Assembly (NCBI GenBank): GCA_039105265.1
Contig: JAPFFF010000007.1
Span: 4,588,001-4,652,000 of the forward strand
Direction: 5' to 3'
DNA from: Tritrichomonas musculus
Lineage: Eukaryota; Parabasalia; Tritrichomonadida; Tritrichomonadidae
Length of the DNA: 64,000 bases
Part shown: positions 1 to 64,000 of the stretch, one piece after another
Layout: each line of letters starts with the position of its first letter
How positions within the stretch are numbered: the first letter of the stretch is position 1
Notes under the pieces: model-generated
The model's database searches: none
Told to the model about the DNA's origin: nothing
What the model saw: only the letters and a program-made list of their open reading frames with translations
Position numbers and translations under genes: made by a program

Positions 1-910
1 ATGGACTTCGCGGCAAAAAAATCGATATTGCGTATATATACTATAATTTCTGATTTTAAAAACATTGTGAAGATCACGTAATGAATTAACAAATTGATAC
101 CTGCATTATTTAATATTGTGAAATTTTAGGACTTTAAAATTGGCTGCAATTTTAAATAGCAACTCTCTGCCATGTAATAATTATTATATATCAATGTTAC
201 TGTGTAATTATAAAAATAGGATAAGTTAGCTCATCATTAAAACAATAAATAGAAAAATAAACGTTCCCCAGTAAATTAAATGAATATAATAAACGGTCTC
301 TTTGGGTATTTTGAGAAAACTTTCAAAAAGTTTTGTGCAAAATTAAGCGGGAGGAGGGTAATAATCTTTTTTTATAATTTTTGAAATAAATTTAGATATT
401 ATATATCAATATTTTTTAATATTTAATTTATATGCATTATATAATATATTCTATTATAATATTCTTTAAATTTTTCATTTTTTAAAAATTATTTTAAAAT
501 TTTCAAAATCTCTTTATTACTGTGATTTTTTGCAACAGTAATAAATGCGAGATGTACATTAATTTGCATTGCTTTCATTTTATACTTTTATCCTAACGTT
601 TTTGATGAGATTATTAAATTATCATGTGAAAATAAAAACTATTATATTTTTTTCATTATATCTTAATTACTGGTTTTAAATTTTTTAAATATGGATCCAA
701 AGAAATAGATTTGCTTTTAATATTAAAATAATATTGTTTTAAATATTTCAATGCTATTTCCGTAGCTATGTTTGAATTTTGAGAGTTTTATCTGAATTAT
801 TTGCTTAAAAAAAATTCTAATTTTCTCTATTCATGAAACAATTTTCCAATAAATTCCTGCGTTAATAGATAAACTATATATTAAAAAATATTTTCTATTA
901 ATATTTTCTA

Positions 911-947
911 TTACTTTTGATAATGATGCAAAATATTAACGAAAATG

Positions 948-978
<31 letters not shown>

Positions 979-995
979 ATCATTATCAAAAGTAA
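911..995. repeat. Inverted repeat around a poly-T tract
   Basis: A 23-bp arm at 911..933 is repeated exactly in reverse complement at 973..995. The 39-nt spacer is mostly T. It may be a small fold-back element or a scar of hairpin-mediated repair. No target duplication was recognised. Confidence 0.7.
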
Positions 996-1203
996 AAATT
1001 TGATTTTCATATATGATATATTATTGTTTTAAATTTAATGTTTTATTTTAGACTTACCCAATTTTTATAAAGATAAAATATTATCATTATCGTTAAATAA
1101 TCTTCAGAAAATTATAATTCTATAAATTAGATATGATCGTTCGCTTCAAAATTTCTATCAAAATTTAAAAAAATTGAGAGGGCTTGAGGTCTATGCCAGA
1201 TAA

Positions 1204-1437
1204 CATCCTCTCAAATATTTTATTGTTATTACATTAAAATCTTCAATATTTGCCATGTCTAAAAAAAAATGAAATGAATACTATTTTTTGTTATCCATAT
1301 ATGGATAATTTTATCAATTTTTTATTAAGGCTTTATCAATTATGATGTGATAAATTAACCGTAAATGAACTAATTTTCGTGTAAACGTATAGTTTATTTT
1401 ATTATCATCCTCTCAAATATTTTATTGTTATTACATT
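1204..1437. repeat. 32-bp direct repeat pair
   Basis: The same 32-bp sequence, starting CATCCTCTCAAATATTTTAT, occurs at 1204..1235 and 1406..1437, about 200 bp apart in non-coding sequence. It may be a local duplication or the ends of a short element. Confidence 0.65.
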
Positions 1438-2340
1438 GAAAACAGAATTGAATGGAAATTATATTTTGTTCATTATTGAATTATAATTAAGATTTATTGA
1501 TTAAAAGATTATAAAATAAGATTTTAATTTAATTTAACATACTTTTAGATACTAATATGATCTCACTTTCCTCTTTCACATAAAGATATCAAAGTTAAAA
1601 TCATATCTATGCATTTAGATTCTTCAAAACAGTAGAAATAAGATTTTTTAAATATAGTAACATGCTAAATGAGCTTTTATTATGTACCAATTATAAGATT
1701 TGAATATATAAAAAAAACATTTTTTTATTTATTTAATAAAAGGCTTATTTATATAATATAGTATGGCTAAAACATGACTGATATTTAATTTAAAAACAAC
1801 TTCTATAAATATATAAAATTTTATTTAAGAAATTATTAAAATTTTGATAAGTCTATAAAGTTGTGATGATTAAACCTTCAAAATATTCAAAAGTTAAAAA
1901 GTATAACTTAAAAAATAGTTTCATTTTCCCTAATAATATAAAAAAATTGTGATTGAAGAGAATGCAGTAATATATTCAATACTTGTTTCATTAGATGCTG
2001 ATCGTTTTGTCACGATGTGAAAAGTCAGCTTCTTTCATTAATCTTCTGAATTCTGTTTGTGAGAAAGTTTTCTAAAAATAAGATTTTGATATATAATAAA
2101 AAATTTTCTTTATTATATTTTATTTTTGCTCAATTGCAATTCTATATTTTTATTAAAGAAATTGGTTCGATTGGATATATATACGTTTTTTTTAATTCTT
2201 ATTATTTTTTTTACAAAACAACCTAAATAAAGTTTAAATTTGTGTTACAAAAGAACTAAATCAGTGCCATGTTTTATGCTGTAATAGATATTTTAGTATC
2301 AGTCATTTTATTTAATTATTTAATTTTGGATTCGTAAATG

Positions 2341-2436
2341 TTTCGAGCACTTATTTGTATAAAAAAGTGGTTTGCGCAAGTGTTTCGAGCACTTATTTGT
2401 ATAATTTGCGTAAGTGTTTCGAGCACTTATTTTTGT
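2341..2436 (+). repeat. Three iteron-like direct repeats upstream of the R1 Rep-like gene
   Basis: The 16-bp motif TTTCGAGCACTTATTT occurs at about 2341, 2383 and 2417, each preceded by a GTAARTG/GCAAGTG-like leader. The array lies about 250-340 bp before the putative replication-protein gene. By analogy with the iteron array in R2, it may be a Rep-binding origin. The repeats are visible; the function is inferred. Confidence 0.55.
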
Positions 2437-2442
2437 AAAGCA

Positions 2443-2640
2443 TCGATTATTACCCAACAACCACAACCACTAATACCCATACCATAACCACAACAACTAT
2501 AGCAATTGCAACCACCAATAGCCATACCATAACCACTAATTACCATACCATAACCAATAACTACAACGATTGCAACTAATATAGCTACAGCAACATATCC
2601 ACAACAATTAATAATATTGTATACTAAATTGGACTTACGC
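2443..2640. repeat. ACC/CAA-rich low-complexity tract
   Basis: A stretch of short degenerate CCATAACCACAA-like units on the + strand. It yields an open frame on the minus strand (Gly/Cys/Val repeats) that has no domain character, so I do not call a gene. A similar tract lies at 5155..5700. Confidence 0.6.
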
Positions 2641-2679
2641 AAGGTTTCCTGCGCATTTAACTTTTTTTCCCCAAACTAA

Positions 2680-4368
2680 ATGGAAACTAAAATACCAAAC
2701 TCCTGCGCAAAGAGCACAATTAGTATTAAAGACATAAATGGAGAAACCATAACAATACCATTAAAGTATGCACAGCGCAATAATGCAAAACCAGAAACAA
2801 TGTTGTATAATACTACTAAGAATATTAACCTAAACGACATATCCAACATTAATTATACAGCAGAAGCCACCAATAACCGTAAACTTAAGCCATTAAGAGA
2901 GAGATTTTGTGATAACATTATATTATTTTACAAGGTTCCAATTATCGAGCAAGACAAAATAGAGTATTTATCGAAATTCCTCGCAGAATACACGTATAAA
3001 ATAAGAAGGATATTATTATCGCATAACATTAATGTAAGCAAGAGATGCATAAAACCAACATACAGTGAAAAAGAAGAGAATTACTATAAACAATACATAA
3101 AAGTAGCCCTACCGAATGCTCCAATAGATAACATATTTGCACTAATTACTGACGAAAATATTATTAAATCTTTTAACGATGAAGGCATTTATATCCACGA
3201 TATCGACTTTACACAAGACTTTGCTGGAGTAATTAATAAGGATGAGGTCGTGCAGTATTTAATAGAGAACGAGGACTATGTTATGGAGGGAAATGCCATT
3301 AATGGAAATTACATAATTATGGATAACGACAAACTGGTAGGCAAGAACTGTCTAACCTTTTTACATAACACAGAGCACGGTAGAGTTAGATACAAGTTTT
3401 ATAATATATTTGTCCAATCTATTGAGAGCCCATCTGTTAGAGGTAAAATAGGAAGCCATATTGCAGATTGGTTGCATAATCCAGATGAGCAATTAAGGAA
3501 CAGCATTAAAAATAGCTTAGACACTGGATTATTAAGATTGGAGATAACATTTTATATAGACAACAAGGTCGTTAGCAAAGAATACATACACAAACATCTT
3601 AATTATCTTGCAGAACTATTACCAGAAAAGTACATTTACCACAATTCCATTAGCAACCAATGGAAGGCTGTTTTAAATAAATTAAAGTATAATTTACTCG
3701 TAATCGATTTAGATAACTATATAGCACTGTTTTCGTACTTCGTTAATGTAATTACTGGGAAAGTTAAAGGTTTTTACATTTATAACATTACCGATAATTA
3801 CATAAACAATGTTTTAAAGTTATTTAGCTATAATCTTCCTTTATTAATATTGGTATATAGGAGAAATGGGGAAGAGTTAATAATAAAAGGACAATGTTAT
3901 GAAAAGGTCCTCGTGCCTAATATTACCAAAAAATTTGTATTAAGTGAGCTTGCAACATATTTAACTAACGGGAATAAACGATTTGCTCCAGTATATAAAT
4001 TAGATAATTTTAACACAAATAACTTAGAAGACACATCGATAGCGAAATTTAGGATAGCCAGTGCTAAAAATATATCGATATTAAAGACCGAGAACATACC
4101 GATTAGCTTTATAAATTCCACTCTTTCTTTTAGTCTATACAAAATGAGAAAATCTTTAGAGCAACAATATAAAGAAGAATTAGAAAGAGAGAAGGTATTT
4201 ATGGATAACTATGATGATATAATTAAGTCTGTTAAAACAGATAACGATAAAATAGATAAGGCGGCACAAGATATTAATAAAGAAAGTGCCAAGCTACAAG
4301 AAGAGGTGCAAGAAGCTAAGCAACAATGTATGCGATTGCGAAATTACCTAATAACAGAATTATTATAG
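2680..4368 (+). CDS. R1 putative replication-initiation-like protein
   Basis: 562 residues, intact. Not confidently assignable to a known family. It is clearly homologous to the N-terminal two thirds of the R2 gene at 31922..34618. Shared blocks are a PETxLYN motif, RFCDNIIL, HDIDFTQDF with GVIN, GKNCLTF, then RYKFYN, QSIESPSVRGK and GLLRLEITFY. An acidic DxDxTxD block followed by a Tyr-Lys region and an RLE block is the layout I would expect of a plasmid or phage Rep protein (Rep_trans-like). I see no HUH motif and no Walker A. The last 100 residues look coiled-coil. The start is the first ATG after a TTTTTTTCCCC tract. It is followed 30 nt downstream by an accessory-domain gene that is fused to it in R2. 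Replication function is inference. Confidence 0.6.
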   Translation: METKIPNSCAKSTISIKDINGETITIPLKYAQRNNAKPETMLYNTTKNINLNDISNINYTAEATNNRKLKPLRERFCDNIILFYKVPIIEQDKIEYLSKFLAEYTYKIRRILLSHNINVSKRCIKPTYSEKEENYYKQYIKVALPNAPIDNIFALITDENIIKSFNDEGIYIHDIDFTQDFAGVINKDEVVQYLIENEDYVMEGNAINGNYIIMDNDKLVGKNCLTFLHNTEHGRVRYKFYNIFVQSIESPSVRGKIGSHIADWLHNPDEQLRNSIKNSLDTGLLRLEITFYIDNKVVSKEYIHKHLNYLAELLPEKYIYHNSISNQWKAVLNKLKYNLLVIDLDNYIALFSYFVNVITGKVKGFYIYNITDNYINNVLKLFSYNLPLLILVYRRNGEELIIKGQCYEKVLVPNITKKFVLSELATYLTNGNKRFAPVYKLDNFNTNNLEDTSIAKFRIASAKNISILKTENIPISFINSTLSFSLYKMRKSLEQQYKEELEREKVFMDNYDDIIKSVKTDNDKIDKAAQDINKESAKLQEEVQEAKQQCMRLRNYLITELL

Positions 4369-4398
4369 CCAAAAACTTATTATAGCAAGCTGTTAGAC

Positions 4399-5097
4399 AT
4401 GGAAGATAATGTTAAGATGTATGTTTATGGATTTCGAGATATAAGCACCAAACATAAAACAATTTATTTGTTAGCATTAAGTCCAGATAATAAATTAACA
4501 ACATCGACTCCTTTAAAATTATATCCTACCGACAAAGAAATTAAAGATTTTATTTATAATAGTGGAGAGATGGAGGGACTGGAAGACGAGTGGTATAAAT
4601 TGGACGAAACCAATAAGATTAGCGGTCGAGATATAGGAAAATGGTGCTTTATTATTGAGAAGCATGGCGCTGCTTACAAAAAGACCAAGAATCTGCAACA
4701 AGTAATGGAGGTAATCGATGCATTTGGCTCTTTTCGAAAAGAAGATAGGTCCGACGATGAGGTATTTGAAATATCTAAGGTAGACTTAGAAACAAGCATT
4801 AGTAGTATGAAAGAATATAATGACGAGTTCTTTAAACACAAATACATTAATAGCAATAACCTTCCTAAGATAGATGAGATAGTTAAACAGGGAGATGTAG
4901 TCGAGGTAATCGATTGTTATAGATGGAAATGCACGAACTAACTTAAATGTAAAATTAACAATAGCGTCTTCCAATGCAAGTCCAATAAATGGATGGATGA
5001 TATATTAGCAGACAGAGAGAGTGTTGTAAAGGTTGTTGCAGGGATATGCAAACGACATCCAGTAGCAAAAAGGAAATTATTAGCGTTCGTATTATAA
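4399..5097 (+). pseudogene. R1 accessory-domain gene with one in-frame stop
   Basis: The frame from ATG 4399 reads 180 codons to a TAA at 4939..4941. The same frame then continues open to 5097, for 233 codons in all. Residues on both sides of the stop align with the C-terminal third of the R2 protein: an N-terminal MYVYGFRD-like block, then KHKYIN, a GDVVEVI block, SNKWMDDI, and VVAGICKRHP against VVAGIVKTHP in R2. So the TAA is a nonsense mutation, or possibly readthrough. Domain function unknown. It sits just after the Rep-like gene, consistent with a split form of the R2 fusion. Confidence 0.7.
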
Positions 5098-5154
5098 AAT
5101 TAGAGTCGATACCAGAACGATGTAAACACAATTTTGTATCCTTTGCAAAGTAAT

Positions 5155-5700
5155 ATTATACTGTTTTCGCACTAATAGCAACAACAACTATGTGCATTAA
5201 TAACAACAACAACGCATAATTGCATTAATAGCACCACCATCACCAACAACAACAACTATATGTACCAATAACAGCAGCAACAACAACCATATGCACCAAT
5301 AGCAACAACAACGCGTAATTGTACTAATAACGACAATAGCAACAACAACTATATGCACCAATAACAGCAAAAACAACAACGCGTAATTGCACTAATAGCA
5401 ACAATAACTAAAACAACTATAACAACAACTAAAACAACTATATATACCAATAACAGCAATAACTAAAACAACTACAACAGCAATAGCAATAATAACTGCA
5501 TGCACCACCAACAACAACTAAAACAACCATATGCACTATTAACAACAACAACAACAACGCATAATTGCATTAATAGCGTCACCACCACCAACAACAACTA
5601 TATGTACCAATAACAGCAGCAACAACAACCATATGCACCAACTACAACCATAACAGCGCCAGCTACAGCAACCACAACCATTATTATCCACAACTATATT
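5155..5700. repeat. CAA/ACC low-complexity repeat tract
   Basis: About 550 bp of irregular AACAACAACTATATGCACCA-type units. Unit boundaries drift, so it is microsatellite-derived. Frames crossing it are incidental. It separates two accessory-domain genes of R1. Confidence 0.8.
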
Positions 5701-5807
5701 TTTGGCAAAGGGGCGTCCTCGTAAATGGGTCTTAATTTAGGGAACAGCAAAATTGCTGTCCTAAGGATTTGGTATAAAATCGAATCCATAGTGAGGATGG
5801 TAAATTA

Positions 5808-6368
5808 ATGGAATACATTGTGGACCAAACCATATTGGAACTATATTGGTGTCCTGTAAATATTGTGCATTACATAGACAAGATATTAACAAATAAAGGC
5901 TTTAAACAGTTGGATATTAAACGAATAACAACATATGGGAGCTTAACTGGAATCCCAATAATGCAATTAATTAAAGAAGGCTCTTTTTCGAATGCATCTA
6001 GGCATATATGTGATAAGGTCGTCGTAAAGGAATGTAAAAATAATAAAACAGAGGATATTACTGGATATCGAGATAATATTATGCAAAAGATAGATGCAAA
6101 TATAAAACAATGCAAAAAGATAGACGACGATGTTAAACTAGGAGATACAGTTAAGATAGTTGGGTACAAACTACTTAAAAGTTCGTTATTAATACGTTGT
6201 TCTATTAATAGCGGAGACCTAAAAAATTATATAGCGACATACTGGCTTAAGGAAATTATCCTTGGTAAACTTAAAACTACAAAAATAACCAATTGTATAG
6301 AAGTTATTGTTGGACCCACTAAGACCACACCACAAAAACAGAAATGCTATATTTATGTGGTTAGATAA
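5808..6368 (+). CDS. R1 second accessory-domain protein
   Basis: 186 residues. It resembles the accessory domain of R2 and the broken copy at 4399..5097, with a YGSLTGIPIMQL block matching YGSAFGRPIMEI, a KxGxxxNxSR block, and a C-terminal GDTVKIV ... LKEIILGK segment matching GDVIEVF ... LDDIIVGK. It is therefore a diverged paralogue within one element. I recognise no known family. It is basic and Lys-rich, so a nucleic-acid role is possible but unproven. The next feature downstream is the 3' end of a minus-strand gene cut by Mav2. Confidence 0.55.
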   Translation: MEYIVDQTILELYWCPVNIVHYIDKILTNKGFKQLDIKRITTYGSLTGIPIMQLIKEGSFSNASRHICDKVVVKECKNNKTEDITGYRDNIMQKIDANIKQCKKIDDDVKLGDTVKIVGYKLLKSSLLIRCSINSGDLKNYIATYWLKEIILGKLKTTKITNCIEVIVGPTKTTPQKQKCYIYVVR

Positions 6369-6380
6369 AAATAATTTATT

Positions 6381-6544
6381 CTATTCTCCATCTAGTACTG
6401 TCGATGCAGACATACAATATAAAATGTCGTCGTCGTCTTGTCTATCGAAGAATAAGGTGCGATACTTCTTTATAAACACACCGGGGAATGTAAAACTATA
6501 TTTTATTTTAATAGTAGAATATTTATGTACTTTTCTTTTTGGGT
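6381..6544 (-). pseudogene. 3' part of R1 small gene split by Mav2
   Basis: Reads on the minus strand from the Mav2 insertion point to a TAG at 6381..6383. Joined in frame, with one copy of the TTGGGT duplication counted once, to 36346..36442 it forms an 86-residue frame. Its C-terminal half, with TFPG, KKYRTLFFD and DILYCMSAS blocks, resembles the R2 97-residue protein (TFPKG, GKYKTIYYN, DGILMSTS). Function unknown. It shows that Mav2 landed in a gene of an R-type element. Confidence 0.75.
6539..6544. other. Mav2 target-site duplication, left copy
   Basis: TTGGGT immediately precedes the Mav2 terminus AGTAGTATATG. The same six bases follow the right terminus at 36340..36345. Six-base duplications are typical for Maverick integrase. 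Confidence 0.85.
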
Positions 6545-6845
6545 AGTAGTATATGTATGTGCGAAATGGCGGGTCGAATAATTTTTCTAGGTCTCCCAAT
6601 ACCAAGTACCAAGCTCTAAACCTCATTTTGAAAATTAACGAAAAGCTTATCCACAGGGTTTAAATTTTAATTAGCCTCCATAATCTGTTGTAGAACAAAG
6701 CCTGTCATAAAGCGCTAAACACTCATTTTAAAATTTATTCCAAAGTTAATTTGGGATTTAATTTCGGCGCTTTACGCCACAGTCAAGCGAAGCTTGATTT
6801 TTGAATAAGGGCTCCAGGATGATTCTGAGAACAAGTTATAAAATT
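6545..6845 (+). repeat. Mav2 left terminal inverted repeat
   Basis: Matches the Mav1 terminal repeat over its length, with a few substitutions. It carries an extra block at about 6762..6799 that Mav1 lacks. The extra block consists of two hairpins, GGCG/CGCC with loop CTTTA at 6766..6778 and TCAAGC/GCTTGA with loop GAA at 6783..6797. The right partner is only the outer 168 bp at 36172..36339. Confidence 0.85.
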
Positions 6846-6891
6846 TTAATTTTTTCAAACTAATTTTTTTCCACTTTTTTATTTTTGATAA

Positions 6892-7492
6892 ATGGCTTTC
6901 AACCAAAATTCATTTATTGATTTTACTAATAACGATATTGTTGAATCTATTAATAATATTAATCAAGGACTTAATGAAAATCTTGAAATTGCAGATACTC
7001 GTCGATATCGAGGAGGTGCTAAATTACGAAATATCAGAACATTATATACATATCTAAATCAACATAACGCTCAAGAAATAATTAATCCTGATTTTAAAGA
7101 TGATAATGAATTTGAAGAAGGTCTTGATAACTTCATTATTCATGAACAAGAACGTCACAAACAATTATTAAATGAATCTTATGAACGAAATTATGAAAAT
7201 ATATCAAAACGTGAATCATTTTATGATGATGAACAACCAAATGAATCTGATATTCTTTATTTTAATGAACAACAATCTCAAATCAATCAAGAATATCAGA
7301 ATAAACGAAATGAACAAAATTATGATGAAAATATTGCAAATCGTGAAACATTTTATGATGAACAACCAAATGAATCTGATGTTGAATACTATGAAAAAGA
7401 GCAAAATAAAATTAAACGACATTATGAAATCGAAAATGCAGTTAAGCGTGCTTATGAAGCAGTTGATAATGCAATTCAATTAATCAATGAAT
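6892..7492 (+). pseudogene. polB: Mav2 DNA polymerase B, 5' fragment (split by Mav1)
   Basis: First 200 residues of a polymerase closely matching the Mav1 polymerase N-terminus (MAFNQNSF onward). It runs into Mav1 at 7493; the frame continues at 29953, after the duplicated ATGAAT. The segment has two tandem copies of a unit containing FYDxEQPNESD, followed by a coiled-coil-like NAVKRAYEAVDNAI block. The Mav1 gene has one good copy of this unit plus different linker sequence, so the linker evolves by repeat gain and loss. No catalytic motifs are in this piece. Confidence 0.85.
7487..7492. other. Mav1 target-site duplication, left copy
   Basis: ATGAAT immediately left of the Mav1 terminus; the identical six bases lie at 29947..29952. 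Confidence 0.9.
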
Positions 7493-7756
7493 AGTAGTAT
7501 ATGTATGTTCGTATTGGTGGTCGAATAATTTTTCTAGGTCTCCCAATACCAGGAACCAAGCTCAAAACCTCATTTTGAAAATTAACGAAAAACTTATCCA
7601 CAGGGTTTAAATTTTAATTAGCCTCCATAATCTGTTGTAGAACAAGGCCTGTCATAAAGCGCTAAACACTCATTTTAAAATTTATTTCAAAGTTAATTCG
7701 GGATTTAAAATTTAAATAAGGGCTCCAGAATGAATCTGAGAACAAGTTATAAAATT
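7493..7756 (+). repeat. Mav1 left terminal inverted repeat
   Basis: 264 bp starting AGTAGTATATGTATGTTCG, repeated in reverse complement at 29683..29946. The polymerase gene starts 43 bp inside it, so its promoter probably lies at the end of the repeat or just inside it. Confidence 0.9.
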
Positions 7757-7798
7757 AATTTTTGAACTAATTTTTTTCCACATTTTTATTTTTGATAA

Positions 7799-10700
7799 AT
7801 GGCTTTCAACCAAAATTCATTTATTGATTTTACTAATGACGATATTATTGAATCTATTAATAATATTAATCAAGGACTTAATGAAAATCTTGAAATTGCA
7901 GATACTCGTCGATATCGAGGAGGTGCTAAATTACGAAATATCAGAACATTATATACATATCTTAATCAACATAATGCCCAACAAATAATTGGGCTTGATT
8001 TTAATAATAGTGATGATTTTCTGATAAAACTTGATAATTTCATAACTCATGAACAAAATCGTCGTCAATATGAACAAAATTATCTAGATTATATTAATAA
8101 TGAATCGATTAATGATGATGAATTGAATGAAACATATAATCAATATTATAATAAACAGCATGAATTAAATAAATCTTATGAACACAATTATCAAGATATA
8201 TTAAATCGTGAATCATTTTATGAAGATGAACAACCAAATGAATCTGATTATCAATATTTCAATGAACAACAACAACAAATCAATCAAGAATTTCATGATA
8301 AACAAGTTCGTGATGATAATGATTTCTTCAACAAATTTGATAAAAACGAATACAAACAAATCAATTCTTTAGATGAACTTGCAAGAATTAATTCTCAGAA
8401 CAAATTTGATAATCAATTGAAAAAAGAAAAACTTGAAAATGCAATTAAACGTGCTTATGAAGCAGTCGATAATGCAATTAAATTAATTAAACAATATAAT
8501 AAAGAAGAGAATCTCAAGAAAATTGAACAAAAAGAAATTCACGATAAATCCCATTTACTTGAATATTATATTCCTGAAAACGAAGAATTATATGAATATC
8601 TTGATAAATTCAATAACAAATTTAAATCAAAGCACAATGATTACCTTATGATTAATAAACCACAAGATTTTGATAAGGCTGTTAATGCTTGGAAACATTA
8701 TAACAACTATCCCGAAACAAATATTGCTCAGAAACAATACAATGGCTCCCCAATTGTTATTTATTATTTCAATCAAATCTCATCATTAAATCAAATCTTC
8801 GAATCATTGCAACAAGTATTTGATAGAGAACTAAAACCATTCAAAATTCATTTCCAATTATCTGGTGTATTTGAATCTCCTACAGTTAATTTTGGTGAAG
8901 ATTCTGATGAAAATAAATATGAATATGAGGCTCGTGAAATCAAATGGAGAAACTTTAAAGAATCAATTCCAATTATTGTAAATTCAATTCAGGACCTTGA
9001 TTATGTTAAAATGTATATTGAATCAAATCTCCATTCATATGAAACATCATCTTCATCAACTAAATTAACAATCGTTGGTTCAATTTCATTTACTGTCTCA
9101 CGAATGCGAAAGGTTACTGGACATATCAAAGATTTACCAGAAGAATTCATCAAAAATGATTTTATTATATCTGACAATGAAGATGATAAATTATGTTTCT
9201 ATCGATTTCTTGCAATCTGTTTGAGTGATATCATAATTGTAAATAATGTTGAAATACATAAACTTGCAGACACTCAAAAATATCGAGTACAAGATAGAAC
9301 TAAGGTTGCTAAAAAAATCCTTCTCAAAGAACATAACATTGAATATAACACCAAAATTCCAAAACAAGGATTAAAGATTCTCAAAGAATTCAAAGGAGTA
9401 ACGATGGAACAAATGGAAGAATTAGCTAAGAAACATCATCTCAATATTAATATTTACGAATTTACTAAAACTGATAATTCTTCCTATTATGACTTATCTG
9501 AACAATGGTTTTTCGATAAATCTTATCCAACTCATTCTGCATTACTTTTCTCGAAAGACCAAATTATTCATATTATGTATATTAAGAATCCTGAAAAACT
9601 AACTCAAATACATATTTGTCCAAAATGTCATTCATACACTCATCGAGGAGCTGAAAATATGTTTAGATTTGAATCTCATGTCAAACATTGTGATGGTGTT
9701 TTCAAGAAGAACTTTATTCCAAACAAGGAACCACTTCCATTCTGTCCACATATCTTAAACAATCCAGTTTATGAATATTGTTTGGCATATGATTTAGAAT
9801 GGAAACCTAACATTTATTATATGACATACGATTTTGAAACGATGGAACAATCAGTTAACAAATCGATTTCTGATTCAACTGTAATCAATTCACGTTTGAT
9901 ACCTCTTTCTGTTGCTTCATGTGTTAAATTATCTTCAGGATTAATTACAAAACATTTCTCATTAAGAGAGTCTGAAGAGTTTATTCCAGAATGGATTTCA
10001 TGGTTGTTCGAACAATCGATGGAAGTACTGAATGATAAAATCGTTTATGACAAATCGTTTCTACCTGCTGATAAAATTTATGATATTGATACAAATATTT
10101 ATACCATAACCGTTTTTGGATTTAACTCTTCAAGATTTGATTCTAATTTGTTCAAGAAATATCTTAATTACTCACATTTCAACGAAGTTGTAGGGAACGA
10201 AGTGAGCTGGCATGTTGAATCAAATTCATTAATTGGAACAATATCTTCATTAAAACAATTCATACTTGTTTCAGACCATCTTCCAACAAAATTACGATTC
10301 ATTGATGCTCAATCATTTGTTGCTGGAGGTACATTAAAACAATTCGGTATTGATTTTGGTGGTGAAACTAATTCTGTGAAAGGAATCTTTCCATATGAGG
10401 CTGTCAATTCATCAAACTACAATGAAGTATTATCTAAATCCGAACCATTTTCATACAACGACTTTGACAGCTATCTCAACCAAAAAAATCCACTCTCAGA
10501 ATCTGATTATCAAATCTATCTCGAAGATGCTAAAAACTATAAAACACGATGGGATTACTTGCTTGCTTATAATGACAATGATGTTGAAATGATGATTAAA
10601 CCAATTGACAATTTAATTCAACTCAATGCTCAATACAAAGTTGATTTGATATCCAATTTATCATTATCTAAGAATGCATCTTGTATAAAATATGCTCTGG

Positions 10701-12676
10701 CATACAAGGATTTCAATCCTCATGAAAATTACAATCCTATACATAAATACAACGAATTCATTCCAAATCCTAAATGGTGGCAATTCAAATGTGAAAATTA
10801 TTACAAACAAGATGAACGTTACAATCTTACTCATAACCCTAAAAGAGACCTTTCAAAATGTGTTTCGTCCAATGATTACAAAGAATTTCTCAAACTTTAC
10901 AATGACTCAATTAAGGGTAAATGTCATCTTTGCAAAGAGCATTTCACATATCAAAACAAACCAACTCTTGATAGAATTAACAATGATATTGGACATGAAT
11001 TTTCAAATTGTTTGTTGGCTTGTGCTGAATGTAATAAACTTCGAAAACGAGATGACCCAAAAATAACTGCATTGAGAATTCAATTAAAAAAATATTGCAA
11101 ACTACATCATCTTCCAACTTTGATAAATAATGAAGATGAATATTATACAATTCGAAATGCAATTGCTGGTGGATTATCAAATGTAATGCATCGTGTTAAC
11201 ATCAAAGGTGAAACTCATATCAACAAATTCCGTTACGACGGAATTAATAACAAGGTAATCTCATATGATACAAATAACGTTCAAACACATATTCTTGGAA
11301 TTGATTTCAATTCACTTTATCCTTCATCATTTTCATCAAATCCACATCCATTTATCAAATATCATGGTGGAATTATGTTCATGCCAGGTGCTTTCATTCG
11401 AAGGATTGAAGCAAAGGATAAACAATCTCGAGAACGTTGTATGAAAATCATAACTTCAAAATCACGTTTTTCAAATAAACCAAATTATGTTTTCTATGCT
11501 GTTGTGAAACTATCTTGTCCCAAATCAAAAATCAATTATTTCATTAATTTCCCACCAGTATTTCGAAACATCAATATCACAAATAATGAAGAAACAATTG
11601 GTTCATACATGTACAATTACATGAAATCAAACAATTTAAATTCAATCGATAAGGAAGAACGTAAATTAACAATGTTGCTTGACACAAATGGGGAATACAT
11701 GGTTTTCTCAAATTATTACCTTTGGTTCCTTCTTGACCATGGATTGATAATCGATGATGTCAAATCTGTTTCACAATATGAATGTCACACTGGATTCAAC
11801 CAGTTTGTTAACGAATTTATGAAAAAACGTCAAGATATCATATCTGGAAAGGAACATGGTAACGAGAAGTTCTATAAAATCAGTATGAACGGTTCTTATG
11901 GATATGATGGAATGAATACTGAGAAGTTCTCTAAAATCAAAATCTGTGATGCAAATAAGGCTTACCAATCAATTATATCACAAACTTATATGGGTGGTGC
12001 TCAATTAAATGATAACACATTTATGATACAACATTCACCCAAATCATATCATTGCACAACTTGCATCCAAGAATCTCTTTGGACGCTTGATAATGCCAAA
12101 TTTTATTATCTCACATTCTATTACGATTTCATGAATAAATGCTTGGACATGAATAAAATTCATTATATTGAATCTGACACAGATAGTCTTTATGTTGCTG
12201 TATCAGGTGACCCGAATGAACCACCAACTCAATTATTCAATCATGTTATCAAAAACAAAGAATTCTATGACAAACATATTTACGAATTTATGCCCAATCC
12301 TTCAATTGGAACAATCGAGGATGAGAAAAAAATATTGGGTTGTGCTATTGAGAAAACAGGTGAAAACATGATTGCATTAGGTCCAAAATGCTATACCATA
12401 TTCAATTCAAATCAAAATGTGAAGGCAATGAAACTAAAAGGCGTTTCACTCAAAAAGAATGATATTAAATCATCTGATTATAAATCAATTATTGAAAACC
12501 AATCTGTCAAAATTGGGAAGAATATAAATTTACAAATGAATGGAAATCAGATGTCAAAACTCACAATAAATAAGAACGCGTTAACTGGTTTACATACAAA
12601 AATGATTGTTTTAGAAAATCAATCTTGTGCTCCTTTCGTTAATGGATTAACAGCAAACGATTACATTATTGAATAA
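7799..12676 (+). CDS. polB: Protein-primed DNA polymerase B with accessory N-terminal domains
   Basis: 1625 residues; replicates the Maverick DNA from its termini. The N-terminal 260 residues are Asn/Glu-rich and coiled-coil-like. A region around residues 460-600 has a Cys in DDKLCFYRFLA (C466) and a His in THSALLF (H579), spaced as in OTU-type cysteine proteases; this assignment is tentative. Next comes a CPKC...H...C zinc-finger-like motif (607-633). Exonuclease motifs follow: YDFET (D678), NSSRFDSNLF (D781) and YNDND (D928). At 1041-1082 there is a CHLC ... LDRINND..H ... NC..AC.ECN motif typical of an HNH/EndoVII nuclease. Polymerase motifs are DFNSLYPSS (about 1169), KISMNGSYGY (about 1359), DTDS (1460) and KCY (about 1531). 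The gene is intact; Mav2 carried a close homologue. Confidence 0.93.
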   Translation: MAFNQNSFIDFTNDDIIESINNINQGLNENLEIADTRRYRGGAKLRNIRTLYTYLNQHNAQQIIGLDFNNSDDFLIKLDNFITHEQNRRQYEQNYLDYINNESINDDELNETYNQYYNKQHELNKSYEHNYQDILNRESFYEDEQPNESDYQYFNEQQQQINQEFHDKQVRDDNDFFNKFDKNEYKQINSLDELARINSQNKFDNQLKKEKLENAIKRAYEAVDNAIKLIKQYNKEENLKKIEQKEIHDKSHLLEYYIPENEELYEYLDKFNNKFKSKHNDYLMINKPQDFDKAVNAWKHYNNYPETNIAQKQYNGSPIVIYYFNQISSLNQIFESLQQVFDRELKPFKIHFQLSGVFESPTVNFGEDSDENKYEYEAREIKWRNFKESIPIIVNSIQDLDYVKMYIESNLHSYETSSSSTKLTIVGSISFTVSRMRKVTGHIKDLPEEFIKNDFIISDNEDDKLCFYRFLAICLSDIIIVNNVEIHKLADTQKYRVQDRTKVAKKILLKEHNIEYNTKIPKQGLKILKEFKGVTMEQMEELAKKHHLNINIYEFTKTDNSSYYDLSEQWFFDKSYPTHSALLFSKDQIIHIMYIKNPEKLTQIHICPKCHSYTHRGAENMFRFESHVKHCDGVFKKNFIPNKEPLPFCPHILNNPVYEYCLAYDLEWKPNIYYMTYDFETMEQSVNKSISDSTVINSRLIPLSVASCVKLSSGLITKHFSLRESEEFIPEWISWLFEQSMEVLNDKIVYDKSFLPADKIYDIDTNIYTITVFGFNSSRFDSNLFKKYLNYSHFNEVVGNEVSWHVESNSLIGTISSLKQFILVSDHLPTKLRFIDAQSFVAGGTLKQFGIDFGGETNSVKGIFPYEAVNSSNYNEVLSKSEPFSYNDFDSYLNQKNPLSESDYQIYLEDAKNYKTRWDYLLAYNDNDVEMMIKPIDNLIQLNAQYKVDLISNLSLSKNASCIKYALAYKDFNPHENYNPIHKYNEFIPNPKWWQFKCENYYKQDERYNLTHNPKRDLSKCVSSNDYKEFLKLYNDSIKGKCHLCKEHFTYQNKPTLDRINNDIGHEFSNCLLACAECNKLRKRDDPKITALRIQLKKYCKLHHLPTLINNEDEYYTIRNAIAGGLSNVMHRVNIKGETHINKFRYDGINNKVISYDTNNVQTHILGIDFNSLYPSSFSSNPHPFIKYHGGIMFMPGAFIRRIEAKDKQSRERCMKIITSKSRFSNKPNYVFYAVVKLSCPKSKINYFINFPPVFRNINITNNEETIGSYMYNYMKSNNLNSIDKEERKLTMLLDTNGEYMVFSNYYLWFLLDHGLIIDDVKSVSQYECHTGFNQFVNEFMKKRQDIISGKEHGNEKFYKISMNGSYGYDGMNTEKFSKIKICDANKAYQSIISQTYMGGAQLNDNTFMIQHSPKSYHCTTCIQESLWTLDNAKFYYLTFYYDFMNKCLDMNKIHYIESDTDSLYVAVSGDPNEPPTQLFNHVIKNKEFYDKHIYEFMPNPSIGTIEDEKKILGCAIEKTGENMIALGPKCYTIFNSNQNVKAMKLKGVSLKKNDIKSSDYKSIIENQSVKIGKNINLQMNGNQMSKLTINKNALTGLHTKMIVLENQSCAPFVNGLTANDYIIE

Positions 12677-13385
12677 AATGAAGGTAGGAGAAAAACCCCA
12701 TCTTCAAAATTATTTATAAAAATAAGTTTTCAAAATTAATTATAAAAAAATTTTTTTTTATTCGTTATTTAGTTTATTTTATAAATCTGATTTTCTGTAA
12801 AATTGAATAACTATTCAAATTAAATCATCTTATAAATCTGTATTTTTGAATAACTATTCAAAATAAAATCATCTTATAAATCTGTAAAATTAAATGACCA
12901 TTCAAATTAAAATTCCTCTTATAAATCTGAGACAATTGTGAAGAATTTCTGCAGAATCTGAAAAATTGAATTAAATTTAAAATGGCATCTTGTTATTTTG
13001 ATTATAAATTTTTAAAATTGAATGAACATTCAATTTATTAGATTTTTCCGATTTTTTTGATTCTTCATTTAGAGCGGTATTTAGAAAAAAATATTGATAT
13101 ATTATTAATCAGCACAAGACCCCGAATTCAATGATACAACTTTTTCGATTTTTGATTTCAGATGATATCCCCATCTAATATCTTGAAATTTCAAGTTTCA
13201 AATAAAACACAAAATTAAATTGGGGACTACGAGAATAACATATATTTTTAAAACTAGTTCCTCAAAATGATTCTACATATGAGTTTTTGAAAATCTCATT
13301 ATTTATAATTACACCATTCAAAAAGTGGATTAATAAAATTTATTTTTCAAATTTAATTTTTTTTAATTTTTTTTCTTCTTCAAAA
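12677..13385. other. Mav1 intergenic region with degenerate repeats
   Basis: No gene seen. Between about 12779 and 12930 a unit of roughly 50-60 bp built on CTTATAAATCTG and AACTATTCAAA recurs three to four times with drift. Downstream is unstructured AT-rich DNA. A T-rich stretch with TTTTCTTCTTC directly precedes the KilA-N gene and may be its leader or promoter. Confidence 0.5.
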
Positions 13386-14165
13386 ATGAACACAATTGTT
13401 ACACCAATCAATGATGAATACGAATATTTACAATACAATGAACAACTTAGAATCATTCACTCAATTAATGATGACATGTTTCAAATCAAATCAATAATCG
13501 ATTCATGCAACTCTGATAAACGTGTAAATGACTGGCTTGATAACAAAACAACTAAAGAATTACTTAAATATGGGCGTGCGGAAATTTCCGCAAGCGAAAA
13601 ATTATATGAAAATCGTCCAAATCTTTCAAATGAATTAAGAGGATATTATGTTCACCGTTTACTTGTTAATCATATTGCTATCTGGTGTTCCCCAGCATAT
13701 TCTTGGCAAATTATGAAACTTCTTGATTCATACTTTAATCAACAACGAATTCAATTACAAAATCAACTCAACGAAAAACAAAATCAACTCAATGAAAAAC
13801 AAAATCAAATTAACAATATAACTCCTCGTGTCGTTCCAAATAATCGTGAACATGATTATAAATACCTTATTTGGCTTGAACAAATTCCTGATGATAATGC
13901 AAATGTGAAACTTCATCTTGTTCGAAGACATAAGGATTATTTTTATAAAGTTCGTTCACATTATGATGATTTGAATGAAAGATGGTTCTTTAGAGAGAAC
14001 CTTCCTATTTCAATGACCATTAATTTGGATATTAAAAACATTATTCGTGAAAACTTCGATGAAACAGAAGCTAATATTAATGGAAATACAATTACAATTA
14101 ATCGTGAAATACTTGATGATTTACATGAAATGATTGAAACATATTTCAACGAATTTCAGGAATAA
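13386..14165 (+). CDS. KilA-N domain protein
   Basis: 259 residues from the ATG at 13386, which follows a T-rich leader; the open frame extends upstream to 13287 but that part is AT-rich and non-coding in style. Residues 30-115 match the viral KilA-N DNA-binding fold: VNDWLDNK, then a RGYYVHRLLVNHIAIWCSP block and a terminal helix. A glutamine/asparagine heptad linker (QNQLNEK repeated) follows. The C-terminal domain (LHLVRRHKD.FYKVR) resembles the domain that often follows KilA-N in large DNA viruses. Likely a sequence-specific DNA-binding regulator. A 16-bp perfect palindrome, TGCGGAAATTTCCGCA at 13577..13592, lies inside the coding sequence. Confidence 0.8.
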   Translation: MNTIVTPINDEYEYLQYNEQLRIIHSINDDMFQIKSIIDSCNSDKRVNDWLDNKTTKELLKYGRAEISASEKLYENRPNLSNELRGYYVHRLLVNHIAIWCSPAYSWQIMKLLDSYFNQQRIQLQNQLNEKQNQLNEKQNQINNITPRVVPNNREHDYKYLIWLEQIPDDNANVKLHLVRRHKDYFYKVRSHYDDLNERWFFRENLPISMTINLDIKNIIRENFDETEANINGNTITINREILDDLHEMIETYFNEFQE

Positions 14166-14213
14166 ATCAATTAACAAAATTATTTTTTTGCGTCTAGGAG
14201 AAAACTCCTACAC

Positions 14214-14473
14214 GAATAAATGTTGATAACCAACTATGAAAATCAATGTTAAATCGGTCGGTGCGAAAATGCACTAACGAATAAATGTTGATAACCAAGC
14301 TGTAAAACCAATGTTAAAATCGTTAGCCGGAATTCCGACCAGTGAATAAATGTTGATAACTAAGGTCTGAAACCAATGTCAAAAATGTCCGTAGGAAATC
14401 CTCCGCTCGAATAAATGTTGATAACCAATGTCTGGAATCAATGTCAAAACTAACCGAAAAAAAAATCTGTTTA
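14214..14473 (+). repeat. Four 65-bp tandem repeats with changing hairpins
   Basis: Units start at 14214, 14279, 14344 and 14409, an exact 65-bp period, each opening GAATAAATGTTGATAAC. The end of each unit, and the bases before the first, hold a short self-complementary stretch whose sequence differs each time: TAGGAG/CTCCTA with loop AAAA, GTGC/GCAC, CGGAATTCCG, AGGA/TCCT. Conserved pairing with changing bases suggests a functional hairpin. It lies between two same-strand genes, so it may act in 3' end formation, regulation or packaging; this is untested. Confidence 0.8.
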
Positions 14474-14549
14474 GAAATTATTTTTTTGTCATCTTCTCAA
14501 AATTAATTTTTCAAATTTAATTTTTTTTTAATTTTTTTTCTACTATAAA

Positions 14550-14945
14550 ATGACAACAAATTACATTCATGAATATGCTGACGAAATTATATTTGATGAA
14601 TTTTTGAAATATATAATTGAATCAAAACCTGATACTACTTATGTTCCATTACTTAATTTTGAATACAAGTATGCAATTCAAACCGAATTTCCATTTATTA
14701 TTACACTGGGTCGTGGTGAACGTGTTTTAGAAGAAATCATGAAAAACAATTGTCCACATGTTAAATTGAACGGAAAATTATATAAAAAACATGAATTAAT
14801 CGCTAAACAATTTATTCCAAACCCTAATAATTATAAATTTGTTAAGCATATTAATCATAACAAATTTGATTATCATATTGACAATCTTTGTTGGACTAAT
14901 GATTCTCGATGTGTACGTTATACACCATCTGGTATAATTTATTAA
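14550..14945 (+). CDS. HNH endonuclease (HNH_3-like)
   Basis: 131 residues. The C-terminal half has the homing-nuclease pattern: KLNGKLYKKHELIAKQF, then VKHINHNKFDYHIDNLCW, giving H-x-N-H near residue 108 and a terminal N-L-x-W. Such free-standing HNH proteins cut DNA and are common in large DNA viruses and phages. The first 60 residues are not recognised. The start ATG follows a poly-T leader like those of its neighbours. Same strand as polymerase and KilA-N. It could spread itself or help exclude competing elements. Confidence 0.75.
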   Translation: MTTNYIHEYADEIIFDEFLKYIIESKPDTTYVPLLNFEYKYAIQTEFPFIITLGRGERVLEEIMKNNCPHVKLNGKLYKKHELIAKQFIPNPNNYKFVKHINHNKFDYHIDNLCWTNDSRCVRYTPSGIIY

Positions 14946-15028
14946 ATCAATTAACAATTATTTTTTTTGTCATTTCTTCCGAAACTCAATTTTTAAAATT
15001 TATTTTCAATTTTTTATTTTGTAATCAA

Positions 15029-15487
15029 ATGACAACAAACATGAAAATCTATGAATACATCAATTCATTAATATCATTACTTCCAAATCCAGATGAATAT
15101 CAAAAATGTGATTTTACATTACTTCGTGAACGATTTCCAATTAATATCGGAAAAGGTACTTACCTTGTTCGTGTGTTATACATTTCATTAACAAACGTTG
15201 ACAAAAAAATCACACGAATTTATCCAAATCAATTGAAAGATATGAATCTTGAACATGTAATTCTAACATCAAATCTCCGACGAAGGATTAACATAAATTC
15301 TTTTGAAACATTTGTTAATGGTAATACAGATGTTCAAACATTTAAAGAACATTCGTTTTACAATTATTCAATTGAACGAATTAACAAATCAAATCAAGAA
15401 ATGATTTTGAAACTTCGCGAGAAATATGAAATACCTGAACCACAAATATTTAAAGGAAACCATCAAGATATTGTTCTTGACGAATAA
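15029..15487 (+). CDS. Mav1 hypothetical protein
   Basis: 152 residues from ATG 15029; an upstream in-frame extension to 14909 overlaps the HNH gene tail and has no coding character. No family recognised. The protein is mixed alpha/beta in composition, with a FPINIGKGTYLVRVLYISLT block resembling in spacing the FPFIITLGRGERVL block of the HNH protein before it. A shared N-terminal domain with that neighbour is possible. Confidence 0.6.
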   Translation: MTTNMKIYEYINSLISLLPNPDEYQKCDFTLLRERFPINIGKGTYLVRVLYISLTNVDKKITRIYPNQLKDMNLEHVILTSNLRRRININSFETFVNGNTDVQTFKEHSFYNYSIERINKSNQEMILKLREKYEIPEPQIFKGNHQDIVLDE

Positions 15488-15508
15488 ATTGAATATTTTT
15501 TTGTCTAT

Positions 15509-15526
15509 TTAACAGTTAACTGTTAA
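15509..15526. terminator. 18-bp perfect palindrome between convergent genes
   Basis: TTAACAGTTAACTGTTAA is exactly self-complementary and lies in the 90-bp gap between a + gene ending at 15487 and a - gene ending at 15579. It could fold in transcripts from either side. A bidirectional 3'-end signal is an inference from position; a protein-binding site is an alternative. Confidence 0.45.
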
Positions 15527-15578
15527 TTGTGTATGGTTTCTAGCGGATTTAGCATAGCCAAAATATTTTTTTTTGTGC

Positions 15579-16496
15579 TTACTGGTTGAATCTTATAAAT
15601 TCAATACTTCCTTCTCGTGTATTCACCAAAACAAAATCATGATTCTTCATTCGATTATATTGTCTCCACAAATCTTCAAATTCAACTGGCATAACAACTT
15701 GTTGATATATGTAATTCAACTTCTGCCTTGAGAATCCATTGAAAATAAAGAATGAAGTACAATTGTTCTTATAATCTGTTGGAATCGCTTTGAAGAATTG
15801 AACGTTCACATAAACGATTGAATGTTTGTGTCTCAATTGAGTTATATAATTTGTGAAGTAAGCAGATTTTAACAATTTCGATTTAATGAAGTCTTCACAC
15901 AGAATTATTGTATTTAATGGAACGTTTGGTTTTCCAAGTTTATTGATATTAAGGAATTGAAACATTTTTTCAAGCTTCTCATTATTAATTGTGATTCGTC
16001 CCACAGAAGTATATTTATCGTACAATTCCTTCCATAATTCCAATTCTTTCAAATAAGCTTCAGCATTTGTGTCGGAAACAACTTTCACAGGTAAATTTAT
16101 CAATTCGCGTTGAGCTTCAAATGTAGAATCATTTATAACTCCATTCTTGCTAATATACACAATTTGATGTACATTTGACTCCTTCAATCGAGATATTTGA
16201 ATTATATCTCTTAATACAATGTGTGATTTACCTTTACCCTGTGCTCCAACAATAATGTTTAGAGAATTATAATTAGCATAGATTCCAGGACCAATTGGAC
16301 GAATTGATTCTGACATTATTTTTGATTCATTTTTTTTGTACGCTCGATTCATCTCAAAATCAATATCGAATGGTTTATTGTTGATAATAGGTTTTATCAT
16401 CTGATGTTCTTCGTAATGTTCAAAATCAATGTCATCCTCATAGTCAGAAGTATCTGAAAAAAATATTGTTTTGTAATCAAATTTGCTGGGTTTCAT
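15579..16496 (-). CDS. A32-like genome-packaging ATPase
   Basis: 305 residues. The FtsK/HerA-superfamily ATPase that pumps viral DNA into capsids. Walker A is GAQGKGKS at residues 84-91. Walker B is IILCED at 197-202, followed by a QLRHKHSIVYVNVQ segment that fits the sensor/arginine-finger region. The N-terminal 70 residues are acidic and probably a flexible adaptor. One of the four hallmark Maverick proteins. The minus-strand genes at 16500-17241 lie just upstream, so the cluster may be co-regulated. Confidence 0.9.
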   Translation of the reverse strand: MKPSKFDYKTIFFSDTSDYEDDIDFEHYEEHQMIKPIINNKPFDIDFEMNRAYKKNESKIMSESIRPIGPGIYANYNSLNIIVGAQGKGKSHIVLRDIIQISRLKESNVHQIVYISKNGVINDSTFEAQRELINLPVKVVSDTNAEAYLKELELWKELYDKYTSVGRITINNEKLEKMFQFLNINKLGKPNVPLNTIILCEDFIKSKLLKSAYFTNYITQLRHKHSIVYVNVQFFKAIPTDYKNNCTSFFIFNGFSRQKLNYIYQQVVMPVEFEDLWRQYNRMKNHDFVLVNTREGSIEFIRFNQ

Positions 16497-16499
16497 TTA

Positions 16500-16670
16500 T
16501 TATGAGTAAAGCTTCGAGCGCATCTCCTCTGTGAGTTCAGGGGGGTCATCTTCTTTGAAAACAGCAATTATTACGCACAATTCAATAACATTAACAACCA
16601 AAATAGTTCCCAAACGAATTTCGGTTAACATTTGAATAATTTTAAATGCATAATTTAAGTGAAATTCCAT
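16500..16670 (-). CDS. Small single-pass membrane protein
   Basis: 56 residues if started at the Met in MEFHLNY (16670); a 68-residue version starts at 16706. A hydrophobic segment, LGTILVVNVIELCVIIAVF, is followed by an acidic tail EDDPPELTEEMRSKLYS. It overlaps the end of the upstream gene by 29 bp and ends 4 bp before the ATPase start, the compact arrangement of a genuine viral gene. A virion membrane or entry-related role is a guess. Confidence 0.5.
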   Translation of the reverse strand: MEFHLNYAFKIIQMLTEIRLGTILVVNVIELCVIIAVFKEDDPPELTEEMRSKLYS

Positions 16671-17241
16671 ATCGAACAAGTTGTGCATAAACATCATTGT
16701 AACCATATTTCAAATCATTTGATTTACCATCTTTTGTAACAAGAATTCGTTGAATTTCTAAATATTTATTCTTCGATACACATCCCGTACATCCAGAATC
16801 TTCATCAATAATAAGTTCAACTTTATCAGCATGCGTTAGAATTTTAATTAATTCCATTAATGAATTTGAATGACAAACCAAATAATTATTTACACGAAGT
16901 GGATTCAATTCATAAATTGAAAGAAGTGTTTCTAAAAATTTGTTCTTGACAGTTAAGTCTTCAATCTCATTTCCCAAATCTGCAATTCCACGCTCTCGGG
17001 TAATGTTGTTTGTTGGAGGTTGAAATTGATATTGAGAACTCTCCTCCGGTATAGTAAAATTTACATCCCTAGATTGTGGATTCATTTGGGGAACGTTTGG
17101 GTAATAAACAGGTTGACTAATTGGTTGACCAACCGGTTGTGAATTCGATGGTTTGATTTTGATTTCAACATTTGTATTCTGTTCCTGTTTTACAGAAGCA
17201 TCATTTTCAGAACTTAATATTCTTGCTTTGTTAAGTGACAT
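16642..17241 (-). CDS. Mav1 hypothetical protein with disordered N-terminus
   Basis: 199 residues from the ATG at 17241; an upstream extension to 17316 crosses two hairpin-rich bases and is less likely. Residues 20-80 are Pro/Gln/Asn-rich and probably disordered. Residues 85-199 look folded (IADLGNEIEDLTVKNKFLETLL, then LIIDEDSGCTGC with a Cys pair). No family recognised. It lies in the minus-strand cluster with the packaging ATPase, so a virion or assembly role is possible. Confidence 0.6.
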   Translation of the reverse strand: MSLNKARILSSENDASVKQEQNTNVEIKIKPSNSQPVGQPISQPVYYPNVPQMNPQSRDVNFTIPEESSQYQFQPPTNNITRERGIADLGNEIEDLTVKNKFLETLLSIYELNPLRVNNYLVCHSNSLMELIKILTHADKVELIIDEDSGCTGCVSKNKYLEIQRILVTKDGKSNDLKYGYNDVYAQLVRYGISLKLCI

Positions 17242-17312
17242 TTTCAACCAAACTAAAAGTTTGACTGAGGTGCTATGCGCCGAAACCAAAAAAACCTTTA
17301 TTTGTAGATTAC

Positions 17313-17543
17313 TCAATCCTTGTTAGCTAATTCATTCAATTCGTTTTCCAATTTTTTTACTTTTTCCTTTAATGAATTAATATCTTCAATTAATGATTCA
17401 CGAACAGCAAGCCCACTGGAACCAAGCATTCCAGATTTGACATTATTTAGATGTTGCTTGTAATCATAACATTTTTCTTTGAGGGTTCGTTTGATACGTT
17501 TAAGTTCAGGAATCTCCTTCTTATATTCGTTTAATTCAGACAT
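17313..17543 (-). CDS. Small coiled-coil protein
   Basis: 76 residues, nearly all charged heptads (ELKRIKRTLKEKCYDYKQHL, then INSLKEKVKKLENELNELA). Predicted two-helix coiled coil; function unknown. Its start lies 15 bp from the divergent gene at 17559, so the two may share a bidirectional promoter. Confidence 0.55.
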   Translation of the reverse strand: MSELNEYKKEIPELKRIKRTLKEKCYDYKQHLNNVKSGMLGSSGLAVRESLIEDINSLKEKVKKLENELNELANKD

Positions 17544-17558
17544 TTAATCGAAGCAAAA

Positions 17559-17870
17559 ATGTCCTTTCACTCACAAGTGAGTTCAACTTCGTCGGACTAC
17601 GTCCCCTTGCGTACGCAAGCGGCGGTGCCGAACTCTACGAGTTACGAACAAAAACGAACCATTCATGATGATAAAAGAATGAATCACTACGATAGATTAC
17701 AACTTAAAATGCAAAAAGAACGTACCAGAATTAATTCTGCACCAACTGTTAAGAAATATGAGGATAAAGGAAGTATTCAACATGAACCTCAAGTATCAAC
17801 AACAAAAAAATTGAATTTTCACACTTATTCATTAAATCATTCAGTTGTCCCTCGATGCGATAAAATCTAA
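17559..17870 (+). CDS. Small basic hypothetical protein
   Basis: 103 residues, Ser/Thr- and Lys/Arg-rich, with no recognised domain. The 5' end of the gene holds two of the short hairpins: GGAC/GTCC with loop TAC (17594..17604) and the perfect palindrome CTTGCGTACGCAAG (17606..17619). Residues 12-22 are therefore probably encoded by inserted hairpin sequence. Another hairpin, GCTTG/CAAGC at 17886..17897, follows the stop. Confidence 0.5.
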   Translation: MSFHSQVSSTSSDYVPLRTQAAVPNSTSYEQKRTIHDDKRMNHYDRLQLKMQKERTRINSAPTVKKYEDKGSIQHEPQVSTTKKLNFHTYSLNHSVVPRCDKI

Positions 17871-17905
17871 AATATTTATATTTTAGCTTGAGCAAGCTGC
17901 GAAAT

Positions 17906-18367
17906 CTAATCCAACATTTGTTGGTTAATATATTTGGCAATCTGATTTACAGTATTGGTTAATTCAGCAATTTTTTTATCTAATGTTGTGAATTTAAGTT
18001 CATAGCTTTGTTTCAAATCTTTAATCTCGTTATCAAAAGTTGACAAATTTTGTGAGAACATACTTTTGAGATTCTCAATATCTGCTTTAATAACATCTTG
18101 TTCAAGTTCTTTCAATTCATTAGTTTTGACAACTTTCTTTAAAAATATATCTCCCCCAACTCGTTTTGTACCTTCTTTTTGACAATTCTTTTTTGTGATT
18201 CTGTATTCAACACCATCTGGTGTAACAATTTTGTAAACCCGATTTAGATATTGAGTTGTCTGGTTGTTCATATCATCTTTGTGTTTCTGATAGTACAGAT
18301 TGAACTCCTCAATTGATTTAAAATTCTTTATTTCAGTAGTTATTTCATTAATTACTTTCAAATCCAT
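17906..18367 (-). CDS. Mav1 hypothetical protein with C-terminal coiled coil
   Basis: 153 residues. Residues 15-80 form a compact basic segment (QYLNRVYKIVTPDGVEYRIT, then KRVGGDIFLKKV) that could bind DNA or protein. Residues 85-150 are heptads (LEQDVIKADIENLKSMF, then LDKKIAELTNTVNQIAKYI). Family not recognised. It sits in the structural-gene block next to the capsid gene. Confidence 0.6.
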   Translation of the reverse strand: MDLKVINEITTEIKNFKSIEEFNLYYQKHKDDMNNQTTQYLNRVYKIVTPDGVEYRITKKNCQKEGTKRVGGDIFLKKVVKTNELKELEQDVIKADIENLKSMFSQNLSTFDNEIKDLKQSYELKFTTLDKKIAELTNTVNQIAKYINQQMLD

Positions 18368-18432
18368 TTAAAATAAAAAAATACAATTTAATCATTTTCA
18401 TGCGACTTCGAACACAAAGTGTTCTCAGGCAC

Positions 18433-18696
18433 TTATGTGACTTCATCAATTAAACTTTTACCAATTTTAAGACCTTTGTCAGCAAAATTTAATCCTGTAT
18501 CAATTGCTCTAACAGCATCACCAATAAGAGGTATTCCACCCAAAACAGGTTTTACCGCATTAGTTACTCTTTTACCAACTTCAACAACTTTGGGAAGTGC
18601 TTTACCAACCTTAGTTGCAACATTCTTAATTGTATTGCCTACAGATTTAAAAGCGTTTTTCATTTTTTTGAAGATTCCGATACCCATTGTTTTCAT
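18433..18696 (-). CDS. Small basic amphipathic virion-type peptide
   Basis: 87 residues. Lys-rich amphipathic helices (GIGIFKKMKNAFKSVGNTIK, NVATKVGKALPKVVEVGKRV) are followed by a Gly-rich hydrophobic stretch (VLGGIPLIGDAVRAIDTGL). The composition resembles membrane-active minor capsid peptides of non-enveloped dsDNA viruses such as adenovirus pVI/pX. I see no strict homology. Its start is 84 bp from the major capsid gene on the opposite strand. A penetration or DNA-condensing role is inference. Confidence 0.55.
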   Translation of the reverse strand: MKTMGIGIFKKMKNAFKSVGNTIKNVATKVGKALPKVVEVGKRVTNAVKPVLGGIPLIGDAVRAIDTGLNFADKGLKIGKSLIDEVT

Positions 18697-18779
18697 TACG
18701 AAAAAAGACCCATAATAGTACTTTTTTTGTTATTCATTCAAACTTCGTTTGAAAGTCTTTTTATTCCATAAAAAGTCAA

Positions 18780-20804
18780 ATGTTGTATCGCAACGAAAGA
18801 GCACATAATTACAAAATTGAAGCAGGAAACGTTCTTGATACATTTAATAAGATGCGTGAAATGATTAATACTAATGATGGTACACGCTCATTTTCATTCA
18901 GAACTGTTGATTGTCATGACCAACCTGCACCATTTCATCAAGGACAATATTCTCAAATCAGTTTAACGCATCCAGACCATTTCATTTCTGATGTTGATAA
19001 AGGATTCTTAACATTTCATGTCAAATTGGATTTACAATTGAATACTGATTTAGCTAAATTACAACAAATTGATGACCCAAATAACTTCTACAAATTATTC
19101 GTCGGACTTAAATCTTCAAATCAATTATTCGACAGATTGGAAATTCTTCATAATAATGTAAATGTTGGATATCAGCAAAACGAATGTGTTCGAGAAGGAT
19201 TTTTATACTCTGCTGTGAAACCAGAAACTGAAAAAAAGCGAAGACGATTTGTTCATTCACTTTGGGAAAACGTTTCAAATTATTCACAAACTGTTGCAGG
19301 TACTTATGTTAATCTAAATTCATTCAAATCTAATGGTAAATCACAAGTTGAATTTGATTTAAACGTACCATTCGATGATTTACTTGCATTACAAGCATTC
19401 GATTTATTCCCAAATGGAATCATAGGTGATTTATCAATTCGTTTCCAAGTAACTCCTGCAGGATTAGTTTGGGCAGCAATTGACCCTTATACTGTTGCTG
19501 AAACAAAGGCTTATCTTGAAGATAATGATTCTGTTACATCTGCTGAATTAGAACGATTAAAAGAAATTAAAGCTCGTGGTCATTTGAAACATCAATTTAC
19601 ACAAATTGGTAATGAAGCTATTATACCAGGACCTGGAACTCCATCTCCAGACCCATCTCCCGAACCATCTCCTGAACCAACTCCAGACCCATCTCCTGAA
19701 CCAACTCCAACACCTGTTAAATACAAGATTCAATATCGAATTGGTGAACAATGGGATAATGATGATGGAAGTACTGGTTACACTGATATTCTTACTGATT
19801 TGGAATTCAATTTCAGTTACACAAAGGAAGAATTTGAAGAATTTGGACTCCAACCAGGTGCAACTGATGAAGAAATTTGCGTTCATAATCCTGCTGTAAC
19901 ATTACCACCATTAAATCATGCTGACAAAAATGGAAGATATTATGCTTGGCAAATTGTTAAAACACCAGTTGTTTCTGCTAAGCAGACTCTTCAATCAATT
20001 CATGATGCTAAATCACAACTTCACAACGAAACATATTCATCACAGAAAGCTACATTAACTGTAAACAGAATGACAATCACATTATGTAAATCAAATATGC
20101 AAGGTTATGGTGTCTGTGAACCTACTAGAAGAGGAATTGAAAATATTCTCCGTGAAGGAATTATAATCCCATCTCAGAAAGTTGATTACCATTCATTCCC
20201 AATTGCTCCTGCTGCAAATGGAATTAAGTCAACATTGAATATTCCATTAATTAATGTTACAACAATGTCAATTATGTTTCCAAAACATCATAATGACCTC
20301 ACTGTTTTCGAAAATCCAGTATATCAAAATTGTTATCTCAATATTGGTGGCAAGAACTTCCCAGATGAAAATGTTTCAACAATTGGTGCAAGATTCTTTG
20401 AAAATCAATTAACCGCTGGAGACCTTGATGCAATCGCATTACAATGCACTAAAGAATTTGAGGACTCAATGACTATGCCAAAGAATGATGCAAACGGAGT
20501 TCGCTACAAGAATACTTTAAGTGATGCTTCTAGCTTTGTTTTCAATATTCAAACTGAACGTTCATCTGCTGGTTATTGTTATGATGGTTTGGATGGTGGA
20601 TTTGGTAACATTCAGGTTCAAGTAAATGGTCAACCAATATATACAGGACCAAATGATACATATTATAATGTTAATGAAGAAGGTACAGTACATCCACCCC
20701 CAACACAATTATGGCTCACAAGAGATACCTATTTCAAATTAAGTTTGAATGGTTTAGAATATATTGATGATGAATCCCCAGCTGGTTCTCAGGTTAATCA
20801 GTAA
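18780..20804 (+). CDS. Major capsid protein (double jelly-roll type)
   Basis: 674 residues. The layout matches Maverick major capsid proteins: the SFRTVDCHDQP start, repeated beta-strand segments such as GFLTFHVKLDLQL and FDLFPNGIIGDLSIRFQV, and a late SVMSIMFPK-like segment (TTMSIMFPKHH). A Pro/Ser/Glu-rich insert of about 30 residues (about 283-312, PSPEPTPDPSPEP) is probably an exposed loop or linker. Forms the icosahedral shell with the penton-type protein. The start is the first ATG after a hairpin-containing leader (CAAAC/GTTTG at 18739..18751). Neighbours: amphipathic peptide upstream, integrase downstream. Confidence 0.85.
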   Translation: MLYRNERAHNYKIEAGNVLDTFNKMREMINTNDGTRSFSFRTVDCHDQPAPFHQGQYSQISLTHPDHFISDVDKGFLTFHVKLDLQLNTDLAKLQQIDDPNNFYKLFVGLKSSNQLFDRLEILHNNVNVGYQQNECVREGFLYSAVKPETEKKRRRFVHSLWENVSNYSQTVAGTYVNLNSFKSNGKSQVEFDLNVPFDDLLALQAFDLFPNGIIGDLSIRFQVTPAGLVWAAIDPYTVAETKAYLEDNDSVTSAELERLKEIKARGHLKHQFTQIGNEAIIPGPGTPSPDPSPEPSPEPTPDPSPEPTPTPVKYKIQYRIGEQWDNDDGSTGYTDILTDLEFNFSYTKEEFEEFGLQPGATDEEICVHNPAVTLPPLNHADKNGRYYAWQIVKTPVVSAKQTLQSIHDAKSQLHNETYSSQKATLTVNRMTITLCKSNMQGYGVCEPTRRGIENILREGIIIPSQKVDYHSFPIAPAANGIKSTLNIPLINVTTMSIMFPKHHNDLTVFENPVYQNCYLNIGGKNFPDENVSTIGARFFENQLTAGDLDAIALQCTKEFEDSMTMPKNDANGVRYKNTLSDASSFVFNIQTERSSAGYCYDGLDGGFGNIQVQVNGQPIYTGPNDTYYNVNEEGTVHPPPTQLWLTRDTYFKLSLNGLEYIDDESPAGSQVNQ

Positions 20805-20894
20805 ATTGAGATTTGATTTGAGATATTTTTTTTCTCGCAGAGCTCGAGCTCGCTTAAGAGCGAGATGCTTCTGAATTACCTTATTGTATTCGAA

Positions 20895-22277
20895 ATGTCA
20901 AAAACAAAATCTCTCAGAATTTATGATAAAGAATATCCTTCATTATTGAAATATCCATTCAAATCGAAATACAAATTTGTTGAAACTGATTTACAACCTG
21001 TTTTCAAGAATAACATTAAAACAGAACCTTTCATACCTGATTTCAAACTCAAAGCATGCAAAAAAATGTCAAAACCAAATTTCTCAAATGAACCAGGATG
21101 TTGGGAAGCCGATTTGATGTTCTCACATTATTATGCAGATGTTGAACATCCAATTAAACAAGAGCAAATCTATCTCGTTTTGATAAATGTGAATACTAGA
21201 TATCTAATTGTTGAACCAATGTCATACAAAAGTGAAATAACTCAAACTTTAAAACGAATTGTTGAAAAGAATCCTAAGTTTGAATTCAAGACAATCAAAT
21301 GTGATGGTGAATCTGGATTTGTTAGTTTAAAAGATGAATGTATTGTATTGAAAGATAATACAAAAGTAATTCTCAAAACAGATATCTCAAATGATTTACA
21401 AGTAGCATACAATTATAAACCTGAGTTAAGAAATCAAGTTAGAAATGAAATATTGTTCAATACTAATTTGAAAACGTTAATAGCATTTTTGAAAAAAAGT
21501 GGATATAAAAAAGTTATCAAGTCACCAATCTCAAAAATTGAGTTGAAAATTGACGATATCAATGATTATTATCCAGTCAAATTTGTAATTCAATCTTCCC
21601 CTTACGCTCTCGCTCATAAAAATGTTGATGCTGTAATTAGAACTATCAGAAATGCTTTTGGAATGGATAATCGAAGAATTGCTGATTATAATCTCATGAG
21701 ACAAATGGTGAACTTCTATAATAACACTCCTCACAATTCATTGAAATTTCGAAATTATGATTATAATGAAGATGAATTATCTGAATATCAAGGTTCTGGA
21801 TTGATTCCTCCAACTAAATGGATTTATTATTCTCCAGTTCATGTTCAAAATAATGTTGATTTGGAATGGAGGTATATTCGAATGATGAAAATGAAATTGA
21901 GAAAGATAAATGACAAACAGAAATTGAAAGGCTTACTCTCATACAAACGTGGTAACATTATTTTGGTACATCTTGATAAAGGTAAGACTCAAAAAAAGCA
22001 TGAAAAACGAAGACGTGTATTTAATGAAATAGCTGAGTTCATATGTTATCAAAACGGTAATGTTAAATTTAGATTGTTAAATCCATATCTCACATTTGAT
22101 AAGACAAAGGATGGTCTAGTTCCCTATGAGAAATCTGAGAAAGGTAGAATTGCCAAAACTGATGATGAGAAAGCAATTATTGAAGTCCCAATTATTTACA
22201 CGAAATATGTTTGTGATTCTATCGAAGACTTGAACGATGATTATAAACAGTATTTCATATTAAATGTTGACAAATGA
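20895..22277 (+). CDS. int: Retroviral-type integrase (rve fold)
   Basis: 460 residues from the ATG at 20895. An earlier in-frame ATG (20865) lies at the edge of a hairpin cluster (20840..20864) and is less likely. The core has D73 in CWEADLMF and D137 in IKCDGES. The third acidic residue is in HKNVDAVIRTIRNAFG (D245), where many retroviral-type integrases have Glu. The NFYNNTPHNSL block is typical of the family. The C-terminal part is Lys/Arg-rich (KTQKKHEKRRR) and may bind DNA. It joins element ends to the target with 6-bp staggered cuts, matching the ATGAAT and TTGGGT duplications. It overlaps the next gene by 14 bp. Confidence 0.88.
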   Translation: MSKTKSLRIYDKEYPSLLKYPFKSKYKFVETDLQPVFKNNIKTEPFIPDFKLKACKKMSKPNFSNEPGCWEADLMFSHYYADVEHPIKQEQIYLVLINVNTRYLIVEPMSYKSEITQTLKRIVEKNPKFEFKTIKCDGESGFVSLKDECIVLKDNTKVILKTDISNDLQVAYNYKPELRNQVRNEILFNTNLKTLIAFLKKSGYKKVIKSPISKIELKIDDINDYYPVKFVIQSSPYALAHKNVDAVIRTIRNAFGMDNRRIADYNLMRQMVNFYNNTPHNSLKFRNYDYNEDELSEYQGSGLIPPTKWIYYSPVHVQNNVDLEWRYIRMMKMKLRKINDKQKLKGLLSYKRGNIILVHLDKGKTQKKHEKRRRVFNEIAEFICYQNGNVKFRLLNPYLTFDKTKDGLVPYEKSEKGRIAKTDDEKAIIEVPIIYTKYVCDSIEDLNDDYKQYFILNVDK

Positions 22278-22641
22278 GATAAAAAAAGATGTTTACTCAA
22301 TGAAGCAACCAGTTACAAAACGCTATTTTCACACTCAAGATAAAGAATTTACTTTACCAAGTGAGTTTGTATCAAGTCGAAACAAGAAATTTATTGTTGT
22401 ACAGTATGTTGGAGCAATTGTTAAAGATACTCTTGTTGGAGATTTGATGGTACACTCTGATATTGTACAACAAGATGGTTATTGTGATTGTTTCATTATG
22501 TTAGCAAACAGACGTCAAACTAAATATCGAAAATATGAGTTTCTTGGTCATGAACGTAATTTTAAAATTTGGTTCACAGATTTATATGGGAACTCAATTG
22601 AACCATCTGCTTTTGTAATGAGTTGCCTATTAATCTTTTAA
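22264..22641 (+). CDS. Candidate minor capsid (penton-like) protein
   Basis: 125 residues, or 113 from the second Met at 22300. Beta-strand-rich sequence: KFIVVQYVGAIV, DLMVHSDIV, YCDCFIMLANRR, FKIWFTDLYGNSIEPSAFVM. The size and predicted all-beta character fit a single jelly-roll. It overlaps the integrase stop, which suggests tight co-expression. Assignment as minor capsid protein is inference from size and place. Confidence 0.5.
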   Translation: MLTNEIKKDVYSMKQPVTKRYFHTQDKEFTLPSEFVSSRNKKFIVVQYVGAIVKDTLVGDLMVHSDIVQQDGYCDCFIMLANRRQTKYRKYEFLGHERNFKIWFTDLYGNSIEPSAFVMSCLLIF

Positions 22642-22709
22642 ATAGGTTTTTTTGTTTGCCAGGCATCAAATAGCCATTTAGGCCTTATTATTTTTGTTCC
22701 AAATGAAAA

Positions 22710-23366
22710 ATGATACGTAAAACAAAGGATAAAAATAAAGAAGTATTAACAGCAGAACAAGAATCTAATTTAATTGATAAGGATGCTATTATTCTAGATA
22801 GAACTCACACATTATATTCATATATTGATAAAAAAGATAAGAAAGTTTACTTCTATTTGAGTAGTAATTATCAAGATTTATTTGTTTTTATGGAAGGTGA
22901 TAATATATTGTTAAATTTACCTAAGAAAGTTGATATGAATACAAAAATGAACATCTTAGATAATAAACGTCCTTATTTAAAAAGAAAATTTGTCATTTCT
23001 ATTGAAATTGGTTCCAAAATTGGAAATACGGATATTAAATTTGTTGAAAGATGGTTTGATGAACTAAATAAATCATATATTGTATTAATGGAAGATTGTG
23101 GATATAAATATGCTATTAAAGAAACAAATAATTTCTGTTTTGAATTAGATTCCGAAGGAGATGTAAATAGAAAAATCAAACCACTTCCGTTACACATATT
23201 TCTTTGTTTCAAACCTGAAACTTTTATGAATGAATGGAATCGTGTTGAATTACGAAATTTGGATGAGGAAGCTGATTTAAAAAAATTTAAATATGAATTT
23301 CAAAATTGGCATTACCATTTTCCTGTTATTAATGTATTTAAATCTAATTATGTAAGTCCATTTTAA
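22710..23366 (+). CDS. Mav1 hypothetical protein, possibly virion
   Basis: 218 residues, no recognised family. Alternating beta-type segments (VYFYLSSNYQDLFVFMEGDN, FVISIEIGSKIG) would fit a structural protein. It ends VSPF at a TTTTAA run; the +1 frame is open through this point into the next gene (NETPESLEPL then its Met). So the two may be one protein separated by a frameshift in the T run. About 70 bp with short complementary segments separates it from the gene upstream. Confidence 0.55.
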   Translation: MIRKTKDKNKEVLTAEQESNLIDKDAIILDRTHTLYSYIDKKDKKVYFYLSSNYQDLFVFMEGDNILLNLPKKVDMNTKMNILDNKRPYLKRKFVISIEIGSKIGNTDIKFVERWFDELNKSYIVLMEDCGYKYAIKETNNFCFELDSEGDVNRKIKPLPLHIFLCFKPETFMNEWNRVELRNLDEEADLKKFKYEFQNWHYHFPVINVFKSNYVSPF

Positions 23367-23394
23367 TGAAACTCCTGAAAGCCTTGAACCATTA

Positions 23395-23871
23395 ATGGAT
23401 ATTTCAGAAAATGATAATGATGGTAAATATGAAACAAGTAATGTCGATATCAATAATAAATATGATTATGATGAAATAAGACCTAAAAAAATAAATCCTC
23501 CAGTTCCATCTATGTTACAAGGTTTGGATAAAGAAGTCGAGAGTACGACTACAATGAAACCAGATGTTGAGACATTACCGAGCTCTATTTTCAGCAATGT
23601 ATCGACCTCAAATACATGGATGAAACCTCAAAGCTCTGTACAACAAAATCCTAATAACTTTAGTCCAATGAATTACTTTCAACCCACAACATTTAATATG
23701 CCAACAGGTACTAATTTTAATTTTAATACAGAGCCAAAAAAATCATCTTTAACTAGTGAAACAAATAATGCAACCAATGGAAACTTACCAAAGATTAATG
23801 AAAGTAAGTCAGAAAACAAACCAAAAACACATATATCAACTTTCAGATTACCAAAAAATAAAACAGATTAA
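23395..23871 (+). CDS. Disordered Asn/Ser/Thr/Pro-rich protein
   Basis: 158 residues of low-complexity sequence with Phe-containing repeats (PMNYFQPTTFNMPTGTNFNF), probably unstructured. It may be the C-terminal extension of the protein encoded just upstream, since its frame is open back into the end of that gene. It ends 8 bp before the convergent 849-residue gene. Function unknown. Confidence 0.5.
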   Translation: MDISENDNDGKYETSNVDINNKYDYDEIRPKKINPPVPSMLQGLDKEVESTTTMKPDVETLPSSIFSNVSTSNTWMKPQSSVQQNPNNFSPMNYFQPTTFNMPTGTNFNFNTEPKKSSLTSETNNATNGNLPKINESKSENKPKTHISTFRLPKNKTD

Positions 23872-23879
23872 ATATTTTT

Positions 23880-26429
23880 TTATGCTTCATTTTCATCTTC
23901 AGATTCATCGGATTCAACTTTAACATTAGCTAGTTTTTCATCAGTTCTTGATTTAATATATGTTTTGTCGCGATAATTATCATACATTGATTTATACAAA
24001 TTTTTAACTTCAATGTAATTTCCGCCAACTTTCGAATTAATATGTTTATCAATATTTGAACCAAATTGTTCTCGTAAATGTTTCTTTTCTTCTTTAGTCA
24101 CTTTATTTTCCAATATTTTCTGTGCTAATTGTGTAAATCGGTCTTTCTTTGATTCTGTATATCCAAGTCCAACGTTAGCTATTAGTTCAATTGTTTGAGT
24201 TAATATTTCTCCTAATCGTTCTGATATTTCAGCTTCACCATTTATTTCACCGCCAATTGGGATAACATCTTTCATATTAGTATTATAATCTTCTTGAATC
24301 ATAAGACCTAATTCAGAATTTACTGCTTTTGATTGTACTTTTTTATATTTAACCCATTCATTCCAATTATTACATTTATGTGATTTCATTACTTTCAATT
24401 CATATTGTAAAATAAATACAGCAGTACATATTTTTAAGTAACTGAATAAACACTTCAATGGTTCCAAAAATTGATAATCTACACTTTCTCCATCAATTAC
24501 AACTTCTCCTCCAAACATATTATAGAGTGCTAATTGCCATATTTTTGAAAAGATTGAACTCCATAATCCTCTTGCATTAAGTTTGGTGCTGACTTTGGGT
24601 TTAGATAAACCAACCTTCTGATAAGCATTAACTGCTTTAATGAAATCTCCATCATATTTAACATCGATTTTACCAGCATCCCATTGTTTTTGTTTATAAT
24701 TCCATGTTTTAGTAGTACCAGTAAGATTTTTCATCCATACTTCAAATGAATCATCTGTTTTACCAGCAATGCGTTCGGTTTGCCATAATTTCTTATAAGG
24801 GTCTGCTTTAACAAGACGGAATCCATTAATTATAACAGGTTTACCACGAGTGTCAACAATAACGATGTCCTCTACTTTGTCGCCATTTAAGTCACAAATT
24901 GGATTACCAAGAGGGTCTTTAGTGTCTCTCCTTGCAGGAATTAATCGATATAATGGATATCCATTTTTATCAAATTTCTTCTTACAATAGGCTTCTGCGC
25001 CATCTCTTGTAGCACATTTTGGAGAGAATTTAATACGATAATTACCATTAATAAGAATATCAAATAATTCCCCTCGGAATTTACTAACATCAATACTTTG
25101 TTTATTTTCGAAAATGTATAAGTCATTTAAACGTTTTTGTGAAGCTTCAAATGTTTTACCAGCACGTTTACCAGTTGGGACAGACTGCATATAATTGCTT
25201 TTGAATTCAGCAGTATCGATTGGAGATACACCTTTTGGTGATTCAATATTAACATTAAATAAATCTTCGTAGTTTTCAGAACTAAGTACAGGTTTTTTAG
25301 ATGGTGATTTAAATACAGGCTTTGACATTGATTTAGGAATGGAAAAATATTCATTATCAACATTATTATCGTCAGAACTTTGTGATTCACTATTCATGTT
25401 ATAAAATATTTCTCGGTCACCATTTTCGGTAATATACTTTATTAATTGTTTGAGCTTCTTTTTGTTTTTAGGCTCAGTTGTTTCTTCAAATATGTTTGTT
25501 TCGCGTATTGCATCATGTAATTGTAATACAAGTTTTTTTACTCTGATGTCAGAATCATCTTTGGGATTTATAGCTCGATTATAATAATCATAAAGGTTTT
25601 CAGCATTAAAATCATCGTTTAATAACCCAAATTTCTTAAGTTGATTAGCATCAATTGTAGAAGATTTATTGTAAGCATCTGATAATTGTTGACCTTCTTG
25701 ATTAGATTCTGCTATCTTTTTCATTGTTTCAATATTGGTTTTCCTTCTAATATTCTCAAATTGCAATAGGTTATTTATATTATCTGATGCCTCATTGTTT
25801 TTATGTGAGTCTATATTATTTGTCAATGATTTGACAAGTGATTGAATCTGTGCGGTATCTTTTTTATTGAATACTGAATACTTCTCTGAGTCATCAGCAA
25901 TACGATAAAATAATTGTAAAGCATTAATATGATTACTATCAAGTATAACTAAATCATTAAGTGATTCAATATCTTTATTAATTCGATTTCTGAAATAATG
26001 GTCTGCTAAATCGGGCTCCTCCTCCTCTTCAATTTGTGGAATGGAAACAGGTTTTTCTTCCTCCGCTTGTCGGAGGTCGCATTGCGCCCGAGACCTCCGG
26101 TCGAGGCTGCGAGAGCCCGCAGCTTTATTTTTCAGATAGTTGGTTAAATCAATAAAGTAATTCGCTTTTGAATCAAGTATTTTAGCTAATTCATTTTTTT
26201 GTCTTGAAGTTCCTTTAGGCTTTGCGTTATATTTATCAAGCATATCTTTTAAATTTGTTTTTACATCTTTGACATAGTTACGAGGATTCTTAAGATACTC
26301 AATAATATTACCAATAATTGTTGTTATTTGTGTTAACTTACTATTTTGGAACATGAATACGAGCATATCTTGATAGTCCCCTTTTTTTACTTCGTTTAGT
26401 ATGAAATCTTCGTTTATGTTTGTTATCAT
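23880..26429 (-). CDS. Large virion-type protein
   Basis: 849 residues. Asp/Asn/Lys-rich helical N-terminal half; a folded central part (about 485-700) with a DLNGDKVEDIVIVD loop, then GKPVIINGFRLVK and later hydrophobic helices (FLEPLKCLFSYLKICTAVFI); and an acidic tail. Large proteins with such a D-x-N-G-D block occur among structural genes of Maverick-like viruses, but I cannot name the family. Residues 103-123 are encoded by a GC-rich hairpin cluster (26060..26123) and look like an inserted, tolerated segment. Divergent from the fibre-like gene, with 14 bp between starts. Confidence 0.6.
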   Translation of the reverse strand: MITNINEDFILNEVKKGDYQDMLVFMFQNSKLTQITTIIGNIIEYLKNPRNYVKDVKTNLKDMLDKYNAKPKGTSRQKNELAKILDSKANYFIDLTNYLKNKAAGSRSLDRRSRAQCDLRQAEEEKPVSIPQIEEEEEPDLADHYFRNRINKDIESLNDLVILDSNHINALQLFYRIADDSEKYSVFNKKDTAQIQSLVKSLTNNIDSHKNNEASDNINNLLQFENIRRKTNIETMKKIAESNQEGQQLSDAYNKSSTIDANQLKKFGLLNDDFNAENLYDYYNRAINPKDDSDIRVKKLVLQLHDAIRETNIFEETTEPKNKKKLKQLIKYITENGDREIFYNMNSESQSSDDNNVDNEYFSIPKSMSKPVFKSPSKKPVLSSENYEDLFNVNIESPKGVSPIDTAEFKSNYMQSVPTGKRAGKTFEASQKRLNDLYIFENKQSIDVSKFRGELFDILINGNYRIKFSPKCATRDGAEAYCKKKFDKNGYPLYRLIPARRDTKDPLGNPICDLNGDKVEDIVIVDTRGKPVIINGFRLVKADPYKKLWQTERIAGKTDDSFEVWMKNLTGTTKTWNYKQKQWDAGKIDVKYDGDFIKAVNAYQKVGLSKPKVSTKLNARGLWSSIFSKIWQLALYNMFGGEVVIDGESVDYQFLEPLKCLFSYLKICTAVFILQYELKVMKSHKCNNWNEWVKYKKVQSKAVNSELGLMIQEDYNTNMKDVIPIGGEINGEAEISERLGEILTQTIELIANVGLGYTESKKDRFTQLAQKILENKVTKEEKKHLREQFGSNIDKHINSKVGGNYIEVKNLYKSMYDNYRDKTYIKSRTDEKLANVKVESDESEDENEA

Positions 26430-26443
26430 TTATTATTCCCAAA

Positions 26444-29215
26444 ATGTTCACGATAGAACAAGCGGGTACTATAAAAAAAGTAAATACAATTGATGAATTG
26501 ATAATAGAATATATTAAGAAATATGCTTGCCAATGCAATAACGGAAATAATTTAGGGTCAAGCTTGAATACTGAGGAATTGAAAGAATTATTAAAACCAT
26601 ATGCGAAGCTTACGAATCTTGATGAATATGCAAAGCTTACGAGCTTAAGCGAGTACGCTAAAGCGCAGGACTTACAGTCTTACGCGAAAACAACTGATTT
26701 ATTCGATTATTTGAAAACAGAGGAATTCAATAAAGAATTATTAAAGTATGCTAGTAGTGAAGAAATTGAAAACGCTGTTAATACATTACGTGATTACGTT
26801 GTTAACAACTTTGCATTATCAACTGACATACCTGAAATACCTACAGATTTGGTTAATGAATCTGCTTTATCAACTGCTTTGGAACCATATGCAAAGCTTA
26901 CGAACTTAAGTGAGTACACAAAGACTCAGGACTTGCCAGATATGACATTGTATGCAAAAAAAGAAGACATTCCAGAACCTGTTGATTTATCAAATTATGC
27001 TTTGACAACAGATATGACCCTTGCTATTGAGCAAGTGAAAAGCGAAATTCCAGAAATTATTGAGGGGCAAACAACTATTCAATTCAAAATCGTCAATAAT
27101 ACAATTCCTGATTTAGATTACAACACATATCATGAACTGATTGAGCAATATGGGTTGGATATTGTATCATCAGACAATTTCTATACGGCCCATTATGTTC
27201 ACGCAGACTATTCGTACAATGACGATGATGATAATCAACCCTCTCAGATACTGCGTATCGACGGAAGTAGTTCTGGTCTTTGGATACTGTATCACAGCCA
27301 TGAATTAATCAATCCAGGAACTGGTGATACACCAGAAATATTATCATGTTCAATAACCAAAACTATCGAACCAACAAACAAAAACATTTATTCGGCAAGA
27401 TATGTGTCAAACAATTATGCATTGAAAACAGATATCCCAGAACCAGTTGACTTGACACCATATTATTCTAGTGCACAAGCTGATGAGAAGTTTGTTGATG
27501 AAGATGAATTGGCTTATGAATTAGATAAGTATGCATTGAAAACAGATATACCAACAATTCCATCTGATTTGGTTAATGAATCTGCATTGAATACTGCATT
27601 ATACGGAACTGAATTGAATATTGAATATCCAGCAAAATTATATGACGGTGCATATATTACACCTCAGCTACCAAATGCTGACGTTCATTTGATATTTGAT
27701 GTTAATTGGGGTGATAATCAAGATGATGATATAGTGCATATTGATGTAATATTTAAACCAAATGGTTCTACTAGCACTTATGACAGCATGGACAGGTATG
27801 ATAGCAATGGCAAACGCATTGATAGAATAATATGGCGTTATGATGATGGACAAATTGTATATGTATCATATATTGCAGCACATAGAAATAATAATCCAAT
27901 AGCATACAATTTCATTAGAGCTCAAATCGAATCGCCATTCATTAAAACCGCAAATGTTGCTGATGAGAATCCAGAACGAATCACAATTCAATGTACACAG
28001 AATGATAGCGGTTGTGCAATCCCAGATGAATATATAAGAAGAGTATTAACAACCAAAAATATTCTCGTGAAGTTCAAACGAAATGCCGATGATGCGACAT
28101 ATGAAGAAGCTGAATACGAATATTCTGGACGAAAGAGTGCAAATCTCATATACAAATCAACCAGCGGAGAGTCAAGTGAATTGATAGATATTCGTGTAGC
28201 TACACGTATTGTTTCATTGAGAGCTGAGGATGATACACTAACCAATATTTATGATGCAACTATCACATTAATCAGCATCCGACCTGTGAATGATGATATG
28301 ATTACTTCGGTGAAATATGTGAATGATAACTTTGCACTGAAGTCAAACGTCATAACAGAAGAACAACTAATAAAAAAATGTGCTATTGATTGCGGACCGA
28401 TTACAGAGGGCGGTGAAATATCAATTCATTATCTAAAACTTGAAGATAAGGTAATTAAACTGGAATATATAGTAGGTGATTATGCGCTATGTTTGGAAAT
28501 AAGAATATTATTCTATGATACAACTGGAAATCCTCATAACATTGTTCTTGTATTACATCAAAGAACTGTGTATTTCGACAATTTCAAATTCCCATTCTAT
28601 TATGAAGACACTGTTGATATAACATCAGGAAGACCCCTGACATATAATTTCCCAATAGGCGGATATTCTTGGACAACTACTCAGGAATTATTAGATGCTA
28701 AACAAATATATTCAAGATGCATCATGTCCCGAGGTTATTTAGCAAAATATAAGGGTGTGATGTACGGTACATCAAACACAACAATCACTCATTACTCCCC
28801 AATCGAGTCATCAATGAACTCTATTAATGATTTCGTTATTGGAGCTCCAGTATATATGACTGGTAAGGTTTATAAACATGTTGGTGATGAATGGAAACCA
28901 TCAACAGCAGATGATACAACTGATTGTATTTGTAGTGTCAAAACATCAGGAACATGGAAGGAGTATGTTGGTATATGTGTGAGAATCGATGACAAAAATA
29001 AATGTATCACATTTAGTTCACATGGTGATTATCTTTTGAAAGTTAATGATTCTTCATGTTATTCAATCGGGGATGAAGTGTTTATAGATAATGAAGACAA
29101 TAAGTTGAAAGTTCTTTCAGGAGAGACAGCAATAACATCAAAAATAAAACGCATGACTGTCGGAATCATAACTGCAATAATAGATAATAAAACACTTGCA
29201 TGCTTTAAGGCATAA
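26444..29215 (+). CDS. Fibre-like / receptor-binding protein
   Basis: 923 residues from ATG 26444; an ATG at 26420 would overlap the divergent gene. The first 230 residues hold repeats of a short unit like LTNLDEYAKLTSLSEYAK plus LSTDIPEIP-type spacers, the style of trimeric tail-fibre stalks. Several beta-rich domains follow, punctuated by recurring SARYVSNNYALKTDIP-type joints. The C-terminal 200 residues (GAPVYMTGKVYKH, SVKTSGTWKEYVGICV) look like a beta-barrel knob. Likely mediates attachment of Mav1 particles; this is inference from repeat architecture. Confidence 0.7.
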   Translation: MFTIEQAGTIKKVNTIDELIIEYIKKYACQCNNGNNLGSSLNTEELKELLKPYAKLTNLDEYAKLTSLSEYAKAQDLQSYAKTTDLFDYLKTEEFNKELLKYASSEEIENAVNTLRDYVVNNFALSTDIPEIPTDLVNESALSTALEPYAKLTNLSEYTKTQDLPDMTLYAKKEDIPEPVDLSNYALTTDMTLAIEQVKSEIPEIIEGQTTIQFKIVNNTIPDLDYNTYHELIEQYGLDIVSSDNFYTAHYVHADYSYNDDDDNQPSQILRIDGSSSGLWILYHSHELINPGTGDTPEILSCSITKTIEPTNKNIYSARYVSNNYALKTDIPEPVDLTPYYSSAQADEKFVDEDELAYELDKYALKTDIPTIPSDLVNESALNTALYGTELNIEYPAKLYDGAYITPQLPNADVHLIFDVNWGDNQDDDIVHIDVIFKPNGSTSTYDSMDRYDSNGKRIDRIIWRYDDGQIVYVSYIAAHRNNNPIAYNFIRAQIESPFIKTANVADENPERITIQCTQNDSGCAIPDEYIRRVLTTKNILVKFKRNADDATYEEAEYEYSGRKSANLIYKSTSGESSELIDIRVATRIVSLRAEDDTLTNIYDATITLISIRPVNDDMITSVKYVNDNFALKSNVITEEQLIKKCAIDCGPITEGGEISIHYLKLEDKVIKLEYIVGDYALCLEIRILFYDTTGNPHNIVLVLHQRTVYFDNFKFPFYYEDTVDITSGRPLTYNFPIGGYSWTTTQELLDAKQIYSRCIMSRGYLAKYKGVMYGTSNTTITHYSPIESSMNSINDFVIGAPVYMTGKVYKHVGDEWKPSTADDTTDCICSVKTSGTWKEYVGICVRIDDKNKCITFSSHGDYLLKVNDSSCYSIGDEVFIDNEDNKLKVLSGETAITSKIKRMTVGIITAIIDNKTLACFKA

Positions 29216-29240
29216 ATAGTATAAAAAAAATTTTTTTAGC

Positions 29241-29645
29241 TTAATTGTTGGATGAGATTATTTGAATCAGCTTTCCCGTCATGTATAACGATAAATTGAT
29301 ATTTAATTGTTCACGAATTAGATTCTGAAGGAATTGAATTCGATTAGACCTTGGTTGATTCATAATTGTTTCTTTATGGTCAGAAGCAAATTGAAGAACT
29401 TGGTCTCTCTGTTCATCATTTAAAAACTTCGATTTGTTTAATGGAAATGAGCGATTTGTTCTTCTTCGTATAGGATTTAATTCATTTGATTCGGCTGAAG
29501 GTTCGGCACTTTGTGCCTCAGCCGAGCTTTGCTCGGATTCAATTTGTGTTTCATTTGGTTGTTCAGTTGATATATTATTTAATTGTTCGAATTCGGTTTT
29601 CAAAGCAAGTAATTCAGAAATGATATGGTCGATGCGTTGTTGCAT
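29241..29645 (-). CDS. Mav1 hypothetical protein with hairpin-encoded insert
   Basis: 134 residues from the Met at 29645. Short coiled coil (MQQRIDHIISELLALKTEFE), then a low-complexity SAEAQSAEPSAE segment encoded by two hairpins (GGCAC/GTGCC with loop TTT at 29505..29517; CCGAGC/GCTCGG with loop TTT at 29522..29536). A basic folded C-terminus (RTNRSFPLNKSKFLNDEQRD) follows. No family known. It starts close to the right terminal repeat. Confidence 0.55.
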   Translation of the reverse strand: MQQRIDHIISELLALKTEFEQLNNISTEQPNETQIESEQSSAEAQSAEPSAESNELNPIRRRTNRSFPLNKSKFLNDEQRDQVLQFASDHKETIMNQPRSNRIQFLQNLIREQLNINLSLYMTGKLIQIISSNN

Positions 29646-29682
29646 TTTTAAATAAGATAAAAAAAACAAATTCTTAATTTAA

Positions 29683-29946
29683 AATTTTATAACTTGTTCT
29701 CAGATTCATTCTGGAGCCCTTATTTAAATTTTAAATCCCGAATTAACTTTGAAATAAATTTTAAAATGAGTGTTTAGCGCTTTATGACAGGCCTTGTTCT
29801 ACAACAGATTATGGAGGCTAATTAAAATTTAAACCCTGTGGATAAGTTTTTCGTTAATTTTCAAAATGAGGTTTTGAGCTTGGTTCCTGGTATTGGGAGA
29901 CCTAGAAAAATTATTCGACCACCAATACGAACATACATATACTACT
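29683..29946 (-). repeat. Mav1 right terminal inverted repeat
   Basis: Reverse complement of 7493..7756, same length, no clear mismatch on reading. Followed by the duplicated ATGAAT at 29947..29952. It creates an open frame running into the Mav2 polymerase fragment, which is incidental. Confidence 0.9.
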
Positions 29947-31618
29947 ATGAATTCGAAAAATCAAATCTCAAGAAAATTGAACAAAAAGAAATTCATGATA
30001 AATCACATTTACTTGAATATTACATTCCTGAAAACGAAGAATTATATGAATATCTTGATAAATTCAATCATAAATTTAAATCAAAACACAATGATTATCT
30101 TATGATTAATGAACCACATGATTTTGATAAAGCAGTTGAGGTTTGGGATTATTATACCAAATATGATAAAGATTATGTTGATAAAGAGGAATACAATGGC
30201 TCCCCAATTGTTATTTATTATTTCAATCAAATCTCATCATTAAATCAAATCTTCGAATCATTGCAACAAGTATTTGATAGAGAACTAAAACCATTCAAAA
30301 TTCATTTCCAATTATCTGGTGTATTTGAAACTCCTGTTCATGATTTGGAGAATGAAGAAAAGGACCATTTCGAATATGAAGCACGAAATATTAATTGGAA
30401 AAATTATCAATCTACAATTCCTATAATAATATCATCATTACAGGACCTTGATTATGTTAAAATGTATATTGAATCGAATCTCAATTCATATGAAACATCA
30501 ACTTCATCAACTAAATTAACAATCGTTGGTTCAATTTCATTTACTGTCTCACGAATGCGAAAGGTTACTGGACATATTAAAGATTTACCAATTGAATTTT
30601 TAAGAAGTGAATGCATTATTGCTGACAATGAAGATGATAAATTATGTTTCTACCGATTTTTAGCAATCTGTTTGAGTGATATCATAATTGTAAATAATGT
30701 TGAAATACATAAACTTGCATATACTCAAAAATATCAAATAAAGGAACGAACTAAGGTTGCTAAAAAAATACTTCACAAAGAACATAATATTGAATATAAC
30801 ACCAAAATTCCATCAAAAGGATTAAATATTCTCAAAGAATTCATAGGAGTAACGATGGAACAAATGGAAGAATTGGCTAAAAAGCATCATCTAAATATCA
30901 ATATTTATGAGTTCACTAAAACTGATAATTCTTCATATTATGACTTATCTGAACAATGGTTTTTCGATAAATCTTATCCAACTCATTCTGCATTACTTTT
31001 CTCGAAAGACCAAATTATTCATATCATGTATATTAAGAATCCTGAAAAACTAACTCAAATACATATTTGTCCAAAATGTCATTCATACACTCATCGTGGA
31101 CCTAAAAATATGTTTAGATTTGAATCTCATGTCAAACATTGTGATGGTGTCTTCAAGAAGAACTTTATTCCAAACAAGGAACCACTTCCATTCTGTCCAC
31201 ATATCTTAAACAATCCAGTTTATGAATATTGTTTGGCATATGATTTAGAATGGAAACCTAACATTTATTATATGACATACGATTTTGAAACGATGGAACA
31301 ATCAGTTAACAAATCGATTTCTGATTCAACTGTAATCAATTCACGATTAATACCTCTTTCAGTTGCTTCATGTGTTAAATTATCTTCAGGATTAATTACT
31401 AAACATTTCTCATTAAAGGATTCTGAAGAGTTTATTCCAGAATGGATTTCATGGTTGTTCGAACAATCGATGGAAGTACTGAATGATAAAATTAAATATG
31501 ACAAATCATTTCTCCCTGCTGATAAAATTTATGATATTGATACAAATATTTATACCATAACCGTTTTCGGATTTAATTCCTCAAGATTTGATTCTAATAT
31601 GTTCAAGAAATATCTTAA
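29947..31618 (+). pseudogene. polB: Mav2 DNA polymerase B, middle fragment
   Basis: Continues the frame of 6892..7492 after the Mav1 insertion. It covers the region equivalent to Mav1 polymerase residues about 240-788: the possible Cys/His protease-like region (DDKLCFYRFLA, THSALLF), the CPKC zinc-finger-like motif, and exonuclease motifs I (YDFETME) and II (NSSRFDSNMF). Most blocks match Mav1 closely; others (around 30340-30440) differ. It stops where R2 begins, so the HNH insert and all polymerase motifs are lost. Confidence 0.85.
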
Positions 31619-31946
31619 TCATAAAGGGTCCCAACGAAAAGTGCGAAACGAAGTTCTGCGGTAATAATTTAATAAATAATTTTATAAATTAATTTAGCCA
31701 ATCCAAACGTAGTTTGGCTGAGGAACAGCCCTTCGGGCCTGAGGCACTTTGTGCCGAACAAAGTTCCGAATCTGTTTGTACAATCTGTTAGAAAATCGAT
31801 TATACAAGCCAATTAGCAAATCGATTATACAAACCAATTAACAATCGAATTACCAAACGAATTAACAAATCTAATTAGCAAATCGATTAACAAACGAATT
31901 AATAAAATTATTAATAAAATTATGTTTAAAAAGCGATTTGTAAAAC
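31619..31946 (+). repeat. R2 left inverted repeat with hairpins and iterons
   Basis: Three parts: an outer AT-rich segment; hairpins CCAAAC/GTTTGG with loop GTA (31703..31717), GCCC/GGGC, GGCAC/GTGCC (31743..31755) and GAAC/GTTC; then a direct-repeat array to about 31920. The Rep-like gene begins at 31922 inside the repeat. It has 25 bp more than the right copy, the length of two array units. Confidence 0.85.
31793..31920 (+). promoter_or_regulatory. Iteron-like array, candidate R2 origin
   Basis: About ten consecutive 12-13 bp units of the form AAATCGATTAAC or AAACGAATTAAC, directly before the Rep-like ATG. The mirror copy lies at about 35902..36006. Tandem iterons beside a Rep gene are the classic layout of Rep-controlled replication origins. 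The array is visible; origin function is inferred. Confidence 0.6.
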
Positions 31947-34618
31947 GATTCCGCATTTTTATCCAAACGAAATCCATGCAAAACGAAAACTGCGGTATAA
32001 AAGAATTCGATTATCGATTTAAAGAATCTAAGCCAACAATTACGCTTCCAATTAATTACTTCTCTGTTAAATCCAAAACCAAACCAGAAACCTTACTTTA
32101 CAACATTAATGTCCAAGTTAACTCTTGCGATACTTCCAACATCGATTTTACATCTGGTGGCACAAATAATAATACATTTAAACCTCTATCCAAACGCTTC
32201 TGCGATAATATTATCTTATATTTCGAATTACCTAAAGAAAAGATTAACAACAATAAGGTATTGCAAGAATATGTAAACAAAGCAGATAAAACAAATTCTA
32301 AAGAATCTATTGGCTAATCCTAGCTTCGCTCGCTCGGGACACGAAGTGTCGAATCCAAACAAAGTTTGGATGATGAACGGCCCTTCGGGCCTGAGGCACT
32401 TTGTGCCGAAGCTTGTTCCGAATCTGTTAACAGTAGTACAGAAACAACAGATAACACAGATTCCGATACATGGATAAACAAACTTCTTAAAGAAATTGCA
32501 CCATTCCTTGCCGAAAATACTGAGAAGATTAAACGAATCTTTAATACATTGGGTATCTCGATTAACAAAACACATATTAAGCCAACTCGTCCAGCATACG
32601 AAAACAATACAATTCGACAATATATTAAGGTCTCTTTACCAGATATCGATATCGAATTAATTTACAATCTAATTACTAATGCAACTGTAATCGATGTTCT
32701 AAACAAAGAAGGAATATTTATACACGATATCGATTTTACACAAGACTTCCAAGGCGTTATTAACAAAGAATCTGTTATAAATTATTTGTTGCAACAGCCT
32801 AATTTCCGAATGCAAGGAGACCAAATAGAGGAAATAGAATTTCCAGAAGAAACATGTACCATATTATCTAACGATTGCTTTGTTGGAAAAAATTGTTTAA
32901 CATTTATTACGAAATCTAATTATGGAACAGTTCGATATAAATTCTACAACAAATTTGTCCAGTCTATCGAATCTCCTTCTGTTCGAGGTAAGGTCGGAAA
33001 CCATTATTCGGATTGGATAGATAATCCAGAACAAATATTAAGAGAAAGTATCTCTAAATGTGTCGAAACAGGTTTATTACGCTTAGAGATAACATTCTAT
33101 ATCCAAAATTGTGCTGTAACACAAGATTATATAAATAAACATCTCGATTATCTTACAAACTTACTTCCACCTAACTTGTTATATTACAATAGTATTCCAA
33201 ACCAATGGAAACTTATCCAATCTGCTATTAAATATAATTTATTAATTCTGGATTTAGATAACAATCTTGGTTTGTACTCCTATTCGATAAACAAATGTAC
33301 CAAAAAAATTAATGGTTTCTTTATTAAAGACATCTCGACAAACAAGATTAGCAATCTAATTAAACTATATTCGTTTAACACTCCGATTATTGTTCTATCT
33401 ATTAGAAGAAGTTTCAATAATCTATTAATCCAACAAACAACTTTGGAAAAGAAATTAACAAATAATGTCGATAAACGATTTGTAATGGAAGAATTAGAAA
33501 CTTATCTTACAACTGGCTCTAAATACTTCTTTCCAAAGAAATCGTTAAACGCAAATCCAGAAACTACTGGGCTAATCGATTCTCCAATCGTTCGTCTCCG
33601 AACACAACGTTCCAAATGTATTGGTAAACTTATTACAGGGCACGTTCCTATAATCTTACGAGAAATCGATAACATTCCATTAGAGTTTCCAAACGATAAA
33701 GTAACAACGATTGCAAAAAAATATAAAGAAGAACAATCGGAGAAACTATTTATCGAATCTAATAAAGACCTAATCGAAACTCTAAACAAAGAAAATAATA
33801 AAACTAAAGAATCTGCTGCACAAGAACAACTGGAACTAATACGTAAAAGAGAAGAACTATTGGCAATAAAAGAGAAGGAAGCCAAACTTCTAAACCACAT
33901 TATAGAATCGTTCGACATCCCACATTCCAATAAAAAGAAGCTAATCGAATTACCAGATAAAGCACATTTGTATATCTATGCTATTAAATTTATTACAACC
34001 AAGTATGGGAATACAGTACTTATCGCAACCAGCACCCAAACATCGATTTCAACAGAATCCCCATTAGATGTATATTGGGGCGTTAAGAGTATACTGGATT
34101 ACACAAATTTACATAAAGAAATGTGGCAAATATTAGATTATAATATGTATGGTTCTGCTTTCGGGAGGCCAATTATGGAAATCGAGAAGGATGGCTTCTA
34201 TTACAACAAGAGTCGAAACAAATGCGCTCTAATTAATGTTGTAGATTGTAAAGAAACAAGTGGAGAAGCATTTGTACACTCCGAATTAACAGAAATTACG
34301 ATAAAGAGAATATTAATGGAGGAATTACCAGAAAACGAATTTCTATTAAAACACACATATATTAACACTAAATCGGATAAAATAGACAATCTTGTTAAGG
34401 AAGGAGATGTTATCGAAGTATTTAATACATTCTCTTATCGCAATAGTAATCTAATAGAATTTAAAATAAGGGGTAAGGAGGATATTATATCTGCTAAGAG
34501 TAACAAGTTTCTAGACGATATTATCGTTGGGAAAGAGAATATATTCTCTGTTGTAGCTGGTATAGTTAAGACACATCCTGTTTCCAAACGGAAATGTATT
34601 TCGTTTAAAGGAGCTTAA
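31922..34618 (+). pseudogene. R2 Rep-like/accessory fusion gene with two in-frame stops
   Basis: Reads 131 residues from ATG 31922, meets TAA (32315..32317) and TAG (32321..32323), then continues in the same frame to 34618. The N-terminal piece and the first part of the long piece align with the intact R1 Rep-like protein; R1 has no insertion at this point. The stops and the next 100 bp are a cluster of hairpins, so a hairpin insertion probably broke the gene. Conserved blocks: HDIDFTQDFQGVI, GKNCLTF, RYKFYNKF, QSIESPSVRGK, GLLRLEITFY. A coiled coil (about 33710-33900) leads to the accessory domain (YGSAFGRPIMEI, VVAGIVKTHP), separate in R1. An ATG at 32366 could allow a truncated product. 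Confidence 0.7.
32321..32428. repeat. Hairpin cluster inside the R2 Rep-like gene
   Basis: Consecutive hairpins: GACAC/GTGTC with loop GAA (32338..32350), TCCAAAC/GTTTGGA with loop AAA (32354..32370), GGCCC/GGGCC with loop TTC (32379..32391), GGCAC/GTGCC with loop TTT (32395..32407). The last part, through CCGAATCTGTT, closely matches the same module in the R2 terminal repeats. The equivalent R1 gene lacks it. Confidence 0.85.
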
Positions 34619-34677
34619 TTAGAATTAATTTTCGATAATTAATTTTAAAGATAAAGATATTTTTTTATATGTAACTA

Positions 34678-34971
34678 ATGGGGAACGTTTGTAAATATAA
34701 TTTGGAGCACATGGACGATATCTGCAAATACGCAAGATACACTAAATACGAGCAATTTGGTATTGTTGTAATCGATTTTATAAATCGAGATGTTATCGCT
34801 TGTTATACTAAAGAGACTGGTGTAATACTACTTTACAAAACAAAACAAGACAATTGTTCTAAAAAAACATTTCCAAAAGGATATCTTGGTAAATATAAGA
34901 CAATCTATTACAATCCATCTTACAATACAGATGGAATATTAATGTCGACATCTTGTTTTGGCATAAATTAA
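34678..34971 (+). CDS. R2 small protein, homologue of the split R1 gene
   Basis: 97 residues. The C-terminal half (TFPKG, GKYKTIYYN, DGILMSTS) aligns with the 86-residue R1 protein split by Mav2. Conservation between two elements, in opposite orientations relative to Rep, supports a real gene. Function unknown; predicted beta-rich. Confidence 0.6.
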   Translation: MGNVCKYNLEHMDDICKYARYTKYEQFGIVVIDFINRDVIACYTKETGVILLYKTKQDNCSKKTFPKGYLGKYKTIYYNPSYNTDGILMSTSCFGIN

Positions 34972-35043
34972 CGCAAATAAGTGTATAACACATTTATTAC
35001 ATAAACCATTACATTATGCATTTTTTTGTTCCCAAATATCGAT

Positions 35044-35349
35044 ATGGAAAGCTATTTCGACGCAGTCGGAGGAGCAGAAAGCGATTCTTATAATTATTCG
35101 GACCACGTAGACGGCGAATATACAGACAATAACGATTTATGGCAAGATTGTGTAGAAAATATGCTTCGAAACATATTGGAGAAACAAATTAATAAGCTTA
35201 TCGAGGGTAATCTACCTAAAGAGATAATGGAGCAGCTACTTGTTTTAAAAGAGAATTTTAAAAGAAAAGTTTGCACACAAGATTTAGAAGAAAGACTGTA
35301 CAACATTTGTAAACAAATTTGCAAGCTAGATGCACAATATTATTCTTAA
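35044..35349 (+). CDS. R2 small acidic protein
   Basis: 101 residues from ATG 35044; the longer frame would need a TTG start. Acidic N-terminus (YFDAVGGAESDSYNYSDHVD), then helical segments with heptad spacing (ENMLRNILEKQINKLIEGNL) and a Cys-containing C-terminal helix (LYNICKQICKLDAQYY). No family recognised; a small helical regulator or adaptor is possible. Confidence 0.5.
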   Translation: MESYFDAVGGAESDSYNYSDHVDGEYTDNNDLWQDCVENMLRNILEKQINKLIEGNLPKEIMEQLLVLKENFKRKVCTQDLEERLYNICKQICKLDAQYYS

Positions 35350-35383
35350 ATAAGTTATTATATAAGTGTTTTTTTATAACCAA

Positions 35384-35857
35384 ATGGATGCTGCGAGCCC
35401 TCGCTACCTCCGACAAGCGGAGGATAAAATGGAAGAACAAATGGAACAACAACAAACGGAGGAAGAATTAAATAACAAAAATTTACAAAACAATATTACA
35501 GAAGAAGAATTTCGAGATGCACTTAACAAAATTGGTGCTTACAGAACAAATATGTCCCAAAAAAGAAGAGCTAATTGGAACGCTTATATGCGAAAATACA
35601 ATGCAAGAAAGAAAGCGGAACGCGAACAAAAAGAGAAGGAAATAAGTCTGCAATTTAATAAATCTTATAAATCTTACGATAAAGAGGATGTTAATAAATG
35701 TTTATCGGACTGTATTCGTGTTCTAACATCGATTCTAAACAGAAATATAGAACGTATACCGCAATATCGAATAGACCAAATTAATAAAGAAGCAAATAAT
35801 CGAGATATGTTAGACTATATAAATGCACTAATGGATACTGTAAAGAAATTATTGTAA
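35384..35857 (+). CDS. R2 helical basic protein
   Basis: 157 residues from ATG 35384; the upstream extension would need a GTG start. The first 12 residues are encoded by a hairpin (CCTCCG/CGGAGG with loop ACAAG, 35407..35423) also found reverse-complemented in the Mav1 849-residue gene (26060..26076). The middle is highly basic and helical (MSQKRRANWNAYMRKYNARK), suggesting nucleic-acid binding. The C-terminus is helical (CLSDCIRVLTSILNRN). Ends 20 bp before the right inverted repeat. Function unknown. Confidence 0.55.
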   Translation: MDAASPRYLRQAEDKMEEQMEQQQTEEELNNKNLQNNITEEEFRDALNKIGAYRTNMSQKRRANWNAYMRKYNARKKAEREQKEKEISLQFNKSYKSYDKEDVNKCLSDCIRVLTSILNRNIERIPQYRIDQINKEANNRDMLDYINALMDTVKKLL

Positions 35858-35876
35858 ACAACTTTCTTTTTTTAGA

Positions 35877-36179
35877 GTTTTACAAATCGCTTTTTAAACA
35901 TAATTTTATTAATAATTTTATTAATTCGTTTGTTAATCGATTTGCTAATTAGATTTGTTAATTCGTTTGGTAATTCGATTGTTAATTGGTTTGTATAATC
36001 GATTTTCTAACAGATTGTACAAACAGATTCGGAACTTTGTTCGGCACAAAGTGCCTCAGGCCCGAAGGGCTGTTCCTCAGCCAAACTGCGTTTGGATTGG
36101 CTAAATTAATTTATAAAATTATTTATTAAATTATTACCGCAGAACTTCGTTTCGCACTTTTCGTTGGGACCCTTTATGA
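35877..36179 (-). repeat. R2 right inverted repeat
   Basis: Reverse complement of the left repeat apart from one substitution and the absence of 25 bp. It includes the hairpin module and a shorter iteron array (about 35902..36006). It joins the outer Mav2 terminal repeat directly. Confidence 0.85.
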
Positions 36180-36339
36180 CAGGCCTTGTTCTACAACAGA
36201 TTATGGAGGCTAATTAAAATTTAAACCCTGTGGATAAGTTTTTCGTTAATTTTCAAAATGAGGTTTAGAGCTTGGTTCTTGGTATTGGGAGACCTAGAAA
36301 AATTATTCGACCCGCCATTCCTAACATACATATACTACT
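36172..36339 (-). repeat. Mav2 right terminal repeat, outer part only
   Basis: 168 bp matching the outer end of the left Mav2 repeat with a few substitutions, ending CATATACTACT. The inner part, from the CGCTAAACAC block onward, is missing and replaced by R2. Followed by TTGGGT at 36340..36345. Confidence 0.85.
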
Positions 36340-36345
36340 TTGGGT

Positions 36346-36442
36346 CCTTAATTAAAACATAGTTGTCGTAATCTTGGATAGTGCATCCATTAAAAGTAAA
36401 TGTTCTCTCTGTTGGTATCTGTATGGTATCTTTAAAAGACAT
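36346..36442 (-). pseudogene. 5' part of R1 small gene split by Mav2
   Basis: ATG at 36440..36442 on the minus strand; the frame is open to the Mav2 boundary and continues at 6544..6381. Begins MSFKDTIQIPTERTFTFNG. The two pieces total 87 codons with stop. See the 3' part for the homology to R2. Confidence 0.7.
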
Positions 36443-36730
36443 TTATGCGGAAATAAAAATAACCAAATACTATAACGAATATTTGCGACACGATTAATTG
36501 CTATTTTTTAAATTTATAACTATATTTTATTTTTGGAATCCACAAAGGAACAACATTGTAAGAAACACATAGAGGAATCTATATGCAATATCTGGTGTGT
36601 AGGAAAATCGACGGACCCAATAAATAAAGTTGCCAACGATGCGATTAATTAGATTTCCTTCCACATTCCATTTCGAACATATTACTACCATACATTTCCA
36701 GGTTGTGTATTTGTTAGTATTTGTAAGATA
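36443..36730. other. Right remnant of R1 or chromosomal flank
   Basis: No supported gene. A 68-residue minus-strand frame (36527..36733) has a hydrophobic C-terminus but no recognisable feature. The right border of R1 was not found; no inverted copy of its left flank is visible here. Confidence 0.4.
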
Positions 36731-36881
36731 CATCTATGGTTATAGAATACATCTATATTTATAGAATACATCTATATTTATAGAATACATCTATATTTAT
36801 AGAATACATCTATATTTATAGAATACATCTATATTTATAGAATACATCTATATTTATAGAATACATCTATATTTGTAGAAC
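36731..36881 (+). repeat. Eight 19-bp tandem repeats
   Basis: Unit CATCTATATTTATAGAATA repeats with an exact 19-bp period from 36731; the first and last units are slightly diverged. A minisatellite at the boundary between R1 remnants and rearranged chromosomal sequence. Confidence 0.85.
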
Positions 36882-36889
36882 CCATTGAT

Positions 36890-37372
36890 TTGGTGAATAA
36901 TTTATGTGAGGTTCATAATTATGTCATGGATAGATTGGATGAGATACCTGCAGGCGATTCAAATTTTGTCAGTGAGGCAGGTATCGATGAATTCATAATT
37001 ACAAACAAGGATGTATCTTCATTAACAAATACCATTAATAATATCGAATGTAACCTATTAGTTATTAATGTTCCTGATGAACAAAAACAAGCCTTCCTCA
37101 GTTACAATAGACCAATTTTCAAAATTGTGTTACGAAAGAATGTTATATATGATAGCAAAGGCAGATATATTAAAGAGTTCTATATTGTATCCAAAAATAA
37201 TAAGATAGTGTGTCCAGTAATCAAATTTGATTCGTCGATACCTGCCTCACTGACAAAATATTGTGTTAAAATATTGTATCCAAAAAATAATAAGATAGTG
37301 TGTCCAGGTATCGATGAATTCATACATCCACTCATATCATCATTTATTTCTTGGCTTAAGATGCAAGATTGA
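36890..37372 (+). pseudogene. Rearranged open frame with internal duplications
   Basis: A 160-codon frame without a convincing ATG start. It carries a 24-bp segment (36963..36986) that returns inverted at 37236..37259, and a GGTATCGATGAATTCATA segment repeated directly near 37308. A TAATAAGATAGTGTGTCCAG stretch occurs twice (about 37200 and 37290). It looks like scrambled gene fragments; the 3' end overlaps a minus-strand surface-protein relic. Confidence 0.35.
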
Positions 37373-38150
37373 AGGACAAGTTTAATATTTTCACCCTTAT
37401 AACTAATGATGCCTTTGTCATTTGACATTATAACACATTCATCAATAGTTAAACAAAATGTATCTGCCGATTCTAAATATATTGCTTCTGTTAATGCATT
37501 ATCACTTCCAAATATATTACATCTATCAACAACTTTGTCAAAGCATGGTTTGTTGTTATAGTTATCTGTTAAAAAGAAACTAAGGCAATGACAATTCATA
37601 ATTGTATTAAATGCAAAAGCGAAACCGTTTGGTAAATCTGTCATATTTAAACATTTGTAATAATGGTCACCATTTTTACAAAATGTATTACATATTGTAT
37701 AAATGATAACAAATACAAAAAAGTCTTCATCTTTGCAATCGTAATAAAAGAAAGAGTAACCATTATCACATTCTGAATGAAAACAGCAAGTATGTGTCTT
37801 TGTTAAACGGCGGCAACTTTATAAAAATTAAATTCCTTTTTGTGATGTACAGTTTATAAATGTTGTATCTGTAATATAATGTGATCTATCAACTGCATTT
37901 ACAAATATTACATGTGGGGTTGAAAGACTATTAGTGTGAACTTGGTCGAATGTGCATATCATTATTGAAACAAACATCTCTTGATTTGGCATATCTAATT
38001 GTTCTTTAAATGTAATATTTTGATATGTTTTACTATCATTTTCTAGTTTTATGCTATTGTCGATATTAAGAATACCTCCAAGACCTTTTATAATGATGAA
38101 CTTTGAATATGAAGCTTTTGTTGATTGTAAAAAAGTAATGTTGTTATGTA
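37310..38150 (-). pseudogene. Decayed Cys-containing surface-protein gene
   Basis: On the minus strand, at least three frames in succession carry protein-like sequence: ITFLQSTKASYSKFIIIKG and FINCTSQKGI near 37850-38140, a Cys-rich stretch near 37700-37800, then MTDLPNGFAFAFNTIMNC to ITLDE-like CVIMSNDKGIISYKGENIK (37644 down). The style, short beta-helix turns with NCTS and CxI motifs, resembles the large extracellular beta-helix proteins of trichomonads. Frameshifts and a stop make it a pseudogene. The MITE at 38156 abuts its 5' side. Confidence 0.5.
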
Positions 38151-38155
38151 ATGCC

Positions 38156-38395
38156 CATGGTATTTTTCACAAAAGTGCAAAAAAGTTCTAGCCGATTTTT
38201 TCTGAAGTACGATACAGGGTCAATATTGACCTTAATCGTTGGGGGCAAAAAATATCTCTTTTTTTTTTTTTTTTTTGGAATACTTATCGCCCCCGATACT
38301 AATTGACCACAGAGGTTAAGGTCAATATTGACCTTGTATCGTACATAAGAAAAAAAAGTTCGAAACTTTTTTGCACTTTTGCAAAAAATACCATG
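38156..38395. mobile_element. 240-bp MITE with long imperfect inverted repeats
   Basis: Arms begin CATGGTATTTTT and pair over about 80-90 bp with mismatches. They include GTACGATACARGGTCAATAT, then a GC-richer block and a central T-tract. No coding sequence. The fold-back structure marks a non-autonomous DNA element; the target duplication was not resolved. Confidence 0.75.
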
Positions 38396-38988
38396 AGCTA
38401 CTCATGCTTTTTTCATATTTTTTCAAGATAAAAAAATTATAAACGTATTATTTTAATATAAGTTGATTATGACTTTTATTATAAGCATTGACTAATAAAC
38501 AAGCATGCGCAAATATTTTTTAAACTATCAGTCATTCTTTTCGTTACATGCTAGCAAGGAAAACTAAAATTATCATTATAATTCAAAATGAAATATTAAC
38601 TAAATTAAAATCAAATGTGTAATCCGGGTGAATTATAATAAATATAAAACTGTATCTCTTCTAATAAAATGAATTTTTTGTGATTTTGAAAGAAAATAAT
38701 TTCAAATATCAATAATATTGGCGAAATTTTGAAATTTGGGTAATTAATTGTTTTAGAATAATAAAATGATGGCGTAAAAATACTTTAGGCTGATTGTTTA
38801 TTTTGTGGATGCTTAAATATCGCCAATATCAAATATTAATAATATCGTCATTTAAAATGAGGGCGTAAAAATAAAACTTTTATTTATATTTTATATTTTG
38901 GTATCATTATTATTTTCTCCCCAAGGTTATTTTTTTCCAATGATGACTTTCAATTAATAAAATGAATAAATAATTTGTTTATTAAAAC
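38396..38988. other. AT-rich gap downstream of the M60 gene
   Basis: No gene seen. A segment near 38700-38780 and one near 38820-38880 share motifs (AATATTGGCGA or its complement, ATGAKGGCGTAAAAATA), probably a degenerate duplication. Confidence 0.5.
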
Positions 38989-41900
38989 TTATGGAAGATT
39001 AAATTGTGAATTATTATTATCATCGTCATTTGAAATAACGTTAATTTGAGCAGGTATTTCTTCAATGACGATATTATTTCTCTTTTTAGCAATAAAAATA
39101 GCCACACCAACAATAATTGTAGCTACAGCTACAATTGGAACTAGAATATCCACAAATAACTCCCAATAATTAGATTTATCAATCTTTAAATCATCAGAGT
39201 AATTAAATATTTGATTGTTCAAGTCAATATTCAAGAAATTATTATTTGAATGTGAGTGTAAAGCTTTTTTCGAATTTATGTTTAAAGCTCTATTAGAATC
39301 ATTTGCAAATTTACATTTTTTCACAGTTAATTTAGGACCATTTTTATCAATAACTTCACCGTCAATATAATAAGAATTCTTATCTAATTGACCATAAAAT
39401 TTACAATTTCTAATTTCATAAGAAGATCCTTTATTACCAAGAGTATAGAATAAACAACTTCTTGAATTAATATTACTTTCAAATTCACAATTATTAATTA
39501 ATACAAATCCTTGTGATGATGAAAGTACTGATTTAATAGAACTATGTTTTTGTGTAAGCGCATTATAATTATTATAAATTTTAACTGCATCGCCTTCATT
39601 ATCTATTAATGTATTAGATTCTAAAAATCCTCTTAGAGAAGTAATGAAAATAGCACTTCCACCATAAAATTTACTATCAGTGTTTTCTCTTGTTAATAAT
39701 GCAGTATTATTAGTGAACAAACAATTCTTTATATTAATTGGATATCGTATTGAAGATGAATATACATAAATTGCGCCACCATATTTTGCTTTACATTTAT
39801 TAAGTGTAAGTCCATCTAATACAACTTCATTTTGATAACTATATTTATTATAAATAAATATTGCACCTCCTGCTTCAGTAGAATTACAAAGTTCAAAATA
39901 ATTGCTGTAACATTTTAATCCTGCATTAACTATATGAATTGCACCACCATTTTCATGATAACTTATATTAATAAATTTAGATACTTTAATGTTAACTAAG
40001 ATTGCATCAAAGTTATCAACAACTTTTTCATATCGTGATGAATTGAGATCATTTTCTATTATATTGATTTCATTTGGTGTTGTTTCAATTGGTGTAGGTG
40101 TTGGTGTTGCCGATGGTGTAGGTGTTGGTGGTGGTGTATTTGTTGGTGGCGGTGTATTTGTTGGTGGTGGTGTATTTGTTGGTGGCGGTGTATTTGTTGC
40201 CAATGGTGACATTGTGGGTGATGCAACAAGACTATAGACAGAAACAAATGTAATTTCGCCACATGATGCAGTGTAATCATTACCAAAACTAACATCAAGT
40301 GTAATTTCAGCGAATTCAAGTTTGATTTTATCACACCATAATGGTTGTGAAAATACAAATTGAACTCGATCCCAAATATCTGTTGTGGCTGGAGTTCCTC
40401 TGAAAACGGAATGAAGTTTGAATGGTTCTTCTCCATTAGAAATATATACTTTGAATACAAGTGGAAAACCATCATATCGTCGAGTTCTTGGTGTATCATT
40501 CCATTTGGTTGAATATGCTGGATCCAAAAGAATCGCTTCAAGATATTGAGGCTTGTTAAATGTAACGATAATATTATTCTTAAATGTATTTGTATTAACT
40601 TCTTTTGATGCCCAAAAAGATTGTGTATTTCCATCAAATGCATTTGCTAATGGTGTATTATTTTGTGATCCTCCTTCTGATACAGCTGTAAAGAATGTAT
40701 TAGGAACTTTATGATCTGATGTATATCGTGAACCAATAACATAATTTCCTGTACCTTCAACTGTTATTAATTCATCATAATCAATTGGTGATTGAGTTGG
40801 TGATGGAGTAGGTGATTGTGAGGCTGACTGAGTTGGTGATTGTGAGGCTGATTGGGTTGGTGATTGCGAAGCTGATTGAGTTGGTGATTGTGAAGCTGAT
40901 TGAGTTGGTGATTGCGAAGCTGATTGGGTTGGTGATTGTGAAGCTGATTGGGTTGGTGATTGTGAAGCTGATTGGGTTGGTGATTGTGAGGCTGACTGAG
41001 TTGGTGATTGTGAGGCTGATTGGGTTGGTGATTGTGAGGCTGATTGGGTTGGTGATTGCGAGGCTGATTGAGTTGGTGATTGTGAAGCTGATTGAGTTGG
41101 TGATTGGGTTGGTGTTTCAGTGGCTGGTATAGCTTCAATATAATAAATAAAACTTGACATAAATGAGCCACTGCCACTGCCACGGATTTTAAATGATCCT
41201 GTAGTAGGAGTTAATTCAGATGGTGTTTCATAATGAAGAATGAAATTAGCTTCGCTTCCTTGACTACTGGCTCTTCCTATAATGCTTCCAAATGTAATAT
41301 TTGCTCCATCACCCCAGCTATATCGTGATCCATATAGCCAAACATGATCACTACTGATATTATATGACATTTCTGAATTAGATCCTTCAACATATCGTTT
41401 AAGTCCTCCAAATCCATCTGATTCACACTTGACTGATCCACTTGTTTTAGTAAATTCGGTGATATCAACTCGAATAGCTTTGATTGATGGCCAAAATGTG
41501 AATTTATATATTTCAAATGCATCACCAATTCCAACTGCTCGAATAGTATGATCACCATATGTTAAAATATCGGATGTGAATTGATGTGCATGCTTTTCTT
41601 CAGTATCACGTCGTTGATTAAATTCACATATTAATTCATTATCAACATAAATATTATATCGACCAAGTGTTGGGCCATATGATCCATATATTTGGAATTT
41701 TTCTCCTCGGAAACTGTATTCAAATGAATCATCAGTATTAGTTAATTTACATGATTCGCCACATGTTGATGATATTGCATTAGATGGGCATTCTTGATTA
41801 TTTCCTTTTAATGATGGACATGTTGTTATTGTTGAACATTCTTTATTTCCTGCCACTGTCATTGAACTTATAGGAATTGATATAGGAATACTGACTGGTG

Positions 41901-44900
41901 AGTTAATATCAGGTTCTTCTGGTGTTGGTTCTTGAGTTATAGGTGCTGGAGATTGTGAAGGGAAATTATGATAAGGATAAGTTGTGAACATTACATTTAC
42001 CAAAGAAATTTTATATTCAGTAGCCATAATTTTAATTTCATGTTCTTTATATTGTAGTTCAGAAGATTGATAAAGAAGAACAGGTTTATTATCTTGAGCA
42101 ATTTCAGCAGATTGTCTTTCATTAATAACAATAGGATCATTTTCATCAATAATTAATTGAAATTCACCAACATCATTACCACGAACTCCAGTAATCCAAA
42201 ATCTAGTGCCAAAGAATCTAAAAGTTATATAAGCATCAACATCATTAGTATAAAATATATTAGGAGTTGAAGTTGTATCAACTAACCAAAATTCAGATGA
42301 ATCAACAGCATCATCATAAGTTAATGTAAAACCTCCTTCTTTAGGAAGTGGATCAACATAAACTCCACCAAATGCAATAGAATGTACATCATTAGTTCCA
42401 TTATGTTCAATTTCAATAGTATGTTCACCATAAGAAAGATCATTAGAAGTAAATACAATTCCTGCTTCTCTAAAATCTCCACCTGAATTAAAGTTTGGTG
42501 TTGCAACTATTTTATTATCAATCCAAATATTAGCAGGTCCTGAATTAGCTTGTTTCCATGCTAATACATGAACTTTAGTACCAATAAAAGTTACTTTAGC
42601 TTTAGCTCCAGAATTTCTTGTATATGAACCATGATCAGCAGAAGCTTTGTTAACACAAACAGCTCCTTCAATTGGATATTCCCATTGAGTATATTCAAAT
42701 TTATCACAAGTAATATTAATTAATCCTTCTGTATTATTTAATATAGCTGCGTTTGGTGTTGCTACAGGCTGTGGACTTGTTGATATATCTTCAGTTGGTG
42801 GTATTGTAATTTCAAAAGGTAGTGTTTCTGAAGGAGTTGGTGTTTTAATTTCTTCAGGTGGAATATAATTAAGTAAGAAAATTTTTCTAGAAGAAGGATT
42901 TCTAGCTTTATCTAAATCAAATGATTCATTTTCAGTAACATTTGCAAATACAATTTTAAGTTTATCACATTCTAATCTATTAGGAAAAGCATATTTAAAT
43001 CTTAACCAAGAAGTAGATGTTGGAACCTCACCTGAAAATCTATATTTAAGTTGATATGGGCCATTATTAATAGATGAATAAACATGTAATTTAAATGGAA
43101 ATCCATCAAAATAACGATTAGGTGGTCTTGAACGATATGCAGGTTCAAAAAGAATTGCATCTAAAGTATAAGTTCTCTTGAATTCAAATATAATATATGG
43201 TTGAAATGTTTCTGAAACTGGTCTATGACCAACCCAATGTAAATTATTATTAGTATTGAGAGCATTACTAATTGGATAATTAGTTAAATCACCTGAAGTT
43301 TTGCATGTAAAGGAAGTAGTTGAAATTAATCTTTGATTTACAAAATCATCATTATTATAATTTCCTTCAGCTTTTTCAAATGGAATTTCATCAGGAATTG
43401 GTTCAGGTGAATATGTTGGAAATGGTGATTGTGAAGCTGACTGAGTTGGTGATTGTGATGGAGATTGTGTTGGTAATGGTGATTGGGTTGGTGGCATTAT
43501 ACAATTTAAATTATTTTCTGTTTTTGATTCATTAAAATGAATAGATTCAAAACCAGTTACATATTGTAATTTTTTAGCTATCTTATCATAATTGAAATCT
43601 TTAATAAAAGATTCAGCTTTATAATTATTACCATTAGATTGTAATATATCTTCTTGAATATATTCAAAATAAGCAATTTCACCATTTTCAAATATTACAT
43701 TTACCCATACATTATCTGAAACTAAACATGATACAGATTCGCTATTAGAACAAGTATGATATAATTTAATGCTTCCACTAATAACAGGACAATCAAAAGT
43801 TAATGCAACGTTGTTATTTGATTGACCAGCAGAAGGTAATTCTGGTTGAATTAATTCAGGTGAAGGAGAGGGTGATGGAGTATCTTCAGCATAAAATAAA
43901 TCTTCTTTAATAGGTGGTAATTCATCAAGATAATAAGATTCATCTACTGGTATAGAACTATTAATTATTATAAATGAATCAATATTAGTACCTGAAATAT
44001 CTTCAACTACAACTTCATGTTCAGTATTTTCTAAATTAGTAACAATATAAACACATTGAACTCTTGTTTCAGGTTCATCTAATCTAATCCTACCAATCTT
44101 TTGACCATCAACATAAACAAAAAATCGACCATAATCAGGTGATTTATATGCATTTATACCAAATGAAGTACCATTAAATTTAAATGAAGCTTTAGATGGC
44201 AAATTTGTATTTACAATAGATTTATAAATTTTACCAAAATTAGCTGATGGATAATGTATTACCTCCCAACCATTATATAAAGTAACTGTGTTATTATCAA
44301 TTGGTACTAATCTACCTTGATATTGTTGAGTAAATTGAATATATCTAAAACTAAGTAAATCTCTTCCATCTGTACAATGAGTTTTATAAACTTCTAATTT
44401 ATAATAACGAAATGATTGTAATTCAAAATCAACAAAAACATTATTATCATGATCTTGTGCATTAGTTACATTAGCAATTAATTTAAGATTATTTCTATCT
44501 GTTCCAACATATAAAAGAAAATCTTTTGCATTAAATTTTTCATTACTAAAACCAAAAATGGTCACATAATTTGCAGTAATTTCTGAGCCTAAATCAATGA
44601 CAACACGGAATGGATTAGTTGAATTAATAAAATTAGGCCATGTTTTAATTCCATTATCTGTATTTGAATCAACCATATTTTCTAAATTATAAAGATAACC
44701 CCATTGTTTATAATTTCTTTCTAAAATAGTACCAGTAAATGGCTTGTTTAATGCAAATGCTTGAGCCCATAATTTAGGATATCTATTTTCAGGATAAAAA
44801 TCAGGATCTGGTTGATAATCTACACCTTTAGCATTATGAACACTATCAATTATAACATTTCCATCTTCTTGTAATTGACCTATACCAATTTCAGCAAAAC

Positions 44901-53277: not shown

Positions 53278-55970
53278 TAATGAAATTATAAACGGAAATT
53301 TTAACCGCTTTTTCTGAATCTTATTGAGCTGTAGTTTGTGGTTGTGAGATTAATGCATTGTATCTGATAAAGGAACCTTATATTAAAATAAATGTTTGCT
53401 TGGATTGGAGAAAGCTGTTTGATTTTGTAAGAATTCTAAATCTTATTGAGATGTAGTTTGTGGTTGTGAGATTAATGCATTTCACATGCAAACATGTTTT
53501 TCTCAGCAAACGAATCCAACTCCTTCCTCAAGCCATTACAAATCTACAAATAAAATCAAGTTTTCAAGTTTTTTTTATTCTCAATAAGCAAAATTATCTT
53601 TCGATTAAACTAATTTACACTAAATAAACCCTCCTTTTTATTTTTGTTTTTATGCTCTTCTTAAGTAGATTTAATTATATTATTCTGAATTTATTTAGTC
53701 ATTCTCTCGCAAAAAGTTTTTCCTTGGAGAAATTTCTTCTCAATTTTAATGTTTAATTTTGGGAAACATACGATTAAGAATTTCCTCTTTCTTCTATAAA
53801 AGCAATATTAATAATCAAAATAAAACATTATTTCTAATCAATTTTATTAAAAAAAATTAAATTCATATATCATTCTTAATTACATGTTTCAAACTTCTAA
53901 AATTATCATAATTCTTGTATAAATAAGCTTTTTAAATGATTTTCTGCATTTTGCATTATTCATACGCATTTTTCATCAAAAAGTAAAAAGAGATTATATC
54001 GTAATTTAACGTATCGCATATGATGCATATAAGTATTATAGCTTATAAATATCTAAAATTCGATTTTAAACATATTCAGAAAAAAATAGCGCAAAAAATC
54101 ATTATCTTGGGTCAGAAAATTGATATTGCAAGAGAATAATTAGTTGCAATTTTGTGCTTAACCAAATTTGTGGTTATAAATCGATTTATCTTCCTATAAT
54201 GAGTATAAATTAAGCTTGTAAAATATACCCAAATGTAAAAAAAAGACCTGGTCTTGGTGATTCTTTCTGGTCTTTTGGCGATTTTTATAAATCTTTTAAA
54301 AAGTTATTTCTTATGAATTATTAAATAAAATGATTAAATGATATTTGATTAAATAATAATTCAATTTACGAATCAACATTCAATAAATTCAATGAATTTA
54401 TTTAATTACTCGGCTATATATATTCATAAAAATATAAATACTATTAATATTTCAATGCATTATTTCAATGCATTATTTATTATTCGGCTATATATATTCA
54501 TAAAAATATAAATACTATTAATATTTTAAATACATTTTATATCGGTATATATTTAAAATATAAATGAAAAAAAATATATTTTCAATTGAAAAAATGCTTT
54601 TATTGATTTTATTATATATTTATATCTTATTTTTTTTTTTTTATTTTATATATGATATTTTGAAAGCTTTACAAATCACCATCGCCAAAAAAACCGTTTT
54701 GGTGATCTCCAAAATATATGTAAACTATTCAAAATTGAATGCTGTCGCCAAAAGCCCAAGACCTGGGCTTTTGGTGAAATCGGTTATTTGGCTTTTCATC
54801 GTCAATATAAATGAGCTTTTTATTATTATTTTATATGATATATTATACAAATCATACAATTATTTTGTAATATTCAAAAAATAACATTTTTTTACTGAGA
54901 AAATCTTATCGATTATTAATATTACTTTTGATAAAACTCATTTAATTCCTCTTTCAAATAATTCAATGGTTTATGACTTTTGATAAAACTGAATTTTATT
55001 AATAAAATTTATTTGACAATAATATGGTTACATTTGGTGATTTTTAAAACCCAAAAAACGTTTATTTCACCAAATTTACAAGCTTATATAAATCCCGTAA
55101 TTCAGTGAAAAAAAGTTATTTTTGCTGATGATATTTGTAATTTAAATTTCGCATAAAAGAGTTGAAAACGCATATAAATTTATGGATTTTTTTTTAGAAA
55201 AATAATTTAATCGTTCAGGTAAAAATTAACCATTTAAACCGATATCAGGGATTAAAATAGAAAGTAAGGAAGATAACCTCTAACGTTATATGGAATTACT
55301 TAAAAATGACCTTCAATTAAATACTGATAGTCCAGAAAAAGATTACTTAATTTTTTTTTCTGAAGTCACGGGAATCGAACCTGTGACCCCCAAAAAATCT
55401 AGTCCAAGATTAATAATAATTTACACAGTTGATCGAAAAGCTCTCAAAAAAAAGTAAAAGTTATTAAAAAGTTTGTTTTTTACTAACTTTTTCTTAGAAT
55501 AAAAATTATTTACACATTATTGGACTTGCATAATCCTGTTATTTTATGCTGCTGCAATTGGTGCTAAAAACATTAAATATTTAATTTTTCATTTTAAATA
55601 TCATTATATTATTTATTATTTTATTTTTTGAAAAATAAAAACAATAACTATTTTAAGAGTAGATACATACCTAATTAACTATTGTTTTAGTAAAAAAATT
55701 TGAAATAAATTATCAAAGGAACTAAATTTTCTTTATCAAAAATTCAATATGTTTTCAAAAATCTTTTTTACATTATTTCAAATATTTAAATATTTAATGA
55801 AAAACAAAAAATAATTCACTTGTTATATTACTTTATATAATTTAATATTATTTTTAATAGGAAACAAATAAAAATGTATTTATATATTTATTATTTATAA
55901 ATATATTAATGTTTTACTTTTGAGAACTGTAAAATAATTTGTGAAAACTTTATTTATAATTTGACCTTTT
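53278..55970. other. Long AT-rich gap with scattered repeats
   Basis: No supported gene; a 106-codon frame at 54564 is low-complexity. Visible structure: a direct repeat (TTGTGGTTGTGAGATTAATG) near 53335 and 53460; a 40-bp direct repeat containing CGGCTATATATATTCATAAA at about 54410 and 54484; an 11-bp-stem hairpin (CCAAAAGCCCA / TGGGCTTTTGG) at 54748..54774; and TTGGTGA/TCACCAA motifs between 54240 and 55080 that may be MITE remains. A tRNA 3'-half-like patch lies at 55360..55400 on the minus strand. Confidence 0.5.
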
Positions 55971-55973
55971 TTT

Positions 55974-56642
55974 ATGGAAGGAAAGCAAATCGAAAGGCCA
56001 TTTGAAAGAGTCAAGCATGACAGCCTTGTTTATTTAATAGAATTTGTGGAAAATACAGCTAGTATTATCGGATGCGATTCTATCAAAGATGAAATTTTAA
56101 TTCCATATTCAATCAGCATCAAAGAAAAGGAATTTATCATTACCAGTATATCAGAAAAGGCTTTTAATTTTTCTCAAGCAAAATCGATTATAATTCCAAA
56201 TTATTCCGAAATTCACGTAATTGCCAAAAAAGCATTTTTTAAATCGTCAATTGAAACTTTTGCCGTTACACAGCATCTTACTCATATAGAAGAAAGTGCT
56301 TTTGCGCATTGTTTACAACTTCGGACAGTCAATATCCCAAATAATTCTGAACTTCAGATGATTGGTAAATATGCGTTCTCACATTCTTCAATTGAAAGTT
56401 TTACAGTTCCAACTCATCTTACTTATATTAATGAAGGTATATTTGAACATTGTTCTCAGCTTCGAACAATTAATATTTCATTAAACTCAAAACTACAAAC
56501 GATTGATAAATATGCCTTTTCGTATTCATCGATTGAAAGTTTTACAATTCCATCGGGTCTAATTGATTTAAAAGAAGGATGGTGTCATGAAACAGAAAAA
56601 TTAATAAATATTAAAGTTTCATCTCAAAATCAACGTTATATA
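55974..56642 (+). pseudogene. BspA-like leucine-rich-repeat protein, 5' part
   Basis: LRR_5/BspA-type repeats, each of the form ELQxIGKYAFSHSSIESFTVPTHLTYI (in pieces: IGKYAFSHSSIESFTVP, INEGIFEHCSQLRTINI), spaced about 23 residues. The N-terminal 60 residues (SLVYLIEFVENTASIIGCD) match the cap typical of these trichomonad proteins. BspA-like proteins are surface or secreted and implicated in adhesion. The frame enters the mariner element at 56643 and would end in element sequence. The rest of the gene is at 59018..59741. Confidence 0.75.
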
Positions 56643-56718
56643 GGGTGGCCATTAAGTAACCGCAATTTTTATGAATATTGAATAAAATATAAATATGAAT
56701 ATATAATATTAATGTTTA

Positions 56719-57088
56719 TTAAATATAATTACCTTTATATGAAATGCATGCTTTAAGTCTTCTTATCCATTCGGAAAATAATGATTTAAAAAAATCTTCA
56801 CTTTTTGAGACAAAAAAATTTTTAATAGCTTCTAACAGCTCATCTTCGTCTTCAAAATCATTTCCTTTGAATGATTCTTTCATAGTGCCGAACAATCCAA
56901 AATCACATATAGCCAAATCAGGCGAATATGCAGGATGGTCCCAAATATTAACTTTTGAGTTTTCAATGTGTGCTCTTACTTTTCCTGCAGTATGACTGGG
57001 AGCATTATCGTAATGCAGACAAAGCTTGTGCTTCCATCTTCTCGATTTCTTCATTAATTCGGAATTTTCAATTGCCAATAAAATATTA
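56719..57088 (-). pseudogene. Mariner transposase, 3' part
   Basis: Continues the transposase after the nested insertion. Contains the second Asp in LCLHYDNAPSHT and the third in YSPDLAICDFGLF, 34 residues apart, then the C-terminal KACISYKGNY. Cutting out the insert and one TA rejoins this to the 5' part in frame. Confidence 0.85.
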
Positions 57089-58181
57089 GAGTACGCCGAA
57101 ATAGTGAATTGTTATTTGAAAAAAGTATCAATAATGAAAAAGCATAAGTTATTCCAAAGAAAATAAGTTTTTTATATTCAAACTTGTTAAATAAAGAAAA
57201 ATAAAACTGTATGAAATAACTCTTCCTTTTTGTTCAACGTGAGTTTGTCTAAATAATCAAAAAATTCGATAGGTAATTGTTTTTATTCAAAAAAAAAATT
57301 TTTTTCAGAAAAGTTTGTTTTTCAAAAAAAACTATTTTTTTCAATAAATGTTTGTGATTTAGAAAAAATAGTTTTTCCAAGTTTTTTATATGAAATTCGA
57401 TTTTATTTATTTAATTCAGTATTGAATGAAAAGTCAAATAATTTCAGCTCATAATGATCTTATTCTTATTCTTATTTACTTAAAATACCAAAGAATGTAA
57501 TTTACAATAAATATTGTGTTTATTTTGAATATATTTATGATTGGTCATTAATTTTTTAAACATATCATTTTAATTTCGGAATGATCAATATTCGGCTTTA
57601 ACAAAATGATTTTAAAAAATATATATCAAATAAATTATAAACTTTATATAATTGAATTCATTGAATTATTCAAGAACGGGAAATCTATTTTCTTTTTTTC
57701 CCCAATTTTTTTATCATATGCCACCTCAACTAACTAATATAACTTCCAACCTGTAATTTTTTGGCCTATTGTTCATAAAAATCATTAATCTGTATTGGTT
57801 GGATTAATAGGAAAATTTATTTTTCTAAAGAAACAAAAATCGTTTGCCTCATTGGATTATTAAATTTGTAAAACTTATTTTTTTTAGAAAAATATTACTA
57901 ACAAAATAAACTCAAATACTAAAAAAAGAAGAAACTTGATTTTTTAAAAAATATTTTTTATCGAAAATATCATGTTTTTTGTAATTCTCCACTTTTTCTG
58001 AAAAAAAGTTAGTTATTGTAAAATATATGATAATATTCAAAAAACACCAATTTTTCAACAAAAACAAAGTTTTTATTTGGAAATGTTATTAAAAATACAA
58101 AAAGAATAGTATACCGAAAATATGGCGCTTTTTTGACTTTGTTAATTTTTTCAAAAAAGAAAACGCTATTTCGGCGTACTC
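57089..58181. mobile_element. 1.09-kb TIR element nested in the mariner
   Basis: 16-bp inverted ends GAGTACGCCGAAATAG at 57089 and, in reverse complement, ending at 58181, flanked by TA on both sides (57087..57088 and 58182..58183). The interior is AT-rich with no transposase, so it is a non-autonomous Tc1/mariner-superfamily element mobilised in trans. Removing it and one TA restores the host transposase frame. Confidence 0.85.
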
Positions 58182-58183
58182 TA

Positions 58184-58833
58184 TTATTTATAAAATAATC
58201 CGCAGATATTTTCGTATCCATCGGTTTGAGATTAATTAATTGAACTCCTTTTCCATTAATAAAAATTGTAAACATTGACTTTTTTTCAAATTGAGTGTTT
58301 TTGTGATAAGCTGGAATGTCTTCTCCTTTCATTATCCAAATTTCCTTTGTTGGATAATGAAATACAAACCATGATTCATCACCTGTTAAAACGAATTCAT
58401 ATCCTGTTGATTCTTCATATTCCAAATTTCGTAATAAAACTTTCGCTAATTTTTTTCTATTTTTCATTTGTTCTTTTGTTAATAAATGCGGATGAACTCT
58501 AAGATGCACGAATTTCAAACCAATCAAATTAGTCATATGATCCAATACTGTCGTATGTGAAACATGAACCTTGTGAGCAATGTCTCTAGATGATGCATAT
58601 TTATTTTCATCATGAGCTTTTTGAATTGCGACCGTTAATTGTTCATCTACTGGTCTTCCAGGCTTGGGCAGATCACTTAAATCTTCTCGGCCACACTTAA
58701 TTTCACGGATCCAAAAATATATTTGGGTTTCTGATAGACATTCATCTCCATATGTTTTTTGTAATTCCATGATGATATCTTTAGGTTTCATCTGTTTTCG
58801 GAGGCAAAATTTTATCGCATACCTTTGTTCCAT
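58184..58833 (-). pseudogene. Mariner transposase, 5' part
   Basis: 217 codons: N-terminal helix-turn-helix regions (MEQRYAIKFCLRKQMKPKD, then YASSRDIAHKVHVSHTTVLD), linker, and the first catalytic Asp in LTGDESWF. Ends at the nested element; the open frame past 58184 is element sequence. Otherwise it appears intact. Confidence 0.85.
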
Positions 58834-59017
58834 TTAATTTTAACGTATTTTTTTAACGTACAATATTTTGATATACCTTTTTTTAATCAACATAAACAAG
58901 TTTGATAAAAAAAATATATGTAAATATAAATTCTTTTAAAGACCTATTTAATAATAATTTTATAAAACCAGCAGCATTAATACACATCAAAATTGCGGTT
59001 ACTTATCAACCACCCTA

Positions 59018-59741
59018 TATATGTTTTAATAAAAATATGATAATTGGTAAAACAGTAGAAGAAACCGAAGTTTATAATGAACTCATTTTCTGTGTTAGAA
59101 ATATAAAAAATGCTGTGATTCCTAGTTTTATATCGAATATTGGCCAATATGCTTTTAATAAATGCTACAATCTTAAAACTATTGCTTTTACAGAGGATTC
59201 TGAACTTCAAACAATTGATAAATATGCATTTTCGCACTCATCGATTGAGAGCTTTACAATTCCACTTCACCTCGCTCAAATCAAAGAAGGAGCATTGGCT
59301 TATTGCTCTCAACTTCGGACATTTGATATTCCATTTAACTCAGAACTTAAGTTAATCGATCATAAAGCATTCGGTTGCTCTTTAATTGAAAAAATTTTTA
59401 TTCGATCTTCTCGCACAAAAGTAAACAGAAGTGCTTTTCATCGTTGCCATCAATTACAAGTAATTGAAATGAATAAAAATTCTTTAAATAAATTATTCAA
59501 TGAAACGTTTTTAAGTATATGTGAACAAGAAGGAATTGTGATTGTGCCAAATAAAGACCCGAATGAACCAAATGCTGATTCAAATATTTTAGAAGAAGGT
59601 TCAGAAAATTCAAGTGATGATGAATTCTCTGAAGAAGAAGATGAAAGCTATTTTGAAGATGACTTTGAAGAAGAAGAAGATTATGCCACAGAGAATAAAG
59701 ATAATATGAAAAATAATGATAATATTAATTCAATTTGTTAA
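59018..59741 (+). pseudogene. BspA-like leucine-rich-repeat protein, 3' part
   Basis: Continues the gene interrupted by the mariner, in frame if one TATATA copy is counted. Begins with the FNKNMIIGKTVEE block common in the family, then further LRR_5 repeats (IGQYAFNKCYNLKTIAF, IDKYAFSHSSIESFTIP), ending in an acidic tail (SSDDEFSEEEDESYFEDD). An ATG at 58902 lies inside the mariner terminal region. No transmembrane segment was seen. Confidence 0.75.
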
Positions 59742-59749
59742 TTTAACTG

Positions 59750-60919
59750 CTCCTGAACATTTTGAAAATAACATTATTGAACTTTTTAAAAAAGACTATC
59801 AAAAATTTTTCAATGCAAAATTTTTAAATTTCAATGCTAAAAAATTAATATTTGATTTCATAACCGATGCAAAATATTCAAACATTTCAATTGTAAAAAA
59901 ATGTAAAATTGTTAATATGTCAACAAAAACATATTATAATTATCGTTCACATGATATGAGTGTAGAACTTCAACAATTGAGGAATCGGCTAAAAGGAAGG
60001 AATACAAAACTTACTAATGAAGAGCAGAACTTATTCTTTCAAAAGTGTCAAGAACTGAGGTTATTGAAGATGGCTGTAACAACTAAATGGGCTCAAAGTG
60101 CTATAAAACTAATAACTCAGCAAAATGGTCACGAGTGGACACCTTGTAAAAGTACAATTGCTAATATATTTAAAGCCAAAAACGATCACCTTTTAGCGAT
60201 CCAGAGAATAAATTCCAAAAAATTGAAAAATTTAAAAAAGACCTAAAAAAAGTAATTAAAGACAATAAATTGATAAGAGAAAATATTCATATAATGGACG
60301 AAACCGGTTTATATTCAGATTCTATCCAACCTTATACTTGGACTTTTTCTGATGATAAAGAAGCATATGTTGTTTCAAGCGGAGTTCAACGAAGAGATAC
60401 AGTTGTGGGAACGATTAGAGCAGATGGTGAAGGTTTTGCTACATTTATAGAACATAAAAACATGAAAACAAAAACTGTAAAAGGTGAAAAAATAATCGTT
60501 GATAAAGGAACAAAGGGAATGAATCTAATAGAAATGCATAAATGGAACAAAGAATTTGTGAAATGGCAAAACCAGGTGATGTTTTAATAATGGACAATCT
60601 AAGATCACATAAAAACCTTGAAGTTAGAAGAGAACTAGAAAACTATGGTATAATAGTATTATTTTTCCCTCCACGATGTGCAGATGTTTTATCAGAGCTA
60701 GATAATTGTTTCTTTGCAACTTATAAAAGAAGATGGTATAATCAATTGATTTTTGTTGATAATGTTCAACAAAAATGCCAAAAAGCTCTAGAATTATTCA
60801 GAACATTGATTAATGAAGATTTAGGAAAGAAAATGTATCATCGCTGTGGTTATGATGACTTTTTTGATGATCAAACTGCTTTGGAACCAATTGAAAATGT
60901 TATTGCACGAAATGAATGA
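59750..60919 (+). pseudogene. DDE transposase (Tc1/mariner superfamily) with two frameshifts
   Basis: Three overlapping frames form one protein: DNA-binding N-terminal part (to about 60190), a middle part with the first Asp in IHIMDETGLYS, and a last part with the second Asp in DVLIMDNLRSHK and third acidic residue in DVLSELDNCFF. Frame changes fall near 60190 (CTTTTA) and near 60560. The ...MDETG / MDN / LDNCF pattern fits DDE superfamily nucleases of IS630-Tc1-mariner type, distinct from the mariner above. No inverted ends were found. Confidence 0.75.
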
Positions 60920-61387
60920 ACAAAAATTAAATTCTACATTTAGAAAAACCAAAATCAAGCACTAGTTTTTTTCAAAAAGTTGACATTTTCAAAAATGATA
61001 TAAGAATTTGAATTTAAAAAGGTACTAAAGCTGAAAGATATAAACATATATCACATTTAAGTTATATATAAATTATATAATCATATATGTTCTTTTTCTT
61101 TTTTTTTTTTTAATTATTAGAAAAAAAAAAAAAAAAAAAAAATACGATAAATAAAAAAAAATACGTTATTTTGTGTAACTTATTTCTATACTATCAGTAA
61201 GAAATTTAGTCAATGGAATTACTTAAAAAATGATATTTAAATTATGTTTTAAAATATCCTTTAATTTGTCAACTGGATTGATGAGAGCAAATTGAAGGGC
61301 AGAGCACAATGCCATATACTCTTTGATAGTTGGATCACTCAAGTCATTTTAAATTTTGCTCTCATATTTTGGTAATAGTAAAAGGTT
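60920..61387. other. AT-rich gap with a poly-T/poly-A palindrome
   Basis: No gene. A T-tract followed after a few bases by a long A-tract lies near 61090-61145. A slightly GC-richer patch (GGGCAGAGCACAATGCCATA) near 61298 is unexplained. Confidence 0.45.
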
Positions 61388-62235
61388 TTATTTCAACTTT
61401 GTTATTGAATTCAATTTAAAATATTTTATAGGATTATAATCAATTTGTGAATTACCGATATAACTATGTAATGATTGTTCATCAAGTGAAGAATAAACTT
61501 TACATGAATGACGATCCCAAATATTATCAAAAGTTAGAACGTCATCCCAGAAATCAAAATATACATTCTTTTAATTTTGAGTAGGTCCGTCACCAATATT
61601 GAATACTTCTTCAAAATCTTTGTTTATTTCTTTCAATTTGAAAGCACAACCGTATGGATCTAAAGAATTATTGTTTCGTTCAGAATATATTTTTTCATGA
61701 AACCCTCTATCGTCATAATAACCGTCAGTTTGTATATCTCTATTCAAAACATCAAGATCAGATTGTTCAAATATTTCATAAGGATCCTTCCATAAAGATG
61801 AGATATAATTTTTCAATGAATTGTGTACTGCTTCAAAAAAACATCTGAAATCTCATTCTGTTGAGAGCCAGTCAATTACTTTTATTTCTTTGATTTTAAC
61901 ACTATATTTATAACCATCTGATGTTTGCATATTGGTTATTTTTTCATTTGTCGTATTCCACACAATAGATTGAAACATCTTTTTTACATATTTAGCAATT
62001 CTAATTGTGAATTCAAGTTTTCGTCTTTTTGAAACGAGCCACATTGACCTTACACTCACAATTGTTTCGCCTTTGTTTGATGTTGATCAATCACCAGGAA
62101 AATTGAAGTAAAAAAGATTAAATTTGCTTGGATCTCTATGAAAAAAGCAGTCTCAAATGGGACAGGAACGTTAGCATCATGTACAATATTTTCACGATTA
62201 GGGTGTTGCATTTTAACACTGGGTGGTAACTCCAT
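61388..62235 (-). pseudogene. Decayed gene, possible viral structural protein
   Basis: Continuous protein-like sequence on the minus strand split over frames: start MELPPSVKMQHPNREN at 62235, frameshift at a T run near 62145, then FHRDPSKFNLFYFNFPGD, an in-frame TGA (62087..62089), VSVRSMWLVSKRRKLEF, a second in-frame TGA (61853..61855), and CFFEAVHNSLKNYI to NIGDGPTQN. A further frameshift near 61570 leads to FDFWDDVLTFDNIWDRHS and YNPIKYFKLNS, stop at 61388. Both TGAs sit where Trp would fit. Family not identified; the beta-rich style suggests a capsid-type protein. Confidence 0.5.
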
Positions 62236-62255
62236 TTTGACTAAAAATAAATATC

Positions 62256-62624
62256 TTACTTTTTCTTTCTTGGTTTACTAGCATGAAGAATTATTTCCTT
62301 TGGAATTATATCTCCCTTTTTCAATTGAATCTGATAGGCTTTTGATTTGACCATATTTTTATTCTTTTCACCTATATATCCAATTATCGATCCAAAAAGT
62401 GTGATTTTATGTACTGAACAATATTTGGCCACTAAATTCAATATTTCTTTAACGTCTTCATGATCATCCCAATCAAATTTCTTTGCCCAATCAGTAAAGA
62501 CTATTTTTTTGTTTGATAATTTAAACTTTGATTTACAAATTTCTGATAATTCAGATATTTCTGTCTTTTTCAATGTTTTATTAAAATAAAGTGAACATTC
62601 AATTGGCAAAATTAATTCTGGCAT
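62256..62624 (-). CDS. Hypothetical protein in the right-edge cluster
   Basis: 122 residues, balanced composition, clear ATG and TAA: ELILPIECSLYFNKTLKKTE at the start, a middle with DWAKKFDWDDHEDVKEIL, and a basic tail (HASKPRKKK). No family recognised. Same strand and spacing as its neighbours, suggesting one gene cluster from an integrated element. Confidence 0.5.
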   Translation of the reverse strand: MPELILPIECSLYFNKTLKKTEISELSEICKSKFKLSNKKIVFTDWAKKFDWDDHEDVKEILNLVAKYCSVHKITLFGSIIGYIGEKNKNMVKSKAYQIQLKKGDIIPKEIILHASKPRKKK

Positions 62625-62649
62625 TTTTATTTATTGAAAAATTTTTAAT

Positions 62650-63170
62650 TTACATTCTTTTTGATTTATCTTTTGGTACACCAGATTCTACATCTTCATG
62701 AACATTCCAATAAGGGTATTTATATGATTTAGCTAAATGATATGCACCTTTTTTAATAAAATAATTATAAGTCTCTTGTTCGATTCTTTCCTTCTCAGCT
62801 TGACTTTTTTTTTTTTTTTTGGGGGGGGAGAGTCGGTTTTGCTGTGTTGTTAGAATGTTTTTGAAAATTGGGTGGTGTAGGTGGGAAGAGAGCTGTTTCT
62901 AATGATTTGCTCTTTAATTCACGTGCAATTCTTTGTCTAATATTAGATACATCAGCTATTAGATAAGGCCATTTACCATCATGCAATAATATCCTTGCAA
63001 TCATAATAATCAATTGGTTTCTTATTAAAATTTGGAGCTTTACTAAGATACTCAAAGAGAGAGTCCTCTGCTTTTTGTTTCGGATTCTCAGATAGCATAT
63101 AGAACTTTTCACCTTTTTTCCTTTTTCCATTAATAATTTTATATATTGATATACTTCTTTTGATTCTCAT
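62650..63170 (-). pseudogene. Frameshifted gene in the right-edge cluster
   Basis: Coding-like sequence shifts frame in an A run near 63110 and again near 62990: EVYQYIKLLMEKGK, then GEKFYMLSENPKQKAEDSLF, then ARILLHDGKWPYLIADVSNI, a Pro-rich part ending at a homopolymer (62806..62828), then SYKYPYWNVHEDVESGVPKD to a TAA at 62650..62652. A TGA at 63167..63169 lies in a frame open upstream. Homopolymer errors or decay could explain the breaks. Function unknown. Confidence 0.45.
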
Positions 63171-63243
63171 TGTGAATTATCATCAGTGATTGCTTTATAA
63201 TCAATAAATTGACCTAGACCGCAACAAATCACTCATCCCTTTT

Positions 63244-63366
63244 TGTTGCGAACTTTTTGAATGTGGGGCTTTTGGGGCCTTCTGAAGGGGGTCCAGGGGT
63301 GCGAACCCCTGGAGTAGTATTTGGCTGGGAGGGCATTTATGGCCTCAGAGCCAACCGTATACTACT
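63244..63366. repeat. GC-richer hairpin island
   Basis: In otherwise AT-rich DNA: a stem TCCAGGGGT / ACCCCTGGA with a GCGA tetraloop (63292..63313), immediately followed by a second fold-back flanked by AGTAGTAT (63313..63320) and ATACTACT (63359..63366) with inner TTGGCT/AGCCAA pairing. Lies between two minus-strand genes. The outer octamer equals the Maverick terminal octamer. Confidence 0.65.
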
Positions 63367-63394
63367 ATATCTGTCATTTTGAATAAAAATAAAT

Positions 63395-63716
63395 TACGGC
63401 ATTTTACGATTATAAATGTTTTCAGAATGCGTTACCCATCGTAAATTACATAGAATGTTATCTTTACGATTACAGTTTTTATGATCGACTTCTTTTTTGT
63501 GAAAAGGATCATCGTTTGGCAAAAATTGTTTGCAATAATAACGTGTTTTAAATAGTTTACACCATTTAAATTAACAGTCAAATAACCTTCATTATGTTTT
63601 GAATCTTTCAATGGTTTACGCGTCTTCTTATTTCTTATGGTGAAAGGGTATTTAATTAATATCTCATAGTCATTTATAAAGCCTTTTAATGGAACAAACT
63701 CATTTTTCAAATACAA
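63395..63716 (-). pseudogene. NUMOD4/HNH homing-type nuclease, frameshifted
   Basis: Starts MYLKNEFVPLKGFINDYEI, a NUMOD4-like lead, then GYLTVNLNGVNYLKHVIIAN. A frameshift near 63525 moves to a frame reading QFLPNDDPFHKKEVDHKN, then CNRKDNILCNLRWVTHSENI, a typical HNH core (VDHKN ... DN..NLRW), to a TAA at 63395..63397. Such nucleases are widespread in viruses and selfish DNA. Confidence 0.7.
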
Positions 63717-64000
63717 AAATTAATCTAATCGCCGTTCACCAAATTCTTGGAAGTCATGTTTTCTCGTATTGTTATTAAGAATATATCGAATACACCAGCT
63801 GTTTCAACGAGGCACTTCTTAATAAGCATTATGACCAAATAAGCTCTTAACACACTTCATATCTTCTGGATGTTTGAAAAAAAAAAAAAAAAAAAGAATG
63901 CATGACCATGATATCTGCCATTCTCACAAGTATCCTCGCATGTTCATAGATAAGTGGAGTTATCTGGCAGCTCTTTAGAGTATTCATGTGTCCAGATTGT
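63717..64000. other. Right edge, probable further coding remnants
   Basis: On the minus strand, short coding-like runs (KHDFQEFGERR, CEDTCENGRYHGHAF) occur in frames broken by a poly-A/T tract (63879..63895) and stops. Too short and broken to assign. Confidence 0.3.

What the first reader, a model, noticed from the sequence alone, without database searches (positions are those of the whole stretch)
31619..36179. R2: an apparently undescribed Rep/iteron/inverted-repeat element lodged in a Maverick
Seen: 303-328 bp near-identical inverted repeats; a 12-bp iteron-like array inside each; a Rep-like gene starting one base after the array; three further small genes on the same strand. No transposase, integrase or polymerase is present. 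Inference: a small replicon that could replicate from iterons with its own Rep and be carried by Mavericks, comparable in lifestyle to transpovirons or satellites. I cannot match the Rep-like protein to a named family.
Basis: partly seen in the sequence, partly recalled or inferred. Interest (0 to 1): 0.87.

Follow-up and report, generated by a model that had tools for sequence, protein, structure and literature searches.

The report
Rep-bearing satellite wearing Maverick ends
A small mobile element of a mouse-gut protist, built around its own unfamiliar 'Rep-like' gene, appears to spread by taking on the end sequences of larger virus-like elements (Mavericks), so that their machinery probably inserts it into the genome.

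Summary
The window lies in the Tritrichomonas musculus genome. R2 (31619-36179) is real and recurrent: its terminus occurs 16 times, twelve of them in six complete pairs 4.6-4.9 kb apart. It is not a simple insertion in a Maverick. All 16 termini are joined to the end regions of Mavericks (about 160 to 3300 nt; 14 of 16 reach the Maverick terminus). All six complete copies end in 5'-AGTAGT and sit in exact 6-bp target duplications, so the composites existed before they integrated. The R2 side of the join is always the same base. The Maverick side varies, but an uninterrupted allele reads TCA exactly there in 10 of 12 joins (chance about 6e-14). Two copies have identical cores and right ends but different left ends. 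A second Rep lineage shows the same architecture with another helper family at C38. Rep is under purifying selection (3 pairs, dN/dS 0.10-0.15); the window copy is broken. The protein matches no known family; comparison with Rep_trans is not significant. Best reading: a Rep-encoding satellite that captures helper ends at TCA and is integrated in trans. Shown: architecture, duplications, TCA joins. Inferred: free linear stage, joining chemistry, Rep function.

The parts
6545..36339 (.). Composite element M1: Maverick-type terminus, truncated polymerase-like gene, R2 core, Maverick-type terminus; interrupted by the inner Maverick at 7493-29946
   Evidence: Ends 5'-AGTAGTATATG at both sides with TSD TTGGGT (6539-6544 and 36340-36345); uninterrupted site in L070
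7493..29946 (.). Complete-looking 22.5-kb Maverick nested inside M1 (reference for the helper's ends)
   Evidence: Matching terminal repeats, TSD ATGAAT; uninterrupted allele in L012
31619..36179 (+). R2 core
   Evidence: Precise terminus TCATAAAGGGTCCC at both ends; 16 occurrences in the genome, reversed control pattern 0
31619..31946 (+). Left inverted repeat of the core, containing the start of the long gene
35877..36179 (-). Right inverted repeat of the core
31799..31906 (.). 12-bp array in the left repeat (iteron-like; function untested)
35917..35999 (.). 12-bp array in the right repeat
31922..32317 (+). First part (131 aa) of the broken Rep-like gene of this copy
32366..34618 (+). Second open part of the Rep-like gene (ATG at 32810, 602 aa)
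   Evidence: intact 853-aa homologues in L010, L011, L012
32318..32430 (.). Hairpin-rich stretch within the Rep-like gene, of which 32352-32428 repeats 31700-31776
34678..34971 (+). Small gene, 97 aa, no family
35044..35349 (+). Small gene, 101 aa (139 aa in L010-L012), no family
35384..35857 (+). Small gene, 157 aa, no family
31619..31621 (+). Left join, TCA: polymerase-like gene of a Maverick to the left, R2 to the right
   Evidence: The closest uninterrupted allele (L012) reads TCA here; the inner Maverick's allele shares only T
36172..36179 (-). Right join, TCATAAAG read inward: 8 nt shared by the R2 end and the Maverick terminal repeat
36180..36339 (-). Right cap: 160-nt Maverick terminal segment
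29953..31618 (+). Inner part of the left cap: truncated Maverick polymerase-like gene, continuing 6892-7492
2680..6368 (+). Relics of other members of the Rep-like family (2680-4368, 4399-4941, 5808-6368) beside M1
   Evidence: 2749-5098 is 75% like the Rep region of L073; 6110-6544 is 97% like L070, which holds the uninterrupted M1 site

Best explanation
R2 is the core of a satellite of Mavericks. It carries its own Rep-like protein and three small proteins but no recognised integrase or polymerase. Outside the chromosome it exists as a DNA with defined ends (5'-TCATAAAG...). Its 3' end (...CTTTATGA-3') is joined to Maverick DNA at a TCA triplet, and everything from there to the Maverick's terminus becomes its new end. 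Either the 3' end pairs with TCA on exposed Maverick strands and is extended to the Maverick terminus, or the Rep-like protein cuts and joins there. The second end is capped independently, or is copied from the first through the inverted repeats, which would explain the symmetric copies. With (AGT)2 helper ends the composite can be used by the helper's protein-primed replication and integrase, and is inserted with the helper's target duplication. Shown: fixed core ends, variable helper segments, TCA at most joins, 6-bp duplications flanking the whole composites, the same kind of join in a second Rep lineage with another helper. Inferred: the free stage, the joining chemistry, helper-driven replication and integration, packaging, and Rep's biochemical role.
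For: 16 of 16 R2 termini are flanked by Maverick end-region sequence in the same orientation, terminus side outward; 14 of 16 reach the terminus. 6 of 6 complete copies have an exact 6-bp TSD around the composite: TTGGGT, CAAGTC, AACCTT, AACAAT, AAGGAT, AACGAA, so the composite predates integration. TCA lies exactly at the join in uninterrupted alleles at 10 of 12 joins; with p = 0.032 per site, P = 6e-14 (9 of 11 distinct sites: 2e-12). L011 and L012: 4583-bp cores 100% identical and the same 239-bp right cap, but the left caps are the right end of one Maverick and the left end of another, at different target sites. Symmetric copies with total terminal repeats of 531-636 bp, 96.7-100% identical: L009, L010, L013. 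Second lineage (C38, with Rep): core TCATAAGACCC joined to another family's terminal segments at two positions; TCA read directly in the uninterrupted sequence at one and inferred from match coordinates at the other. Two further loci with this core end and cap (C10, C22) have 5-bp duplications, as has C17, a 22.9-kb copy of that helper. Rep dN/dS 0.10-0.15 in 3 of 3 pairs among L009, L010, L011.
Against: No free form was sought or could be sought here. 2 of 12 joins (L014, L016) do not show TCA in the alleles at hand; the inner Maverick's own allele at window_L shares only 1 nt, and at L009 fifteen alleles are offset by one T. The single termini L016 and L017 lack the outermost ~110 and ~175 nt of the Maverick end in the match, and L014's cap is interrupted by about 2 kb. 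C38, the copy with Rep, shows only 4 matching flanking bases (GTTG); C10 and C22 have no Rep match in the capped list; a presumed C5 pair shows no duplication. The 20-kb Rep palindromes (5-bp duplications, 9 of 9 read) have one constant cap. Rep, and also the helper's polymerase-, integrase- and capsid-like genes, have no Pfam or PDB support: the name Maverick rests on ends, duplications, size and motifs seen by eye. Whether C17 is a Maverick was not tested.
Confidence: 0.6

Rival explanations
1. R2 is an independent transposon that inserts at TCA in Mavericks; the Maverick interiors were later lost by deletion.
For: Precise R2 ends and a short target preference are typical of transposons; every flank is Maverick DNA.
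Against: The two flanks are never the two sides of one site in 6 of 6 complete copies; the triplet is inverted at the two ends (TCA...TGA), not a direct duplication; none of the six complete copies lies in a continuous Maverick. The four single termini do not bear on this.
Confidence: 0.15
2. R2 is simply a non-autonomous Maverick deletion derivative (mini-Maverick): its coding region was picked up once, and its ends were later shuffled with other Mavericks by gene conversion.
For: Maverick ends and 6-bp duplications throughout; terminal repeats are homogenised.
Against: Conversion would not be expected to stop at the same R2 base at 11-12 different Maverick positions, mostly at TCA; it does not explain caps from opposite Maverick ends on identical cores, nor the same architecture in a second Rep lineage with another helper.
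Confidence: 0.14
3. Composites are by-products of host end joining between linear DNAs, without any satellite function.
For: Short homology at the joins; this genome holds many Maverick copies (147 candidate places for one terminal segment).
Against: The 16 R2 ends found are not trimmed (the search itself required the terminal 27 nt, so trimmed ends would be missed); the homology is the terminal TCA in 10 of 12; the Rep-like gene stays under purifying selection between copies (dN/dS 0.10-0.15).
Confidence: 0.11

Closest known systems
Bidnaviridae (origin proposed in PMC4061559; passages read)
   Same: A small viral genome that acquired Polinton terminal repeats; there from a parvovirus ancestor, the endonuclease being absent today.
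   Different: There a single ancient event inferred from relatedness, with the polymerase gene kept. Here the joins are recurrent, partly recent and readable to the base, with the Rep-like gene kept and the polymerase-like gene truncated or absent.
Transpovirons of Mimiviridae (PMC3671162 and PMC7031253; passages read)
   Same: Small linear elements with 380-520-nt terminal repeats and a few genes, carried by larger viruses.
   Different: Transpovirons encode a helicase and, as far as I recall, keep their own ends. No helicase was recognised in R2.
Maverick/Polinton elements (PMC8097293; passages read)
   Same: (AGT)2 end motif, terminal inverted repeats, 6-bp target duplications.
   Different: The R2 core has no recognised polymerase, integrase, ATPase or capsid gene.
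Non-autonomous DNA transposons (MITE-like; recalled)
   Same: Use of another element's integration machinery through shared ends.
   Different: R2 codes for several proteins, one clearly under selection, and the shared ends are acquired at a fixed triplet, not inherited by deletion.
Adeno-associated virus and its adenovirus helper (recalled)
   Same: A Rep-encoding element of about 4.7 kb dependent on a larger protein-primed DNA virus.
   Different: AAV does not wear adenovirus ends; no capsid gene was recognised in R2.

Membership tests
Maverick/Polinton | (AGT)2-type termini | tested here: met
   5'-AGTAGT at both ends of 6 of 6 complete composites
Maverick/Polinton | 6-bp target site duplication | tested here: met
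   6 of 6
Maverick/Polinton | PolB, integrase, packaging ATPase and capsid genes in the element | tested here: not met
   None recognised in the R2 core; the window composite keeps only a truncated polymerase-like gene
Rep_trans (PF02486) replication initiators | Profile match | tested here: not met
   No Pfam match at any useful score; no PF02486 match in the genome; best hhalign P 0.016 with 12 sequences (2 of 60 shuffles as high), P 0.057 with 25 (at least 6 of 100 shuffles as high)
Rep_trans (PF02486) replication initiators | Motif order xDx[AT]xD, YxK, RxE | tested here: inconclusive
   Conserved in both families in the same order; by eye, no significance attached
HUH endonuclease Rep | Conserved HxH motif | tested here: not met
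   No HxH among the invariant and nearly invariant columns of 41 relatives; one nearly invariant H
Rep-type replicon | Rep-dependent replication from iterons | not testable with these tools
   12-bp arrays present, no functional test
Transpoviron | Helicase and zinc-ribbon genes, linear episome | tested here: not met
   No helicase or zinc ribbon in any R2 gene by Pfam; episome not testable
Satellite of a helper element | Integration signature of the helper without encoding its integrase | tested here: met
   Maverick ends with 6-bp duplication in 6 of 6 R2 composites and in the inner Maverick. For the second helper: 5 bp at C10, C22 and C17, but 4 bp at C38, the copy shown to hold Rep
Satellite of a helper element | Replication or packaging depends on the helper | not testable with these tools
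   -

The most novel reading that the evidence does not exclude
A family of Rep-encoding satellites in trichomonads that live by end capture: a fixed core end, TCATAA(A)G, is joined at TCA to whatever protein-primed virus-like element is replicating. The satellite thereby swaps helpers and integration machinery, repeatedly and recently. The Rep-like protein would be a new class of replication and end-joining enzyme.
Probability: 0.45. Interest if true: 0.93.

Novelty: new variant of a known kind. Interest (0 to 1): 0.84.

Why it matters
Small satellites are known for phages and giant viruses (recalled), but none was found described for Mavericks in the searches made. Here the step by which a satellite adopts a helper can be read to the base, many times, in one genome, including two identical cores that differ in one acquired end. 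That makes the kind of recombination proposed for the origin of bidnaviruses (small virus genome plus Polinton ends) directly testable. It also argues that trichomonad Mavericks pass through an extrachromosomal DNA stage, because the composites formed before they integrated.

Tried and rejected
Rep identity. Pfam, PHROGs, NCBIfam and PDB sequence searches gave nothing usable; the phage and plasmid collections, IMG/VR and GTDB gave none (the last two start from short peptide patterns). The only named relatives are T. musculus proteins; the others are unnamed metagenome proteins (66 and 47 hits, scored from the 8000 best candidates). Comparison with Rep_trans looked promising with 12 sequences and weakened with 25; it is reported as not significant.

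Ideas dropped: R2 as a plain insertion in a Maverick (flanks not continuous); R2 as a transposon with a 3-bp duplication (the triplet is inverted, not direct); R2 as the inner part of a Maverick repeat (11-12 different helper breakpoints for one R2 base). The 20-kb Rep palindromes were examined as a possible autonomous form: in the left half and centre read, the only long ORF is the 826-aa Rep-like gene; the other ORFs over 100 aa are 105-118 aa and lie antisense to it, across the terminus, in repeats or outside. They are described but not explained. The wish to show that C17 encodes Maverick proteins failed (search unanswered). Family searches for the inner Maverick's own proteins supported only a KilA-N gene.
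Full report
Setting. The window is G000:C7:4588001-4652000 of a 193-Mb genome. The Rep-like protein of two other R2 copies in this genome is 100% identical to a record named Tritrichomonas musculus, a mouse-gut parabasalid.

The observation. The arms (31619-31946, 35877-36179) are 92% identical. The long gene starts at 31922 inside the left arm. In this copy it is broken into 131- and 602-aa ORFs around a hairpin-rich stretch; three other copies have an open 853-aa frame, one has 915 aa with extra sequence, and L013 is broken too.

It is a family. The left repeat matches 22 places among the candidates scored. The 27-nt terminus occurs 16 times with up to 3 mismatches, 8 on each strand, against 0 for the reversed control pattern. 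Twelve of these form six pairs: the window, C12 (L009), C10 (L010), two on C58 (L011, L012) and C4 (L013). Four are single (L014-L017). Cores are 4561-4856 bp long and 89-100% identical.

What surrounds it. A complete-looking 22.5-kb Maverick at 7493-29946 (ends 5'-AGTAGT, duplication ATGAAT) gives the reference ends. Its long gene carries B-family polymerase motifs, recognised by eye from recalled motifs; Pfam and PDB searches support none of its polymerase-, integrase- or capsid-like genes, only a KilA-N protein. All 16 R2 termini are preceded by Maverick end-region sequence with the terminus side outward. Distances from the Maverick terminus to the join, in reference coordinates or locus lengths: window 2676 and 160; L009 272 and 272; L010 195 and 195; L011 1312 (right Maverick end) and 238; L012 about 3295 (left end) and 238; L013 356 and 356. 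So 14 of 16 reach the terminus.

Composites integrated as units. Outer ends are AGTAGT in 6 of 6 complete copies, with exact 6-bp duplications: window TTGGGT, L009 CAAGTC, L010 AACCTT, L011 AACAAT, L012 AAGGAT, L013 AACGAA. The uninterrupted site of the window composite exists in L070, and that of the inner Maverick in L012. So the joins were made before integration. (AGT)2 ends and 6-bp duplications are among those reported for vertebrate Mavericks (PMC8097293, passages read), where the repeated end motif is linked to the jumping-back step of protein-primed replication.

The joins. For each of 12 joins (identical partners counted once) the nearest uninterrupted alleles among the loci in hand were compared, at most eight allele classes printed per join. 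In 10 of 12 an allele reads TCA exactly where R2 begins with TCA; window_R shares 8 nt, TCATAAAG. Against the reading: L014 and L016 are not resolved; at window_L only the L012 allele shows TCA while the inner Maverick's shows T; at L009 fifteen alleles are offset by one T and some classes stop earlier; at L013 one allele class reads CCA; at L015 and L017 (the same helper site) only some alleles show it. TCA makes up 2.8-3.2% of positions in the Maverick, so 10 of 12 has a chance of 6e-14, and 9 of 11 distinct sites 2e-12. The search for R2 ends needed the terminal 27 nt, so trimmed R2 ends would have been missed.

Recent events. L011 and L012 have 100% identical 4583-bp cores and identical 239-bp right caps, but different left caps and target sites. 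In L009, L010 and L013 both caps are the same and the total terminal repeats are 606, 531 and 636 bp at 100, 99.8 and 96.7% identity, as expected if one end is copied onto the other.

A second lineage. The Rep-like protein has further relatives in the genome (71 matches, best candidates only). One, at C38, is a near-palindrome whose core begins TCATAAGACCC on both sides. Its caps are about 337 and 779 nt of another family with ends 5'-AGTAGATG. The uninterrupted sequence of the shorter join reads TCA in L073 itself. For the longer join, other copies match through the TCA by coordinates only. Other copies of that core end start within about ten bases of the same point. Duplications next to this cap: 5 bp at C10 and C22 (core end present, no Rep match in the capped list), only GTTG at C38, none at a presumed C5 pair. 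C17, a 22.9-kb pair of these ends without a listed Rep match, has a 5-bp duplication, TATCC. Duplication length therefore seems to follow the cap, on few cases.

A third lineage forms 20-kb palindromes with two copies of an 826-aa Rep-like gene and satellite arrays, ends AGTAGTATATACG, and 5-bp duplications in 9 of 9 pairs read. Most copies start at the same point, but seven more diverged matches (84%) begin about 24 nt further out. TCATAAAAG lies 60 nt inside the end. They have one constant cap, so they neither support nor contradict repeated capture.

The protein. It has 66 relatives in one search and 47 in a second, many on contigs under 6 kb. Among 41 aligned relatives the conserved motifs include DIDFTxD, YNKF and LRLEITFY. 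Rep_trans proteins show RxDxAxD, RxYxK and RxE in the same order, but profile comparison is not significant. Purifying selection is clear for Rep (3 of 3 pairs, dN/dS 0.10-0.15). For the 139- and 151-aa genes it shows in comparisons with L013 (ratios 0.21-0.26) and not in the close comparisons, where ratios run from 0.45 to above 2 on few changes; the 117-aa gene gives 0.51 in its one pair.

Mechanism. The architecture requires that an R2 DNA with intact ends met Maverick DNA outside the chromosome, and that DNA from a TCA to the Maverick terminus was added. Priming of the R2 3' end on Maverick strands, or cut-and-join by the Rep-like protein, both fit; the data do not separate them. Literature: Maverick-type DNA is put at 34% of the Tritrichomonas foetus genome (PMC10120064, passages read). 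Searches for Tritrichomonas with Maverick or polinton, T. musculus with transposable elements, polinton with satellite, and transpoviron terms listed no paper that by title and abstract describes such elements.

Noticed in passing
window 31700-31776, 32352-32428; parts near 27940-27958 and 29505: A GC-rich multi-hairpin unit recurs in this AT-rich genome, in repeats and inside genes. In L009 the Rep-like gene carries a copy at this place and stays open (915 aa); in the window copy the gene is broken there. Reminiscent of palindromic elements that insert in genes.
   Followed up: partly
L070-L072 (C2:5546019-5566443) and eight further pairs: About 20-kb palindromes with two inverted copies of an 826-aa Rep-like gene, large satellite arrays in the middle and 5-bp target duplications (9 of 9 read); other copies lie on short contigs.
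   Followed up: partly
window 7493-29946 within 6545-36339: Nesting: a full-size Maverick inside an R2 composite inside sequence shared with a Rep palindrome; uninterrupted alleles for both insertions exist in the genome.
   Followed up: yes
window 7799-12676: The Maverick polymerase-like gene (1625 aa) contains a Cys/His stretch resembling an HNH endonuclease (by eye), and has no Pfam match at cut-off.
   Followed up: no
window 13386-14165: KilA-N domain protein (Pfam E 6e-22) inside the Maverick.
   Followed up: no
window 38989-47379 minus strand: 2796-aa predicted protein with serine/proline/threonine repeats and an HExxH-like stretch (by eye), possibly M60-like.
   Followed up: no
window 36728-36880: Eight copies of a 19-bp repeat right beside the composite; 36477-36771 is 99% like L071 of a Rep palindrome.
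   Followed up: partly
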